Assembly: GCA_035048495.1 (NCBI GenBank)
Contig: CM068541.1
Location: forward strand, 5,215,929-5,279,928
DNA: 64,000 bases
Direction: 5' to 3'
Source of the DNA: Euptelea pleiosperma
Lineage: Eukaryota > Streptophyta > Magnoliopsida > Ranunculales > Eupteleaceae
The position numbers were made by a program, and so were the translations under genes. Position 1 is the stretch's first letter; each line of letters starts with the position of its first letter. Shown here in pieces: positions 1 through 64,000 of this stretch. The notes under the pieces are model-generated. The model did not search any database. It was not told the origin of the DNA and worked only from the letters and a program-made list of their open reading frames with translations.

Positions 1-160
1 TGGCTACAGATTCAGGACTTCATCCTTTAGTTCCTTATTTCACATACTTTATTGCCGATGAGGTAGTGTTAAGTTCATAGTTTCAATTTATTTTACAGAA
101 TTGGGTGGAAAAAGTGATATCTCTCACTCATGCCACCTTGATGTTTTCTAATAACCTCAG

Positions 161-3120
161 GTTACCCGGAGTTTGAATGATTTCCCTCTTCTGTTTGCTT
201 TGATGCGCGTTGTGCGGAGCCTCCTCCAGAATCCGCACATACACATAGAACCTTATGTAAGTTTGATTTTGATTTGTTTCAGATGGAAATAGTTGTCTCT
301 ACGTGAGATTTTTCAGGTAGACCATGAGGACGGTCTATCGACGGGTTGTATACATGGCACTCATGCAGGTGGTGGGACCCAATCTGTACCGGATGATCCT
401 AACCATCTTGTCTGTTGGCTTTTTTAGAACCGTTAACCCTAATCTTGAATGTCCAAAGGACTGAGATAAGATAGGATGTCTGGGATCATCTAATTGGCAC
501 AAATTTTACCCAGGTTTTGTTGGTGTGACTTATTAAATGGTGGATCCCACTCTGCATGTGTGCTGATTCAACAACAAGAAATACCAGTACTAATTTTACT
601 TTTCTTTGAAGGTATATTGCCTGCCAATCTAATGATGCTTTACTTTTTTCTCTTCAGCTACACCAATTGATGCCATCTGTAATTACGTGCCTTGTTGCCA
701 AAAGGTTGGGGAATAGGTTTTCTGACAACCACTGGGAGCTTAGGAACTTCACTGCAAATCTAGTTGCTTCAATATGCAAGAGGTGGGATCTCTCTGATGC
801 TATAGCTATTGTCCTTATGTCTTATAAATGTTGCAGTGTTTTTCTAAAACTAGTGTAGCATTGCATCTTGGTATGCATTGATGCTGATACTTGAGTCCCA
901 CACTTGATTTTTGGTGATTAAGTTAGATATTTCTGCAATCATCGCTATAATATGTTTACACTATATGGCATATATCACATCTATGTACTTATGCGTAAAT
1001 CATATACTATGCACATATTTTCGACATCCATTGAGATTCACCTTGTCGAGAATGTGTCACTACATTTTCGTTATTTATCTCTTCATCTATTACTATATTA
1101 GTTTTTGAGTTCATTTTGCAAATTTTACTTTCAATGCTTGAAATTTAAACCATAAAGCTTCTGCAGATTTGGGCATGTTTATCACAATCTACAGCCACGT
1201 GTGACGAGGACTCTGCTCCATGCTTTTCTGGACCCAACAAGGGCAATGACTCAACATTATGGTGCTATTCAAGGGCTTGCTGCACTTGGACCTAGTGTGG
1301 TATCCTCTTTTCTCATGCACATTGTAGCCAAAAAAGGCAAAAAAAAAACTGCATGTTCCCTGGTAAAAGTAGCATTTTTAATAGATTAAAAAAATATTGA
1401 CAAAAGGGAAGCTATTAAAACTTATTTTGAACGGAGAAATACTGTTTTTTACACTTCTTTTACACTATATTTGAGGGGAGGGGGGGGGGGGGGGGGCTAA
1501 ATTTTACAGAGATATAACTCCTTGTGCTGTGCAAACATTCATTTTGTCTCTTTAACTTCTTTTCACTTCATGACCCTCTTTTTTTTTCTCATTTCTATTG
1601 GTGGTCTTGTCTGGCTGTTAGTTAAAACCAAGCCCTAGATAACCTAATTGGATTTGGATTTCATGTCCATTCTTTTTCTCCTTGGGTTTTTCGCGATTAA
1701 TGATGCATCTTAATGTGATAGGTACGTCTTCTAATACTGCCAAATCTTGAGTCATATCTGCAACTTCTGGGGCAGGAGATGCTCCTTGAGAAGCAAAAGA
1801 ACGAGATGAAGAGGCATGAAGCGTGGCGTGTTTATGGGGCTCTGCTGGTCAGCTGCTTTTCTAACCTGTTGTTTTTAATGATGTAAAATCTCACTGAATG
1901 GGTATTAAATGGCTACTAACGAGGGAACACATCTTGCAGTGTGCGGCAGGTCATTGCATGTATGATCGGCTAAAGTTGTTCCCGGGTTTACTATCCCCAC
2001 CTGCACGAACAGTCTGGAGGACCAATGGAAGAGTTGTCACTACAATGCCAAGTAACTATCTTGGACTTCCCCTTACAATTAATATAAGTATATATTTATA
2101 TAAGAAAAGGTTTTCTTGCAGTCAATAGTAGAGTAGTCTATTCCTACATAGATTCCACATGTGTAGGCTGTTGCATTGATATGGGTACGGGTGTAGGAGT
2201 CCGGCCCGGGTGTGGAGTGTCCGATTTGGCAAATCTTGAAAAAAAAGATTTGGCAATATACTTCAAATAGTGTGAAACAAAGTAATTGTTTTTTTTAGTG
2301 TCGGACTCCGACACATGTCAGACACAGATACTTTGCCTGACTACATGCAACATAGTGTGTAGCAAATTTGATTATTCATCCAAGTTATCCAATTACGCCA
2401 ACATTGGCCAGAATCATAAGTTTACACTTTTTGGACATCTGAGCCGTCCAATCATTGCATTGACTGAATGCTCAGGATCATTGGAATGATGTGTGCCACA
2501 TGTACAGAATCCACATAGGAAAAGAGAATTACTTTAATTCAGAAGGAATAGATTATCCTTACTGTATACACGCGCACGTTCACACATTTATGCATATGTA
2601 TGTATAAGGTGTGATTGAAGTTGCAACTGTTTTGTCATGGCACCTTAACACAAGCTCGACTCCTGAATTACATACTCTTCAGAAACATTTGGTCCTCAAA
2701 AATGATACTAAATGAAGGTCTTTGATCCTGTTACATTTTAATGAAGATAAACGCAAGGCAGCCATGGATCACTCGATGCAGCAACCACCCCTGAAGAAAG
2801 TTGCAACAGATGGCCCGATGGGTGCACTGCCAACTGACATGCAAGTGGTAGCGGATGGATTTCCTGCTACTTCAGGGGAGTCCGTCATGGGCCCATCGTC
2901 ATCATCCGGACAGGTCCTGAACGAGAGCATTTCTGGCAGCAGCAGCAGCAGCAGAAAAGAGAAGAAGGGTGATGGCCGGGCACCAAGGGTATCTGCTGTT
3001 CTTACTCAAGCCTGGAAGGAGGACCTGGATGCTGGACACCTGCTGGCATCACTTTTCGAGTTCTTTGGCGAAAGCATTTTGTCCTTCACACCCTCCTCTG
3101 AGATGTCTTTCTTCTTGTGA
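161..3120 (+). CDS. TAF6: TFIID subunit 6 (TAF6), C-terminal part, six exons
   Basis: TAF6 is a core subunit of general transcription factor TFIID and acts in the nucleus. Exons by homology and splice sites are 161-256, 658-782, 1167-1299, 1722-1847, 1940-2051 and 2747-3120. They join in frame to 321 residues ending in SEMSFFL and a TGA. Visible family hallmarks are LLFALMRVV, HIHIEPY, LMPSVITCLVAKRLGNR, TQHYGAIQGLAALGP, EKQKNEMKRHEAWRVYGALL, PPLKKVATDGPMGALPT and AWKEDLDAGHLLASLFEFFG. This is the HEAT-like C-terminal domain plus the low-complexity Ser-rich tail. The N-terminal histone fold must lie upstream of the window. Exon 2 uses a GTGGGA donor, and an Arg codon is split across the 782/1167 junction. 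No frame damage is seen, so it is probably functional. The gene is convergent with FTSZ1, whose stop codon is 943 bp away. Confidence 0.95.
1473..1496 (+). repeat. poly-G tract in a TAF6 intron
   Basis: A run GGGG-A-G(17) lies in the intron between the third and fourth TAF6 exons of the window, on the sense strand. Such a run could form a G-quadruplex in the pre-mRNA, and it is also a typical place for assembly length errors. Confidence 0.8.
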
Positions 3121-4063
3121 TCAATTAAAGAAAGATCGGAGAGGGTTCGTTGTTGAGAGTAGCTATGTAAATCATCATTAAAGATAGATTGGCTTAGATT
3201 TCGAAATCGTGATTCAATTCGAATTAGTTGGAAATCTTGCAAAATAATTCTCAATTTTCGCATACTGAATTTTTTGTCAATAATTAGACAATGGGTTATA
3301 TAACTCATTTTGCGCAAAATGCATAGCTGAAATGCCGTCTGGGCAACTCATTTCGGTGATAGTGGCATGCACAAAAGCACTCTAAACGCGGCAAATTAAT
3401 ATAAAAAAAAGGCATAAGCCCCTTCTTAATTTCTCAGGATGGGGTGGAGGAGGTGACATGGCCTCCAAATCAAGCACTTCGTCTTCTTTGATTGCTCAAA
3501 TTGCGGAAGAGCGAAGGTGTTGCTTCCTCCTAATAGCAGCATACACATTTTTTTTGTTAAGTAACCCAAGTCCACTTACCAAGCTTTCATTACCCACCAC
3601 TCCCGCCGATGCTCAAATCCAGCGGTTAGAAATTACTAATCAGCTGACTATGGGTGTTGATCCATCCAGGAGTGGGGGAAACGTCCATGGGGTCAGTGGG
3701 CCCAAAAGAATGCAATGTGGCATTTTCGAGGGACAAACAGAATTTTGAAGATCAATATTTTTTTAGTGCAACATGGAGAAACGCAGTCCATGTTGCCCCA
3801 ATCAAGAGGTTATGGAAGAAGTAATAGTTATGTGACAAGCAACCAGTAGTTCGACAAGAAACTGTTGGTGTGGTCCTTAAGTTCCCACTGTTGGATCCAA
3901 ACTTCTTCAAATTGATATGGCGCCAGCCCTCGGATTTAGGATCCAAGGGTGCAAACCAAGAGTAAAAACAAATAAATGGTACATCTCATGCAAATAGGGT
4001 TCAAGAACATTACAATAAAAAATAAAATAAAAAGGGAGAAAAATCCCAGGAAGTGCAGAAGGT
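3121..4063. other. TAF6-FTSZ1 convergent intergenic region
   Basis: This holds the 3' flanks of two convergent genes. About 3600-3745 is a partial copy of the most common short repeat in the window, recognisable by a 'gctagaaatcac-aatcag-ctga' block followed by 'tcagtgggcccaaaagaatg' and 'gtggcattttcgaggg'. No gene is seen. Confidence 0.6.
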
Positions 4064-7000
4064 TTAAAAGAAGAGCCTCCGCGTAGGTGACCTAGATGAA
4101 ACAGGGGACGGGGTGTTGCTCTTGAGGGGGAGGGGCAGACCCTTGCTTTCTTGGGCTGCTGCTGCTTTCTCCACCAGCTTGGCTGCCTTTGGGTCTGTCA
4201 AGAGCATCTTCTGAAAAGACTGTGAGAAGCCAGTCGCAATGATTGTAACATGAATCTCACCATTGTATCGGTCATCCACAACAGCTCCAAATATGATGTT
4301 AGCAGAAGGATCCGCCAAACTAGTTACAACCTGCAAAAATATTATACAATGCTACGTAACAATGACATACAGAATTTACTGTACTTTTTTCTAAATACCT
4401 CAATTTATTCAAATATTTTGTTTTCATCTATTATTTAAATATATGATTTGCTACATAGATACATAGTATAATAAATAGAATACCCTGCTCGATTTAGGTA
4501 TGGGAATTAGATAGATTGGCCAAGTATTTCCAAACCCAGTCAATCATCAAACTTATTAAGTTTTATCAGACAATTGGTACTAAAATGTTTATCCACCATA
4601 CTTATGAGTTGAGTTTGTGGCAGAAATTTGTGTGTAATGTACTAAAGAAGAAAGAAACTACAGAAACAAAATTGAGATTAGAAATCACGAAGCTCACTCT
4701 AAAACTGGGCCACCACTTGATGGTCATAGCCCAAAAATCAGACTGATTGATTGGAAGATCACGAATGCCTGATCTATTGACTTCTTTGACCAAGATAGGA
4801 AACTGATCACTGCCATAATTTTCTAATCAATGTGATTTCTGTATGGTCCATCTAAGTAGCCAACCAACATTCTCATTAGTTTTTTAGTCAAAAATGGACC
4901 AAGAAAATCCAAAAATATACCCCAGATAGTTTAATGTATAACCTTCATTGAAAAGCAACACGGGTTAGTTTTGTCATCAAATGTAAGAATGATTGTTCAT
5001 GTATAACTCCTCATTTAAAGCAACATGGGTAGTTTTTTCATCAAATAATGGGAAGCACAAAATGGGGGTACTTGTTCAAATTTTACCAAATTTCGTAATC
5101 AGGATGATAATGACAATCTGTCCTTATTTTGCATCCCCTACCTTTTCAATTTTCTGGAAAAAAAAAAAACCCAGATGATGCTTTTCAATGGTTGGCATGC
5201 ATAAAACAGTGTTGGGTAACCTTTCTAGTTCCTTGGGGGGAATTTATGCAAATTCTCTGAAAGAGAATGTGAAACACTATGAAGTGACTGACAGAGGTGA
5301 TTTCAATGTGAAATGGCTAATTTTTTTTAGAATGGGACATTTTTTTTATAAGAGAATGAGACATATTCTATCAGCAGATATGAGTGGGAAGTATAATATG
5401 GAAGAGGAATGCTTTACTGAGCACCTGAGAGACTCTGTTCACTTCTTGCAAGGTAATGTCCTTCCCTCCGGTGATATTATACACAACTCCTGTAGCAGAT
5501 TCAATCGATGATCCTATCAGAGGTGCTAAAGTTGCTTGCTCAGCTGCTTCTTCCGCACGATTCTTGCTAGAGGAAACCCCAACACCAAGCATTGCAGTTC
5601 CAGAGTCCTTCATGACAGCCTTAACATCTGCAAAATCCACATTTACCAGTCCAGGTATCTGCAAAATAGAGAAAATAACTTTCCATTTTATCAAGGTACT
5701 TGAGGGATGGACAGACTAGGTAACACTTGAAACCCAAAAGCTGTTTCTATGGAGAAAAAGATTTGGTGTTTCGCAGACCACTAACAGTGATAATGTCAGA
5801 GATTCCTTGCACCCCTTGCCGTAGAACATCATCAGCGAGAAGAAAAGCATCCTGAAGGGGTGTCTGTTCATCAGCGATATCCAACAAGCGGTCGTTGGGG
5901 ATCACGATAAGGGTATCAACGTTTCTTTGTAATTTCTCAATAGCCTCCAATGCCTGTCTAAGAAAAAAAGGTACAAGATGCACTTTTAGGGCATTAAAGA
6001 AAAATAAGGGGATACTACTGTAAATCTGTAATACTATAAGCCTGGTATGATGTTTATGAGGAGGGAAGGGGTCTCTACTGTCCATATGGTGGATACGGAG
6101 TCCAGTTGAACCATGCAATCAACAGGCTGCACTTATACAATTTCTCATATCTCAAAACGTTACCTGATTGGATGACAAAAAACATTTCAAGAAATGGACT
6201 TCTGTTGCTAGATTGTTTTTCATGATCACCCCAAAGAATGAAACTGACAGATGGTTGGGATCTAATTTTTAGAGGTCTCCTACATGGGGCAATTGATCGG
6301 ATCGTCCTGATTAATGAGAATTGACACGTACATAGTAAATACCTGGAATTTTTACACTTACAATACCACAATAGTATCCCATCGTGCCCCTTAAAGTAAT
6401 GTATCCAAAACCAAAAAACATAGTAACTAGTAATAGATAGATTATATTCATTGCAGTTACATTTTGAGAATCTCTCCTAAGATAGAGAATACCCCCGTGA
6501 CTTAGAAAACTGTCCCTGCATTACGTGAAAATATCAAACTTGGCCCATAATTATGATATTTTCGATAATGCCCACAAATTCATTTGTAGTACAAACACTT
6601 ATGATACCTAAAAGACGTAGCTCACAGAACCCAACTTTTTTAGGAGTGATATCACTTAACCCCACAAGCAATGCATCTCATGCATAAAACTCCCAAAATC
6701 AAAATTTTATTTCAGGAACTCAAGTTCTGTAAAATTTTGCTTTACCTATTTTCAACAAGCATTCACATTTAACCATCATACAGACTTATGTGAATCTACT
6801 CTAACTACCAGAGCATCATTTGAAGTCTTCCTTGAGTAACCAAATTCTGTCCCAAAGTTCACCTCATATTTGATAATATAAACTAGTTCTATCTACTCAG
6901 CCCTAAATTTGATCTCTGGGGGTACAAAGTATATTGAGTGATCTAATAGCAAGTTAACTTGTTTCCTTTTGCAACACTTCTCAAATAGTTCTCTTTTCAC

Positions 7001-10000
7001 TTTGACATATATGGTTCACTAGAAGCAATTACTAACACGTGGGGTTTGGATCAAAATTATGAATTTAAGTATCACCTTGTAAGATATGTATCAAGGGTTA
7101 TATCCTTAATGGATTAGAGGACTATATGTATAAGGTATATATTGGCATTTGAAATGGCCAAATTGTTATGGGAATCATTAAGTAAAAAATATGTAACAAA
7201 AGATGCCGGTACAACGAAATTTGTTGTCGGCAGATTCTTAGACTTCAAAATAATTGATTCCAAAACAGTTATGAGCCAACTACAGGACCTTCAAATTCTC
7301 ATACATGAGATTCATGCTGAAGGAATGTCTATCAGTGAGGGATTTCAAGTAGGATCCATTATAGAAAAACTTCCACCATCTTGGAAGGATTTCAAAATTT
7401 TCCTCAAGCATAAAAGGAAGGAAATGAAGCATGAATACCTTGCTATACGGTTAAGGATGGAAGAAGATAATAAATTAAATGAGAAAAAAAATCGATGGCT
7501 TCAAGTTTGGAATCAAACGCAAATGTAATTGAAGAATCCAAACTAAGCTTAGAAAATACAAATATCAAAAATAGAAGAAGAATTTCAAGGGGCCAAACTA
7601 CAACATCAAGATGATTAAGGGTGATTGTTGTGTTTGTGGAAATCCTGGACATAGAGCCAAGGATTTTTTATTTTTTGATAAGGACATAGAGCCAAGGATT
7701 GCCGCAAAAAGAAGGATCATGATTACAAGCACAACTAAAAAACAGCTCAAGCAAATATGACACTGAAAATCTCTCAGCAGTGGTTTCAAAGGCGAACACC
7801 TTGTCTCTAATGCCGAGGACTGATGGGTGGATACAGGGGCCACTAGGCATATTTGTTCTAACAGAAATGCGTTCACTTCCTACAAGCCTATAACAGAAGA
7901 GTATATCTTCATGGGCAACTCGTCTACATCAGAAGTAGCAGGAGAGGAGAAGGTCGAACTCAAATTCACCTTTGGAAAGACCCTAACACTAAATGATGTA
8001 CTACATGTACCATATACTAGAAAGAATTTAGTGTCAGGTTCATTATTGAGCAAGAAAATGTTTTAAAATGGTGTTCGAGTCTGATAAGCTTGTAATAACC
8101 AAAAGTGATATGTTTGTGGGCAAAGGTTACTAATGAGATGGATTGTTCAAACTCAATACAACCTTAGAAATGTATAAAAAAAGTCTCCTCTGCTTATTTT
8201 TAGTGTTAAGTATGGCATGCTAGATTGGGGCATGCCAATTTTGGTTCTTTACAAAATTGATGAAATTAGGATTAATTCCAAAAATGATTTAAATAGATAT
8301 CATAAATGTGAAATTTATGTAGAATCAAAATTTTTTAGAAAACCTTTTCATTAGCATAAAAAGAACTTTTAAGCCACTTGAATTAATTCACAGTGATTTG
8401 TGTGACTTAAAGTAAACACAAACTAGAGGTGGTGAAAAGTATTCCATAACTTTTACTGATGATTGTACTAAATTCTATGTAGTGTACTTATTCAGAAATA
8501 AATAAGAAACTTTGGACATGTTTAAGTTATATAGAAATGAAATTGAAAATCAACTTGATTTAGAAATTAAAATAGTTAGATCTGATAGAAGTGGTGAGTA
8601 TGACAACATCTTTTATATAATCTTGTAGTCAAAATGGCATAATACACCAGAACCCTGCACCTTATCACCACAACAGAATGGTGTAGCAGAAATAAAAAAA
8701 TAGAACTTTAAAAGACATGGTTAATGCTATGCTTATTAGTTCTGGTTTACCACATAATTTGTGAGGGAAGCACTCCTCTTTGCGTGTTATATTCTTAACA
8801 AAATTTCATACAAGAAAACAGAAAAACTCATCTTATCATTTTGTTCTATTTATTCTCTGAAATTGTTTTCTATAAAACCGATTGTTTCCAACACAAATCA
8901 CATATATGTATGTATGCCTAATATGTGTGTGTGTGTGTCCAAAGGTGGAAGACTCATTCTGGTTAAGAGTACCCTTTCTAATTTGCCAATTTATTACTTA
9001 TCCCTATTTTCCATACCCATGGGGGTGGCCAAGAGAATTGAAAGTATCATCAGGAACTTCCTTTGGGACGACAGAGAAGATAATCATAAGTTTCATCTTG
9101 TTAGCTGGTCGAGGATATGCAAGCCTAAAAAGGAAGGGGGGCTTGGTGTGCGCCATCTTAATCTTATGAACAATGCCCTGTTGGGCAAGTAGTTATGGAG
9201 GTTTGGTGTCGAGAGGGATAGTTTGTGAAGGGTGATTTCTGCCAAGCAGGGAGCCGATTCTTTTGGTTGGGATAGCAGGGTACCGATCTCGTCCTATGGG
9301 ACAGGGGTGTGAAGAGACATTTCCAAGATGTTGGGAGAGATCAGGAATGATAGCAAATTCAAAGTGGGCAGAGGTAATTTGGTTAGATTCTGGGAAGATA
9401 GATGGTGTGGGGACCTATCGCTTAAAGAGGAATTCCCATCTATTTACGCCATTTCCAACCGCAAAGGTGAGTCAGTTCGTGTTGGAGGGCATCCTATCTT
9501 GGGATCTGGGGTTAAGGAGGATTAATGATTGGGAGTTGGAAACGGTGGCTGCCTTGTTGAATCGGCGTGAAGGGGACAAGTTCTCGGATAGCGTAGAGGA
9601 TACTAGATGGTGGATTGAGGATCCTAAGAGGACTTTCTCGGTTAGATCCTTTTATTCTAAACTCTTGGGCCACAACTAGAGTGTTTTCCCAGCCAAGCGC
9701 CTATGGAGGACCCCTATTCCCTCCAAAGTCACCTTCTCTTGGTGTGCGATATTGGATAAGATTCTTTTGGTTAAAAAGTTGAGGAAACGTGGTATCCAGA
9801 TGCCCAATAGATGCGTTTTATGCCGTAGTGCCGAGGAAAACACCAACCATATGCTTATTCATTGCAGTGTTTCCAAGAGAATTTCGGATCATTTCCTTTG
9901 TCTTTTCGGAGTTTCGTGGGTCCTTCCCCTCTCAGTGTTAGATACTTTTAGAAGTTGGCATTCCATAGCCTTCTCAGCAGTGGTCGAATGCTGTGGAGGC

Positions 10001-12126
10001 TTTTACCGCATGCCATTTGTTGAAAGCTGTAGAAAGAAAGAAACCGGCGGATATTTGAAGATAAGGATGCCACCTTCAAGGAGATTGTGATGAACATTAA
10101 AGTCATTTTGTTTCATTGGGGCTCAGTCATCCCGGCAATCAAAGATTTCAGATTCGAGGACTTTGTTTCTCGGTGGGATTGCATGATTATGTAGTCGTTT
10201 GTTTCCCCTGTTAGGGTCGCCCTTGTAGGGTGGGACCCCGCTTTTGCTCTTGTTTTGTCTTTTGGAGTCGTTGTACAACTTTGTTGGGCCTTCTCAGCCC
10301 TCTTAATATATCCTTCTTTTACCGATAAAAAAAAAATTTAAAATAAAGAAAGTTTAAACTAATTGATTTCCATTTCTCATATTTTTCATTACATAACAAA
10401 ATTTCTCAATTTAATTTGAGAATTTCAACACAATGGAAAAGAAATCACATTGTATCATCCAATAAACATTGAAATACATATGGGTCCAGGATGGGTGGAC
10501 ACTCTGATTTCATGTATTCATGCATGTATGAATATTTGTTGTCTAGATCAGTTTGCAGGCTATGTATTATATAATTAGCAAACAAATAAATATGTGTGTG
10601 CCTGAATTTTAAGAAAGCCAAAACAGGCACCTGCCTGCAGAGATCTTTTACGGCCCTCAAAGCTGAACGGATAGGTAACCACACCGACTGTCAAATAACC
10701 TGCGTCCTTTGATATCTGGGCAACAATTGGAGCAGCACCGGAACCTGTTCCCCCACCCATGCCAGCTGTTATAAACACAAGATCCGATCCTTTGAGAGCA
10801 CTTGCAATGGCTTCTTTTGATTCCTCCGCAGCCTGCTCCCCCAAAAGTGGATTACCACCCGTACCTGCATCTCTATTTAACAATTCTAAGCAAAGGAGTA
10901 TAACCCAGCTATCTTTCATAATAAATAAGCGTGTTCCCTATATATTGGGCTTTATCCAATTCTACATACATATGTGAACTATGTATTATATATGTAAAAG
11001 TTCAGATGGTTGGGGATTTATTAGTTATAGTGAGAGTGCCAGACCTAGTCCACGAGTCAAAAGCTCTCCAATTTGAAGTGGGTTCTCCGCAGCAGACTGT
11101 AACAATGCTTGAGCATCTGTATTTATCGCATAGAACTCAACGCCCTAATATCAAAAACATGCAGCATTAACATTAGACCTCCTAAATTTGAGTCGAGACC
11201 CTTGTGCATATAACTAAAAGGAACATAAAGCTGTCATTTGTAAAATTTCTAGGATCATTCCACAAGTAAAACTTTTAGATATAGTCAATCCAAGAGGTGA
11301 CCATCAATTATATGGTCATGATCAATGAGATGGTCCACTAATTGAACAATGGATATGTAAGTATGAAGTTTCAGAATTTACCACCGCATCATGAATCTCA
11401 ACTGAATTTTTAACAATCTATGTAGAGTGAAACAGTAACAACATAGAAACCAAATGCCCAACGAAAACATGCAAGAAAAACTAAAGCAAGATTTAAATAA
11501 ACAATAGAAAGAACCCAATTACTAGATATATATATTTTTTCATTTGTACCCAAATTAAGAATCTCTATTATTAAACCTGTTAATCAAAAGAACTCTAAAG
11601 GAAATATCTTTTCTTGGCACAAAAATGGAGATTCAAACAGTTATTTGCAATAATCTGAGCAACACCAAAACACCCAAGGAAGATAAAATCACTAACAAAA
11701 ATCTGGGTTTCAAACACAAAAGCGAATTAGGCCAAAACGGAGAAACCCGTCTCACAATTCTATAATTAGAACGAAAACAAACCAAAAACAGCACAAGAAA
11801 TGAGAAAAGAAAAAAGGAAGACAAATCACTGAAACCCCACAAAATGTAAGAAACCTAACCTGCAATCCGCTTCCGACCATCCGATTAACAGCATTATTTC
11901 CTCCCCCACCAACACCCACGACCTTAATCTTTGCTGACTCCATGGGAGCAAATGAAGAAGAACAACAGACACCGGAGTCGCTTCGACGCCGCGAACTTCT
12001 CCGGTGAGAACTTGGAGAAAAACCTACTTGAAAAACATCTTTAGAGAGCTTCATCTGCTGAAACCCAACAGAAACTGAAGCAGATGTGATCAATTGGTTA
12101 GGGTTTGTGAGGTGAAGCGTAGCCAT
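4064..12126 (-). CDS. FTSZ1: chloroplast division protein FtsZ1, six exons
   Basis: FtsZ1 is a tubulin-like GTPase that builds the stromal Z-ring for plastid division. Exons in transcript order are 12126-11860, 11144-11045, 10864-10635, 5953-5786, 5658-5425 and 4330-4064. They sum to 421 residues plus stop, close to the usual length of about 430. Residues 1 to about 60 are Ser/Arg-rich, as in a plastid transit peptide. The GTPase core begins at [17 protein letters not shown] (residues 64-80), and the tubulin signature GGGTGSG is at residues 159-165. The C-terminus SPTRRLFF is typical of FtsZ1 and differs from FtsZ2. The exon 3 donor is GC rather than GT (CAG then GCAGGT). No other splice joins SLQ to ALEAIEK in frame. 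Intron 3 (5954-10634) is 4.7 kb and full of retroelement debris in antisense. No stops or shifts break the exons. Confidence 0.96.
7085..8865 (+). mobile_element. decayed Ty1/Copia retrotransposon in FTSZ1 intron 3
   Basis: Fragments run in Copia order. First is a gag domain (7142-7528, with ELWESL-like [12 protein letters not shown] and [14 protein letters not shown]), then a CCHC zinc knuckle ([13 protein letters not shown], about 7630), then a protease/pre-integrase stretch (7827-8066, [16 protein letters not shown] and [23 protein letters not shown]). Integrase pieces follow (about 8378-8860: [48 protein letters not shown]). Many stops and shifts show it is dead. Reverse transcriptase and both LTRs are not visible. 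The 3' part was lost or displaced where a LINE begins near 8900. It is antisense to FTSZ1. Confidence 0.88.
7647..7700 (-). mobile_element. 16-nt LINE-tail micro-insertion with 19-bp target duplication
   Basis: The 19-mer ggacatagagccaaggatt occurs at 7647-7665 and again at 7682-7700, separated by 16 nt (7666-7681). The reverse complement of those 16 nt, TTATCAAAAAATAAAA, is identical to the 3' terminus of the LINE fragment at 61498-61513. The insertion splits the zinc-knuckle codons of the Copia gag, which gives the expected unbroken reading [10 protein letters not shown] when one repeat and the insert are ignored. It is therefore an extreme 5'-truncated LINE insertion. Confidence 0.85.
8900..10345 (+). 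mobile_element. 5'-truncated plant LINE (L1 type) in FTSZ1 intron 3
   Basis: The end of a reverse transcriptase ORF is readable across several frames: [20 protein letters not shown] (from about 8947), [11 protein letters not shown] and [21 protein letters not shown]. Then come the linker ([17 protein letters not shown], about 9370) and the zinc-binding C-terminal domain ([15 protein letters not shown] and [20 protein letters not shown], 9720-9880). It ends after a 3'UTR with 'ttaccgata' and an A-rich tail near 10325-10345. Frameshifts near 9190, 9260 and 9680 show it is inactive. It sits where the Copia integrase breaks off and probably landed inside it. The exact 5' joint and the target duplication are not resolved. 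Confidence 0.88.
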
Positions 12127-13810
12127 CTCTGCAACTGGTCTTCAAGGCCTTACACAGTAAACAGTGAAGAGAAAAAAAGGAGAGCTCAAAGTCAGACAAA
12201 CAGAAAAGAGAAAGAATTTGGTTTTCCCTCTTCTTTTTTTTCTCCTTTTTAGTAGGAGAGAGAGTGGAATTTTGAGGGTTTAGGGTTTTAAAGTTTGGGT
12301 GTGAGAAGCTTCGAAGATTGGGTGGAGGAAGTTTTACAGCAATGATCCTGTACTTTTAGTTCATACAGATAATTGGTGGATAGTGTCGGTGATTTGGCAA
12401 TTGGGAGTGAAAATTTTCATAGCATGTTGATCGAACGTTCAGAAGCAGTCAGTGCAACATCTACGTGGTACCCCTCCATGGACGGCGGTGATTCATCATT
12501 TTATACATGCAATTGGTGGATTCAATAGTTGGACCATTGATCCAATCATCTACATGGCTGACCCATCTGTTTTGATGATTAATAGCCCATAAAATTACAC
12601 CAATTAGATGATCTTAACCGTTCATCCTATCAATGGCATATTTTTATGGTCAATTTCAAGCATTTCAGGTCAACAATCTTTTTACCATCAAGGGAAGTGA
12701 TTTTGGGAGGACGTTTGGCTCTCTTGATTGATGCAAGTTCTTTTGGGTCATGGGAATGAGCATAGTTAGCAATTCGGATTTGTCATTTAATATTGGCACC
12801 CATGATTTCGCTCAGCATGCCCACCTAAAAACTCTCTCCTAACTCTTTACACCCAAATGACTCTTGACACCCATCCACAATGAAAAAAAGCGGCTGCAGA
12901 AAAAGAAGAGGAGGAACCTTTGCTACCGCCGGTCAACCCCATCACCACATTCTCTCTCTCTCTCTCTCTCTCTCTTGGTTCTGAGTTGTCGAGGTAGCCA
13001 TAAGAACCTCAACAGCCAGAGGATGCCACACTCGGCATCTGGCAGCCTCCACAGCTCAGAACAGAGAGAGAGAGATGGTATGATGCTGAGCGCTGTTTTA
13101 TCATAGGCTTCATGAACTCGCCTACAGGTTGGTTCCATGCCCATAGTGGAAAATTGCTCAATTCGAACCGCTAGAAATCACCAATCAAGCTGATTTTTGG
13201 TGTGTAGGTCCACCAAGATTTGGGTCAAACTTTCATAGGTCAGTGTGCTAAAAAGTGGTACACGCGGCATTTTGAGGGATTTATGTATCAAACTTTTGAT
13301 ACATAATTCTGTATCATACATTCCCCCCTTCCACCACCCACCCCCAACAAAAACAAGAAGACCCACAGTTCACATTTACAAAAATGCCACTGCTTAAAAT
13401 GAATAACAGTGATTAGTGGATTCTTACGTGGGGCGGGGGTATTGTAGGAATGTTTTGAAGAGGACTTCTAGTCATTATTAACCCTCTCTTCTTCTTCTTC
13501 TTCTTCTTCTTCTTTTATTTATTTATTTTTTTCTATTTATTTCTTAAATTATACATCTTGCATTGTAGCATCACCATGAAGCTGATTGACCCCATTGGAA
13601 TGGACCATCCACCATCCATTTTGACTATTGGACCCACATCAGTCAACGTTTGCCATTTAGATTGTTAGGACTTCTGCATCATTTGAACATAGAACACACC
13701 GTATACAATGCTTCTCTCTCAAAATGAAAGTTTTTAAACATGAAATCCAAATACCAAGAACACAAACCAAACAAAGAAATCCCTTAGCGCAATGAGACAG
13801 TTCTATACAT
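12127..13810. other. FTSZ1 5' flank and intergenic repeats
   Basis: About 12127-12370 is the FTSZ1 leader and proximal promoter, with purine-rich stretches. About 12430-12700 looks like repeat sequence (attggtggattcaat and similar blocks). 12946-12976 is a (CT)n tract and 13487-13515 is a (CTT)n microsatellite. 13150-13300 holds a partial copy of the common 'tttttggtgtgtaggtccacc' repeat. No protein gene is seen. Confidence 0.5.
12945..13078. repeat. imperfect inverted repeat capped by CT/GA tracts
   Basis: A (CT)n arm followed by TTGGTTCTGAGTTGTCGAGG (12974-12993) is mirrored, on reverse complement, by CTGTTCTGAGCTGTGGAGG next to the (GA)n run at 13066-13075. The loop of about 60 nt contains a smaller palindrome (gatgccacactcggcatc). 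RNA from either strand would fold into a long hairpin. It looks like a MITE or inverted duplication; no miRNA is recognised in it. Confidence 0.6.
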
Positions 13811-14125
13811 CTATGCAGCAGCGCAGCTGCATTTGCACCGTGCCATGCATTTCTTGCAGTCGGAGAGGCGTGGTTTCCCCCCATTGCAATCACACGTTTT
13901 CACGCACTTTGTTTGCGACATACCATCCCATAGGCATCTTGCCATGCAACGGAGAATCGGCACACATGCCGCGCACCCGTACTTCATCTGATCAAGAATG
14001 CAGTCTTTACATCCATTTCCATCCGAACTGCACGCTTCAGATGGTATGATAATCAACCACCACATCAACAACATCGTCGCCGCGACAACGGCTAATCGAA
14101 ACCGCTTTCTTTCCTCCATCTTCAT
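13811..14125 (-). CDS. small secreted cysteine-rich peptide, 104 aa, single exon
   Basis: I do not recognise the family by name with certainty. The protein has a charged N-terminus, then a hydrophobic segment at about residues 11-28 (LAVVAATMLLMWWLIII) typical of a signal peptide, with likely cleavage near SEA-C. The mature part of about 73 residues holds 15 cysteines (32, 39, 42, 51, 54, 60, 64, 74, 78, 80, 90, 93, 97, 99, 101). The motif CMARC occurs twice, at 60-64 and 93-97, which suggests an internal duplication or a CxxxC-paired fold. Basic residues sit between the cysteines. This resembles plant antimicrobial or signalling Cys-rich peptides, but the odd cysteine count does not match GASA/snakin (12 Cys) or typical defensins (8). 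A TATA box lies about 45 bp upstream of the ATG. A start at Met3 is also possible. Confidence 0.8.
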   Translation of the reverse strand: MKMEERKRFRLAVVAATMLLMWWLIIIPSEACSSDGNGCKDCILDQMKYGCAACVPILRCMARCLWDGMSQTKCVKTCDCNGGKPRLSDCKKCMARCKCSCAAA

Positions 14126-14169
14126 CTCACATTAATCAAACAAGTCTTTTGAATGCTCTAATTTTTGCC

Positions 14170-14181
14170 CATTTATATAGA
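14170..14181 (-). promoter_or_regulatory. TATA box of the cysteine-rich peptide gene
   Basis: Read on the minus strand the sequence is GTCTATATAAATG, a good match to the plant TATA consensus TATAWA. It is placed about 45-55 bp before the ATG at 14125, which leaves room for a short leader. Confidence 0.65.
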
Positions 14182-15821
14182 CCTCTTGCTTACATAGAAT
14201 TTGAGGGACCTGATGTAGTATTGCACTATATTTGTATATTGTGGTGGGTGGGTGTCGCCAGTTTACCACCGTTTGATGAAGATCCAACAGTTGTTCACCG
14301 TTTGATGAAGATAAAAAAAATCTGTATCATGTTCCTTATCCATCATTCATTTGTGGGTAGCCTCTCAAAGTCTTTTATATCTATTGAATTCTCTCTCTTT
14401 TATTTCTGGTACACTATTAAATTATCTCATTAACTTTCATTTATTGTAACTTGTGCTTTTGTTGTTCGCTGTCTTGGGTTGCGCAATTTTTTTTTTTTAT
14501 CTTGTCGTTTCTTTATATATCCTCCTACCTGGAACTTCGTTGTGCTTAAAAAACTTTGATACATTGTGGTGATTTTTAGCCGTTGATTCAAGCACTTTTT
14601 TCATCACAGGCTTCATGTACGTGTCAGACACTTTGGGAGGGGTCCCCGGGACCAGCTAATTTTTTCTCAACCCGGTTTATCATTTCTGCGATAAATTAAA
14701 AGTTTCCAACAACTTATCCATGGCTCATCTACTCGCAGATCCATGCCGTCAAGTCAATGGGCTCCCCTTGGATGGGCCCGAAACCATAACACAAGCTTGA
14801 ATCACGACACGTGACACAAGTCTCCTGGGTGGACTGATCGTTAACATCCAATAAAAGACATTTTTATCGGCCAATAGGCAACCCTTTTTCCTGGTGATCC
14901 AACGGATTACGATAATAGATCCAATTGTTACAATCGTTCCATCAGACTACAATTGTTCCATCAGACGGTTCTTGGCTTAGGAGATCTGCTGGGTGTGAAT
15001 CAACAGGTGGATTTGGATATAAACGGTTTAACCTCGAACGACCAATGAGCATGCATATCCTTCTACAAGGTTGTTAATCCATGCACCGATTGGTATGCTA
15101 TGTGCTCCTCAATCCATATTGTTGATTGAACAGACATCCTTCAATGCACCACATCTAAGAATCCCCTTTACAAGATAATCCTGACCATCCATCCAAACAC
15201 TTTGGACGGTAGTAGTTCACAAAAAAAGTCCATTAATCTAAAACGGTTGGGCCACAGCTGAGAATAAAGGATTAATTATAACCAGGGTAGCACAACCTCA
15301 AAATGTTACATGTTTTCCAACAATTGGATTGGGGCAACAAGTCACTCCATAGGTGGGGAAATCAATGGTGTTCGCCACCAGGGCTCAGACAAATTGACAA
15401 TAGATCAGCTCGTCCTAGAAGAAGCAAGAAAAATTAGGGAGGAAAGAACTGCAGAAGAAAAACAGCAACAAATGAATCAAAACTAGAAGAAACACCATAA
15501 CATATTTTCCATGATTTATTCCATTAAAAACGTAGAATTCATATTTTACGAATGTCGACAGATGAAACAACCAATAAACTTTTGAAAGGTAGATTGTGAA
15601 AAAGAAAAGTGTCTTGTAAGGCTGATAAGATCAAACAAGAAATGCAAAATATAAGTCCTTTGGGAAATGAACCATCCCATTCTGTTCCAACAAGAAGACA
15701 ACCCAAATCCTACAGGGGAAGATTCGCAACAACAGTGCGATACCTGAATTTTCTGGTGACCCATCCATCATACACAATGTTGATTTACCAACAATTTTAT
15801 GCTACTCTTTGACAAAGCACC
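14182..15821. other. intergenic region between the peptide gene and VHA-e
   Basis: It contains a short imperfect direct repeat (two copies of acaat-gttccatcagac, about 14930-14965), a G-box CACGTG at about 14808, and AT-rich filler. The last part (about 15500-15821) should be the VHA-e 3'UTR and flank. No gene is recognised. Confidence 0.45.
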
Positions 15822-17836
15822 TCACTCCCCTTCACTGAGGATTGGAACAATTAGCGGTTTCATCTGTGCAAGATATACAATCGCCCACCTAACAAACCAA
15901 TAAAGAAATAGATTAAACTATTATTCCTAATGAAACAAGAAAGCAATAAGGGCTTGTGCGTAAAATAAGAGTTGGAGAGGACTGGTTATATCAGACTAAA
16001 TCAGATATATCATAAAATTATTGAAAAAGGTAAAAATGCATGAAATGAAATATATTTCCCAATCAACCATAACCCAATTCCCATGTTGCATGGATTCTTT
16101 TAGATGGGTGAAGTAACTATGTCGAATTCTGACACTCCGCGGATTCTGGTGTGATACTTTTGGACTTTTTTTTTTTTAACCTTGCAAGATATTGATTCAT
16201 TTACCACAGCTTATGAGTTCAACCTTTTCCAATTGAAATTTTCTAAGCATTAAACATAAAAACATATTTCCTTCCTAGTTTCAAGTATCACAAAAATGCC
16301 CACAAATTCAATCACATTTCGATGCAGATACTACGGTGATGTGGGATTAAATGATTAGTTGTATCAAAAGAATAAAAAAAGAAGTTGTTGGAAAATCTAA
16401 GAAAAACTTGGTGGTGGAGTGAAGAAGTCCTGAATGCAATTAAAGGGAAAAAGTCATGTTACAAAAATTGGCGACAAACTAGGAACGAAAACTTTGAAAA
16501 ACATCGAAATGCTAAAAAGAGGCAAAAATAGTAAGTGAAGCAGAACATAAGGAGTATGAGAGCTTATACAATAGGGTACAGACAAGCGAGGAAGAGAATG
16601 ACATCTATAAACTTGCAAAAATGGGAGAGGAGAAAACTAGAGACAAAGATTAAGTTAAATGTATTAAGAGTGAAGGCGAGAGTCTTAGTTAGGGACGATG
16701 AGATTAGGGAAAGATGAAAGAGTTACTTCGGGAAATTACTAAATGAGAGCTACATAGAGAACTTAGAACATGAAGGAGAAGATAGTTATTATACTCCTAG
16801 AGAGACCAGAAGGCAAATAAATTCCCGTACGGTTAGTTTTATTTAAGTGAAAGAAACCTTGACTAAAAAAGTGAAGATAAGAAAGGCTCTAGACCCTTAC
16901 AGTATTCCAATAGAGGTTTGGAAGTACATGAGAGAAATTAGATCATGTTGGTTAACTAAGTTGTTCAATAAAATTTTGGAGACTAAGAAAATTGCAGATG
17001 AGTGGAGAAGTCTTATGGTACATATCTACAAAAATAAAGGAGACATACAAAATTGCATTAACAGTCGCACTAAGAAATTATAAAAGAGTAATAGAGAAAA
17101 GATTACGAAACTTACATGGATGAAAGAAGTCAAAAGATTTGAAGACTTATGCTTTGATAGAAAATATAACTTTAAACAAAGTACAATGGTGAAATAGGAT
17201 TCATGTTGCCAACCCCAAACATTTTGGGATAAGGCGTCATGGTTCAAAGTACACGGTATCGTTCATGGGCGATAACAAAACATATCGGAATCATTATTCA
17301 GTTTCGGACGGAACTTCGTGAAACCGAAATGAAATGTTAGTGCAAATTTACACATAAGATGAACTATCGTTCGGTTTCGGACGAAACCAACCGATGTAGT
17401 TTCGTCCTATAGCAAAATCGAAACGAAACGGACGAAATGTTTTGGTTTCGACCGAAACTTTGAACCAACGACAGATGATGATGATGAAAATTCTTCTCTT
17501 ACAAAACCAAGTTTCAGTGGAAAGCTTGTTAATATTGTAGTCCAAAATCCTAATTGTCATGTAAAGGTGTTTCTTGATTCAGTTTCTCGTGTTATTGACA
17601 TATATCATTTTCATGCTCTGTTACCTAGACCCTTCAAAGCCCCCAAGGTACCCATATGATGCAGTCTAATCTCATCATTTTATTTAAGGCCATTTTAGTT
17701 TGTGCCAAAACGAGTCAGGCAACTTAAATTTTGGTATCAAAAGAAAGCCCATTCAATTAATTTTCCAAACAAGATCACATCATTTGAGCTAATTGTGGTC
17801 AAATTACATACAGGGTATGAGTTCATGTCAGGATTA

Positions 17837-17893
<57 letters not shown>

Positions 17894-20800
17894 TTTTGAT
17901 AAGTTCAGGATTACTATATTTGGGTACTTTTCAGCAAGTTCTAAGTTTACTAGTCTTATTTTTAAAAGTTTGAGTCCTTAACATGTTTTTGACAGTTTCC
18001 AAAGTCTAGTCTTAGTTTCTCTGTTGTGTCTTAGGTAGTTTCGATTTTCAGATTGCCACAATGTAGTTGAAGTAGAATGATATTTTGAAAATAGTTATAA
18101 TAGGTTTAGGTGTTTAGGAAAGTGAAAGTTCTAGAACTTAGAACAGAGTTACTATTTTATGTCTAGTTTGAGTAGGTTTAGGAGAACTTTGGAGCTGCTG
18201 TCCAGCCATCTATAAATACCTTTACTCTAAATTTTTACAAGTAGAAGAAGATATCTTTTATAATAGTATTGCTGCTTTGCTGAGCTATGATGTCACAATT
18301 TTTGAGAATTGATCTCTCTACCAAGTGGTGATTTCTACAATCAACTTATCTTGGAGCTCATTGGAGTTGTAAAATTCTTCCACTTCAATTCTATCCTTTC
18401 TCTCCTCTTAGTTCTACTACTTTTCTTTTCTGTTTTACAGCCCATTCAATATCTACCCAGTCAGCCCTTATTCCCTATCCTGTAGCCTTCAAAAATCCCA
18501 AATCCTTGACCCCAAATTCCCCATCTCAGGGTTCTTATATCCAACATCAAGAACATTGTAATTCTCAACCTGTAACAATCACCAAAACCTTTAAATTCCT
18601 TCTTGTCCTACATCAAACTTTGTATCAAAGCTTCTTCATCTCAGTTGTCCTACATCACTGTGTTGATATGACACTAGCCCATACCCGAATCTTTTATATT
18701 AAAATAACATTTAAAAAAGAATATATCTGTTGGTAATCTGACCTTTGGAGAGTGTTTTTAGAGGCAAAACCATTGAAAGGAGTAAAGCCCCCACATTAAC
18801 CCCACCGAATTTAACTTTCTACCTCTATGACTAAGCTCTTTTGAGTGTCTTATAATGGAAAATAGTAAAAATTATTATGACATTAACTATACAGCTTTGT
18901 GCTAGTACCCTAAGATTTCGAGATTGAGCAAGTACAACACTTGGACCCATTCCCATAACAGACACCCAAACCCATATCTCGGTATCATAGAATTCAAGAA
19001 AAATCCTTTAAAACACCAAAGGAAGCCATAGTATATTAGCCTTGTGACGTCAAAGAGAAACCAAAAAAAACATTTGGGTGTTCTTTACTGTATTATGTTC
19101 TTCTTTGCATAAACGTGACACAAGGGTGTTCAATGGAACTAAAACGAAGTTAAGGTGTCACAAAATTGAGCTTCTCGTCCTTTTATTGGGGATACCACCC
19201 ATGCAAAGTTAGCCTATACAATTGTGGATAGCATTAGACTGGATTAGAAGTGTTCAAGGCTAAGCTATTTTTTTTAGACATTCCAAAATTCAGTAATTAA
19301 CGAAGTCAGTATCAATGTGAAAGGAAGGAAAAAACTTACATCATCCAACAACAGACTGTTGCTGTAATAACCAATGTTAGGTGGAACCTGCATCAGCAAA
19401 AATATATTAGTTATTTCAGATGAAAAATAAAAGAAAATGAATCTAGCTAATGATAACTAAACTCAAGTATCCAAACAACATTTGAAATAAGTAAACAACT
19501 GCAAAGGATATGTCTTAATAGCAGATTCCATAGACTTCATGAATATCAGGTCCCATCCACATCCATAATCAAATTTCTATAAAATATTAAACGAGAGTCT
19601 TTGATGGCAACCATAATCTAATTTATTACATGGATGTGCAATAGCAAGTGGTGAAGGCACGTACGTATTTTGGAATCAGATATATACAGATATATAGATT
19701 GTTTATATAGATTAATCTTATATAAACAAGACTGCTAATCAATATCTCTGAAACTGGGAAAATGACTGACTAGACAATCTCTATTAGTGTGTCGCCGCAT
19801 GTGGTAATGCAGGCAGCAAGAAAATAGAAGTTGAATGGCTTCGATAGCCTTGGTATCCACATTAACCAAGCACAACCTGCTCTCTACCGTTCGCAAGTGC
19901 GGAAAGGTGGAAATTGTGATGTGCAAACAGGCCCAAAGAAATCTCATAGTGAAACCCAAAATATTTCTAGATTAATATTTTATATCTAACTAAAGGGGAA
20001 AAAAACAATTATGATCTTGATGTAAATAGCTGTAAACCAAAGACAATATTTTTATAGATAAGGAAGAGCTGTGCCAGTCCCAACTCAAAAGGCTCTTCAT
20101 GTTTGACTAGCAAAACAAATCTCATTCCAAAAATTTAATAGGTAAGTTTTTGGAATGACTTGAATCTTAACACCCTCTCCCTGTCAAGATTTGGTTATTT
20201 TATATACCAATTGTTGATAGTATTTATTTTCGAACAAAATTATTAAAAATTAGTGAATTCAATATCAAAATATCAGAAAAAAAAAAGAGAGAGAAACGAA
20301 TGCAAACAATGTATAGTCCCTTCCTGAAAAGGCCAAATAAAAATTATCAAAAACATTTCCTTTTCGTTGAGGCAATTAAATGATTGTACAGCTGAAATTA
20401 CCATGAAATAAGAACCTATAAACCGATAAAGTCCAAAGGTCCAACAACAGACTAGAGGCATTTTCAGGTCGAGCATGTAACTCAACTGAATATCGATTGG
20501 TATCACAAACTAGTGGTCTCGAGTCTATTCCAAGCTTGGCTACCAGAAAAAGAAAATATTTTTTCTTTCTTTTTCTGGTAGATAAAAGTGGGCATAAAAG
20601 CTATTCATTACAGCCAAAATGGGAACAAAAACCTTCTAAAGGTTCGTAAGACGAATTCAAACAAAACACTTGAATGGAGAAATGTTGATCCAACATTACC
20701 AGATTCAAAAGGGTTTCAATTAGCAGATTATAACTAGTTCTATTTATAATCCATAAATCCAACCAATTAGCACCTTCGAACTAGTTCCAATTACGCATTC

Positions 20801-20998
20801 AACGATCCCAAAATCCAACAAAAGCAGCAGCTTAGAACTAGTTCTAAATACAAACAAATCTAAATTGAGAAGAAAAACAAAATGAGAGATGGAAACGCAC
20901 AGATTCGCAGAAGGTCCTTTGTTGCAGCATATTCTGGCTAACAGAGATGCCACGATGCCCGCCACGAGGAAAATTAGGGTTGTTAACAAGAAGCCCAT
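15822..20998 (-). CDS. VHA-e: V-type proton ATPase subunit e, three exons
   Basis: This is a small hydrophobic subunit of the membrane (Vo) sector of the vacuolar/endomembrane proton pump. Exons are 20998-20901, 19387-19340 and 15888-15822, joining in frame to 70 residues, the normal family length. The readable protein starts [16 protein letters not shown], continues [20 protein letters not shown] and [20 protein letters not shown], and ends [10 protein letters not shown]. There are two membrane segments (about residues 3-22 and 33-56). A Leu codon is split at the first junction and a Met codon at the second. Donors are GTGCGT and GTAAGT. Intron 2 (about 3.45 kb) carries an RTE-type LINE remnant, a MITE and an AT-rich insertion. 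No damage is seen in the exons. Confidence 0.95.
16375..17245 (+). mobile_element. RTE-type LINE remnant in VHA-e intron 2
   Basis: Broken reading frames give reverse-transcriptase-like stretches. [12 protein letters not shown] is at about 16418, [15 protein letters not shown] at about 16600, and an interrupted stretch with [19 protein letters not shown] at 16880-16935. Next is [26 protein letters not shown] sequence (17000-17083). The 3' end has the plant RTE hallmark 'ccaaccccaaacattttggga-taaggc' (17209-17233). Most of the RT after the INSR-like motif is deleted. It lies antisense to VHA-e. Confidence 0.8.
17240..17467. mobile_element. MITE inserted in the RTE LINE 3' tail
   Basis: Terminal inverted repeats GGTTCAAAGT and ACTTTGAACC bound a segment rich in 'tttcggacgaaac' blocks. 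On its right the sequence resumes with 'gacagatgatgatgatg', the kind of simple tail expected at the 3' end of an RTE LINE. A clean target duplication is not seen. Related 'tttcgaccgaaattt' sequence occurs at about 46300-46440. Confidence 0.65.
17828..17919. mobile_element. (AT)n-(T)n insertion flanked by a 15-bp duplication
   Basis: TCAGGATTACCATAT (17828-17842) and TCAGGATTACTATAT (17905-17919) flank an (AT)n run of about 50 bp followed by TTTTTTTTGATAAG. The junction 'ttttttgataa' is again the reverse complement of the LINE terminus TTATCAAAAAA seen at 61498. This reads as a second tail-only LINE insertion whose A/T tail expanded as a microsatellite. Confidence 0.65.
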
Positions 20999-21310
20999 GG
21001 CGATTTGATCTCACCGCAGCCGAAAAGAGTGTTTCTGTGACGAAAATCTGAATTTAAACTCAATCTAAGGAGCAGCCGAAATAGAAAAACAATAACTTGT
21101 TCCCGGATCTGCAAATGGAAGATGTTCTGTTCTGAATCTTTAGAATTGCTGGTAAAAATTGGGGCGTAATGGAACCCTAATTGATCGATCGAAAGGAACA
21201 AAAACCCTAATCCTAGATCAAAGAGAGAAACATAGAGAGAGAGAACCCAAACCTCAGGCGATCTGCTCTGCTTCTCCGGGAATTTGAAGCTCCTCGTCTC
21301 GTTTCGTTTT
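20999..21310 (-). promoter_or_regulatory. probable VHA-e 5'UTR with a small intron
   Basis: Upstream of the ATG there is a good acceptor on the minus strand (tttgcag before ATCCGGGAACAAG, near 21114) and a possible donor (CCTGAG then GTTTGG, near 21252). A leader intron of about 140 bp is therefore plausible. This rests on splice signals only. Confidence 0.4.
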
Positions 21311-21506
21311 TGCTGGTAATTATGGATTTGGGTGTCCCCGTCGTACACAATAAGTGTTATAGACGGAGTACCATAGACGGAGTATGATCGTCTATAAGCA
21401 CAAAATCGGGACACGCGTCATCCTTAGGTCATCGTCCCTAGGTCTAAACCGTTGATGGTCCTCGGGATTCTTACAACACAGACTCCAACAACCATCAACT
21501 TTCTGG

Positions 21507-21910
21507 GAGTAAACCTTCGCTCACACCGTGTTGAGTGAAGCCGATCCACACACCACAATATGAGCCATGTGGTACACTCTTAGAGGACGATGACCGTATG
21601 GATGTTTGTCCAGTCCCTCTTTGGACCTGAAAACTAAAAATCAGCCTGATTGGTTATGTCATACCTTTGGATCTAGTATCCCAAATAATGGTCAATAATG
21701 CTCTAAATTCTACGGTTAAAAAAAACCCGTGCAAACGACTCCAATCCAACGCTTAGAAATCACTAATCAAGCTAATTTTTGGTTTACAAGTCTACCGAGG
21801 GACTAGCCAAACATCCATACTGTCATCGTCCTCTAAGAGTGTGCCCCGTGGCTCATATTTTGATGTGTGATCGGCTTTGCTCTCACACAGTGTGAGTGAA
21901 GGTTTTCTCA
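21507..21910. mobile_element. complete long-TIR MITE (family B, 'atatgagccacgtgg')
   Basis: The first and last roughly 100 bp are inverted copies. The left arm reads aaaccttcgctcacac, then gaagccgatc, aatatgagccatgtgg, cactcttagaggacgatgac and gtatggatgtttg. The right arm carries the same blocks in reverse complement. The centre contains the 'gaaatcactaatcaagct' block. Partial relatives are at about 49125-49245, 49760-49920 and 57290-57570. The target duplication is not clear. Confidence 0.75.
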
Positions 21911-22144
21911 CTTTTGGAGCCTAGGGAGTACATCATCCTTAGAATGATAGTATCATTTTTCAGTTGATTAATTACTTAGTAGGATGGGGTGTCAACGTGT
22001 CGATTCCAGTCTGGTTCCTAAGGTACTCAAAACCATAACCAATATTGTCGGTTTTTTTCCGTTCCGGTTCTCAAAATGATGGATTTGGAACCAAAGTACA
22101 TCCGTGACAATCTTGATAATATGACAATTCGAACACTAAATTTA

Positions 22145-22290
22145 TATATGCCATCGTGGGATCAGGTGAAACCTGGACCCGGTCAAGTCGGTAAAGAGGA
22201 AACCTGCCTGTGTGGGTTTGACCCCACGACCTCCCGAAAGAGGTGGATACACACTAACCATTTGAGCTGCCATGTTGGGTGTACTAAATT
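22145..22290 (-). mobile_element. tRNA-derived SINE fragment
   Basis: On the minus strand 'agctcaaatggttagtgtg' looks like a tRNA-type A box region. It is followed about 30 bp later by 'ggtcgtggggtcaaaccc', which matches a B box. It lacks a tRNA fold and is therefore SINE-like rather than a tRNA gene. Confidence 0.55.
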
Positions 22291-24410
22291 TATATATTTA
22301 ACATTGTATTTATATAGCGGTTTCGGTTCCAATATAAAACTATCAAAAAATGGAACCAATATTATCAGTTCGATTCCAGCTCCGATTCTCTTATAGTCCA
22401 TCGGCTCCCAAAAATGTAGTACTGGAACTGGTATCTTTGGTTCGGTTCTGGTTCTGGTTTTGATTCGATTCGGTTTCGGCTAAACGGGTAGAAATTGACA
22501 CCCTTGGGTGCATTGCAAGCTTCTAGGGGTATTTTTGGAAGAAGTAACAAAATAAGAAAGTTTAAATGCAAAAGGGTAGTTTTGGAAATACAGACAAAAT
22601 AAAGAACAGTTATAAAATTTTTAACAACTAAATATGCAATTAAAAGATTAAAAAATATGGCAAACGCAGGCACAATTAGAAAATCAAAATTCTTAAGTAG
22701 GAAAAGCCAAATCTGTCCTGTCACTTAATGAAACTGAGGGAAACAGTGGAAACACCCCCACTTCCATGATTATAGAAGCTGTTTTGGAAGAAGTGGAAAA
22801 ATAGGAATGTTTCGCATCTCTCTTTCTCTCCACTGGAGCTCCCTCACTTTCTATCTACCCGCATCTCTCTCTCTCTCTCTCTCTCTCCCAAATTTAGTGA
22901 TTTCAGCTTTTCACTATTTGAATTTTCACTTTTGTCATTTTCCATTCATTCAACTTATTTTAAATACTGTCATTGTCTTTATAAATTTCAAACTCACCTT
23001 TTTTTTAAATACCGTTTTAGTCCTTTTCCTTTCCTCTTTTTTATGAAGATTATTTGAAGGGGATTGATTGGAGTTCAACATTTTTTACCCACATCAAATT
23101 TGACGAAAAAGCTTTTTTGATAGCGTTTTTTTCGAAGAAACTGGTTGGAGATTATAAGTGTGCAAACATTGTATCCACCATTAAATGCTCCTTGAAAACG
23201 TGTTTAATTTATAAAATATTTTTTTGAAAATATTGAAATAACACATTTTTCAAGGGACATCCAACAGTACTGACAATGTTTGCATACTTTTAGGTCTGCA
23301 AACAGTTGCAGACTAGATTTGTCTCATTTCTTATCAACGAAATTTTCATTTATTCCCAAAACCCTCTTATTTGAGTTTATACATCTGCATTCATTTATTC
23401 TGCGAGGTAGCTTTCGACTTTTCCAACTTCCGAATTTTGCTTTTCTAACTGTACCTTGAGGGTGGGGAGCCACAATTTATAGTTTCATTCCTCCAAACTA
23501 ACCTTCCAAAACTGCCATTTGGTTTGAAACTTTCCTATTTTGCCTCTTCTTCCAAAAAGGCCCCTATATTCACCTTGAGCAGCCCACTGCAATAACCGGT
23601 GTATATTTTACAAATTGTGCTCATTCTTTTCGCTCGTAGGAAACCCTCTATGACCAAAAAATAGCATAATCAGATGATCTTTAATCATCCAAAAAAAGTT
23701 TAACTGGATTGACTTTTTTTTTTTTTCGGTTTTTAATCCTGGGGATGAGACCCAGCTTAGTAACCTCCCAGATCTGCCAATGCTGATTTTTGGTGGGGAT
23801 GATCCTATGGCAAAAATTCAAATCATTCTGATATTCAAAGACTGGTTTAGAAGCTGAACCGTTGATTTTTACCGTGTAACTTGAAAACCACATTTGATGG
23901 GGTTAGAAATTTTAGAATGGGCTGATTTTTTGTTGGGGTGATCTATACGGTGAGGAGATCAACCCCACCAAAAATCAGCCATCGATTCATCTTCTCTATG
24001 GGTATACCACCAAAATGGATGTCCCCTGAGCCCGACCCATATAAAAAATAACAGACATTGCAAAGTTCGAAGGTGATCTCCGTCAAACAAATACAACTGG
24101 GTTGAATATGTAAACATAGATTTGTCGTGTGATAAACACATTTTCAATGTCTTTAAATATCTGAAATGTTATCAATACATATTTAAAAATGCTTCAACAA
24201 CATTTTTTTTTACTAGGCTGCTTAAAGCCTTCTAAATAAAGAAAAAGAACTGGGTGCGGCGCAATCTCAACCCACTATTAGACAAATGCGCATATAACAT
24301 TGACTTTTCCGCTTAGAAATAAGAAAAAAAGAAAAAGAAAAACATGATCTCAAGAGGAAATGTATGGCCTGTCTCAGAAGGAATCTCGGGCAAGCACAGT
24401 TACCGAAATA
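22291..24410. other. VHA-e to TOP1 divergent/3' intergenic region
   Basis: It contains a (CT)n microsatellite at about 22866-22888, AT-rich filler, and an inverted copy of the 'family A' MITE at about 23690-24010 (caccaaaaatcagcc-atcgattcatcttct at its right end). The last part is the TOP1 3' flank. No gene is seen. Confidence 0.5.
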
Positions 24411-26128
24411 TCAAAATCTGAAGGCGGGAACAACGTCCATTGACCAAGCAAACTTTGCCAGAAGAGACTTATTGAATATCTGCCGAGGATAAGAAATAAT
24501 CAGCAATAACCAACTGATAAAACAACCAAGCTTTTCCAAACAAAGGTGATATCATTGACACTCATAGAGATGCGAAGAAGAAATGTTTACCTTCTCAATG
24601 GGAACTTCATGGCGCTTACACCAAGCAACTGATATCCTAGGATCAAGATAGTTGATCTTCGACGTGCCCAATGCCACGGTCTTCAGATCCTCTTTGGTTT
24701 TCATATCCCGTTCCATTTTCTCAATCTTTGCATTTGTCTGAGAGATCTTCCTCTGTAATCTGGAGATTAAATAGTAAATATTAGCAAGGATGGAACAGAA
24801 ATTACACAGAACATGTAAAATGGGCTCAAAGAAGAGGACAAAGTCTTATTACGCTTCAGGGGCCAAGTTCTTCTTTGACTTTCCATCAGCACCCTTCAAT
24901 GGAGGCTTCCCTTTCTTTGCCCTCATCAAATCCGTTTTCAGTTCATCCAACACAGCCTATTCACACCATGAAGATAATATCAGTTTAAGCAACATTAACC
25001 TAATATTTACAACATTCATCAAGGTTCAGGGTTGAGAAAAGTATTATATAATTCTTGGATATAGGTTTAATGTTAAATAGCAGCTCCCCAAGGTGGACCT
25101 AAAAAATAGCAGCTCCCAACCAACTGCATGTGCACCATGTCAATCACTTATGCCGTTGGTAGACTGTTTGCATGGTCTCTAACCATGGACGCTTCAATGA
25201 TAATGTGTGCAAAGGGGAGGAATGGCTTTTACCTTCAACTCATCCATCTTCTCGCTCAATCTTGACATTTGCGCACTGTGGGACTTTGATACACTACGTT
25301 GATGGTTGCATATAATTGCGACCTGTAATCAACACGAGTCGACAACAGTGCAGACCATGAAACAAACCAAAAATGGATTCTCGATTAGGTAAAAAGATGA
25401 AGAAAGCCTTTCTAACAGCACAGGAATAATCCTTACCTCCTTGTTTGCATGCTGATAAACAACGACTTTCTCTGCAACGTCACCATCCTTGGTTTCTCTA
25501 TTCAACTGACATAACCAGTAACAGAACTCAGATAAAAGAAAAGACCTTTCAAAAATTAACAAAACGCAGGCAAAGAAAAAAAACATCATGAGGGAAAAAG
25601 CAAAGAGTATAGGGGTTGAGTATTCACGACATGCAAAGGATTGTCTTGCGTTATCAAAAAAAAACCTATGCTCTGGAGATGCTTGAACCATTATGTTTGC
25701 AGTGATGTTATATATATATATATAGCGGGGATAAAATGACTCATGCTATTCTTACTAATATAATTACTAATGGGCATGGGGCCTACATGCAAACGAGTTA
25801 ACGGCTAATTTTTGGTGATGATATTCTTCTCAACATGGATATCAACCACACAAAAAATCAGCCGATTCCAACATTTTGCAGCCTTGTGAAAAGTGGATTG
25901 CAAAATGAAAAATTTGGACCATCCATTTTCACCGTTAAATTTAGGTCCATATTTGATAGGGTTAGAAGTTTTAAAAATTACTCATTTTTGTGAGGATGGT
26001 CTCCATGGTGAAGAGATCATCCTCACCAAAAATCAGATCATAACTCATCTACATGTAGGCCCCACGTCCATTAGTAATCTATTAGTAAGAATAGCATGAG
26101 TCAACGTATCCCAGCCCATGTTGGTAAA

Positions 26129-26191
<63 letters not shown>

Positions 26192-29100
26192 CCTTTTTCA
26201 AAGGCAAAACAAGAATACTATAAAAGCTAATAAATATGAAGAAGACCTGTAAGAGGAAAAAAATTTATATTTCTCTTAAATTCCTTGAAATGTTTCAATT
26301 CTTTCATATAGTTTAGAACGCAGGCCATGCAACCATGCGTACAACCATATGTACTATAGTTATACACCATGATGCAGTTATATCAAGTATGTATATACTT
26401 ATATTCTTCTATAAAACATTAATTTAGACATGGTAATATAATATTCTACACAATATATTATACTATACTTATAGCATGAAAAAATAATAATTATTATCAC
26501 TTGTATACTCCTATTTATTTAGATCATGTATGTTTTATTTTATAATTTTGCAATTATGTTTAGGATGGCAAAACAGGATTCGTATAGCCAATCTGGGGAC
26601 AGGATTTGGATGGTGAAGAATTATGTTTAGGTGCTTTAGAAGTTTTATTACATGTTGATCTGCCTATAATATATATTGCATTGTCATGCGCCTACATCTT
26701 AGATATTACAATATGATTCACATTAACTCGGTCTATATGATTAAACAGGTTGTCTGTTTCATCATTATACATGTGAGTAATCTAGTTGTCTTCTAATTAC
26801 GTTGCCTCTAAATGTGAAGCATTGGCAGGCCTTCATAGCATACAAAGAAAAAAAGATGAAAACTAGTTTCAAGAGCTTCCCTTTGGAACATCCTAAGCTT
26901 GCATCTTACCATCTCATCCAAAGTGATAGATGCATTGTATGTACGGAAAACTTTTGCTGTGAGGCCGGGCATGAGTTCCTTAAGATGAGCATTCAGTTTA
27001 CTAGTATCCAGCTTGTCAAAAAGATCATCTCCATCACTTTTTCCTGAAGAAAATAAAGAGTAACATACTCACGGGCCCCCAACTGAGTTTAAAATACACA
27101 GGCTGCTAGCAAGGTCAATTTACTCACCAGTTTTGAATTGTCCAATTGCTTTATACACAGCAAGCTCAACTTCAACAGTGTTGAAGTATCTAATGGAATC
27201 TTTACCAAGGAAGTCGAACTGTATGATTAAAAGAGTCCAAACATTGTTGGCAGACCAAAGATGAGTATATAATAAAATAGTGAGGAATTCTCTGGAAATA
27301 GACCTGCACTCTACCTGCAATTTGTTCGGAGGGACCAACGAAACATTTTCCACTTTCAGTGTACAACAGCCGACAGTATCGGCCTCATCATCATCCTGCA
27401 AAAGACAATTAATCAAGAGGCACACCTCATCATCATCACAAGCATAAGCCTTATTCTAACTATATAGGGTCGGGTCAATACCATAACTTCATTTTGGCTG
27501 AAGACTATACAACTTAAAACAAGTAAAAGAATAAGATCCAAGCAAACTGATCTTTTTGTGTGGGTCCACCAAGGGACAGGCCAAACTTTCATGGGGTCAT
27601 TGGGTCTGAAGAGTCTGCCATGTGACAAGATTGGCATGACCAACACACAGGAAAGGTATTTGTAACCAACACCTCATGTTTCCCTCTGAATAATATTATT
27701 AAACATTCACTTTCAGAATTTATGAGATGGTTTCCTTGTTCTTGGTTCAGTTCTTGCAAGAAAACCCAACTGCATATAACATTTTTACACATTCTAAATG
27801 AATCACATATAGCTTACTCCACCACGTACTCATTACATGCCAGCATTCTCATGAACACGGACAAAGTATGTAAGATGTTGAAGTTCAACAAGTCAATGCA
27901 TAGATCCAAAATAAATAAATTAACAAATAAGCAAGGTAATGAACAAAGTAACCAATTATTGGAACTCCCCACAATTAAAGAAGGCATGACAAAAGAAAAT
28001 ATGGATCACAGAAGTAACTGAAGCACGTCTAAGAACAGGTTACCTTCTCATTGCCTGCCCTGAGAGCCAACTTATCAATAAGGTAAGTAGCAACTGCTAC
28101 TTGCCGCTTCGAAGCATCTTTACTTACAAAATCCTTTGTGTAATTTAATCTGATATTATCTATGTAGTCCTGCACCCAAATTAGTGGTGACAGCAATTAG
28201 AAGTCCAGAATAATTACCAGCCTTGCTGATAACCACTACCCAAGAACAACCAACATTGGCTAATAAATGGAACCGTGTAGAAAGTTTACCTTCAGTAGCC
28301 TTGCCTTCTCATATTTCTCCTTGTCACTTTGCCCTTTCAATGAACTGCTAGCTGCCAAGAAGACGTACTTGAACTCTTTTGGATTGATTGGATCATTCCA
28401 AAATGCTAACCATGTAACAGTATTGTCATGCTTTACTTCTTTCCACCTGCAAAAGCACCACAATAGTTTCAAGTTTAAACACCCTAAAGGCAACTAGCCC
28501 CTAATCCTTATTTACTATCTCAAACACATTGTGAATGCATTCTTCTATTAAACTTGGCTTACAGAACCTTTCACCAGGGATTGGACATTCAGGAATTGGG
28601 GCGCCTTTTCCTATATTTATTGTAATATCACGTGGACGGATGCGTTTTTTCAGCTTTCCCATCTGACAACATAAAATTCAAAATAAAATAACCTCTGAAG
28701 CAAAGCAGATGCTTCCACGACACCAACTCTAGCTACTACATATTTAGGCATTTTATCATAGACTTCCTAATTTCAATCATTTGTGGATCACATTATCATA
28801 AGAGAACCTTGGGATGCTCTCCACGGCCACGAAACAGTCCAGGTGGTTCGACTCTGAAGTTTCCAACCTGAGATTGAGATTATGAAGAGAAAAAATGTCA
28901 GCACAAATTATTTGAAAAAAGATGAGCAAATACAGTACCAATAAAAACTAGAAAAACAAAAATACACCAAAATATATAAATCAGTAACCAGTGAAATTGA
29001 TCTACATGGCGAACACAGAAAGCTATGAGGTTGTTGAACAAAATGCAATTTGGACATACGCAAAATGAGAGCTAAAATGCCAATTGGCAAATCGAACTAG

Positions 29101-32100
29101 CCTAACTGGCAGAAGATATGATCAAGGCAAATTAGAGCAATCGTTATTTGGCAATAACATAGGAAAGCTCAAATCAACTATTAGGGAAACTCGCCAAAAC
29201 CTAATTTTCCTCAAACACAATATCGAAGCCGGATAAGTGATGTAGGATTGCCCACAGCCCACCTACGAAAAGCCTGTCAATTGATTGGACAACGGAAAAT
29301 TGGATAAATCCAAGTTGGACGTCGAAACGGGCCCTTAATGATTTGAAGTCAAGAGGAAAAAAAAAAAATTAACATAAAACTTTTTGTGCAGTCAATAGAT
29401 CCGATGGTCCAAAATATTAGTTGTGCAGCAGCATCACATAGTTTGCTGAAACCCTATTTCAAACAATTAACACTAACTAACATGTGATAAAGATATCCTT
29501 TAATGAGTGGGATACTTCAATTTGCACAGAAACTACAAATGCCTGTCCAAGCTGTCGCCTCTGCTTGAAAAGTGAGTAGTTCTAAGAAAGTCAATTCAGT
29601 TCAGGCCATTTTGCAAGTAAACACCTGAAATTCATGCCTCAATGCATGAAGCATGTGGTTTAGTACACTTTCCTGCATTGATACATTCACATCTTACAAT
29701 GGTTCCTTGACACTGTACTCGAGGTTTCCATGCATGGAAGCCTAAATAATAGAGCTTCTAATTGCAGTTTAGAAAGTCAAGCAGGACTTTCATAATAAAT
29801 AAAAAATAACAAGCTTTGCGGTTTTGAGATTAAGTGAAAAAGAACCTCCGTCACAACCATCTGTTGGAAGCTTTTGCAACAAAACATTGCAACTTGCACC
29901 ATACTGAAGGGAAAAATAGATTGCTAAAATGCCTCTTACCTACAGAGCATCAAATAGAAAAAGCAAATACTCATAGAGGTATCTATTTGTGATCCATAAC
30001 ATTTAACAGCATGATAAAGTGTATAAAGAATTGATCAATCCAATTTATATAACATTAATGTAATAATTACTAAACCACAGTGCAAGATCTAAAGTGACAA
30101 AGCAAAAAGCGCATAAAATCAACTACACTTGACATGAAAATAAAGTTAAGAGTTAACCTTCTCTTTGACACCATCAACAATAGCCCACATGTACTTCTCC
30201 TCTTGTTTCAGTTTTTCTTCTTTCATGGTCTTCTTCTCCTACATGAACCATGACTGTTTGGTCAAAAAAACTTCAAACAGAGTATGATCATGAACTAAAA
30301 TCCACTTTTGAAGAAGAACGTGACATGAAATAACATGTCAGTTTCACTATGAAAAGCATCCACATCAAATATTATATGTGAGTCAATTTGATGGTATGAA
30401 TCCACAGTCACAAAGTGAATCCACAAGCTGTACGTTTCAAACATCGGATATTACCAAGTTAATGGTTTCAAGGTTCACGGTACACTTTTGGGTTGTAGAA
30501 GACAGGGCCTGATTTTGGGGTTTCATGTGACCAATGTTGCAGAGATTAGGGTTCTAGGTTCAGGATTCTTAGGTTTTGGAAGAAAAAAAAGGACAAGATC
30601 TAAAATACAATTGCATTTACACCTCCAAAACAATGTCCGGTCTGAGGTACCTTCATGATATCTTGGGAAGTAAATACCTAACTTGACTTCCATACTTGCA
30701 AAGACGGCTCGGGGAAAATCGCTAGATTCTTTCTAGAAATATCCCAGGACCAAAGAGATGAGAAAGAAAGATACCTACAGTTTGTTCTGCATTCAAATCT
30801 GAATTTACGTAGAATTTTGTTTGAATTAGTACAGTCTAATGAAAGCAGTTGTAAATTGTTACCAAGTTGATGTGCCAAGTGTCATCTAAAGGCAACCAAG
30901 CTCAAAAAGTCTTAAAGCAAATTAAAATAATTAAAGATTGGCTCAGGTTCAAATTAAAAATTTTGTGAGAACATTGTAGTTAAGTTTCCGAATTCACACA
31001 GGCTTACTATTTTACAAAGCTAAAGCGCTTCATAGAAGTACAAGGATTCTTTACTTACATTATAAGAGTACTTCTGATGAAGCTGCTAGGAGGAACTATA
31101 TGAGACCTTCGCAGAAAAAGATCTTAGGTACCATAATATTGTATCTAATTATAAGAAAGATTTGCAGCATTGCCACAACATAAATAACAAATAAACTCTT
31201 AAAATATTTTATTGCTTGAATCATATCTCAAAATGTTTCATCTGATAAGAAAACTGCATGTTCACATGTGTATTTGTGTTGAGTTCATTATTGTGTCAAC
31301 CATACAGCTCTTTTCTTAATGGCGCGGCCCATTTGGGACATAATCCTAGATCAACAAACTAATAAAAGGAGAGTATGCATGCAAACTCAACAGTTAACGC
31401 AGAAACTAAAACCATTTTTTTAACACAGTGCAGTACGATAACCCACCCATCAACTTACCTGCAGGTATCCGATTTTTATCAAATTCAAAAGTAAATGCAC
31501 CCTAACTTACTTCTGTGCTCATTTGTTTTTTCTTCTCCTTCTCCTTCTGATGCCATTCATAGATTGGGGTGAAATCACAGAGCTCAAATTTCTTAATTAC
31601 ATGGTTTTTCCCAAGTACCGTTCTCCAATCATTCATGAAATTTTCTATAAATCTCTGCTTGGTTGCATACTCTGTATCTTTCATCACTGCAAACATTGTT
31701 GCAACCTGCATTAAGGAAAAGCAGAACAAGTAACTGATCAGCAATTGATGAGTAAAGAGTTTGAGGATCTCATAACTTCACTGCGACTCCTACTCAAGTT
31801 ACAAGAATGCAGCAATGAAGCGATTGAGGGGCATAATCAAACAACACAACATAAAAATCCCAAGCCCCACCTCCTCTTGTTCAGGAGTCAAATCAACAGT
31901 CTGCCCATTGTAGAGCATCTTAACTCCATGAGGCTTGTATGGAGGTGGGAAAATAACACCATTGTGCACCAAGGTAGTCCACTTCTGCCCTTCTCCCGAG
32001 CCAGGAGGCATTTTTGTTGACTTTGAGTATTTAGAAATCTTCATTACTTTCTTTGACTTCTTGGTTGTTTTCTTGAATGAAGTGGAAACAACTTTAATTG

Positions 32101-33004
32101 TTTTCTTCGTACATTGTGATTTATTATCTGGCACAACTGACTTCTTCATTCTTTGAGCAATAGGAACATGATCATCATCATCTGTTTTTGGTTCTGCTTT
32201 CACAGATTCTATCTTAACTTTGGCAGGGACAGATGCATCTGAAGGTTTTGGCTTCTTAACTGAAGACTGAGCTGAAGTATTGATATCGCATAGAGGCCTC
32301 TTGTTCAAAAATTTGGGAAACTTGACCAGTTCATTATCCCTCCTGCTAGAACCATTTTGCATAATTTTAGAAGCCAAAGGTTTCTCTTCATCAGAGTCAT
32401 ATGACTTCTTAGCAGATGACCCAGCACTGGACTTAAACTGGAACTTTGACGACAAAGGAATCTCATCTTCAGAATCTTCAGAAGATTGCTTAATGCTGAC
32501 CCTTGGCTTTTCTGGTACTGATGAGCTAGGAACAGGTGAACGAAGCCCCTTTGAAATATTGGGGGTGTTGCTTTTTGGTAAAGCTGCAGAAAGTCTAATA
32601 CTTAATGGTTTATCATCATCAGAATCCTCAGAATCAGCATTTGGCTTCTTCAGAGGTTTCTTCATTATATCATTAATTCTCAAATGTTTTCCTGATGAAA
32701 GCTTTGACTTATCAGCTACTGAAGTTGATGCATTAGAATTCGCTACAGTTGACTTCACTTCCGATGCCTTCGCCGATGAAACCACCTTACCCCTTTGTGA
32801 ACTTGAGTTTTGTCCATTGGGAGAAAATGCATTAGAGACATGCCTCCCTGATGATCCATCATGCCTTTGAGATGATAATTTCTTTACTTCTGAGTTCAAT
32901 TGATTTTGTTTAGATGCCGTTTTACTCCTTTTGAAAATTGTGGGTTCGTCATCATCACCGCTGTCATCAAAATATTTAGGTTTGACGCAAGCATCAACAG
33001 CCAT
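24411..33004 (-). CDS. TOP1: DNA topoisomerase I (type IB), 15 coding exons
   Basis: This nuclear enzyme relaxes DNA by a transient 3'-phosphotyrosine nick. Coding exons are 33004-31871, 31705-31511, 30238-30158, 28867-28808, 28662-28568, 28446-28290, 28169-28044, 27395-27315, 27218-27128, 27043-26910, 25505-25437, 25322-25233, 24956-24853, 24759-24591 and 24479-24411. They sum in frame to 884 residues. Residues 1 to about 340 are a charged Ser/Lys-rich N-terminal domain with repeated '[12 protein letters not shown]'-like acidic blocks. The core starts at [19 protein letters not shown] (residue 342). All five catalytic positions of the family are visible: Arg in LALRAGNEK, Lys in FLGKDSIRY, Arg in VFRTYNAS, His in CNHQR, and Tyr843 in [10 protein letters not shown] coiled linker ([21 protein letters not shown]) precedes the tyrosine domain. 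A leader exon is predicted at 35174-35280. Intact. Confidence 0.97.
25685..26190. mobile_element. MITE and AT/GA microsatellites in a TOP1 intron
   Basis: About 25735-26115 has inverted ends ('actcatgctattcttactaat' on the left, 'attagtaagaatagcatgagt' on the right) enclosing family A sequence (gaggatggtctccatggtgaagagatcatcctcaccaaaaatcag). Outside it lie TA repeats on the left (25710-25724), and (AT)n then (GA)n on the right (26141-26189). The left arm also has 'aatgggcatggggcctacatg', mirrored by 'catgtaggccccacgtccatt'. Confidence 0.75.
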
Positions 33005-33055
33005 TATCCCACTTTGTAGTAAGTTGACATGTATATCCCAGTATCATATCATTCT

Positions 33056-35173
33056 CTGCAAAGAGTTAAGTTCCAAACCCATAAACATCACAGCACTACA
33101 AATTTATATAAGTTAGGGAGTCAAGCTACTCCAAAATCATCCAGCTAAACATAAGTTATAATAATAAATATAAACTGGTTATAATTAACCCAAACAATTA
33201 TTGGGCACTCACTGCAATCAAGAACAAGCTGGTCCAGTGCAAATACTGAAAAAATAAAAATAAATAAAGAATGGCAATACTATAATTAAGAACAAGGATC
33301 AAGAGTTATATTGAGGATATGCCCCTTGATATGATGGAATGGTGAAACATGATTCATATAGACGATTCCAAATGGAAAAAGACAATTGGATGACAATGAT
33401 GATCAAAAGTCAAAACAAAAGAAAAATGTCTTCATTTTGTAAAAATCCATCAACTTCATCAGGAAGTTATCCACCAAAGGCCAGCACTACCAAGCAGCAT
33501 GTCTAAGCTCTAAAATAAATCAAACTTCGTCACATACATCAGTTGCAATTAGAAATGAAAACATGTGTCCAACACTCACAGTATGAAACTTCTTTTCTAC
33601 TTAGACAAAGAAAGTTAAGTTCATTCAGTCGTTCCTACAAATGTTTTCAGGCCCACTCATTCCAGTTCCAGTAGGAGTGAGTGGATCCCTCAAAAGACAT
33701 TACGGCAACTTGGCACCGTTCTCTTGTTTTTCATATTTACAGTATGAAACTTCTTTTCCTCTTACAGAAAGAAGGTTAAGTTCATTCAGCCGTTCCTACA
33801 AATGTCTAACACACACACACACACGCACAGATATATATGTATATCAAGGATAACAAATCAATGATGTGGGAAAATATATAATGCACATATCATTGAATAC
33901 AACTGAAAACATATCCAAAAATCATTGAAGTAAGCCAATTGTTGTATCTACAGAAGTTGGGTATTCCCCTATTCTAAAATCTTCATGAGTGGTGTAATGT
34001 TACAAACATTGATAATATCTCTGGCTTCTTATCAAAAGAGCTGGCTTGCAATTTGCACATCACCAACCAAAGTAAGCGCCGCTAAAGCCCCTAACAAAAT
34101 AAATCAGAAACCAAAAGGCCTGAGGTCTCTAAAATATCCAGATAAGTTATATGGACTGAGGGGAATCTCGCCTTAACCAAATCTGAAGCCGGCTCAAATT
34201 ATTACAAAATAGGGGAGAAAGGTTGATTGAGCCAGATCCATCCCCTCAACTACCGTTGTGACCAAGCATGGAACTAAAGTTTGTATTACGTATGAGGAGC
34301 CAGCATCCAAAACCTAACCCCTTATATAGACAGGTCCGGAAAGTTTCAAATTTCGGATAATGCATAAAATAGGTACTCAAATGCGTGAAATCCATACCAA
34401 CTCAGTCCTCTTCAATGAAAACAGAGGTCGGAAGGTTTCTTCGGTGCCATTGGGTACCCAAATTTTTTCAGCTTGTACTTTTTTTTGAAGGTATGGACAA
34501 CTATTTGTGCACAAAAGTGATTACTGAGTCAAATTACAGGCATCCCAAACAATAGAAACCACACAAAACACAAACAAAATCCAAACAAAAAACCAAATAA
34601 AGCTTAGAAAGCAATCTAGCTAGAGAACCCATCTTAGAAAACCAATAAAAATCCAAAATTTGGCAACTACAAATAACAAACATTAAAATATTTGAAATGA
34701 AAATGCAAACCCTTGTATAACCCAATCGCAGTGAAACAAAAATTCTCAGCATAGAAGAAGAAACAGCTGTAAAACTGAATAACAGAAATCCGAATTAGCT
34801 AAAAAATGATGAACAAGCTAATAAACTCAAAAAGCGAACATACCCAGAACCTTAAATCATGAAAAAAGAACGAATTCGAGATTAATAAAAAATACCCATT
34901 TCAGAAACGGCAAAAATCAACGTAAAACAGATGAGAACGGCAGCTAAAATCAAGCATAATTATGTATTTCCATATTTATTCTCAAACAACAATAACCAGT
35001 CCTTTAAACTACCGTAAAAGGGACTGAAACATAGCTAGAGTGAGAGGGTGAGATCTTCGTTTTGTGTAGATTTAGGGTTCAGTTTCTGGTTCTCTCAAAC
35101 TCAATTAAAATCTATAAACATAACAGAGAGAAATCAGAAATACAAATGCAGAGAAAAGTTTAAAATTTCTTAC
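33056..35173 (-). other. TOP1 5'UTR intron
   Basis: On the minus strand the donor TTATCG-GTAAGA (35173) and the acceptor tctttgcag before AGAATGATATG (33055) fit a leader intron of about 2.1 kb ending 51 bp before the TOP1 ATG. It contains no recognisable gene. It does contain a direct duplication of about 65 bp (33579-33644 and 33738-33806) and a (CA)n tract at 33810-33826. Confidence 0.65.
33579..33806. repeat. diverged direct duplication in the TOP1 leader intron
   Basis: The blocks 'cagtatgaaacttctttt', 'gttaagttcattcag' and 'cgttcctacaaatgt' occur in the same order at 33579-33644 and 33738-33806, about 150 bp apart. The two copies are roughly 85-90% alike by eye. Confidence 0.8.
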
Positions 35174-35285
35174 CGATAATTTTGGTTTTTCAGTCTTAAT
35201 TTTTTTTTTCCCTTCTTTTCCTCTCCTCCTCTCTCTCCTCCTGCTTCTCTTCTTCCTTCCTCTCTCCTCTCGCCATTCTGCAAAA
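35174..35285 (-). promoter_or_regulatory. TOP1 leader exon and transcription start region
   Basis: Purine-rich sequence on the minus strand (GGAGGAGAGGAAAAGAAGGG) ends in a strong GTAAGA donor. This is typical of a plant 5'UTR first exon. The exact start is not known. Confidence 0.55.
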
Positions 35286-35429
35286 GGAAGGTATGTATAT
35301 CTTTTCTGAAATACTTTGACTAAACTATCCCTGATGTTTTATTAAATTTCCTGAGAATACACGTACACATATATTTTGGATTGACTAGGGATACCCTTCT
35401 AGTTTTTCAAAATACCTATGGCGGTGTTT

Positions 35430-36660
35430 GGTTGTGAGGTTTAAACTGTGCATCATTTTTAATGGGGCCATTTCTAGCCGTTGATACGAGCTTTTTTTTT
35501 GGGAAGATCGAACGGCTAGAAGTCACTATTCAGGCTCACCAAGAGGTGAGCTAAATGTTAATGGGATCAGTGGGCCCAGAAAATTTACACGTGGCAATTT
35601 GGGAGGGGAAGGATCAAAGTTTACTCTTACCCAATAGGAGCAAAAATATTTTCATGTTTTAGCCAGGGGAGTATTAAATTGTGTTTGGGTGATGCTTGAT
35701 TTTAGGGATAGGGGTGCCTCTAAGGCTCAAACTGTCCAAATCCTTTAAGCCTTTTCTTCCCAAGGAGAAATCTGAATTCATAAAGTGTCCACCAGTCCAG
35801 CTGAGTCTAGCTCACTCAAGCTTGGGAAGGGTGAAGTTGAACTCGGGGCTCATGACAGTTACGAGTGGACTTCGGGCTCAGCTCGACCCAATCCATAGCC
35901 TGCAAGCCCAAGGCCCACGAAGACAAAGTTCATAAGAGCTCAATGACCTGGAACTAACGGTCTTATGAGTTCCAATTCTCAAAATGATGGGACCGGAACC
36001 AATTATTTGGTTCCGGTTGGTTTCGGTTCCGGGTATATTGATTCCAATCTTGTTAATATTACAAATTTAACACTATACTCTCCCATCGGTTTGGTTTTGG
36101 ATTCATATCAAACTACCTAGAGCCAAAACTGTTATTTTAGGTTTGGTTTTGGTTCTGGTTCTATTGTTAGTCGGTTCATAAAAATGTGATTGGTTTTGCC
36201 CACAATACACATTCTTTGGGGCTTGGTGTCCAGAAAAAAATCAGCCTGATTGATGATTTCTAGCAGTTGGATTCGAGGATTTTTAATCATGGGCTAGCAA
36301 GCCCACCTATCGGTCTGTTTATAAATCCCATGATGTAATGACAAAGTAAATTGCCAAAAGGAAAACACTGAGAAATAAAAGTCTGGATTCCATAGAACAG
36401 GGTCTTATAGGAGCCATACTCAAAATGACATGTGGCACACTCTTTCGGGCTCATTGGACTTGGCCCATGCAAGAATGTCCTCGGACATCGAACCCGAGAA
36501 TCCAATGGTGGTTGTGCTTTGGCAGAAGTGCTGAGCTGGCATTCATTTTTGCAAAAACACAACCACCTTTGGATTCTGGAAATCGAGAACACTTGGATAC
36601 GTGGCAAAAAAATACACTAGGGTATGTGCCAAGAACTCTGTGGTAGTCAGCGGCTTTTTG
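35430..36660. other. TOP1 upstream region with MITE fragments
   Basis: 35440-35615 is a copy of the common repeat (ccgttgatacgagc, gaacggctagaagtcact, cacgtggcaatttggg). About 35960-36180 has 'ggttccggttggtttcggtt' low-complexity repeats. 36230-36300 is another common-repeat fragment. 36455-36605 is a family D hairpin element (gagaatccaatggtggttgt and, inverted, acaaccacctttggattct). No gene is seen. Confidence 0.55.
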
Positions 36661-37004
36661 CTGACAGCTGATTGTCATCAAAGTTTTACTCCCCTTGGGG
36701 AGTTGCACAGACCCCCCCACCCCACATAAAAGAGAAGAACAAAATGTATTTTAATTCTATGGTGTGGTTTGTAGGTAGTTTTTCTTTGTCTTTTGTGGGG
36801 ATTGCATCCGTGCAACGCCCCTTACGGGTTGCACAGATGCAATATGTTTCGATACGCATCCTTCCAACTTTGTGCTAAAGTAAAGACTTTTGTCTCTCTT
36901 TTTTATCTCAAATATTCGCTCCATAACCAAAAAAGAGATGAGCAAAGTGAAAGAAACTGAAGGGAGATGGCACACATTTCTCCTGTATGGGTGGGGGATT
37001 ACTG

Positions 37005-37168
37005 CTTTGAGGGGGTGTTTGGTAACGGGCCTAAGTACATCAAAAAACAGGCTTGAATGGATCTTAAATTGGAGGAAAATAGTTCCTATAGAAACTTGGA
37101 ATTATTTTGTTCGCTGTTGAAAACTATTCAGGATAGCTAAATAGCTGTAACCAAACATCCTCTTAAGA
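37005..37168. mobile_element. short TIR element (gggggtgtttggtaac)
   Basis: The left end is gagggggtgtttggtaacgg, and the right end gctgtaaccaaacatcctc is its inverted relative. The roughly 160-bp interior has 'ggcttgaatggatcttaaattg' and no coding signal. 'TGTTTGG' ends are typical of hAT- or PIF-derived MITEs. Confidence 0.55.
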
Positions 37169-37231
37169 GTTGTGGAATGAGTCAATTATATAAGTCCATT
37201 CATCTGATCTCATACTAGTTCATTAAAGTTG

Positions 37232-37421
37232 TTATTTTTCAAGCTGCTGCTTGGTCACACAACTATCCGGAAAGCGCGCAGCAGGTCCTGAGTTCAACTC
37301 CCCCTTGGGCCACCCCGGGGGATTTACCCTGGTTATACCTGGTGTGTGTGTGGAAGGGTACACACGTGCCCCGATACCCTTGGGGAGTCGGAAAAGATTA
37401 AAACAAAAAAAAAAAAAAAAA
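37232..37421 (+). mobile_element. tRNA-derived SINE with poly(A) tail
   Basis: The head 'agctgctgcttggtcacaca' is followed by a B-box-like 'ggtcctgagttcaactcc' (37288-37305), a unique body (ccaccccgggggatttaccc, ggtgtgtgtgtggaaggg) and an A(17) tail at about 37405-37421. This layout is that of a plant SINE in plus orientation. Confidence 0.7.
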
Positions 37422-38510
37422 TCCTCTAGACATATTGGTTTGGACGAAAGCTAGTGGATGGCTTGAGCCGAGTTGACCCAAATGACTCGAACAAGTCAAA
37501 CTATAATATTGAAATTTATGAAGACTTTTCTTAGTTGGACTGGATCACCATTTATGTGCCAGAAACATGGTTCAAAATCTTGAGATCGGACTTGGGATCG
37601 GTGGGCGCCGATCCCAATCCATGTTGCCCCGATCTGAACGATCCTGGCAAGAAAACCCCAGTATCAATCCGATCAGTGGGGGTCGATCCCGATCCAGATC
37701 ACCCAATCCAAAACAAGATCAGACGAGAATTCAAACTATCCCTATAAATAATTTTTTTGCCCAACAATAGTTTGCATCATAATAAGGGGTAAAAGTTTAA
37801 TTCTACTTGAACATATGAGAGAAGTCTCTACTACGGTATTTTTCTTACACTTGGCAACTGAGCTGACAGCCAAAAGGGGTCTCCGTGTTTAAATATCTAG
37901 TCCTCTCTCCATTTGGCAAGTTTCAGCTCAATAGCCAATAGAACTTTCGCCTTGCGGCCAAAAAAAGGCAGGTTTGTGTTTGCTACCGCGGCGGAAAAAT
38001 AAAATATTTGCGCACGCTAATATTCGTCTGGGTGCGTTTGGCAGCCATTTGCCCTCGGCGAATATTTAGCGGGCCCACATATTTGCCCTCCGCGGCAGGA
38101 AAACATTTGATCACCTCCCCCCGTGTAAATATTTTCACGCCAATTATGCCTTGATGAGAAAATTTTATTTTTTCGCCAGAAAATCACTATTTTCAATAAA
38201 AATTAATATATAAAAAGGTAAAAATGAGTTTTTTTTTATCCTTTGACATAATATGTGGTTCCCGCACTCTCCCAACCTATTTTCGACTTACTTTGATATG
38301 TGAGACCCACTCAAATTGAAAGAAGTAAGCTGAAGTGAACTAGCTCATACACGTACCAAACATTGTTAAATATTGATATGAGCAAATATTTAGCCAAGAT
38401 AATATTCACCTGGCTAAATATTCGCCATTGGAACTATTTTTCTCACGTACCAAACAGACCCGCTTCTTTTCTTTCTACAATTTAGAAAATAGAAATGTAT
38501 CTCCTATCAC
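37422..38510. other. intergenic sequence with 'gatcgggatc' repeat
   Basis: 37565-37745 is a low-complexity repeat (ttgagatcggacttgggatcgg and similar), also seen at 57640-57980 and 63680-63910. The remainder, including a G+C-richer stretch around 37980-38120 (gcggcggaaa, ctccgcggcagg), shows no gene. Confidence 0.45.
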
Positions 38511-38968
38511 TTATGAGAAGGGTTGCTCTACAGGCGCCCGGCCATGTCTTTCGGTTGGGCACCCACATTCTAAACAATTTTTTTCTTCAAAAATGTCCCC
38601 CTTTATTTTCTCTTTCAGCTGGGCACCCACCCCTCTCCTTCGTCTTCTCCCTTCCTATTTCTTTCTCTCTCTACCGTGTAACTCCCTTTCTCTCTCTCTC
38701 TCTCTCTCTCTCTTTCTTCGGGCTTTAGCCCCAAGGTATTCCAGCACTGTGAGGACTAAAGCCCGGAGAGAGAGAGAGAGAGAGAGAGGAGGGATAGAGA
38801 GAGATTGAGATGAAGAGAGTGAGGGAAAAGAGAGGAAAGAGATAAAGTTAAACAGTAGAGAGAGAAGGGGTGGGTGCCCAACCGAAAGACAAAATGAAGG
38901 GAGCATTTTTGTCTTTGTGAGTGCCTAGCCGAAAGACTTGGGCGCCCGTAGAGCAACCCTTTATGAGA
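38511..38968. mobile_element. hAT-type MITE, 442 bp, with exact 8-bp target duplication
   Basis: TTATGAGA at 38511-38518 and 38961-38968 flank an element at 38519-38960 that begins AGGGTTGCTCTACAGGCGCC and ends as the inverse (ggcgcccgtagagcaaccct). Both arms continue with 'gtctttcggttgggcac'-like sequence. At its heart is a second perfect-looking hairpin, (CT)n-cgggctttagccc on one side and ggactaaagcccg-(GA)n on the other (38690-38790). Confidence 0.9.
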
Positions 38969-38984
38969 AACATGTTTCATTTGG

Positions 38985-39310
38985 CTTACATTGAAAGAGG
39001 AAAAAAACGTAATTTTAAAAATGACCGTTCTAATGAAAATAAAGGCCGTTGAGCGGATTTGGACCTCCCACGTTATGTTATAGATCATTAAAAATAATGG
39101 CCATTATTTTCCGTTATAACGAAAATAACAGCCGTTATTTTCTGGAAAAATTTGTGAAAAAAATGGCTGTTATTTCCATTTTTTTCCTTATGTTTCGTTT
39201 TTGAAATTTTGAATTTCGGCGCCATTTTTTCTGTTATTTTCTGTTTTTGCCCCAAAACGTTAACACTCCCAGTCCGATATACCATTATAACGGCCTTTAA
39301 ACCTTGGAAA
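38985..39310. mobile_element. family C MITE ('ttataacgg')
   Basis: Begins near 'ttttaaaaatgaccgttc' and ends 'ccattataacggcctttaaacc' (about 39284-39305), with many internal cgttattttc/gaaaataac palindromes. Other copies are at about 39785-40080, 43332-43677, 46170-46560 and 52758-53137. Confidence 0.7.
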
Positions 39311-39351
39311 AAACTAAAGAGATTTCCGTACATACCCAAACCACTAGGGAA

Positions 39352-39740
39352 ATTATAAAAGAGTAGTGATGTTCCCAGCTAGATCTCACACCTCCAAAGG
39401 TGTGAGATTTAGCCATTTGTTACTCACCAATCACCGCTGCCCTCTGGGCCCACTGATACCCCTTGGTGGATATTCACACCAATAATCATCGTGGTCGGTA
39501 ATCTCTAGCCATTAGTTTTTTTTTATCACTTTTTAACGAGTGATTCTAGCTGTTGGATTCATTAACTATATTTTCTTTTTTTTACCAAATCCAATCGCTA
39601 GAAATCATCAAACAAGTTGATCTTTGGTATGAGCCATGTGGTCAGTGGGTCCAGAGGGCAGTAGTGAGTAACAAAAATGGTAAAAAACTCACGGCTTTGA
39701 CGTGAGATCTAGCTGGGGGCATCACTACTCATTACAAAAT
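39352..39740. mobile_element. MULE-type MITE, 371 bp, with 9-bp target duplication
   Basis: ATTATAAAA (39352-39360) and ATTACAAAA (39732-39740, one mismatch) flank an element with ends GAGTAGTGATGTTCCCAGCT and, inverted, agctgggggcatcactactc. Inside are the 'cagcta-gatctcacacc' arms and the common 'gaaatcatcaaacaagttg' block, so the widespread common repeat belongs to a MULE-like family. Confidence 0.85.
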
Positions 39741-39784
39741 CTTCCCTCAAATTCTGATAACTATTGGACTGCTCATTCATTTAC

Positions 39785-40085
39785 AAAAACCATGGTTTAA
39801 AAAATGGTCTTTATAATGAAAATAACAGCGGTTTTAATGGATTCAAACCTCCCCTATTATGTTATCTACCCTTTTAACGCTCAGAAAATAACTTTCTGTT
39901 ATACGAAAATAACTTTCTGTTATACGAAAATAACGACCGTTATTTTTTGAAAAAAATTGTGTTAAAAAAGTTTATTATTTTCCATTAAAATTTTGAATTA
40001 TGAATTTTAACACCGTTTTTCCCAATTTTTTTTTTTTTTTCTAATGGCAGTTATAACAGAAAAAACGGTAACACCCCCCTGGTGC
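39785..40085. mobile_element. family C MITE, second copy
   Basis: Contains 'ggtttaaaaaatggtctt' at the left, duplicated 'taactttctgttatacgaaa' units (39890-39930) and 'ggcagttataacagaaaaaacgg' at the right. Relates by eye to the copies at 39000 and 52760. Confidence 0.65.
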
Positions 40086-42597
40086 GTCGTTTTATGCTGC
40101 ATCTATGACACTCGGGCAGATCTTAGGCGAGAGCCCTCCTCACTCTAACCTAGGCCATGGGCTTTGTTTATCACCCATTAACCCCTCCGCATAAGTATAT
40201 TTTCTCCCTTCGATGAAGTCTACTTAACCTTAACCTTTGAATTGGGTCATTGTAGCCATAAGATTTGAGGTGTTAGTACTGTTGGATGTTCCTTGAAAAT
40301 TGTGTTATTTCAATGTTTTCAAAAATAATATTTTATAAATTAAAAACACGTATTTTAAGGAGCAATCAATGGCGAGTACACTGTTTGCCACTTTATTTTC
40401 TCATTTGCCATAGATAATGATAGGTACTTACATGTATTATAAGCACAATTACCACAAGGATCACGTGTTTACGATGTAGCATATGTACTCATTAATTAAT
40501 ATATTGTCTAATTAAAATGTGTAGATGAGAGTATCGAAGTAAATTAGGCAAATTTGATTACGACCCTGCTTGGTTCAATGCACTCACTTGCCAAAGTTTT
40601 GGGATCACAAGTGATTGGTTGTGGGCATGCAAATGAGCTGGCCTGCAAGTGGTCGCCAAGCCCTTGCAAACTCTTATAAGAAAATGGATGCAAGCATGTG
40701 TAGCCCAAAAATTGTGGTAAGTGACTGCGATGCAACTCACCGCATTTGCACTCCAGTGCAAAATGCATCTTAGTGCAGCGAACCAAGCAAGGCCGTTGTG
40801 GGTTCTAAGAGCATAACTCATATAATTAAAAGATTGCTAACTTAAGCCAGGCCAAGCTTAACTCACATTTTCACACACAATTTTGGTATACCTACATGGA
40901 AGATAAATCAATGGCTGATTTTTGGTGAGGATGATCTCCTCACCATATAGATCACCCCTACAAAAAAATCAGCCCATTCTGAAATTTCTAACACCATTCA
41001 ATGTGGGTTTCAAGTTAATGGTAAAAAATAGACGGTCCATAATTCTTCAACTTGTAAACCATGCTATGAATATCGTAATGACTTGAATTTTTGTGAGGGT
41101 GATCTCCTCACCATAAAGACCATCCTCACCAAAAATCATCCCATTCCAAAACTTCTAATTTATATATTGGCCCCCGACGATTTTTGTGTGTAAAAATAAG
41201 TGTCCGCTCCACCCTACTAAATATATTGACTCCCTTTCGAAATGTACCAAAATTTTAGTCTATGAATTTTTGAACTGAGACATATACAACACGCATAAAA
41301 TATATGCCGCATATTTCCCGTTTAGCGAAATTTTGACTGACTTTTTGAAACCTAAACTCGAATTTTTCCCGTATATTCGGAATAGGTAACAAGGCTCTAA
41401 GGTATGTTTTAATGCAGTTTTAATGTTCCAATTGCTGACTCTTTAAAAAAAATGCACATGGCACACTTTTTGGGCCCATTTAACCACATTGATGTTTTGC
41501 GGATCCCTTTGGTGGATGGATCTACACACCAAAAATCAGCCTGATTTATACCAGCTGTTGGATTCAAACATTTTTCCAACGGGTAGAAATCACCAATCAG
41601 GCTGATTTTTGGTGTATCGACAACTGGACCTACACACACAAAATCAGCTTAATTGGTGATTTATAGCAGTTGGATTTGAGCACTTCAGTTGGATGATTTG
41701 TAGCCGTTGGATTGAGTTTTTTTGTGTGTGCTCAAAATCTAACTGCTAGAAACCATCACTCAAGCTGATTTTTGGTGTGTAGGTCCACAAGGCAGTTTGA
41801 GAGTGTGAGAGCTGAGAAAATTGTAACATTTTTTCTCGCTTGAATTGAGCTAAGGTTCAACTCGGGCGGGTCGGAGGTGAACCCAAGCCCAACCGGGTTT
41901 CAAACTACTCAACTTGAGCTTGACCCAACCCGAGTTAAGGCTTTAGGCCCTCAGCCTGAGCCCAACTCGAGCTATAAATGGAGCTGATGGCTGACCCAGG
42001 CTTACTTTCTAAAAAGACTTTTTAAAATCAAAGTCTAAACCATGGGTATAAGTGGAGCGCGATCATTGGGCATATGATGGCTGCTTCAAAAAGCCCGTCA
42101 CTTCAAAAATTCTCTCTAAAATGATCTTTCAAAATTGCTCTTGACCGAAACATTCCTATTTTGCCACTTCTTCCCAAAAAGCCCCTACACGTGCTTTGCA
42201 CTCCTTCAAAGAAGGAAAAAAGGGGTTTTTGGGTAAAAATAATATAAATGTAAGGATGGGTGCACCTAAAATGTATATAAAAACTAAAAAGTATCTTTTG
42301 TAAGTAAAAGTAACATATAAAGTCAAGATTGAATTAGGGCATAACCCTAGCCCAATCCTCTCTTAAGAGGGTGAGGCCTCAACCCAGTCCTAGCTCTTCG
42401 AGGGCCTGAACTGGCTATACCCTAGCCCTACCCTCCAGGGCTAGGGCCTAGAAGAAGAGCATTAAAAAATATAAACTTACTTAAGAAAAGTGGACATTTA
42501 TTCTAAAAATAATTGAGTAAAATGAGTCATTAAAAAATAAAATTAATTTACATTAGTTAGAACAATTCAACATTAAATAGACATCTCCTTATATTAG
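40086..42597. other. repeat-rich intergenic stretch
   Basis: 40560-40796 is a short TIR element (ccctgcttggttcaatgc on the left, gcagcgaaccaagcaagg on the right). 40890-41165 is a family A copy (gaagataaatcaatggctga, gaggatgatctcctcacc). 41440-41800 holds several tandem common-repeat halves (aaaatcagcctgatt / aatcaggctgatttttgg). 41830-42600 contains low-complexity 'agcccaacccga' sequence. No gene is seen. Confidence 0.55.
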
Positions 42598-42760
42598 ACT
42601 AGTGGGTGGCCCCGTAACCACAGCACTTCCCGACAAAGCATTTGTCAAAATCGGGTGTGAGTGGCTGAGAGTCACCGTTCAATTGGGGGATAAGATATCA
42701 GCTATCGATATATGAGGCCTATAAGAGGGGGAGACAACTGAGCTGATTTGTTATATAGAT
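42598..42760. mobile_element. family E repeat ('actagtgggtggcc')
   Basis: Runs from actagtgggtggccccg to agctgatttgttatatagat. It matches closely a second copy at 47135-47280, and an inverted, diverged copy occupies about 48345-48510. No coding potential and no clear target duplication. It is a short non-autonomous element of unknown class. Confidence 0.65.
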
Positions 42761-43249
42761 ATCAGTATGATAATCATATTTCATGAACATTACCGATACA
42801 ACATTAATTCCATTTACGCATTGAACCTTGAACATCTTCTACGTGTCTGAAGTTCTTGAAAAATCCATTAGCATCGTAATAAAAAAAAAATCTAGCATCA
42901 AGTACATAAATAAATTGTTTATTTGTTAAATTTACCGATGAATAAGATAAGCGCTAAACCTCAATGCCTTAAAACTTCTTTCTAAAAGCTTAATTTATTT
43001 ATTCACTATATAAAATTAACATTAAAAGAAAATGCCGTTTCTAATAGAAAACACAATCCGAAACTATAATCACGTACGGGTTACAATAATTATCAAAATA
43101 CAAAAGGAATTCGAAAATTAAAACCTAGATATCCTCACAAACAAGTTCCTGAAATAAACCCCAAAATAAATTCACCACCCCTAAGAACAACACCGAAGTA
43201 CCACTCCATCCTCCCAGTTAGTACTGTCAACCAACACATAAGCTCGTTC

Positions 43250-43322
43250 ATGAAGCCCACAATGAAAAAAAAAAATGCTCGAATCCAATGGCTAGAAATC
43301 ACTCATCAAATTGAATTTTGGT
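43250..43322. mobile_element. common-repeat MITE split by a younger MITE
   Basis: The left half is aatccaatggctagaaatca and following. The same element resumes at 43687 with 'caccgaggtatgtgac', after the family C insertion. The rejoined core is the usual 'ggtgtataggtccaccgag'. Confidence 0.75.
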
Positions 43323-43686
43323 GTATAGGTCTAAGGTTTAAAGGGGACCGTTATAACGGTATAACGGACTGGGGGCGTTACTGTTTTTTCCGTTATAACG
43401 GGAAAAAAAACATGGGCAAAAATGAAAAAAAATGGAATATAACGGAAATAATGGGAAAAAACGGAAAAAATGGCACTGAAAAATTTGAATTTCAAAATTT
43501 CAAAAATGGAAAATAACGGAAAAAATAGAATATAATGGAAAAATAACGGAAAAAAGTTATAACGGAAAAATAACAACCATTATTTTCATTATAACGACTT
43601 ATTTTTTGGGCGTTTTAACGGTCCATAACATAACGGGGTAGGTCTGAATCCGTTATAACGGCCGTTTTTTAAACCTTGTATAGGTC
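43323..43686. mobile_element. family C MULE-type MITE, 346 bp, exact 9-bp duplication
   Basis: GTATAGGTC at 43323-43331 and 43678-43686 flank 43332-43677. Ends are TAAGGTTTAAAGGGGACCG and, inverted, cggccgttttttaaacctt. The interior is built of repeated 'ttataacggaaaaa' units in both directions. The 9-bp duplication places family C among Mutator-like elements. Confidence 0.9.
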
Positions 43687-44199
43687 CACCGAGGTATGTG
43701 ACAAACATTCATTGGGCCAGTGGGCCCAAAAGAGTATGCTACATGGCAATTTGAGGGACTTCTATATCAAAATTTTGGAATGACTCCCTAAAAATGGACT
43801 CTCAAGAGGGTAAGCCCACCTAACCGTTTACGTTCTTGAAGGCTCCCTTCAAGAGAGTAAAGTGGTCGCCTTTTGGTAGGGTCCCACCAGAAAGAGGTGC
43901 ACGGTGACGAACAGAAATCGGTCTTCTCCCCCACCAAACCTCATTAAAGGCATTAAATTGAAACCATGTACTCTGAAAGTGCAATCCACCCACCTAGGAT
44001 CCAAAGACGTCTGACATGGCAACTTGATCACCGTTGGTTTGTCTGATCAAAGTAGAACACTTGCTCGATCAAGAGGTTAGAAATCCATCTATGAAAATAG
44101 GTTCACATCCAATGGCTAGAAATCGCCAATCGAACCGAGTTTTGATATGTCAACCTGTCCTTGTTAATTTGCTGTAAAATATATTTCAATGAATTGAGT

Positions 44200-44560
44200 C
44201 CCAACAGCGGCCATATCTGCTAGATCTCATAATGATACGTATAGTACACACTTTCAGGCCCACTGATTTATGAATATTTACACCACACCTTGATAGATCT
44301 GCACACTAAAAATCAGATTGATTGGTCATTTCTAAACGTTGGATTGGAGAACTTTTTCATCATGGGCTTGGAATCAACCCATACACCTAAAAGCCCATGA
44401 TAAAAAAAAGTGATCAAATCTAATGGCTGGAAATCACCAATCACGTTGATTTTTGGTCCATTGGTCCGACAAGGTGTGAACCAAGCATTCATGGATCAGT
44501 GGGCCAGTAAAGTACGTCATGTGTCACTTTAAGGGATTTCGACATCAACATTTTGATACA
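44200..44560. mobile_element. common-repeat MITE upstream of the 44652 ORF
   Basis: Both halves are present: 'actttcaggcccactgattt', 'aaaaatcagattgattggtc' on the left; 'gaaatcaccaatcacgttga', 'tcagtgggccagtaaagta' on the right. The centre is 'catcatgggctt-gg' mirrored by 'aagcccatgat'. Confidence 0.7.
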
Positions 44561-44651
44561 GATTTCTATATTAGAGATCAACACAAACTCGCAGACTCGG
44601 TCCATTGTTCTCGTCCTTCTTCATTCTTCTTCGTTTGAACGTGTGAAGGAA

Positions 44652-46072
44652 AATGGGAGTTCTCCGTCTTCTATTGGTGGTTCTTATCATCTATTCGGAG
44701 TTCGCAGGTAAGGATTTAGCTCAGAATTCTTAAAAATAGAAACATGTTAAAGTTTGAATTCCCTCTTCTCTCTTGTTTGTGTTCTTTGCCTTTACTTTTA
44801 GCTACCTTTGATCACCTTTGTGTGTTGTGCACTCAATTTGTTGTGATTAGGGTCGGTCTCCCGTGACCGGCTCCCGAGACGGGGCTGTCGGGCATGGATT
44901 TCGAGAATCCAAAGATTGTGGTAGTACTGAGCTGGCAATCACTTTTTGCCTCGTTGGATTCTCGGAATCCATACCCGACAGGCCCTGTCTTGGGAGCCGA
45001 TCAGAAAAGGCTGGGTGCCAGAAGCAAAGCGAACTCACAGACAGTTATTTGAAGCTAGAAGTTTTGTTTCCAATTATAACTACCTTCCAAACGGTTATCA
45101 AGCTTTTGTTTCCAGTTCCCCTGGTCCCTTCATTGCATCCAATTGATTCGAATCCAAGACTCCACGTATTCCTTCCCTTGCCCCAATCAAGGGGATCGGA
45201 TGCCAAGTCCATATCTCCTGCCTATCGAACTAGAAAAGCAATGCTAAACCCGCTTATTTCGGCCCCAAGCGAACTGAAAGCTCTGTACCGCTAGAGAGGA
45301 GAAAACACGAGAGGGAAGCAAGGAGCATCCTGATTTTTTAGCTTTTTATGGAACTAGTTCACTGTTGTAACATGTTTCACAAGAGACTACCTCGGTCTTG
45401 TTTTTGGAAGCAAATCAGAAAAAATGTAGCCTGAAAAATGGGTACCACACAAATAGAGAACTAGAGAACTGGACCAGGACTGACTTTGGCTGGCCCAATT
45501 TTTTAGGCTTCCAAACAAACCCTAGGTGTGCAGAAGTGAAACGACCCAACCCCGTTAACCCTAAACCTAGTTTCGAAATAAAAAGGAAACGGCGCGTGAT
45601 ATGTACGAGAGAGAAACGATATCCCTACCTCATGGATCTTAATGAGGGGCTCTAATCCTTATTTAACTAACAATAAGAATGAGATTTCTTACTATGGTGG
45701 TAAGTGTAATTTCTCTGTTTGTATGGTCATCTTTGAAATAAGGCTCAGGCTCCGAGGACTGCCTTTTTCTGACCTCTCTCAGGAGCCGTGTTCTCGGCCG
45801 TGGAATCCAACGGTGGTTTTGAGTACTAGCAAAAAGTGAATGTCAGATCAGCACTATCAACCACCGTTGGAATTTTGGAATCCACGGCCGAGAAGGAATC
45901 CCACGAGGGGACAGAAAAAACGGGTCCCCTGATCGAACCCGACCCTTGAAATAACTACAACAAGCATGTGGCTTTTATTTAAATGGTTCAAATTGTTGGT
46001 TTTGTAGGAGCATGTTTACAGTGGGGTCTGTATCTCGCATGGAGGATGATGTACCCTCTCTTTCACCCCTTC
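44652..46072 (+). CDS. possible spliced small ORF with signal-peptide-like first exon
   Basis: Not a recognised gene. At 44652 an ATG after a pyrimidine-rich leader (ttctcgtccttcttcattc) opens MGVLRLLLVVLIIYSEFA, which looks like a signal peptide, and ends at a good donor GCAG-GTAAGG (44707). A candidate second exon follows at 46009 (tttgtag before GAGCATGTTTACAG), reading in frame ACLQWGLYLAWRMMYPLFHP. The intron would contain a hairpin element (44852-45005) and a family D MITE (45742-45945). No downstream exons can be recognised, so this is either a gene start whose remainder is unrecognisable, a pseudogene or chance. Confidence 0.25.
44852..45010. mobile_element. family D hairpin element
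   Basis: Left arm ggctcccgagacggggctgt then gggcatggatttcgagaatc; the right arm is its inverted relative (gattctcggaatccataccc, gacaggccctgtcttgggag). The loop has 'gagctggcaatcactttttg'. Very similar to the elements at 36455, 45742, 55040, 56103 and 59610. Confidence 0.75.
45733..45954. mobile_element. family D MULE-type MITE, 204 bp, exact 9-bp duplication
   Basis: TTGAAATAA at 45733-45741 and 45946-45954 flank 45742-45945. Ends are GGCTCAGGCTCCGAGGACTG and, inverted, cccctgatcgaacccgaccc. The arms contain 'ctcggccgtgga' with 'atccaacggtggtt', so a transcript would form a tight hairpin. Confidence 0.9.
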
Positions 46073-49000
46073 CTTGTAATTTTCTTACTTTAATTTGGTT
46101 TATTTGTGCAATTTATTTTGGATTAAAGTTAAGTTGTTTAGAGTTGGGTTTTTTTTGGTCTGTTAAACCAAGGTTTTAACGGTCTGTTATAACGACGTTA
46201 CAGAGTCTTAACGTTGCTGTAACTTCCGTTAAACAGCCGTTACAACAAGTCACAACAGGGCAAATAAAGGTTAGAATATTATTATAAAATAACCTAGCTA
46301 GATCAAGGATTAGCAATTTCGGTGAGGTCGAAAACCAAAATTTCGGACCATATTTTCAAATTTTGGTATAGAAAGCTAAATTTTGGGAATTTTGGTAACC
46401 ACCGAAACCGAAATTCCGGTGTTTCGACCGAAATTTAAATCCTTGAGCTAGATAACAATAAAATAACAGCCAGTAGTTTCCTCTTTTTGGGTTTTGGGCG
46501 TTATTTTTTAAATAGCATAACGGGGTTGAGGCGTTAACGTTATAACATGCATATCTTAACACTTGCAGAGGAGACGGATTGAAAACAGATGGGGTTTATG
46601 ATGCGAAGCACAAGAAGTTCTGATATAGCAACACCATGGATCAATGCATTGGTCATTGCTTAATGTCCAGCCCAAACTGTTTACCGTTACGTTCTTCCGT
46701 TCATTTTGTAACCACAAACCATTTTCTACTTGTATTTTTTTTTTTTCCCTGCAGCAGTTTGAGTAATAAAAAATGGCTGTTATAATGATCATTTTAAACC
46801 TTGCTTCGACAAAAGTGTTTGCAAAAATGGTACTCAAATGGTATAACGGCTGTTATAACGGATAGTAACTCACATGGGCAAAAATAGCGAATGGTCATTG
46901 ATTTAATGAGAAAATAACAAAGTACTTAGAATCCCTCGACCGAGGAAACCATAAACTCCTCACCATCTGTTGCGCGCGGGGTCAAATGAGGGAGTGATCG
47001 AATAAATGATGGGGATTGAGTGCCTGAAATCTAAGTGTCCACATTAGATGGATGAATTTGATCTCAACCACTTTTTATCTTATGAAGCCAGATAAGATAA
47101 AGAGATAAAACAGCTGAGTTATTTTGTTATATAGACTAGTGGGCGACTCCCCGATAAAATATTTGCTACAATTGGGTGTGATTGGCTGAGATCCACTGTC
47201 CAGTTGGGGGATAAGATCTCGGCCCTTCTTTATTGAAGCCTATAAAAGGGGAGACAACTGAGCTCCCTTGTTATATAGATGGTAGGTACCCTAGGTTTTA
47301 AAGGATTAAAATCTGAAGGGGACACTTTAAAGAGGGACACTAAACTAAAATTTAAGGGTACTTTTGGGAATCAATTTTTTTTGAAGGATTTTGAAAATTG
47401 AGGGGGGACACGTGCTCCCTCCTAAATCTGCCACTGGATGGGACTGTAGTGGAATCCTCTATCTGTATCAAAATTGAACGAGTGAAAGACATACCTGGGT
47501 TACTTTTTAAAAAGTTCTTTTAAAAACCAAATCCAAAAACCCCAGGTATATGTGGCTTGCAATCATTGGCCGCGTGATCGCGGCTTCAAAATTTTCCACA
47601 GCTTTGAGTGAGCCATGTGGCTATAGAGTTTTATCTGTTGTGTCCATTGGGCTCTTTTAATTTATTTTATCCGCCTTTCCCACCAACAAGAATCAACTTG
47701 ATCCATGATATCTAGCCGTGTTGTAGCAGGCGAGTCTGCCGTTTCGGCCATCATGGTCTTAGAACCCAGCTATGAGCCTGTTTATGAAGCCCATAAGAAA
47801 AAAAACTCCCGAGTCCAATGGCTAGAAATCATCAACCAGTCTGATTCTTTGGAGTGTAGGTTTACCAAGGGGTAGAGCAAGCACTCAAGGATCAGTGTGC
47901 TTGAAAGAGTGCCAGCTGGGTGGATAGATCAAGCTCTGCTCCCTGTGAGGAGCAAAAGAATAATAGAACAAGAGCCGTTTCGTGACTTACCATTAAGTGA
48001 CGCATCTTCACGTAGGCCCACCACCCTTAGAAAAGTTTTCTGAACACGTTTTCTGTCTATAAAAAGTTTTCTGGGTCATAGCTTTTTGACCTACAAATAT
48101 TCATTTTAAAAACTTTCCGGTGGTCACCAAACAGGGCCTTAGTTTTCAAATTGTTTGATACATGCGATCTCCCAGATTCTGCTCTTCTAATCTCAATGAT
48201 CTGATCAGTGATGGCCCCATGTTGCAAACTCTCAACGACCATGACGTCTACAACTTCAGGGAGGCTTTCAATGGAAAGCTGGGCTGGGGCGGCACACTTT
48301 ACGGTCTGCCCTTCTTTACTTCAGGCCCATTTTCAAAATTGGGAACCGATTATCTATATAACAAGAGAACTCAGTTGTCTTATCCCTTATCTTATCTGGC
48401 TTAATAAGACAATGAACGGTTGAGATCAATTCCATCAAACTAATGTGGACGGTCAGATTTCAAACTCTTTTGCTAGAGAGTGCCGTGGGCACCGACCATT
48501 TACTAGTTTGTTACAAGACACATGTAGTTGTAACCATATTTTTGAATGTCAAAGCTAAATTATACTAAAAACTTTTTCCGTACGATATTTTTGGTGGTTA
48601 TTATGGGCCTGATTAAGCTTAATTAGATTTGCATGAAGAGAAAAACCTGTTTGGGAGACAAAACTCACTAGCCTACCAATATGGTGGGGTATAGGGTGAG
48701 GGTGAGCCCTCTATGGGACAAGATCCCACCAACCACTCTCCGCAATCGCGACTATTGGCAACTCAAGCTACCACATTTCACTGTTTGGAATCGATTCTCG
48801 GTGGGTCCCACAAACTCAAGGTAGAATTAGGCTGGGCTAGGGATGTCAATGACTAGCTGAGTTACCCAACTACCCGACAGGGTCGGACCCATTTAGTCAA
48901 GTTTGGGTCCATCCTTTTGGGCCCAATTGGACTAATGAGTTAGGTTTGGGTATCATGATATGCAAGTTTCTGTTTATTGTTCGAACCTGGGTCTAGGCCC

Positions 49001-49739
49001 AACTTTTGGACTTGACTAAGAATCGGGTCAGGTTTGGGTAAAAGGGTATCCAACCTTGGACTTGGCTTACTCCTCAAATACTGATCAAATTCCCACAGTT
49101 GAGATCAACCCATGAAAATAAGTCTAATTCAATGCCTAGAAATCACTAATCAAGCTGATTTTTGGTTTGTAGGTCCACCTAGGGAATGGAAAAACATCCA
49201 GACGGTTAGAGTCCTCTAGGAGTGTGCCATGTGGCTCATATTGTGTCCTGTAACGGGAACCTGTCACTGGAGCCCAACCCAAATTTTTGAATGTAGACTA
49301 TTTTTAAGCGTAATTTTGACCGTCTTTGCCTAGCTTATTTTTGGCCCGATTCCCTAATTATGGGCCTGACCCGGCCCGATTTCAGAAGGGACAAGATTCC
49401 CCTAACAACTCTCCTCCTTATTCGTAATTTTTTGTCAACTCAAAGGAAGGACATGTCACTTTTTAGGGTCCATTCCTGGTGGGTCCCACATCCCCTAAGA
49501 ATTGGCTTGACCGGCCAATGCGCGTCATGGATTATTTCCCCCTATTCTCTTCGTTGTTGGGAATCTTGTCGGGGCTTCCCAACCAACCACAAACATTTGA
49601 TTTTGAGATCTGTACGTAAGGGCAGTTCCGTCATTTCAAACGTCCCTGCCGTTTCACTGAAAACCAAATGACCAAATCATCCCTATGTTTGCTTAAGAAA
49701 AAAAAAGGAAAAAATGCTAACCCACATATGGGTAAAACT
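46073..49739. other. repeat-rich intergenic stretch
   Basis: 46150-46560 holds a family C copy interleaved with 'tttcgaccgaaattt' repeat. 46780-46870 is a family C fragment. 47135-47280 is a family E copy. 47590-47930 is the common repeat. 48150-48320 is an unexplained coding-like fragment. 48345-48510 is an inverted family E copy. 48840-49070 is 'gacccatttagtcaagtttgggtcc'-type low complexity. 49125-49245 is a family B half. No intact gene is seen. Confidence 0.5.
48150..48325 (-). pseudogene. coding-like fragment of unknown origin
   Basis: The minus strand reads without stops for about 55 codons. It includes AAPAQLSIESLPEVVDVM and VVESLQHGAITDQIIEIRRA, a composition like a real amphipathic protein, and it ends in repeat sequence near 48125. 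The plus strand is also open here (DLISDGPMLQTLNDHD). I recognise neither. It may be a captured exon fragment or chance. Confidence 0.25.
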
Positions 49740-50275
49740 TTGATGCTTGGCTCTGACATCGAGGCCGATGACAGCATGCAATATGAGCCACGTGTCATAC
49801 TTTTAGAGGACTCTGACCGTATGGATGTTTTTCCAATCCCTACGTGGACTTACAAACAAAAAATCAGCTTGATTAGTAATTTCAAACCTTTGTATCTTTG
49901 TAACTCAAATAATAACCGGACGAAATATTTGCGATTTTGAAGCAAGGGACTATTGGATTCAACAGTCCACGCGGCAATAACTTGGTCGATCTCTTGAATC
50001 CAACAGTCAATGACCTCAACCACGCATATTTTTGTCCGGTTATACATGGGATAGTACAACTCGAAAAGAAAGGAACAAAGTTGTGCTAGTACCTCACGGA
50101 TAGCCGGACAAAAATATGTGCGGTTGAGGATATGGACGGTTTGATTCAAGAGATCCACAGTCCATGAGCAACAACTATTTTGTCCTTTGTAGTTGTTGTG
50201 TCGTGGACCATGGATCTCTTGAATCAAATAGTCAATAGCCTCAACTGTATACCTTTTTGTCAGGTTATCTACTCA
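49740..50275. mobile_element. multi-palindromic repeat cluster
   Basis: 49760-49915 is a family B half (agccacgtgtcatacttt, ttagaggactctgaccgtat). From about 49905 to 50270 the blocks gatctcttgaatc, cctcaacc and atatttttgtccggttat occur as several nested inverted copies, with end blocks 'aataaccggacgaaat' and 'tttttgtcaggttatc'. It is a compound or multimeric MITE. Confidence 0.65.
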
Positions 50276-50719
50276 GGTAGCAATTTCCAAAAATAAAATA
50301 AAAATCCACTGGCTCTACATGGTGATCAACAAAAAGTTTTACAGAAAAAGATTCGCATGCTAGGAAGTGTTGTTGATATAGAAAAACTTCTAAAACATGA
50401 TTGGTTCAATGCAAATCTGATGCAATGCACTAGGGCTGGCATTGGATGGGATTGACCCGGAGATCTGATTCGATCCGATCCGAAAAAACTCAGTCTTGAA
50501 CTTTATTTTTTGTTATCGGATTGGTACCAGATCAACTCTGTTCCGATCCGATACTGACCCGATATCTATATTATATATAAAATATGTATTAGAAGTGATT
50601 TTTATGTATAATTAAATATATATGTATACATAATTAGCTCTCTACGGTTGCCTTGATTAAATTTTGTAAAAATGATTTTTATTGTTCAACAAAAAGTTTT
50701 ACAGAAAAATGATTTGTAC
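50276..50719. other. AT-rich intergenic sequence
   Basis: Contains 'gatccgatccgaaaaaact' low-complexity sequence and AT repeats (50567-50640). No gene is seen. Confidence 0.5.
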
Positions 50720-51450
50720 GTTTTTTTTCCTTGGTTGTTGTAATCAACCCTTACATTCAAATCGAATTATGAGCTGGGTTCCCTGAGGATTCATCGTCCA
50801 AGGCTAGGACTAGCCACGGAGGGAGATCCCCGTTCCATATACAAGACTGCAAAAAATTTAAAGCCTTTGAGGCGATAGTATGTGCAACCCTGTTAAAAGC
50901 CCGGGGAACAAAAACAAAGGATAGAGAGGAGAATGTTTTCGAACAACATAAAATATCAGCTGCTATTGCTAATGAAGACCGCCCAATGGAAGCAGAACCT
51001 TCTTGAAGAATTTGGATAAGAACCAAAGCATCGGATTCCACAATCAAATGATCCACCCCAAAATTCGCTTCAATCTGAAGCCCTCATCTTATGGCTCGAG
51101 CCTCGGCTTCTTTGACAGAGTCTGCATGAGAGTGGAGTCCTCCTGCCAGAAGACAAACATTAAATTCATTTCTGAGAACAATTCCCAGACCTACTTGTTT
51201 TGAGGATTGAATCCACGAGGCATCTGTATTCAGTTTGAGATATCCACTAGGTAGGGGACTCCATGAAATGGGTTGTGATGAGGCGTGTGAGTAGTCATAA
51301 GGCAAATCATGAGAATTAGGAATCATGTAGCGAGTTAGGGGACACTACTGACGGTGGTTGTGTATAGAGTCATTCCTCTACATCCAAATTTGCCACATAA
51401 GAATGCACGAAAATTCCCGCATGTAGACAACCTCCTCGCTATCATCGCGC
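50720..51450 (-). mobile_element. LINE 3' fragment with RNase H domain
   Basis: Minus strand: an ILMWQIWM-RNDSIHNHRQ linker (51340-51440), then an RNase H fold. KLNTDASWIQSSKQVGLGIV carries the first Asp, KEAEARAI the Glu and LIVESDALVLIQIL the second Asp, followed by FVPRAFNRVAHTIASKAL and WNGDLPPWL. A TGA after EARAIR (about 51085) splits the domain. An A-rich tail (T-rich on plus, 50721-50730) marks the 3' end. This is the C-terminal end of a non-LTR ORF2. Confidence 0.85.
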
Positions 51451-52099
51451 GATGATTGTATAGTGTCACAGGACCCACCGTAATTCAAATTTTTTTCTCT
51501 AGAATATTTTTGTTGATCACTGTACAGAGCCTTATATTGATATGGGTTCAAAGCTTGATCCTCCCATGGAGGTCAAAAGTTTAATTCACCTGGCCCTGAA
51601 AATACCATGTAACATCCTCTTGCAGGCCAACTGACCCCTTAAATGTTCATCCCAACACCAAATATCAGCCTGATTGATGATTTCTAGCCACTTGATTGGA
51701 ACATTTTTGTCCTCATGTGCTTCATAAACTGGCCCTCGATTGTATTCAAAACCCACATTGAAGAAAAAATGTTCCAATCCAATGGATATGTCAATCACTA
51801 ATCAGGCTGATTTTTGGTGTGTAGGATCATCACGCACTATTCACTTGTCCTCATAGTGCAAGAATATGGTATGCTTCGGCCCTATCCCTTCGATATGAAA
51901 ACTAGACATCAGAGACGAGTGAAACATAGATTTTAGCTCAACTCAACCGGCCAACAACCACGGAAAATGACTTTACTACACACTATGTTTGTGTGTTACT
52001 TTGGAAACTGTGGGACTTGAGAAACAGGGAAATCCATAACTCTTGACTTGAACACCCCTTAACTATCCTACGAAGCATTCCTATGTATATTCTCTAGTC
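51451..52099. other. common-repeat copy between LINE fragments
   Basis: 51590-51830 has both halves of the common repeat (atatcagcctgattgatgat; aatcaggctgatttttggtg). The rest has no recognisable content. Confidence 0.5.
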
Positions 52100-52690
52100 A
52101 GAACCAAATAGTAAGGTGTAGAGGCCACCTATAAAATGGACACCTCCTCCCCATGGCAAGCTTAAGATTAACATAGATGCATCTTGGAAACAATCTGATC
52201 GTAGGGCAGGCTTGGGCTTTGTTATCAGAGATGAGACTAATAAATGTCTTATGGTAGAGGATGGCGAACCCAGACCTTCTCGGCAAAAGAAGCTGAAATT
52301 TGAGTTATCTGGTGGGCACTGAAATGGGCGGAAAAATTCAAATATTTTGGAATAGTAGTGGAATCAGATGCTCAAGCCATAGTTAAAGCTCTTCAAGCCG
52401 ATCTGTCAACTCTCCACTGGGCAGCGAAATCAGTGGCTTCTGATATTTTGTTTTATCTTAGTTATTTCCCCTCTCTCTCTTTTGAATTTATATTGAGAGA
52501 GGGCAATGGTGTTGCTCATATAGTGGCAGAGAAAGCAGCCAATCTAGACACCTTTTTGATCTGGGAAGACTCCTTCCCGTGTTGGCTTGTAAATATTTTA
52601 TAGGAGAATACTCCCTAGTATCCTCCAGACTCTTGTTCCCCTTTTGGTTTCCTATTAAAAATATGTTAATTACAAAAAAAAAGGAAAAAG
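52100..52690 (+). mobile_element. LINE 3' fragment with RNase H domain, plus strand
   Basis: KLKINIDASWKQSDRRAGLG (about 52148-52207) with FVIRDETNKCLMV, then after frame breaks VVESDAQAIVKALQADLS (52350) and FILREGNGVAHIVAEKAANL, and WEDSFPCWLVNIL before a TAG at 52601. A 3' tail with 'aatatgttaattacaaaaaa' ends near 52690. Same family class as the fragment at 50720-51450 but in opposite orientation. Confidence 0.85.
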
Positions 52691-53129
52691 AAAAATTGCT
52701 TAGAAAGTTGGTGACACACAATACTGACACCAATGTTATATGATGATAGAAATACCATGGTTTTAAAAATGGCCATTGTATCGAAGATAACGGTCGTTAT
52801 AACGGATTCGGACCTACCCCGTTAACCCTCAGAAATAACAGCTGTTATAACGACAAGAACGACCGTTATTTTATTAAAAAAATTGTAAAAAAAAAACAAA
52901 CGTTATTTTCACTTTATTTTTTTTCCATTTTTTCGTTTTTCTGATATAAATCTTATTGAAAATTTGAATTTTATTTATTTATTTTAGGTACTTTTTTTTT
53001 GGTAATTTCTATTTTTTTTTTTTTTTTTACTTTTCATTTTTGCCCTCGTGCATTGCAATTCATTATAAAAACCATTATAATGAAAAAAATGGTAACGCCC
53101 ACAGTCCGGTATAACGACACCTTTTAAAC

Positions 53130-53771
53130 CTTGAGAATAGGGCTGGAATTGGATTGGATAGACTCGGAAATCTGATCTAATCCAGTCTGAAAAACCAAGT
53201 CCGGAATCTTCGTTTTCGTTACCAGATTGACCATGTTGTGATCCGATACTAACCTGATATCTATAATATGTATTATAAAGATGGGAGTGGCTTCTATGCG
53301 GCAGGGCCGCACAGACCAAACAAAATGACCTTGCTCAAGTTGTGCTGCGTCAACAAAAAAGCAAAAGCTCTTGCAGTTACCAACAGAACTGAATTAGTTA
53401 GTTTTGATTTTTTTTTTTTTCTTCTTTTTCTTTTTGAAATTGAGGATGTGGAGGAAGCTTGGCAGGGCCGTTTTGTTTGGTCTGTGCGGCCCTGGCGCAT
53501 AGAAGCCTCATATATATTTAATTGCCTAAAGGTATTTAAATTTATATTATTTAAATATACGTCTAAAGGTATTATATACATATCGGATCAGATCGGATCG
53601 GACCCAAAATCAATCTGACCATATCGAATTGGTTCCAGAACTGAATTTCATTGATCCAATTAGGATTGAATCGGGTCTGGTCCGTCCGAATCGATTGAAT
53701 TTCTTATCAGATCAATACCAAATCAGTACGAATCCGACTTGAACCGTTCCACTGCTAGCCCTACTTGAGAA
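53130..53771. mobile_element. hAT-type non-autonomous element with exact 8-bp duplication
   Basis: CTTGAGAA at 53130-53137 and 53764-53771 flank 53138-53763. Ends are TAGGGCTGG and, inverted, gctagcccta, as expected for hAT termini. The interior is 'ggatcggatcggacc'-type low-complexity DNA plus a third nested MITE at about 53283-53510. No transposase is seen. Confidence 0.88.
53283..53512. mobile_element. innermost MITE ('ggcttctatgcggcagggcc')
   Basis: Left arm ggcttctatgcggcagggcc then gcacagaccaaacaaaatg; right arm in inverse: cgttttgtttggtctgtgc and ggccctggcgcatagaagcc. The ends are about 38 bp and nearly identical. A target duplication is not clear. Confidence 0.8.
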
Positions 53772-54054
53772 ATACCATAAAAAAATTCCCTTGAAAAAGA
53801 AAAAAAAAATAGAAAGACAAATTACATCACGAGGGCAGATTGGTCATTAAAGGAAGTAAAATCATTGACTGTTGAGGGGGGAAGACAAAGAGTACACCCC
53901 AACGTGCGAAACAAAAAGGCCTGCAATGGCCCACCAAAGAAAATTAAAAGTTGGAAACAAAATAAACGAAAAGCTCGTCATCTTCTTGGGAACACCCTTG
54001 ACCCTTCCCTCCCCCCTTACATAACGCTTCTTGGTCCCTCTAAATCCTTTTTTT

Positions 54055-54064
54055 TTTTATATAC
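54055..54064 (+). promoter_or_regulatory. TATA box of the candidate ncRNA
   Basis: TTTTATATAC follows a T-run and is followed about 30 bp later by a pyrimidine-rich stretch (ctctctctctctttctctca) and 'attaaaaccttcacaccc', a typical plant core promoter layout. Confidence 0.5.
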
Positions 54065-54084
54065 TCTCTCTCTCTCTTTCTCTC

Positions 54085-54650
54085 ATTAAAACCTTCACAC
54101 CCTTCTCTTCTCCTTCTCCAGAAGAACCAGAAGGAACGAGCATGAAGAAGAAGAACAACAACAATCTTCCCCAGAAGAGATTTCTCCTTGAAATCTCTTT
54201 GGAAGTTTTGGTTTGTGGAATGAGAGACTCTTTTGGTGATCATTTGTCAATCCATCGGTGAGGATTTCTCGTAGAAGAAATGGGATTTCGATGAAGAATC
54301 GATCAGACGTACGGTTAGTGGCGTACATGGGAAAGCCAGGCATTTCTCCTTTCTCTTGCTCTTCTTCTTCTTCTTCTTTCTTTTATATGTATTTTTTTTC
54401 CTTTTGTGGGTTTTCTTGGGGTTAGTGAGAAATATTTAGGAGAAGATATATGTAAACTGTCCTTAAAAAAAATTTAAGGCAGATTGATAGAAATGTAATA
54501 AGATTTGGCTGGTTTCCTGGGTCTCTCTTTGATTCTTCTTTTATTTTTATTTTTTTTCAGAGAGTACAAGTAGGGTTCACAAATTATAGATAGTTTCCTT
54601 CTCAGATCTTATTTTCAGAAAAATGATAAAATTTGTACCTTGTCTAAAAA
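54085..54650 (+). ncRNA. candidate long non-coding RNA, miR160 target mimic
   Basis: The region starts about 25-30 bp after a TATA box with a CT-rich leader (54062-54120), typical of transcribed plant 5' ends. It has no long ORF; the longest AUG-led frame on this strand is 39 codons (54142-54261, opening MKKKNNNNLPQKR). It contains at 54319-54342 a bulged miR160 complement. A (CTT)n-like run follows at 54361-54380. The 3' end is not defined; a common-repeat MITE begins near 54655. Endogenous target mimics sequester a miRNA without being cleaved and thereby raise its targets, here the ARF10/16/17 auxin response factors. Alternative: the 5'UTR of an unrecognised spliced gene. Strand and function are inferred from the promoter layout and the site orientation. 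Confidence 0.6.
54319..54342 (+). promoter_or_regulatory. miR160 target-mimic site
   Basis: TGGCGTACA (54319-54327) pairs with miR160 nucleotides 21 to 13, with one G:U wobble at position 17. GCCAGGCA (54335-54342) pairs fully with nucleotides 8 to 1. Between them TGGGAAA (7 nt) faces only four miRNA nucleotides (9-12). That gives three extra unpaired nucleotides exactly where slicing would occur. This matches the accepted rule for plant target mimics (perfect seed, central 3-nt bulge, few other mismatches). Confidence 0.75.
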
Positions 54651-54654
54651 AATT

Positions 54655-55005
54655 CAGTATGCCACGTGGCACTCTTTCGAGCTCACTGACTCATGAATGA
54701 ATGGTCCACCCCTTGTTGGACCTACACACTAACAATCAACCTGATTGGTAATCTCTAGCTGTTGGATTTGAGCGTTTTCGTGGGGTGTTATATTTCTACC
54801 CGTTGGATCGAGCAAATGTTTTTTGATACTCAGATTCCTACTGTATAGGTCTATCAAAGGTGTGTGTCAATGGGCCCGTAAGAATGTGCCAAGTGGTGCG
54901 ATTTTATGTGTTCCAGAGACCATATAGACCGCTCTAAGTTTGAATAATGTCTCATCTGGGAAAACTTGAACAAAAACGGATAAAGAGGGTAATTAGGTTA
55001 TTTTG
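54655..55005. mobile_element. common-repeat MITE next to the ncRNA
   Basis: Starts with gccacgtggcactctttcga (containing a perfect G-box), then 'aacaatcaacctgattggta', 'ctgttggatttgagcg', and ends in 'gtcaatgggcccgtaagaat' and 'gtgccaagtggtgc'. Two inverted halves are recognisable. Confidence 0.65.
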
Positions 55006-55006
55006 A

Positions 55007-55205
55007 AAGGCTCAGGCTCCAAGGACCCCCTCTTTTTGACCGTTCGCATGCTCGGCCGTGAATTTCAAGAATCCAACGGTGGTTGCCAGCGCCCAAAAAG
55101 TGAAAAGTGATGGATTCTTAAAATCCACGGCCGAGCACACGAACACGGAGATGGGTCAGAAAAAAGGGGGTCCCCTGAGGACCCCTTTTTGTCAAAAACA
55201 TAGAT
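55007..55205. mobile_element. family D hairpin element
   Basis: Left: aaggctcaggctccaaggac, then 'gctcggccgtgaatttcaag', 'aatccaacggtggttg'. Right, inverted: 'gattcttaaaatccacggcc', 'gggggtcccctgagg'. It abuts the next element, so its right target duplication is unclear. Confidence 0.7.
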
Positions 55206-55587
55206 TTTTGTTAACGGTCAGGCTCAAGGTACCCCCATTTCTGACCCCCATCTTGGCGTACCCACGTAGAAGATGAATCAATGGCTGATTTTTGGTGGGA
55301 ATGATAACCTCACGATATAGATCACCCCAACAAAAATTCAGCCCATTCTGAAATTTCTAACCCCATCAAATGTAGTTTTAAAGTTACACAGTAAAAATCG
55401 ACGGTCCATAATGCTTCAGCTTCTAAACCAGTCTATGAATATCAGAATGATTTGAATTTTCGTGAGGATGATCTCCTCACCATAGAGATCATCCTCACCA
55501 AAAATCAGCCATTGATTCATCTTCTATGTGGGTATGCCAAGATGGGGGTTAGAAATGGGAGTCCATTGAACCCGACCCTTTTGTTAA
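55206..55587. mobile_element. family A MULE-type MITE, 364 bp, exact 9-bp duplication
   Basis: TTTTGTTAA at 55206-55214 and 55579-55587 flank 55215-55578. The long inverted ends include ggtcaggctcaaggtacccc, 'atttctgacccccatcttgg' and 'cgtacccacgtagaagatga'. The interior has 'ggtgatctatat'-type blocks, 'gacggtccataatgcttcag' and 'gaatgatttgaattttcgtg'. It is the best-preserved copy of the family also found at 23690, 25735, 40890 and 61555. Confidence 0.9.
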
Positions 55588-55779
55588 TTAGTTGAGGATT
55601 AATACCACCAAGCAACCCTACAAATGCAACCCCACAAAAAGACAAGAAAAAAGATATTTTAATTGAAGGTGTGGTTTTCAAAGTGTGCAACTCTTTCAAG
55701 GGGTTGCTTGCTTGACTATCCCAAGAACTACTAAAAAGCATCTCAATCAAGTTTGTGTTTGGCATTTTAAGACATAAAT

Positions 55780-56085
55780 CTGAAAGTATGAGTTGGTGCA
55801 ATGGCATTTCAATTGACTAGTTTAAACATATTCGATGCATGTCATTAGGAACATCGCGGTCGTGGTTTCAACCCCTTACCCACCTAATTAATAATCAAAT
55901 TTCATTTTTCGACAAAATTTACTTCTTAAAACTACATTATACGAGTAAACATTATCGGCCCGTAATACTATTTATTTCTCTCTTTCTTTTTCAAATGATG
56001 GGTAAAGTTTAGGTCGAACCCACGATATAGACAATGTGATGGTTACGCCCTAGCTGCTACAATGTTATGTTATTTTTTTTATAAG
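55780..56085. other. tRNA-like SINE-type fragments
   Basis: Plus strand 55790-55885 has 'gttggtgcaatggcat' (A-box-like) and 'gtcgtggtttcaacccc' (B-box-like) before an AT-rich end. Minus strand about 55995-56072 has 'gtagcagctagggcgtaacc' and 'cgtgggttcgaccta'. Neither folds as a tRNA. Both look like old SINE heads. Confidence 0.45.
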
Positions 56086-56094
56086 CCAAATATA

Positions 56095-56319
56095 TTATAA
56101 AAGGTCATGCTCAAGGGACCCCCCTTTTTCTGACCCCTCCTGGTGTTCGTGTGCTCGGCAAGAATCTAACGGTGGTTGTCAGCGCCGAGCTAGCATCACT
56201 TTTTTCACTTTTGGCGGCGTTAACAACCACCGTTGGATTCGTGAAAATCCACGGCCGAGCGCACGAACACTGAGAGGGGTCAGAAAAAGGGGGTCCTCCG
56301 AGCCTGAGCGGTTATAAAA
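56095..56319. mobile_element. family D MULE-type MITE, about 209 bp
   Basis: TTATAAAA at 56095-56102 and 56312-56319 flank 56103-56311. Ends are GGTCATGCTCAAGGGACCCC and, inverted, gggtcctccgagcctgagcg. The arms carry 'tgttcgtgtgctcggc' and 'aacggtggttgtcagcgcc'. Only 8 of the expected 9 duplicated bases match cleanly. Confidence 0.8.
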
Positions 56320-57289
56320 AGGAGCGAATGCCCTCCAAAACAAACCAACACATCAGATGATCAGCCTTTTGCCTCGATCAGACGTTTATCTTCTGAAATG
56401 ACATCACGAAGAATACTATATAATAATATATATTGTATATATTATATATTAAATTTTTTTCTCATAGACTGAATTGTTGTTAAGAAATAATTATATTAAA
56501 ATATAATTCTTCATTATTTTTATTTAATGTTTTAGGTATGGTTTCAGTTCTTAGTTTTGGAAATGAAATGGACTTTTATGACCAAATGGTAGGTCAGGTG
56601 TCTTGAATATTTTTTAATTTTATTTTAGGGTTTGAAGGTTAAGGCCATATTTTGATCTTTCAGCCATTTAGGGTTTGTTTTGTAGACCGTGTCATATAAC
56701 TCTTTGTTTTCTTAATTTATGGCTTGCATTACGGCCGAGGGAGATGTTGACTTTGGGTCATTTTAAACTTTTTTTTTTTATCACTTGCTTTAGTGACCTA
56801 TCTCAATCACTGTAGCTTGTACACTTGACACGTACCCATGAAAACCCATGTTTGAAATTTAATTTAATTTAGAAAAAAGCTGTCTTGTCATGGGTTCTTG
56901 CCAAGTTTATAGGCTTTAGTGATTGAGATGGGTCACTAAAGCGACCAAAAGTGGACTCTGTCCATGATGTGAAAATTGCTAAAAGTATATGAGATATAGA
57001 CCATAGATGCTGTCTATAAAAGGTAAGAACTGTTCCTGAGAGCTATTGATGGTAAGGTATGTATAGTGGATGGTTTAGATCGTACCAATTCCACCATGAG
57101 TCAACTTTTTTCAACCTCGGTGTGCTGAAACCTGGATTGGACCAGCAGATAGAACCGGAAAACTATTGAACCGTCCCACAAAGTGGAATCGTCCCAGCTC
57201 CAGTTGGGTTGTCTTTTTGACTAATTAGTGGGGCAGCGAGGGTGCCGGGATTTTGTTCGAGAGGGCCACAATCAATTGAGTAGAACCGC
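56320..57289. other. intergenic, no gene seen
   Basis: AT-rich DNA with TA repeats at about 56418-56455. 'ccatgaaaacccatg' and 'ttagtgacctatctcaatcact' recur inverted at 56925-56940, so 56780-56945 is another short inverted repeat. Confidence 0.45.
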
Positions 57290-57575
57290 TTACAATATGA
57301 GCCACGTGGAATATTCTTAGAGATTTCTAACTGAGTGGATGTTTGGCCCAACCCTAGATGGACATATAGACTAAAAATTAGTTTGATTAGTGATTTCTAA
57401 GTGTTGGATTGGAGTCGTTTTCAATTGTTGATTTTTAACCGTGGACTTTAAGCATTATATTGACCATTATTTGGGGTGCAAAGATCCAATGGTTTGAAAT
57501 CACTAATCAGCCTGATTTTTGGTCTGTAGGTCCACCTAGGGACTGCTCAAACTTCTATAAGGGTCAGCGTCTTCT
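57290..57575. mobile_element. family B MITE, right end truncated
   Basis: Starts 'gcttacaatatgagccacgt' with a G-box, then 'gtggatgtttggcccaaccc', 'attagtttgattagtgattt', and in inverse 'gaaatcactaatcagcctga' and 'ggtccacctagggactgctc'. The mirror of the left end is missing. Confidence 0.65.
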
Positions 57576-59503
57576 CAGAGGGGCACTAAATTAAAATGAA
57601 TAGTCAATCTCAGAATTTTTTATTTTTTATTAAAGATTTTCAAAGTTGAAGGGGTCTCCCCCCTCTTGGCAATCCGGATCAGAGCCCACCGATCCGATCC
57701 AAAGCCGGTGCTGTCTTGCCTGAGATCACTTTTTTTTACAAAGGAGTCTCACTTTGTCTCGGGGCGAGATGGGCCGATCCGGATTGGGATCGGAGACCAC
57801 CAATCCAGCCTCCAATCCCGAGACTTTCATCCTCGCTTTTTGAGCCAACCACATTCTTGGCTCCGTCCGTCCGGTTGGGTCAAAAAAGCAAAAAAAAAAC
57901 TGGCTGGGTTGTCATTTTGACCAACAGGTTGAACCGGTGAACGAGCGAACCGGCCAATCACTGGTTGGGTGACCGATTCCGATCTCATCATAACACTTGA
58001 TACACACTTCTGAACATGCGTTCCGAATTTAATGTGATCAGGTTGTTTGGATGTATGCGGTCTGTAATGTTTTCGTTGGGCCCACCTATTAATCTCAATT
58101 ATTATGGGGAAATGGATAGTGACTTTGAATCTTGAACGACAAAAATGCTTTGGAATTTTGTACTAGATAAGATGGGTTAGCCGGAGTGGAATTTCCCTAC
58201 GGGGCTGTGGGGCACATCCAAAATGCGCTACATGTCACATTCATTAGGGCTGACTTGACCCTCAATGATTGGCCCATCCTTTGATGGACCTACATACAAA
58301 CAATCAACCTGATTGCTCATCTCTAGCCATTCGATCTGAGTATACCCCAAAAAATAATCTCGAATCCAATGGCTAGAGATTGGGTCAATGGGGCTGAAAA
58401 GAGTGGGACACGTGGCACATTTTTAGTTACCCCACAGGACGACAGGTAAAATTCCCTAGGCTAAAATTTTCCTAAGAATAACTTGTATGAGCTTAATGTG
58501 TTAGATTGAAATTTTCTCATCAAGCTAGGGCAGCCCTAATACTGTTTTAGGTCGTTTATTGCTGAATTGATCGGATGGTTGTGACTTCCCGATTCTAGAA
58601 ATGATCATCAGTTCGATTTTAGTCTGGAAGATCTTCTAAATGGGACTAAATAAAGTGAGGATCATGATTTCGTTACATGTTTGTTGTATATACAACAAAG
58701 TAGGGAGACAATCCTCATCTACAAAATTTTCTAGAAATTAAATTTTCTTGGTAGGTAAGCTAGGATCCAACCCGTTCATAAGGTAGGCTAAAGAGTGCAC
58801 TTTTCTTTTTTCCTTTTTTCTTTTCTTTCAAAAGTAGATTCTTTGAAAATTTAATTTTCTGGAAAATGAATTTATAAATATGAAGACAAAAATAATAAGA
58901 AATCCACTTGCAAATATTACGTTTTTTTTTTTTTTTGGGTTTTTCTCATTTTCGGGATTGAGATCGGGATCGGGATCGCGAACCGAGACTTTCTCCAAAA
59001 AAAATGTAATTTTTTGATGCTTGATCATCCAATTAGATTGGACAATCAAGCCAGGAGATCTATGAGGTGGGCCCCCACTATTGGATGGATAGAAATTCGA
59101 TCATCATCTTACTTGAGTTAGACTGTTAGAATACTTTAGTAGTACCTGATCATTCTTCTTCATTCCATTTAAATTAGGGTTTCAAAAAAAAATGGCTGGA
59201 AACTTGATCTGAGATGCACGAATCCCGTGTGTATCGCGTACATAACGGGCCATGCAGCGCGCGTGACTTTCACCACTATTGATTAATAAATGTTTTTATT
59301 ATTTTAAAATATATTAATTAATGATAAAAATATTTAATAATAATAAAAAATAAATAAAAAGGCTTGAAAGGCAGCCCATGTGAACTCGTAATTACAGGGC
59401 CCACCCATTCAATAAATGCCTCTTAATTTTTTTATACTCTAACAAAGGCCCATAACTAGGTTTCATGTTCCGATTGGTTCCTCTCCCCCACATTAAATGG
59501 CCC
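57576..59503. other. repeat-rich intergenic stretch
   Basis: 57640-57990 is the 'gatcgg' low-complexity repeat. 58190-58465 is a common-repeat MITE with inverted ends (aatttccctacgggg / cccctgtgg-type) carrying 'ggacacgtggcac'. 58790-59330 is AT-rich. No gene is seen. Confidence 0.5.
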
Positions 59504-59945
59504 TTAGGACCTGTTTGAATGCTCACGCTTTCAGGGCATAGCCCAATCCTAGCCTTTTTTCTAAAACCGGTTCGACGTTGAAACTACTTTTCAAAAGGGT
59601 CGGGTTCAGGGGAATCGTCGTCTTTTCAATCCTGTTCTTGGACGTGGATTCCGAGAATCCTACGGTGGTTGATAGCACTCGGCTGGCATTCATTTTTCGC
59701 CAAAGCAAAACTACCGTTGACTGAAATCCAACGGCCGAGGACATGAGTGAAAAGAGGAGTCGTCGGAGTCTGAGCTTCTTCAAGAAGCCAATTCTGGTTT
59801 TTTTTTTTTAAGACAAAATCTTAAAAAGCGGCCAGAAAAGAGAGGGTCCACCCAATTATTGTCATACACATCGCAGAACAATTGGACCTAGACTGACCCC
59901 AGTTGGACCCATTTCTGGAGTTTCCAAACAGGCCCTAAGGATATA
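59500..59945. mobile_element. compound TIR element containing a family D copy
   Basis: The left end 'ccttaggacctgtttgaatg' and the right end 'ttccaaacaggccctaagga' are inverted. About 59615-59780 inside is a family D copy (gggtcgggttcaggggaatc, 'gtggattccgagaatcctac', inverted 'gaaatccaacggccgaggac'). The right part (59827-59920) matches the sequence at 63908-64000, so a second copy runs off the window end. Confidence 0.6.
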
Positions 59946-61189
59946 AAATGTTAACAGCTAGCAATGGCATAGCATTTAAAGTTCTATATATATAAAAAAA
60001 ATGTTAGGATGCATGAGGAATCTCCTACGTGCGTGGGGGCTGTTTGGTTTGATTTGATTATCTAGTCATCATTTGGTGTTTGGAGGATCTAAAATATTAG
60101 GCCTGAGGTGATTTAAATAGTTTTTTTTCTTATTTTTATTTTTAATTTTGGTAGGTGAGCGGTGAGCAAGTAGTAGAGCATGAAATGGGTCGGACCATGT
60201 TCGGATCTAGGTTGATCCATATTCAAATCCGACTTTGAACAAATTGATCTTAATCTGACTGGATCGATCCATATCCAACCCACGGATAGATATACGGTGT
60301 GATCCACTAAAAAATGTTGTAATCTAATAACCTAGTTAAACCAAAGACTGGATCCGACCCAATAATATGAAGGCCAAAATACAAGATCCGAATTCGACTC
60401 TGATTTACTCATATCTAACCTTTTTTTTATTCAGATCGTGTTTAATGGATCCAAACCCATAAAATTCAGGTTCAAATCTGGTCGGGTTGGGTAACAGTGG
60501 GCCAGCCTGACATGCTTTTGAGATTGAGCCACAATTGCAAACCTGTTCATTGGGCCTAGGCATATTTTGAGACCCATTAGAAGAGTAACTAGGGGTCATC
60601 TTACTAAGTCCGGTCCAATAGACACATATGTTCAGAAATACCTAGATGTGGTAATGGGCTGGGTTAGCTCTGAGCCAAGTTCTGCCCAAGCATGGCTGAA
60701 ACAAGAATAGCTATGCCCAAGCCCAGACTCGCTGTCAAGAATTCAGGTCCATTCCAGGATCAAGAACAGGTACAATGGGCCACACCTTTGGATTTGATTG
60801 GGCCTAAATTTAATTTTACTGAATTTAGAACCGAAGCCCGGTCCAAATATTTAGTGAGCCACAAAAGAAAGACCAATCCCGGCCAATGACCGGATGGCCC
60901 TAAACGCAACACAAGCCCATACCTAGTGCATCTGGCCTGAAAGCACATCGGGCCAGCCCAGCACATTATACTCTAAATGTATCTACGCATAGGGGTGTTA
61001 ATGGATAGTTGAAAATTCAAATCCACATTCGAGTGAAATGATATTATTCATCCTCACAAGAATTCCTCAAATCATTAGATATTCGTATCCTGGTTTACAA
61101 GTTGAAAATTATGGGCCGTGTATCATAACTGTTAACTTGAAAACCACATTTGAAGGAGTTAGACTTCAGACTATTAGGGGATGGACGTA

Positions 61190-61520
61190 CATTTGCTTCC
61201 CCCCTTGTAACCGTAGACTTTAGAGCCTTTTGCCCTTTGCGATATAGTTGGGTCTTTGGAAGGAGATGAACAGAAGGATCTTCGAGGGAAAGGAAGAGTC
61301 TTGTTCTAAGATTATCTTATCGATCAAGGCTCTCCTATTTTTTTAGTCGAAGTTTTATAGTTAATGTAAAGGGTTTGGTCTTTAGATGGGAGTCGATCAT
61401 GCATAGAGGAACTTAGAGGTTCTCTCGTCTAGTGGAGGTTTTCTCGACCTCCAATTGCTCGTGTTGTAATAGTTCTCTTTCTTTAATAAATTTCACCTTA
61501 TCAAAAAATAAAAATAAAAA
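61190..61520 (+). mobile_element. LINE 3' end
   Basis: About 61240-61350 reads GLWKEMNRRIFEGKEESCSK and IILSIKALLF, the C-terminus of a LINE ORF2. A 3'UTR follows (cgacctccaattgctcgtg, ttgtaatagttctctttc), then the terminus TTATCAAAAAATAAAA (61498-61513). The same terminus explains the micro-insertion in the FTSZ1 intron. Confidence 0.75.
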
Positions 61521-61554
61521 AAATCTAGAATAGGTTGATTTTTTTGTAGGAGTG

Positions 61555-61925
61555 ATCTATATGGTGGGGAGATTATCACCAAAATATAGGGTCAGGATTA
61601 AGGGGACAACAAATTTGACTACTATTTTGGCGTACCCACATGGAAGATGAATCAATGGTTGATTTTTGGTGAGGATGCTCTCTCCCACCATATAGATCAC
61701 CCCGACAAAAAAAAATCAGCCCATTTTGAAATTCTAACCCTATCAAATGTAGTTTTCAAGTTAACGGTAAAAATAGACGGTCCATAATTCCTCAACTTCT
61801 AAACCAGTCTACGAATATCGGAATGATTTGAATTTTTATGAGGATGACCTCCTCACCATAGAGACCATCCTCGCCAAAAATCATCCAATTCCAAAACTCA
61901 TAATTTAAATATTGGCCTGTGTGCC
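61555..61925. mobile_element. family A MITE copy
   Basis: 'ggcgtacccacatggaagat', 'gaatcaatggttgatttttg', 'gacggtccataattcctcaa' and 'gaggatgacctcctcaccat' follow the order of the copy at 55215. Its right terminal repeat is missing or diverged. (TA)n follows at 61930-61950. Confidence 0.7.
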
Positions 61926-62429
61926 AAATTATATATATATATGTATATACCAACGGTGCACCTTATGGAATACCCCCATAGAGTCACCTTTATTGGATAT
62001 TCGAATCCAATTTATTTGTCCCATGAATCGGATATTATCAGATATATATCTAATAAGTTAATTGGATTCAAATATTAATTCAGAATATCCGTTGGATTTC
62101 GATATCCTGTGGATGGAGAGATGCTGATAGCAGAGAGGATCATGATCCTAATGCCCCTTAGAGGTGCAACTTAAAACGGCCCAACGCCAAGAGGCCCAAC
62201 ATGAATTTAATTTTGTTTTGCAACCTCATTTAAGCCAACCTCTACATCACGAATCTCACCCACCCTACCTTTCCTCAGGGATGATTTGTGTGGGAGATCC
62301 CATCCCCATCTTCATGTTTCCATTTCTTGATTAATAAATTACCATTTCCCACCCCCCAAAACCTGCAAAAACCTGGTTATGTTAAGAAGAAAAACAGAAA
62401 GAAAATAACAAAGAAAGAAAGAAAGAAAG
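61926..62429. promoter_or_regulatory. upstream region of the acyltransferase gene
   Basis: It begins with TA repeats and 'atattcgaatccaatt' sequence and ends in a purine-rich leader (gaaagaaagaaagaaagatg) before the ATG. No clear TATA box can be fixed. Confidence 0.4.
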
Positions 62430-63512
62430 ATGAAGATGGAGGATGAATTAATTTATCTGGTTGAAGTATCAGTTTTGGTTTCAGCTGCTTTAACTTATTG
62501 TTATTTCTTGGTCACAAAAATCTCTAATGGCAAAACCAGGTTCTTCTCTGTCCTCCCCATCTTCTACCTCTTCTACACCCTCCCATGGTATTTCTCCTCT
62601 GTTCATCTTAGAGGAATCTCAACTTTCTCTCTAACATGGGTTTCCAATTTCAAGCTCCTCCTCTTCTGCTTCGACCTAGGCCCTCTCACCCTCTATAACA
62701 ACTCCTTCATCCAATTCGTCTCCGTCGCCGCGTTCCCCGTCAAAATCAAAGAACACCCATCATCCTCGAATCCATCTCTCCGTCTCGAACCCTTGCTAAA
62801 TTTCGCGGCGAATGGATTACTATTAGCCTTGTTAGTGAATTTCTACACTTACAAGGAATTTTTCCCACACCAACTCATTTTACTTCTCTATTGCTTGCAC
62901 ATGTTCTTAGTGCTCGACATTGTTTTATTAGGGGAAGCTATATTAGTTCGCGCCGTACTTGGGTTAGAACTCGAAGTCGCGTTCAACCGGCCTTATCTAG
63001 CGACGTCGCTTCAGGATTTTTGGGGGAGGAGGTGGAACCTTGTGGTATCGAACATTTTAAGGCAGAGTGTGTACGACCCGACTCGATATACACTCGGATG
63101 GATTATAGGAGAGACGCCGGCGAATGCGGTGGCCTTGATCACTGTGTTCGTGGTGTCCGGGCTCATGCATGAACTCGTCTACTACTATATCACGTGTGGT
63201 GCTGGACCATCTTGGGAGATAACGTGGTTCTTCGTGTTGCACGGGGTGTGTACGGCCGTTGAGATAGTGGTGAAGTCTTGGGTTCGGGCTTTGGGATGGC
63301 GTTTGTTGCGCCCGGTCGGTTCAGTAGCGTTGGTACTTGGGTTTGTGGCGGTTACGGGTTTTTGGTTGGTTTTCCCTCCAATTTTGAGGAGTGGAGCTGA
63401 CGTGAAGGGTATTGGAGAATACGCTGCTTTGGCTGAGTTTCTGAGTGAGAAACATAAAGGTTTGATGAATCAGACCCGTTTACTTTTTCTTGGTGGGCCC
63501 AGTCGTTTATGA
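62430..63512 (+). CDS. wax-synthase-type MBOAT acyltransferase, single exon
   Basis: Belongs to the plant 'probable long-chain-alcohol O-fatty-acyltransferase' family, membrane enzymes of the ER that esterify fatty acyl groups to alcohols (wax esters) or, in some members, sterols or diacylglycerol. The protein is 360 residues, the normal family length. It has about eight hydrophobic segments, the family signature RPYLATSLQDFWGRRWN (187-203) followed by LVVSNILRQSVYDPTR, and the catalytic His247 in FVVSGLMHELVYYYI. There is no intron, and no stops or shifts. Met1 and Met3 are both possible starts. Codons are G+C-richer than the surrounding DNA, which marks the real gene. Substrate cannot be told from sequence. 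An AATAAA overlaps the stop codon. Confidence 0.93.
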   Translation: MKMEDELIYLVEVSVLVSAALTYCYFLVTKISNGKTRFFSVLPIFYLFYTLPWYFSSVHLRGISTFSLTWVSNFKLLLFCFDLGPLTLYNNSFIQFVSVAAFPVKIKEHPSSSNPSLRLEPLLNFAANGLLLALLVNFYTYKEFFPHQLILLLYCLHMFLVLDIVLLGEAILVRAVLGLELEVAFNRPYLATSLQDFWGRRWNLVVSNILRQSVYDPTRYTLGWIIGETPANAVALITVFVVSGLMHELVYYYITCGAGPSWEITWFFVLHGVCTAVEIVVKSWVRALGWRLLRPVGSVALVLGFVAVTGFWLVFPPILRSGADVKGIGEYAALAEFLSEKHKGLMNQTRLLFLGGPSRL

Positions 63513-63517
63513 ATAAA
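63512..63517 (+). promoter_or_regulatory. AATAAA overlapping the acyltransferase stop
   Basis: The sequence TTATGAATAAAATG places AATAAA on the last base of the TGA. If used it would give a very short 3'UTR; a downstream site is equally possible. Confidence 0.4.
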
Positions 63518-64000
63518 ATGACCTAAAAGGGCTTGCTAGGTATGTGTCACGAATTTGATGTTAGAGAGAGAGAGAGAGAGAGAGAGAGAGGCTGAATTCT
63601 TTTTAGTCTCAGGTTAGGGGCGATTTCGTAAGTTTATACTTTGAGGGAATTATTGTTATTCTATAATGGTGTTTTGCAGCTGTTGAGTTGAGTCAATGGG
63701 TCGGGTCCCAATCCTGATGACCAATCGGGTCTGCGTGACCCATATATCAAAGTCTGGGATCAAAGCCCGCCTTCACTGAGTTACTGAACTCCGGATCGAC
63801 CCATCTTGCCCTAGACGAAGTGAAAATCCTTTATAAAACAGTGATCTCGGGCTATCCGGGTCGCCTGATCCAGATTGGGATCGGCCGAGACTTTGAACCA
63901 TGGATAAAGGGGCCAAAAAAGGGAATGTCCACACATTTATTGTCAAACACGTTTCCGAACAATTAGACCTAGACTGACCACAGCTGGACCCATTTCTGGA
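63518..64000. other. acyltransferase 3' flank and repeats
   Basis: 63563-63591 is a (GA)n microsatellite. 63680-63905 is the 'gatcgg/gggtcgg' low-complexity repeat ending 'gagactttgaaccatgg'. 63908-64000 matches the right part of the element at 59500-59945 and runs off the window. Confidence 0.6.

Follow-up and report, generated by a model that had tools for sequence, protein, structure and literature searches.

General features of the window

The window analysed here, a 64 kb (64,000 nucleotide) stretch of the Euptelea pleiosperma genome, carries protein-coding genes, short repeats and decayed retroelements. An FtsZ-like gene occupies several exons on the minus strand (4067-12141); three of its frames match FtsZ_C or Tubulin/FtsZ above the Pfam cut-off and two below it. 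Judging from its N-terminus, this is probably the plastid-division gene FtsZ1. A DNA topoisomerase I gene, also in several exons on the minus strand (26811-33043), has Topoisom_I and Topoisom_I_N matches. A wax-synthase-like MBOAT_2 gene is contained in a single plus-strand frame (62409-63509), for which 7994 candidates were scored and at least 1378 plant wax-synthase-like proteins matched at E 1e-20 or better. Among the best 120 of the 1378 matches, the seven with the best E-values belong to eudicot proteins of greater length, with 40-54% identity. The match that follows, which is also the best named one comparable in length, comes from Magnolia sinica (53%); Tasmannia lanceolata (49%) and Aristolochia fimbriata (51%) rank shortly after it. 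The DNA is clearly that of a land plant; a placing in or near the magnoliids, the group of these named matches, would be a guess resting on this gene. A cysteine-rich frame of 106 codons on the minus strand (13814-14131) has, by eye, a start resembling a signal peptide and has no Pfam match.

Decayed pieces of retroelements are found at 7118-10087 and 50760-52600 and include copia-type gag, zf-RVT (presumably LINE-like) and the RNase-H-like RVT_3. A MITE-like short repeat with inverted ends lies at 55213-55580; its copies at 40880-41141, 61590-61887 and 23778-24018 are 80-85% alike to it.

An island between repeats

The features around the locus of main interest are summarized in Table 1. They fall within an island that is flanked on both sides by repeated DNA. 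Upstream of the island, 53289-53339 and 53458-53507 form an inverted pair, and from 54659 onward the sequence is a member of a many-copy repeat family. The start of this downstream repeat contains a G-box palindrome, CCACGTGG, at 54662-54669. Judged by eye, the setting of the site appears promoter-like. An earlier note on this DNA had proposed a probable start with a TATA box and a CT-rich leader here: the plus-strand TATATA and the CT-rich stretch are indeed present as sequence, whereas a start near 54085 is our inference.

Table 1. Coordinates of features at and around the miR160-matching site
Feature	Position	Strand	Remarks
Island without similar copy in the window	53508-54658		blastn with 52000-57000 as query, E 1e-4; covers copies within the window
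TATATA, possible TATA box	54058-54063	+	consensus only, by reading
CT-rich leader	54064-54119	+	composition; 54060-54119 without G
Putative short non-coding transcript	54085-54520	+	boundaries are guesses: start some 20-30 nt downstream of TATATA, end close to AATAAG (54497)
39-codon ORF	54142-54261	+	ends 57 nt before the site; no Pfam match
44-codon ORF (ATG) across the site	54291-54425	+	within a 61-codon frame
Possible intron removing the site	54314-54560	+	donor ACG/GTTAGT, acceptor TTTTTTTTCAG; simple scores
5' arm of the mimic-like site	54319-54327	+	pairs miR160 positions 21-13
7-nt middle of the mimic-like site	54328-54334	+	TGGGAAA, opposite miR160 positions 9-12
GGGA island	54329-54332	+	can pair miR160 positions 12-9; bulges U (54328) and AA (54333-54334)
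3' arm of the mimic-like site	54335-54342	+	pairs miR160 positions 8-1

A site with mimic-like pairing to miR160

The 24 plus-strand bases at 54319-54342, TGGCGTACATGGGAAAGCCAGGCA, form a candidate mimic-like site for miR160, a microRNA of the auxin pathway. All pairs between miR160 positions 1-8 and the 3' arm are Watson-Crick; miR160 positions 13-21 are paired with the 5' arm, position 17 being the only G:U. The middle of the site offers seven bases to the four miRNA positions 9-12, leaving three extra. The miR160-mimic-like pairing is thus confirmed, with the coordinates, the two pairing arms and the three extra bases that the earlier note had given.

The four bases GGGA within the middle are the same as those facing positions 9-12 in a perfect miR160 site. 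The energy optimum (-35.8 kcal/mol, compared with -45.4 kcal/mol for a perfect miR160 site) pairs 21 of the 21 miRNA bases, with a 1-nt bulge (U) at 12/13 and a 2-nt bulge (AA) at 8/9. Leaving positions 9-12 open gives -26.7 kcal/mol. A lone 3-nt bulge yields -32.3 kcal/mol at 9/10, at the cost of a mismatch at position 12; -31.7 kcal/mol at 8/9; and -28.2 kcal/mol at 10/11, where positions 10 and 12 are mismatched and the energy is 7.6 kcal/mol above the optimum. The layout had been described as that of IPS1, and this is true only in a looser sense, as the optimum consists of two small bulges around a paired centre and not of one bulge.

GGGA is present in 808 of the 63,993 7-mers of the window, making the agreement at the centre an event of about 1%, and one that was noticed afterwards. 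An agreement of this rarity suggests that the sequence descends from a miR160 site or was selected as one, and the re-pairing of the centre through GGGA makes chance less likely. It also makes it less certain that the site cannot be sliced, because pairs are available to positions 10 and 11. The extra bases would distort the duplex, but with positions 9-12 pairable in the energy optimum, slicing is possible. If miR160 did pair GGGA through positions 9-12 and slice the RNA, the site would be a target or an siRNA trigger and not a trap. The complete pairing of the miRNA at the optimum, centre included, favours such cleavage; the centre is, however, flanked by the 2-nt bulge at 8/9 and the 1-nt bulge at 12/13, and plant slicing generally requires a near-continuous helix at the centre. 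We consider a cleavable target improbable.

Published rules for target mimics were applied to the site. By the PeTMbase rules, according to the available text of PMC5148581, positions 2-8 must be perfectly paired, three unpaired bases must lie between positions 9 and 12, and at most three mismatches are allowed outside them. At the present site positions 2-8 are perfectly paired, and there are no mismatches in positions 1-8 and 13-21, with one G:U. The bulge rule of that source, as available, fits a pairing short of the optimum, in which the bulge lies at 9/10 and position 12 is mismatched (-32.3 kcal/mol), while the optimum at -35.8 kcal/mol has its bulges at 8/9 and 12/13. The stricter rules in the accessible part of PMC3441763 allow a 21-nt miRNA a single bulge, 3-5 nt long and placed at positions 10-12, and these fit only the weaker pairing with the bulge at 10/11 (-28.2 against -35.8 kcal/mol). 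By the rules given in the available text of PMC5148581 the site would thus qualify as a mimic, provided that sub-optimal pairing is allowed. Mimic-like action of the site is plausible.

Rarity of the match

Expected numbers of matches were calculated under a first-order Markov model for 64 kb, on both strands and with at most one G:U. For miR160, 1.7e-5 matches are expected per window with exactly three extra bases and 8.4e-5 with loops of 5-9 nt; over 30 miRNA families the corresponding values are 0.0015 and 0.0074. The 30 families entered both this calculation and a scan of the window. The scan covered both strands, demanded perfect pairing at positions 2-8 and admitted loops of 5-9 nt. It ranked the site as the best match of all 30 families, with a penalty of 0.5, the next best families reaching 2.5. 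As a control, miRNAs with shuffled letters were scored, and one of 20,000 came to a penalty of 0.5 or less. With 1.7e-5 matches expected and one success in 20,000 shuffles, the claim that such a site should occur far less than once per 64 kb holds.

The picture changes at the scale of a genome. The miR160 expectation is 0.08 for a genome of 300 Mb and 0.53 for one of 2 Gb, so a chance occurrence somewhere in the genome is not negligible on the paired bases alone. The 21-base pattern with 25 spacings was also found in 11 stretches of a prokaryote genome collection (257 billion bases) and in three IMG/VR contigs with the same sequence on either side of the match. These two scans serve as background only; we know of no role for miR160 in prokaryote or viral sequences. 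The window is unusual, and 17 pairs alone are compatible with chance if many windows are examined.

The site could accordingly be dead intergenic sequence that resembles a miR160 site by chance, a reading to which both the genome-wide expectation and the prokaryote and IMG/VR occurrences lend weight. Against it are the low expectation per window and the result of the shuffles, as well as the re-pairing of the centre and the promoter-like setting. Overall, we judge a chance match unlikely, although it deserves to be taken seriously.

Coding potential and RNA searches

The absence of a long plus-strand ORF, as had been claimed, was verified: of the listed frames that run over the site, the longest has 61 codons, 44 of them counted from an ATG. 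No candidate sharing three words with the 44-codon ORF was found in a protein collection that includes many plants, and the 61-codon frame has no Pfam match. On the minus strand an open frame of 95 codons (54098-54382) runs over the site. As a coding sequence it was rejected, with 11 protein candidates, none of them at E 10, and no Pfam match. A coding exon over the site was likewise dismissed, as neither the 44-codon plus ORF nor the 95-codon minus frame gave a homologue or a Pfam match in these searches. A further candidate, the first exon of a longer plus-strand gene, was discarded after 17 frames of at least 55 codons between 54100 and 62400 gave nothing at the Pfam cut-off; the shorter plus frames given to Pfam were the two at the site. 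The 17 frames include one weak match below the cut-off (E 0.096, 60528-60707), and another weak match below the cut-off, to gag (E 0.072), lies just upstream of the putative transcript at 53781-54086 (+).

The site might also be a fragment of an ARF10/16/17 gene, in which the three extra bases amount to one codon. In the ARF frame the site reads G-V-H-G-K-A-R-H, which is near the ARF motif GIQGARH. This resemblance does not extend into the flanks, which are not ARF-like by eye: downstream the frame enters low-complexity F/L, a stop lies 16 codons before the first G of the site, and the 54-codon frame is without a Pfam match at the curated cut-off (one match is at chance level, E 0.09). On the flanks and the Pfam result, an ARF gene fragment was judged unlikely, and we hold it to be the most improbable of the readings considered here.

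Rfam returned nothing at the gathering score over the window, and the five weak matches around the site (53700-54700; E 1.6-7.6) include none to miR160. The only occurrence of TGCCTGGCT in the window, at 54334-54342 of the minus strand, is the complement of the mimic-like site itself. A MIR160 precursor was therefore rejected, there being no Rfam match and no TGCCTGGCT in the window other than this complement. The searches made (proteins, Pfam and Rfam) gave neither a coding sequence nor a known RNA that would account for the locus. Fold prediction shows nothing out of the ordinary for 54085-54600 (z -0.77): 18 of 100 shuffles folded at least as well, which speaks against a special RNA structure in this segment. 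Nor is the site specially open within 54085-54520: 368 of the 413 24-mers equal or exceed it in openness, the 8-mer bearing the seed match ranks 131 of 429 in openness, and the predicted unpaired probability of the other arm is 0.0013.

Possible splicing around the site

The site is closely preceded by a potential splice donor. The donor at 54314, 5 nt before the site, is the best GT in 54085-54560 (score 3.61, uncalibrated); two others in this segment score above 1.5, at 54421 (3.12) and 54258 (1.71). An ad hoc pyrimidine score places the acceptor at 54559-54560 among the highest 0.03% of AGs. Plant introns are U-rich, and from 54343 the sequence is U-rich too, with 64% T in 54343-54420. An intron of 54314-54560 would remove the site, one starting at 54421 would keep it, and an RNA ending near 54520 would have no intron.

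If splicing joined 54313 to 54561, the site would be discarded and would act, if at all, only in unspliced RNA. The rank of donor and acceptor on these uncalibrated scores points in this direction, as does the U-rich run. Donors as good as 54314 are nevertheless common in the window (54 of the 3111 plus-strand GTs, the top 1.7%, or about one every 1185 nt), the donor at 54421, which scores a little lower, would keep the site, and AATAAG at 54497, before the acceptor, could end the RNA ahead of it. Moreover, neither the donor table nor the ad hoc acceptor score is calibrated. An intronic site is, in our estimate, unlikely, but it is a serious rival of the decoy reading. It is a long shot that the two arrangements are alternatives in one locus, a splice-switched miR160 trap in which the donors before (54314) and after (54421) the site would share the acceptor at 54559-54560. 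Were this true, donor choice or intron retention would set the amount of miR160 trapped, and the split bulge would be a variant of the IPS1 layout.

A candidate miR160 decoy RNA

A miR160 decoy carried by a short intergenic non-coding RNA is the most likely reading of the locus, a tentative preference that falls somewhat short of an even chance. A short plus-strand non-coding RNA, presumably starting near 54085, would be transcribed and retain a single miR160-binding site. AGO1 loaded with miR160 would bind this site through both arms, and slicing may be slow or absent owing to the distortion that the three extra bases would impose on the helix at about positions 8-13. The bound miR160 would thereby be kept from the ARF10/16/17 mRNAs.

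The decoy reading is supported by the two-arm pairing with one G:U, the rarity of the match, the pairability of all 21 bases and a strong predicted duplex of -35.8 kcal/mol. It is also supported by the island between repeats, the TATATA and CT-rich leader, the lack of protein and Rfam matches in the searches described, the fit of a sub-optimal pairing to the PeTMbase rules, and the mimics of miR160 known from other plants. The mimic interpretation of the earlier note is borne out in part: the pairing and its rarity hold. We count against it that the site is not specially open, that an intron is plausible, that positions 9-12 are pairable, that the stricter rules in the available part of PMC3441763 fit only a weaker pairing, and that the genome-wide chance expectation is 0.08-0.53. 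What sets this candidate apart is its split bulge, together with the rival splice donors close to it. An active decoy would add a miR160 trap and would bear on the age and spread of ARF10/16/17 control by decoys, and its split bulge would put to the test whether unpaired positions 9-12 are a requirement for mimicry.

Relation to known mimics

The earlier note had stated that miR160 mimics are described in other plants. The available portions of the literature bear this out for Arabidopsis (ath-eTM160-1 and -2; PMC11353855, PMC6162444), rice (osa-eTM160; PMC6371585), Brassica (bra-eTM160; PMC6888562) and longan (PMC4633511). Because miR160 mimics are thus known from several other plants, the candidate adds at most one more case of a known kind. 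The Arabidopsis and Brassica mimics are expressed, and their overexpression altered the plants, according to the accessible text of PMC11353855, PMC6162444 and PMC6888562. The candidate resembles the eTM160 lncRNAs in addressing the same miRNA with a mimic-like site, and in a locus that seems to be intergenic and non-coding. It differs in that the eTM160 lncRNAs, compared here through the available descriptions, are expressed RNAs, whereas the candidate is known from DNA sequence alone. A literature text search with six versions of the site, each of 12-18 nt, returned no matching title concerning miR160, and the available parts of other lncRNA and mimic surveys (PMC3121747, PMC4608266, PMC6018911) held no sequence to compare with the site.

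With the IPS1/At4 mimic of miR399 the candidate has the principle of target mimicry in common. As described in the accessible part of PMC3441763, IPS1 has one 3-nt bulge opposite miR399 positions 10-11; in the best pairing of the candidate, in contrast to that single bulge, the extra bases are split 1 + 2 around a paired centre. The longan report (PMC4633511), which also mentions poplar for miR160 mimics, describes in its available text four candidate miR160 eTMs. All are unigenes: three are annotated genes, of which two carry the site antisense, and the fourth is an unknown mRNA. The text links them to a specially marked dlo-miR160a, possibly its star strand, and qPCR detected only two of the four. 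Like the candidate, the longan eTMs have, in the text available, a miR160-family site with three additional bases in its middle. The bulge is at 10/11 in all four of these unigenes as there described, while the candidate is apparently intergenic and its optimum has bulges at 8/9 and 12/13.
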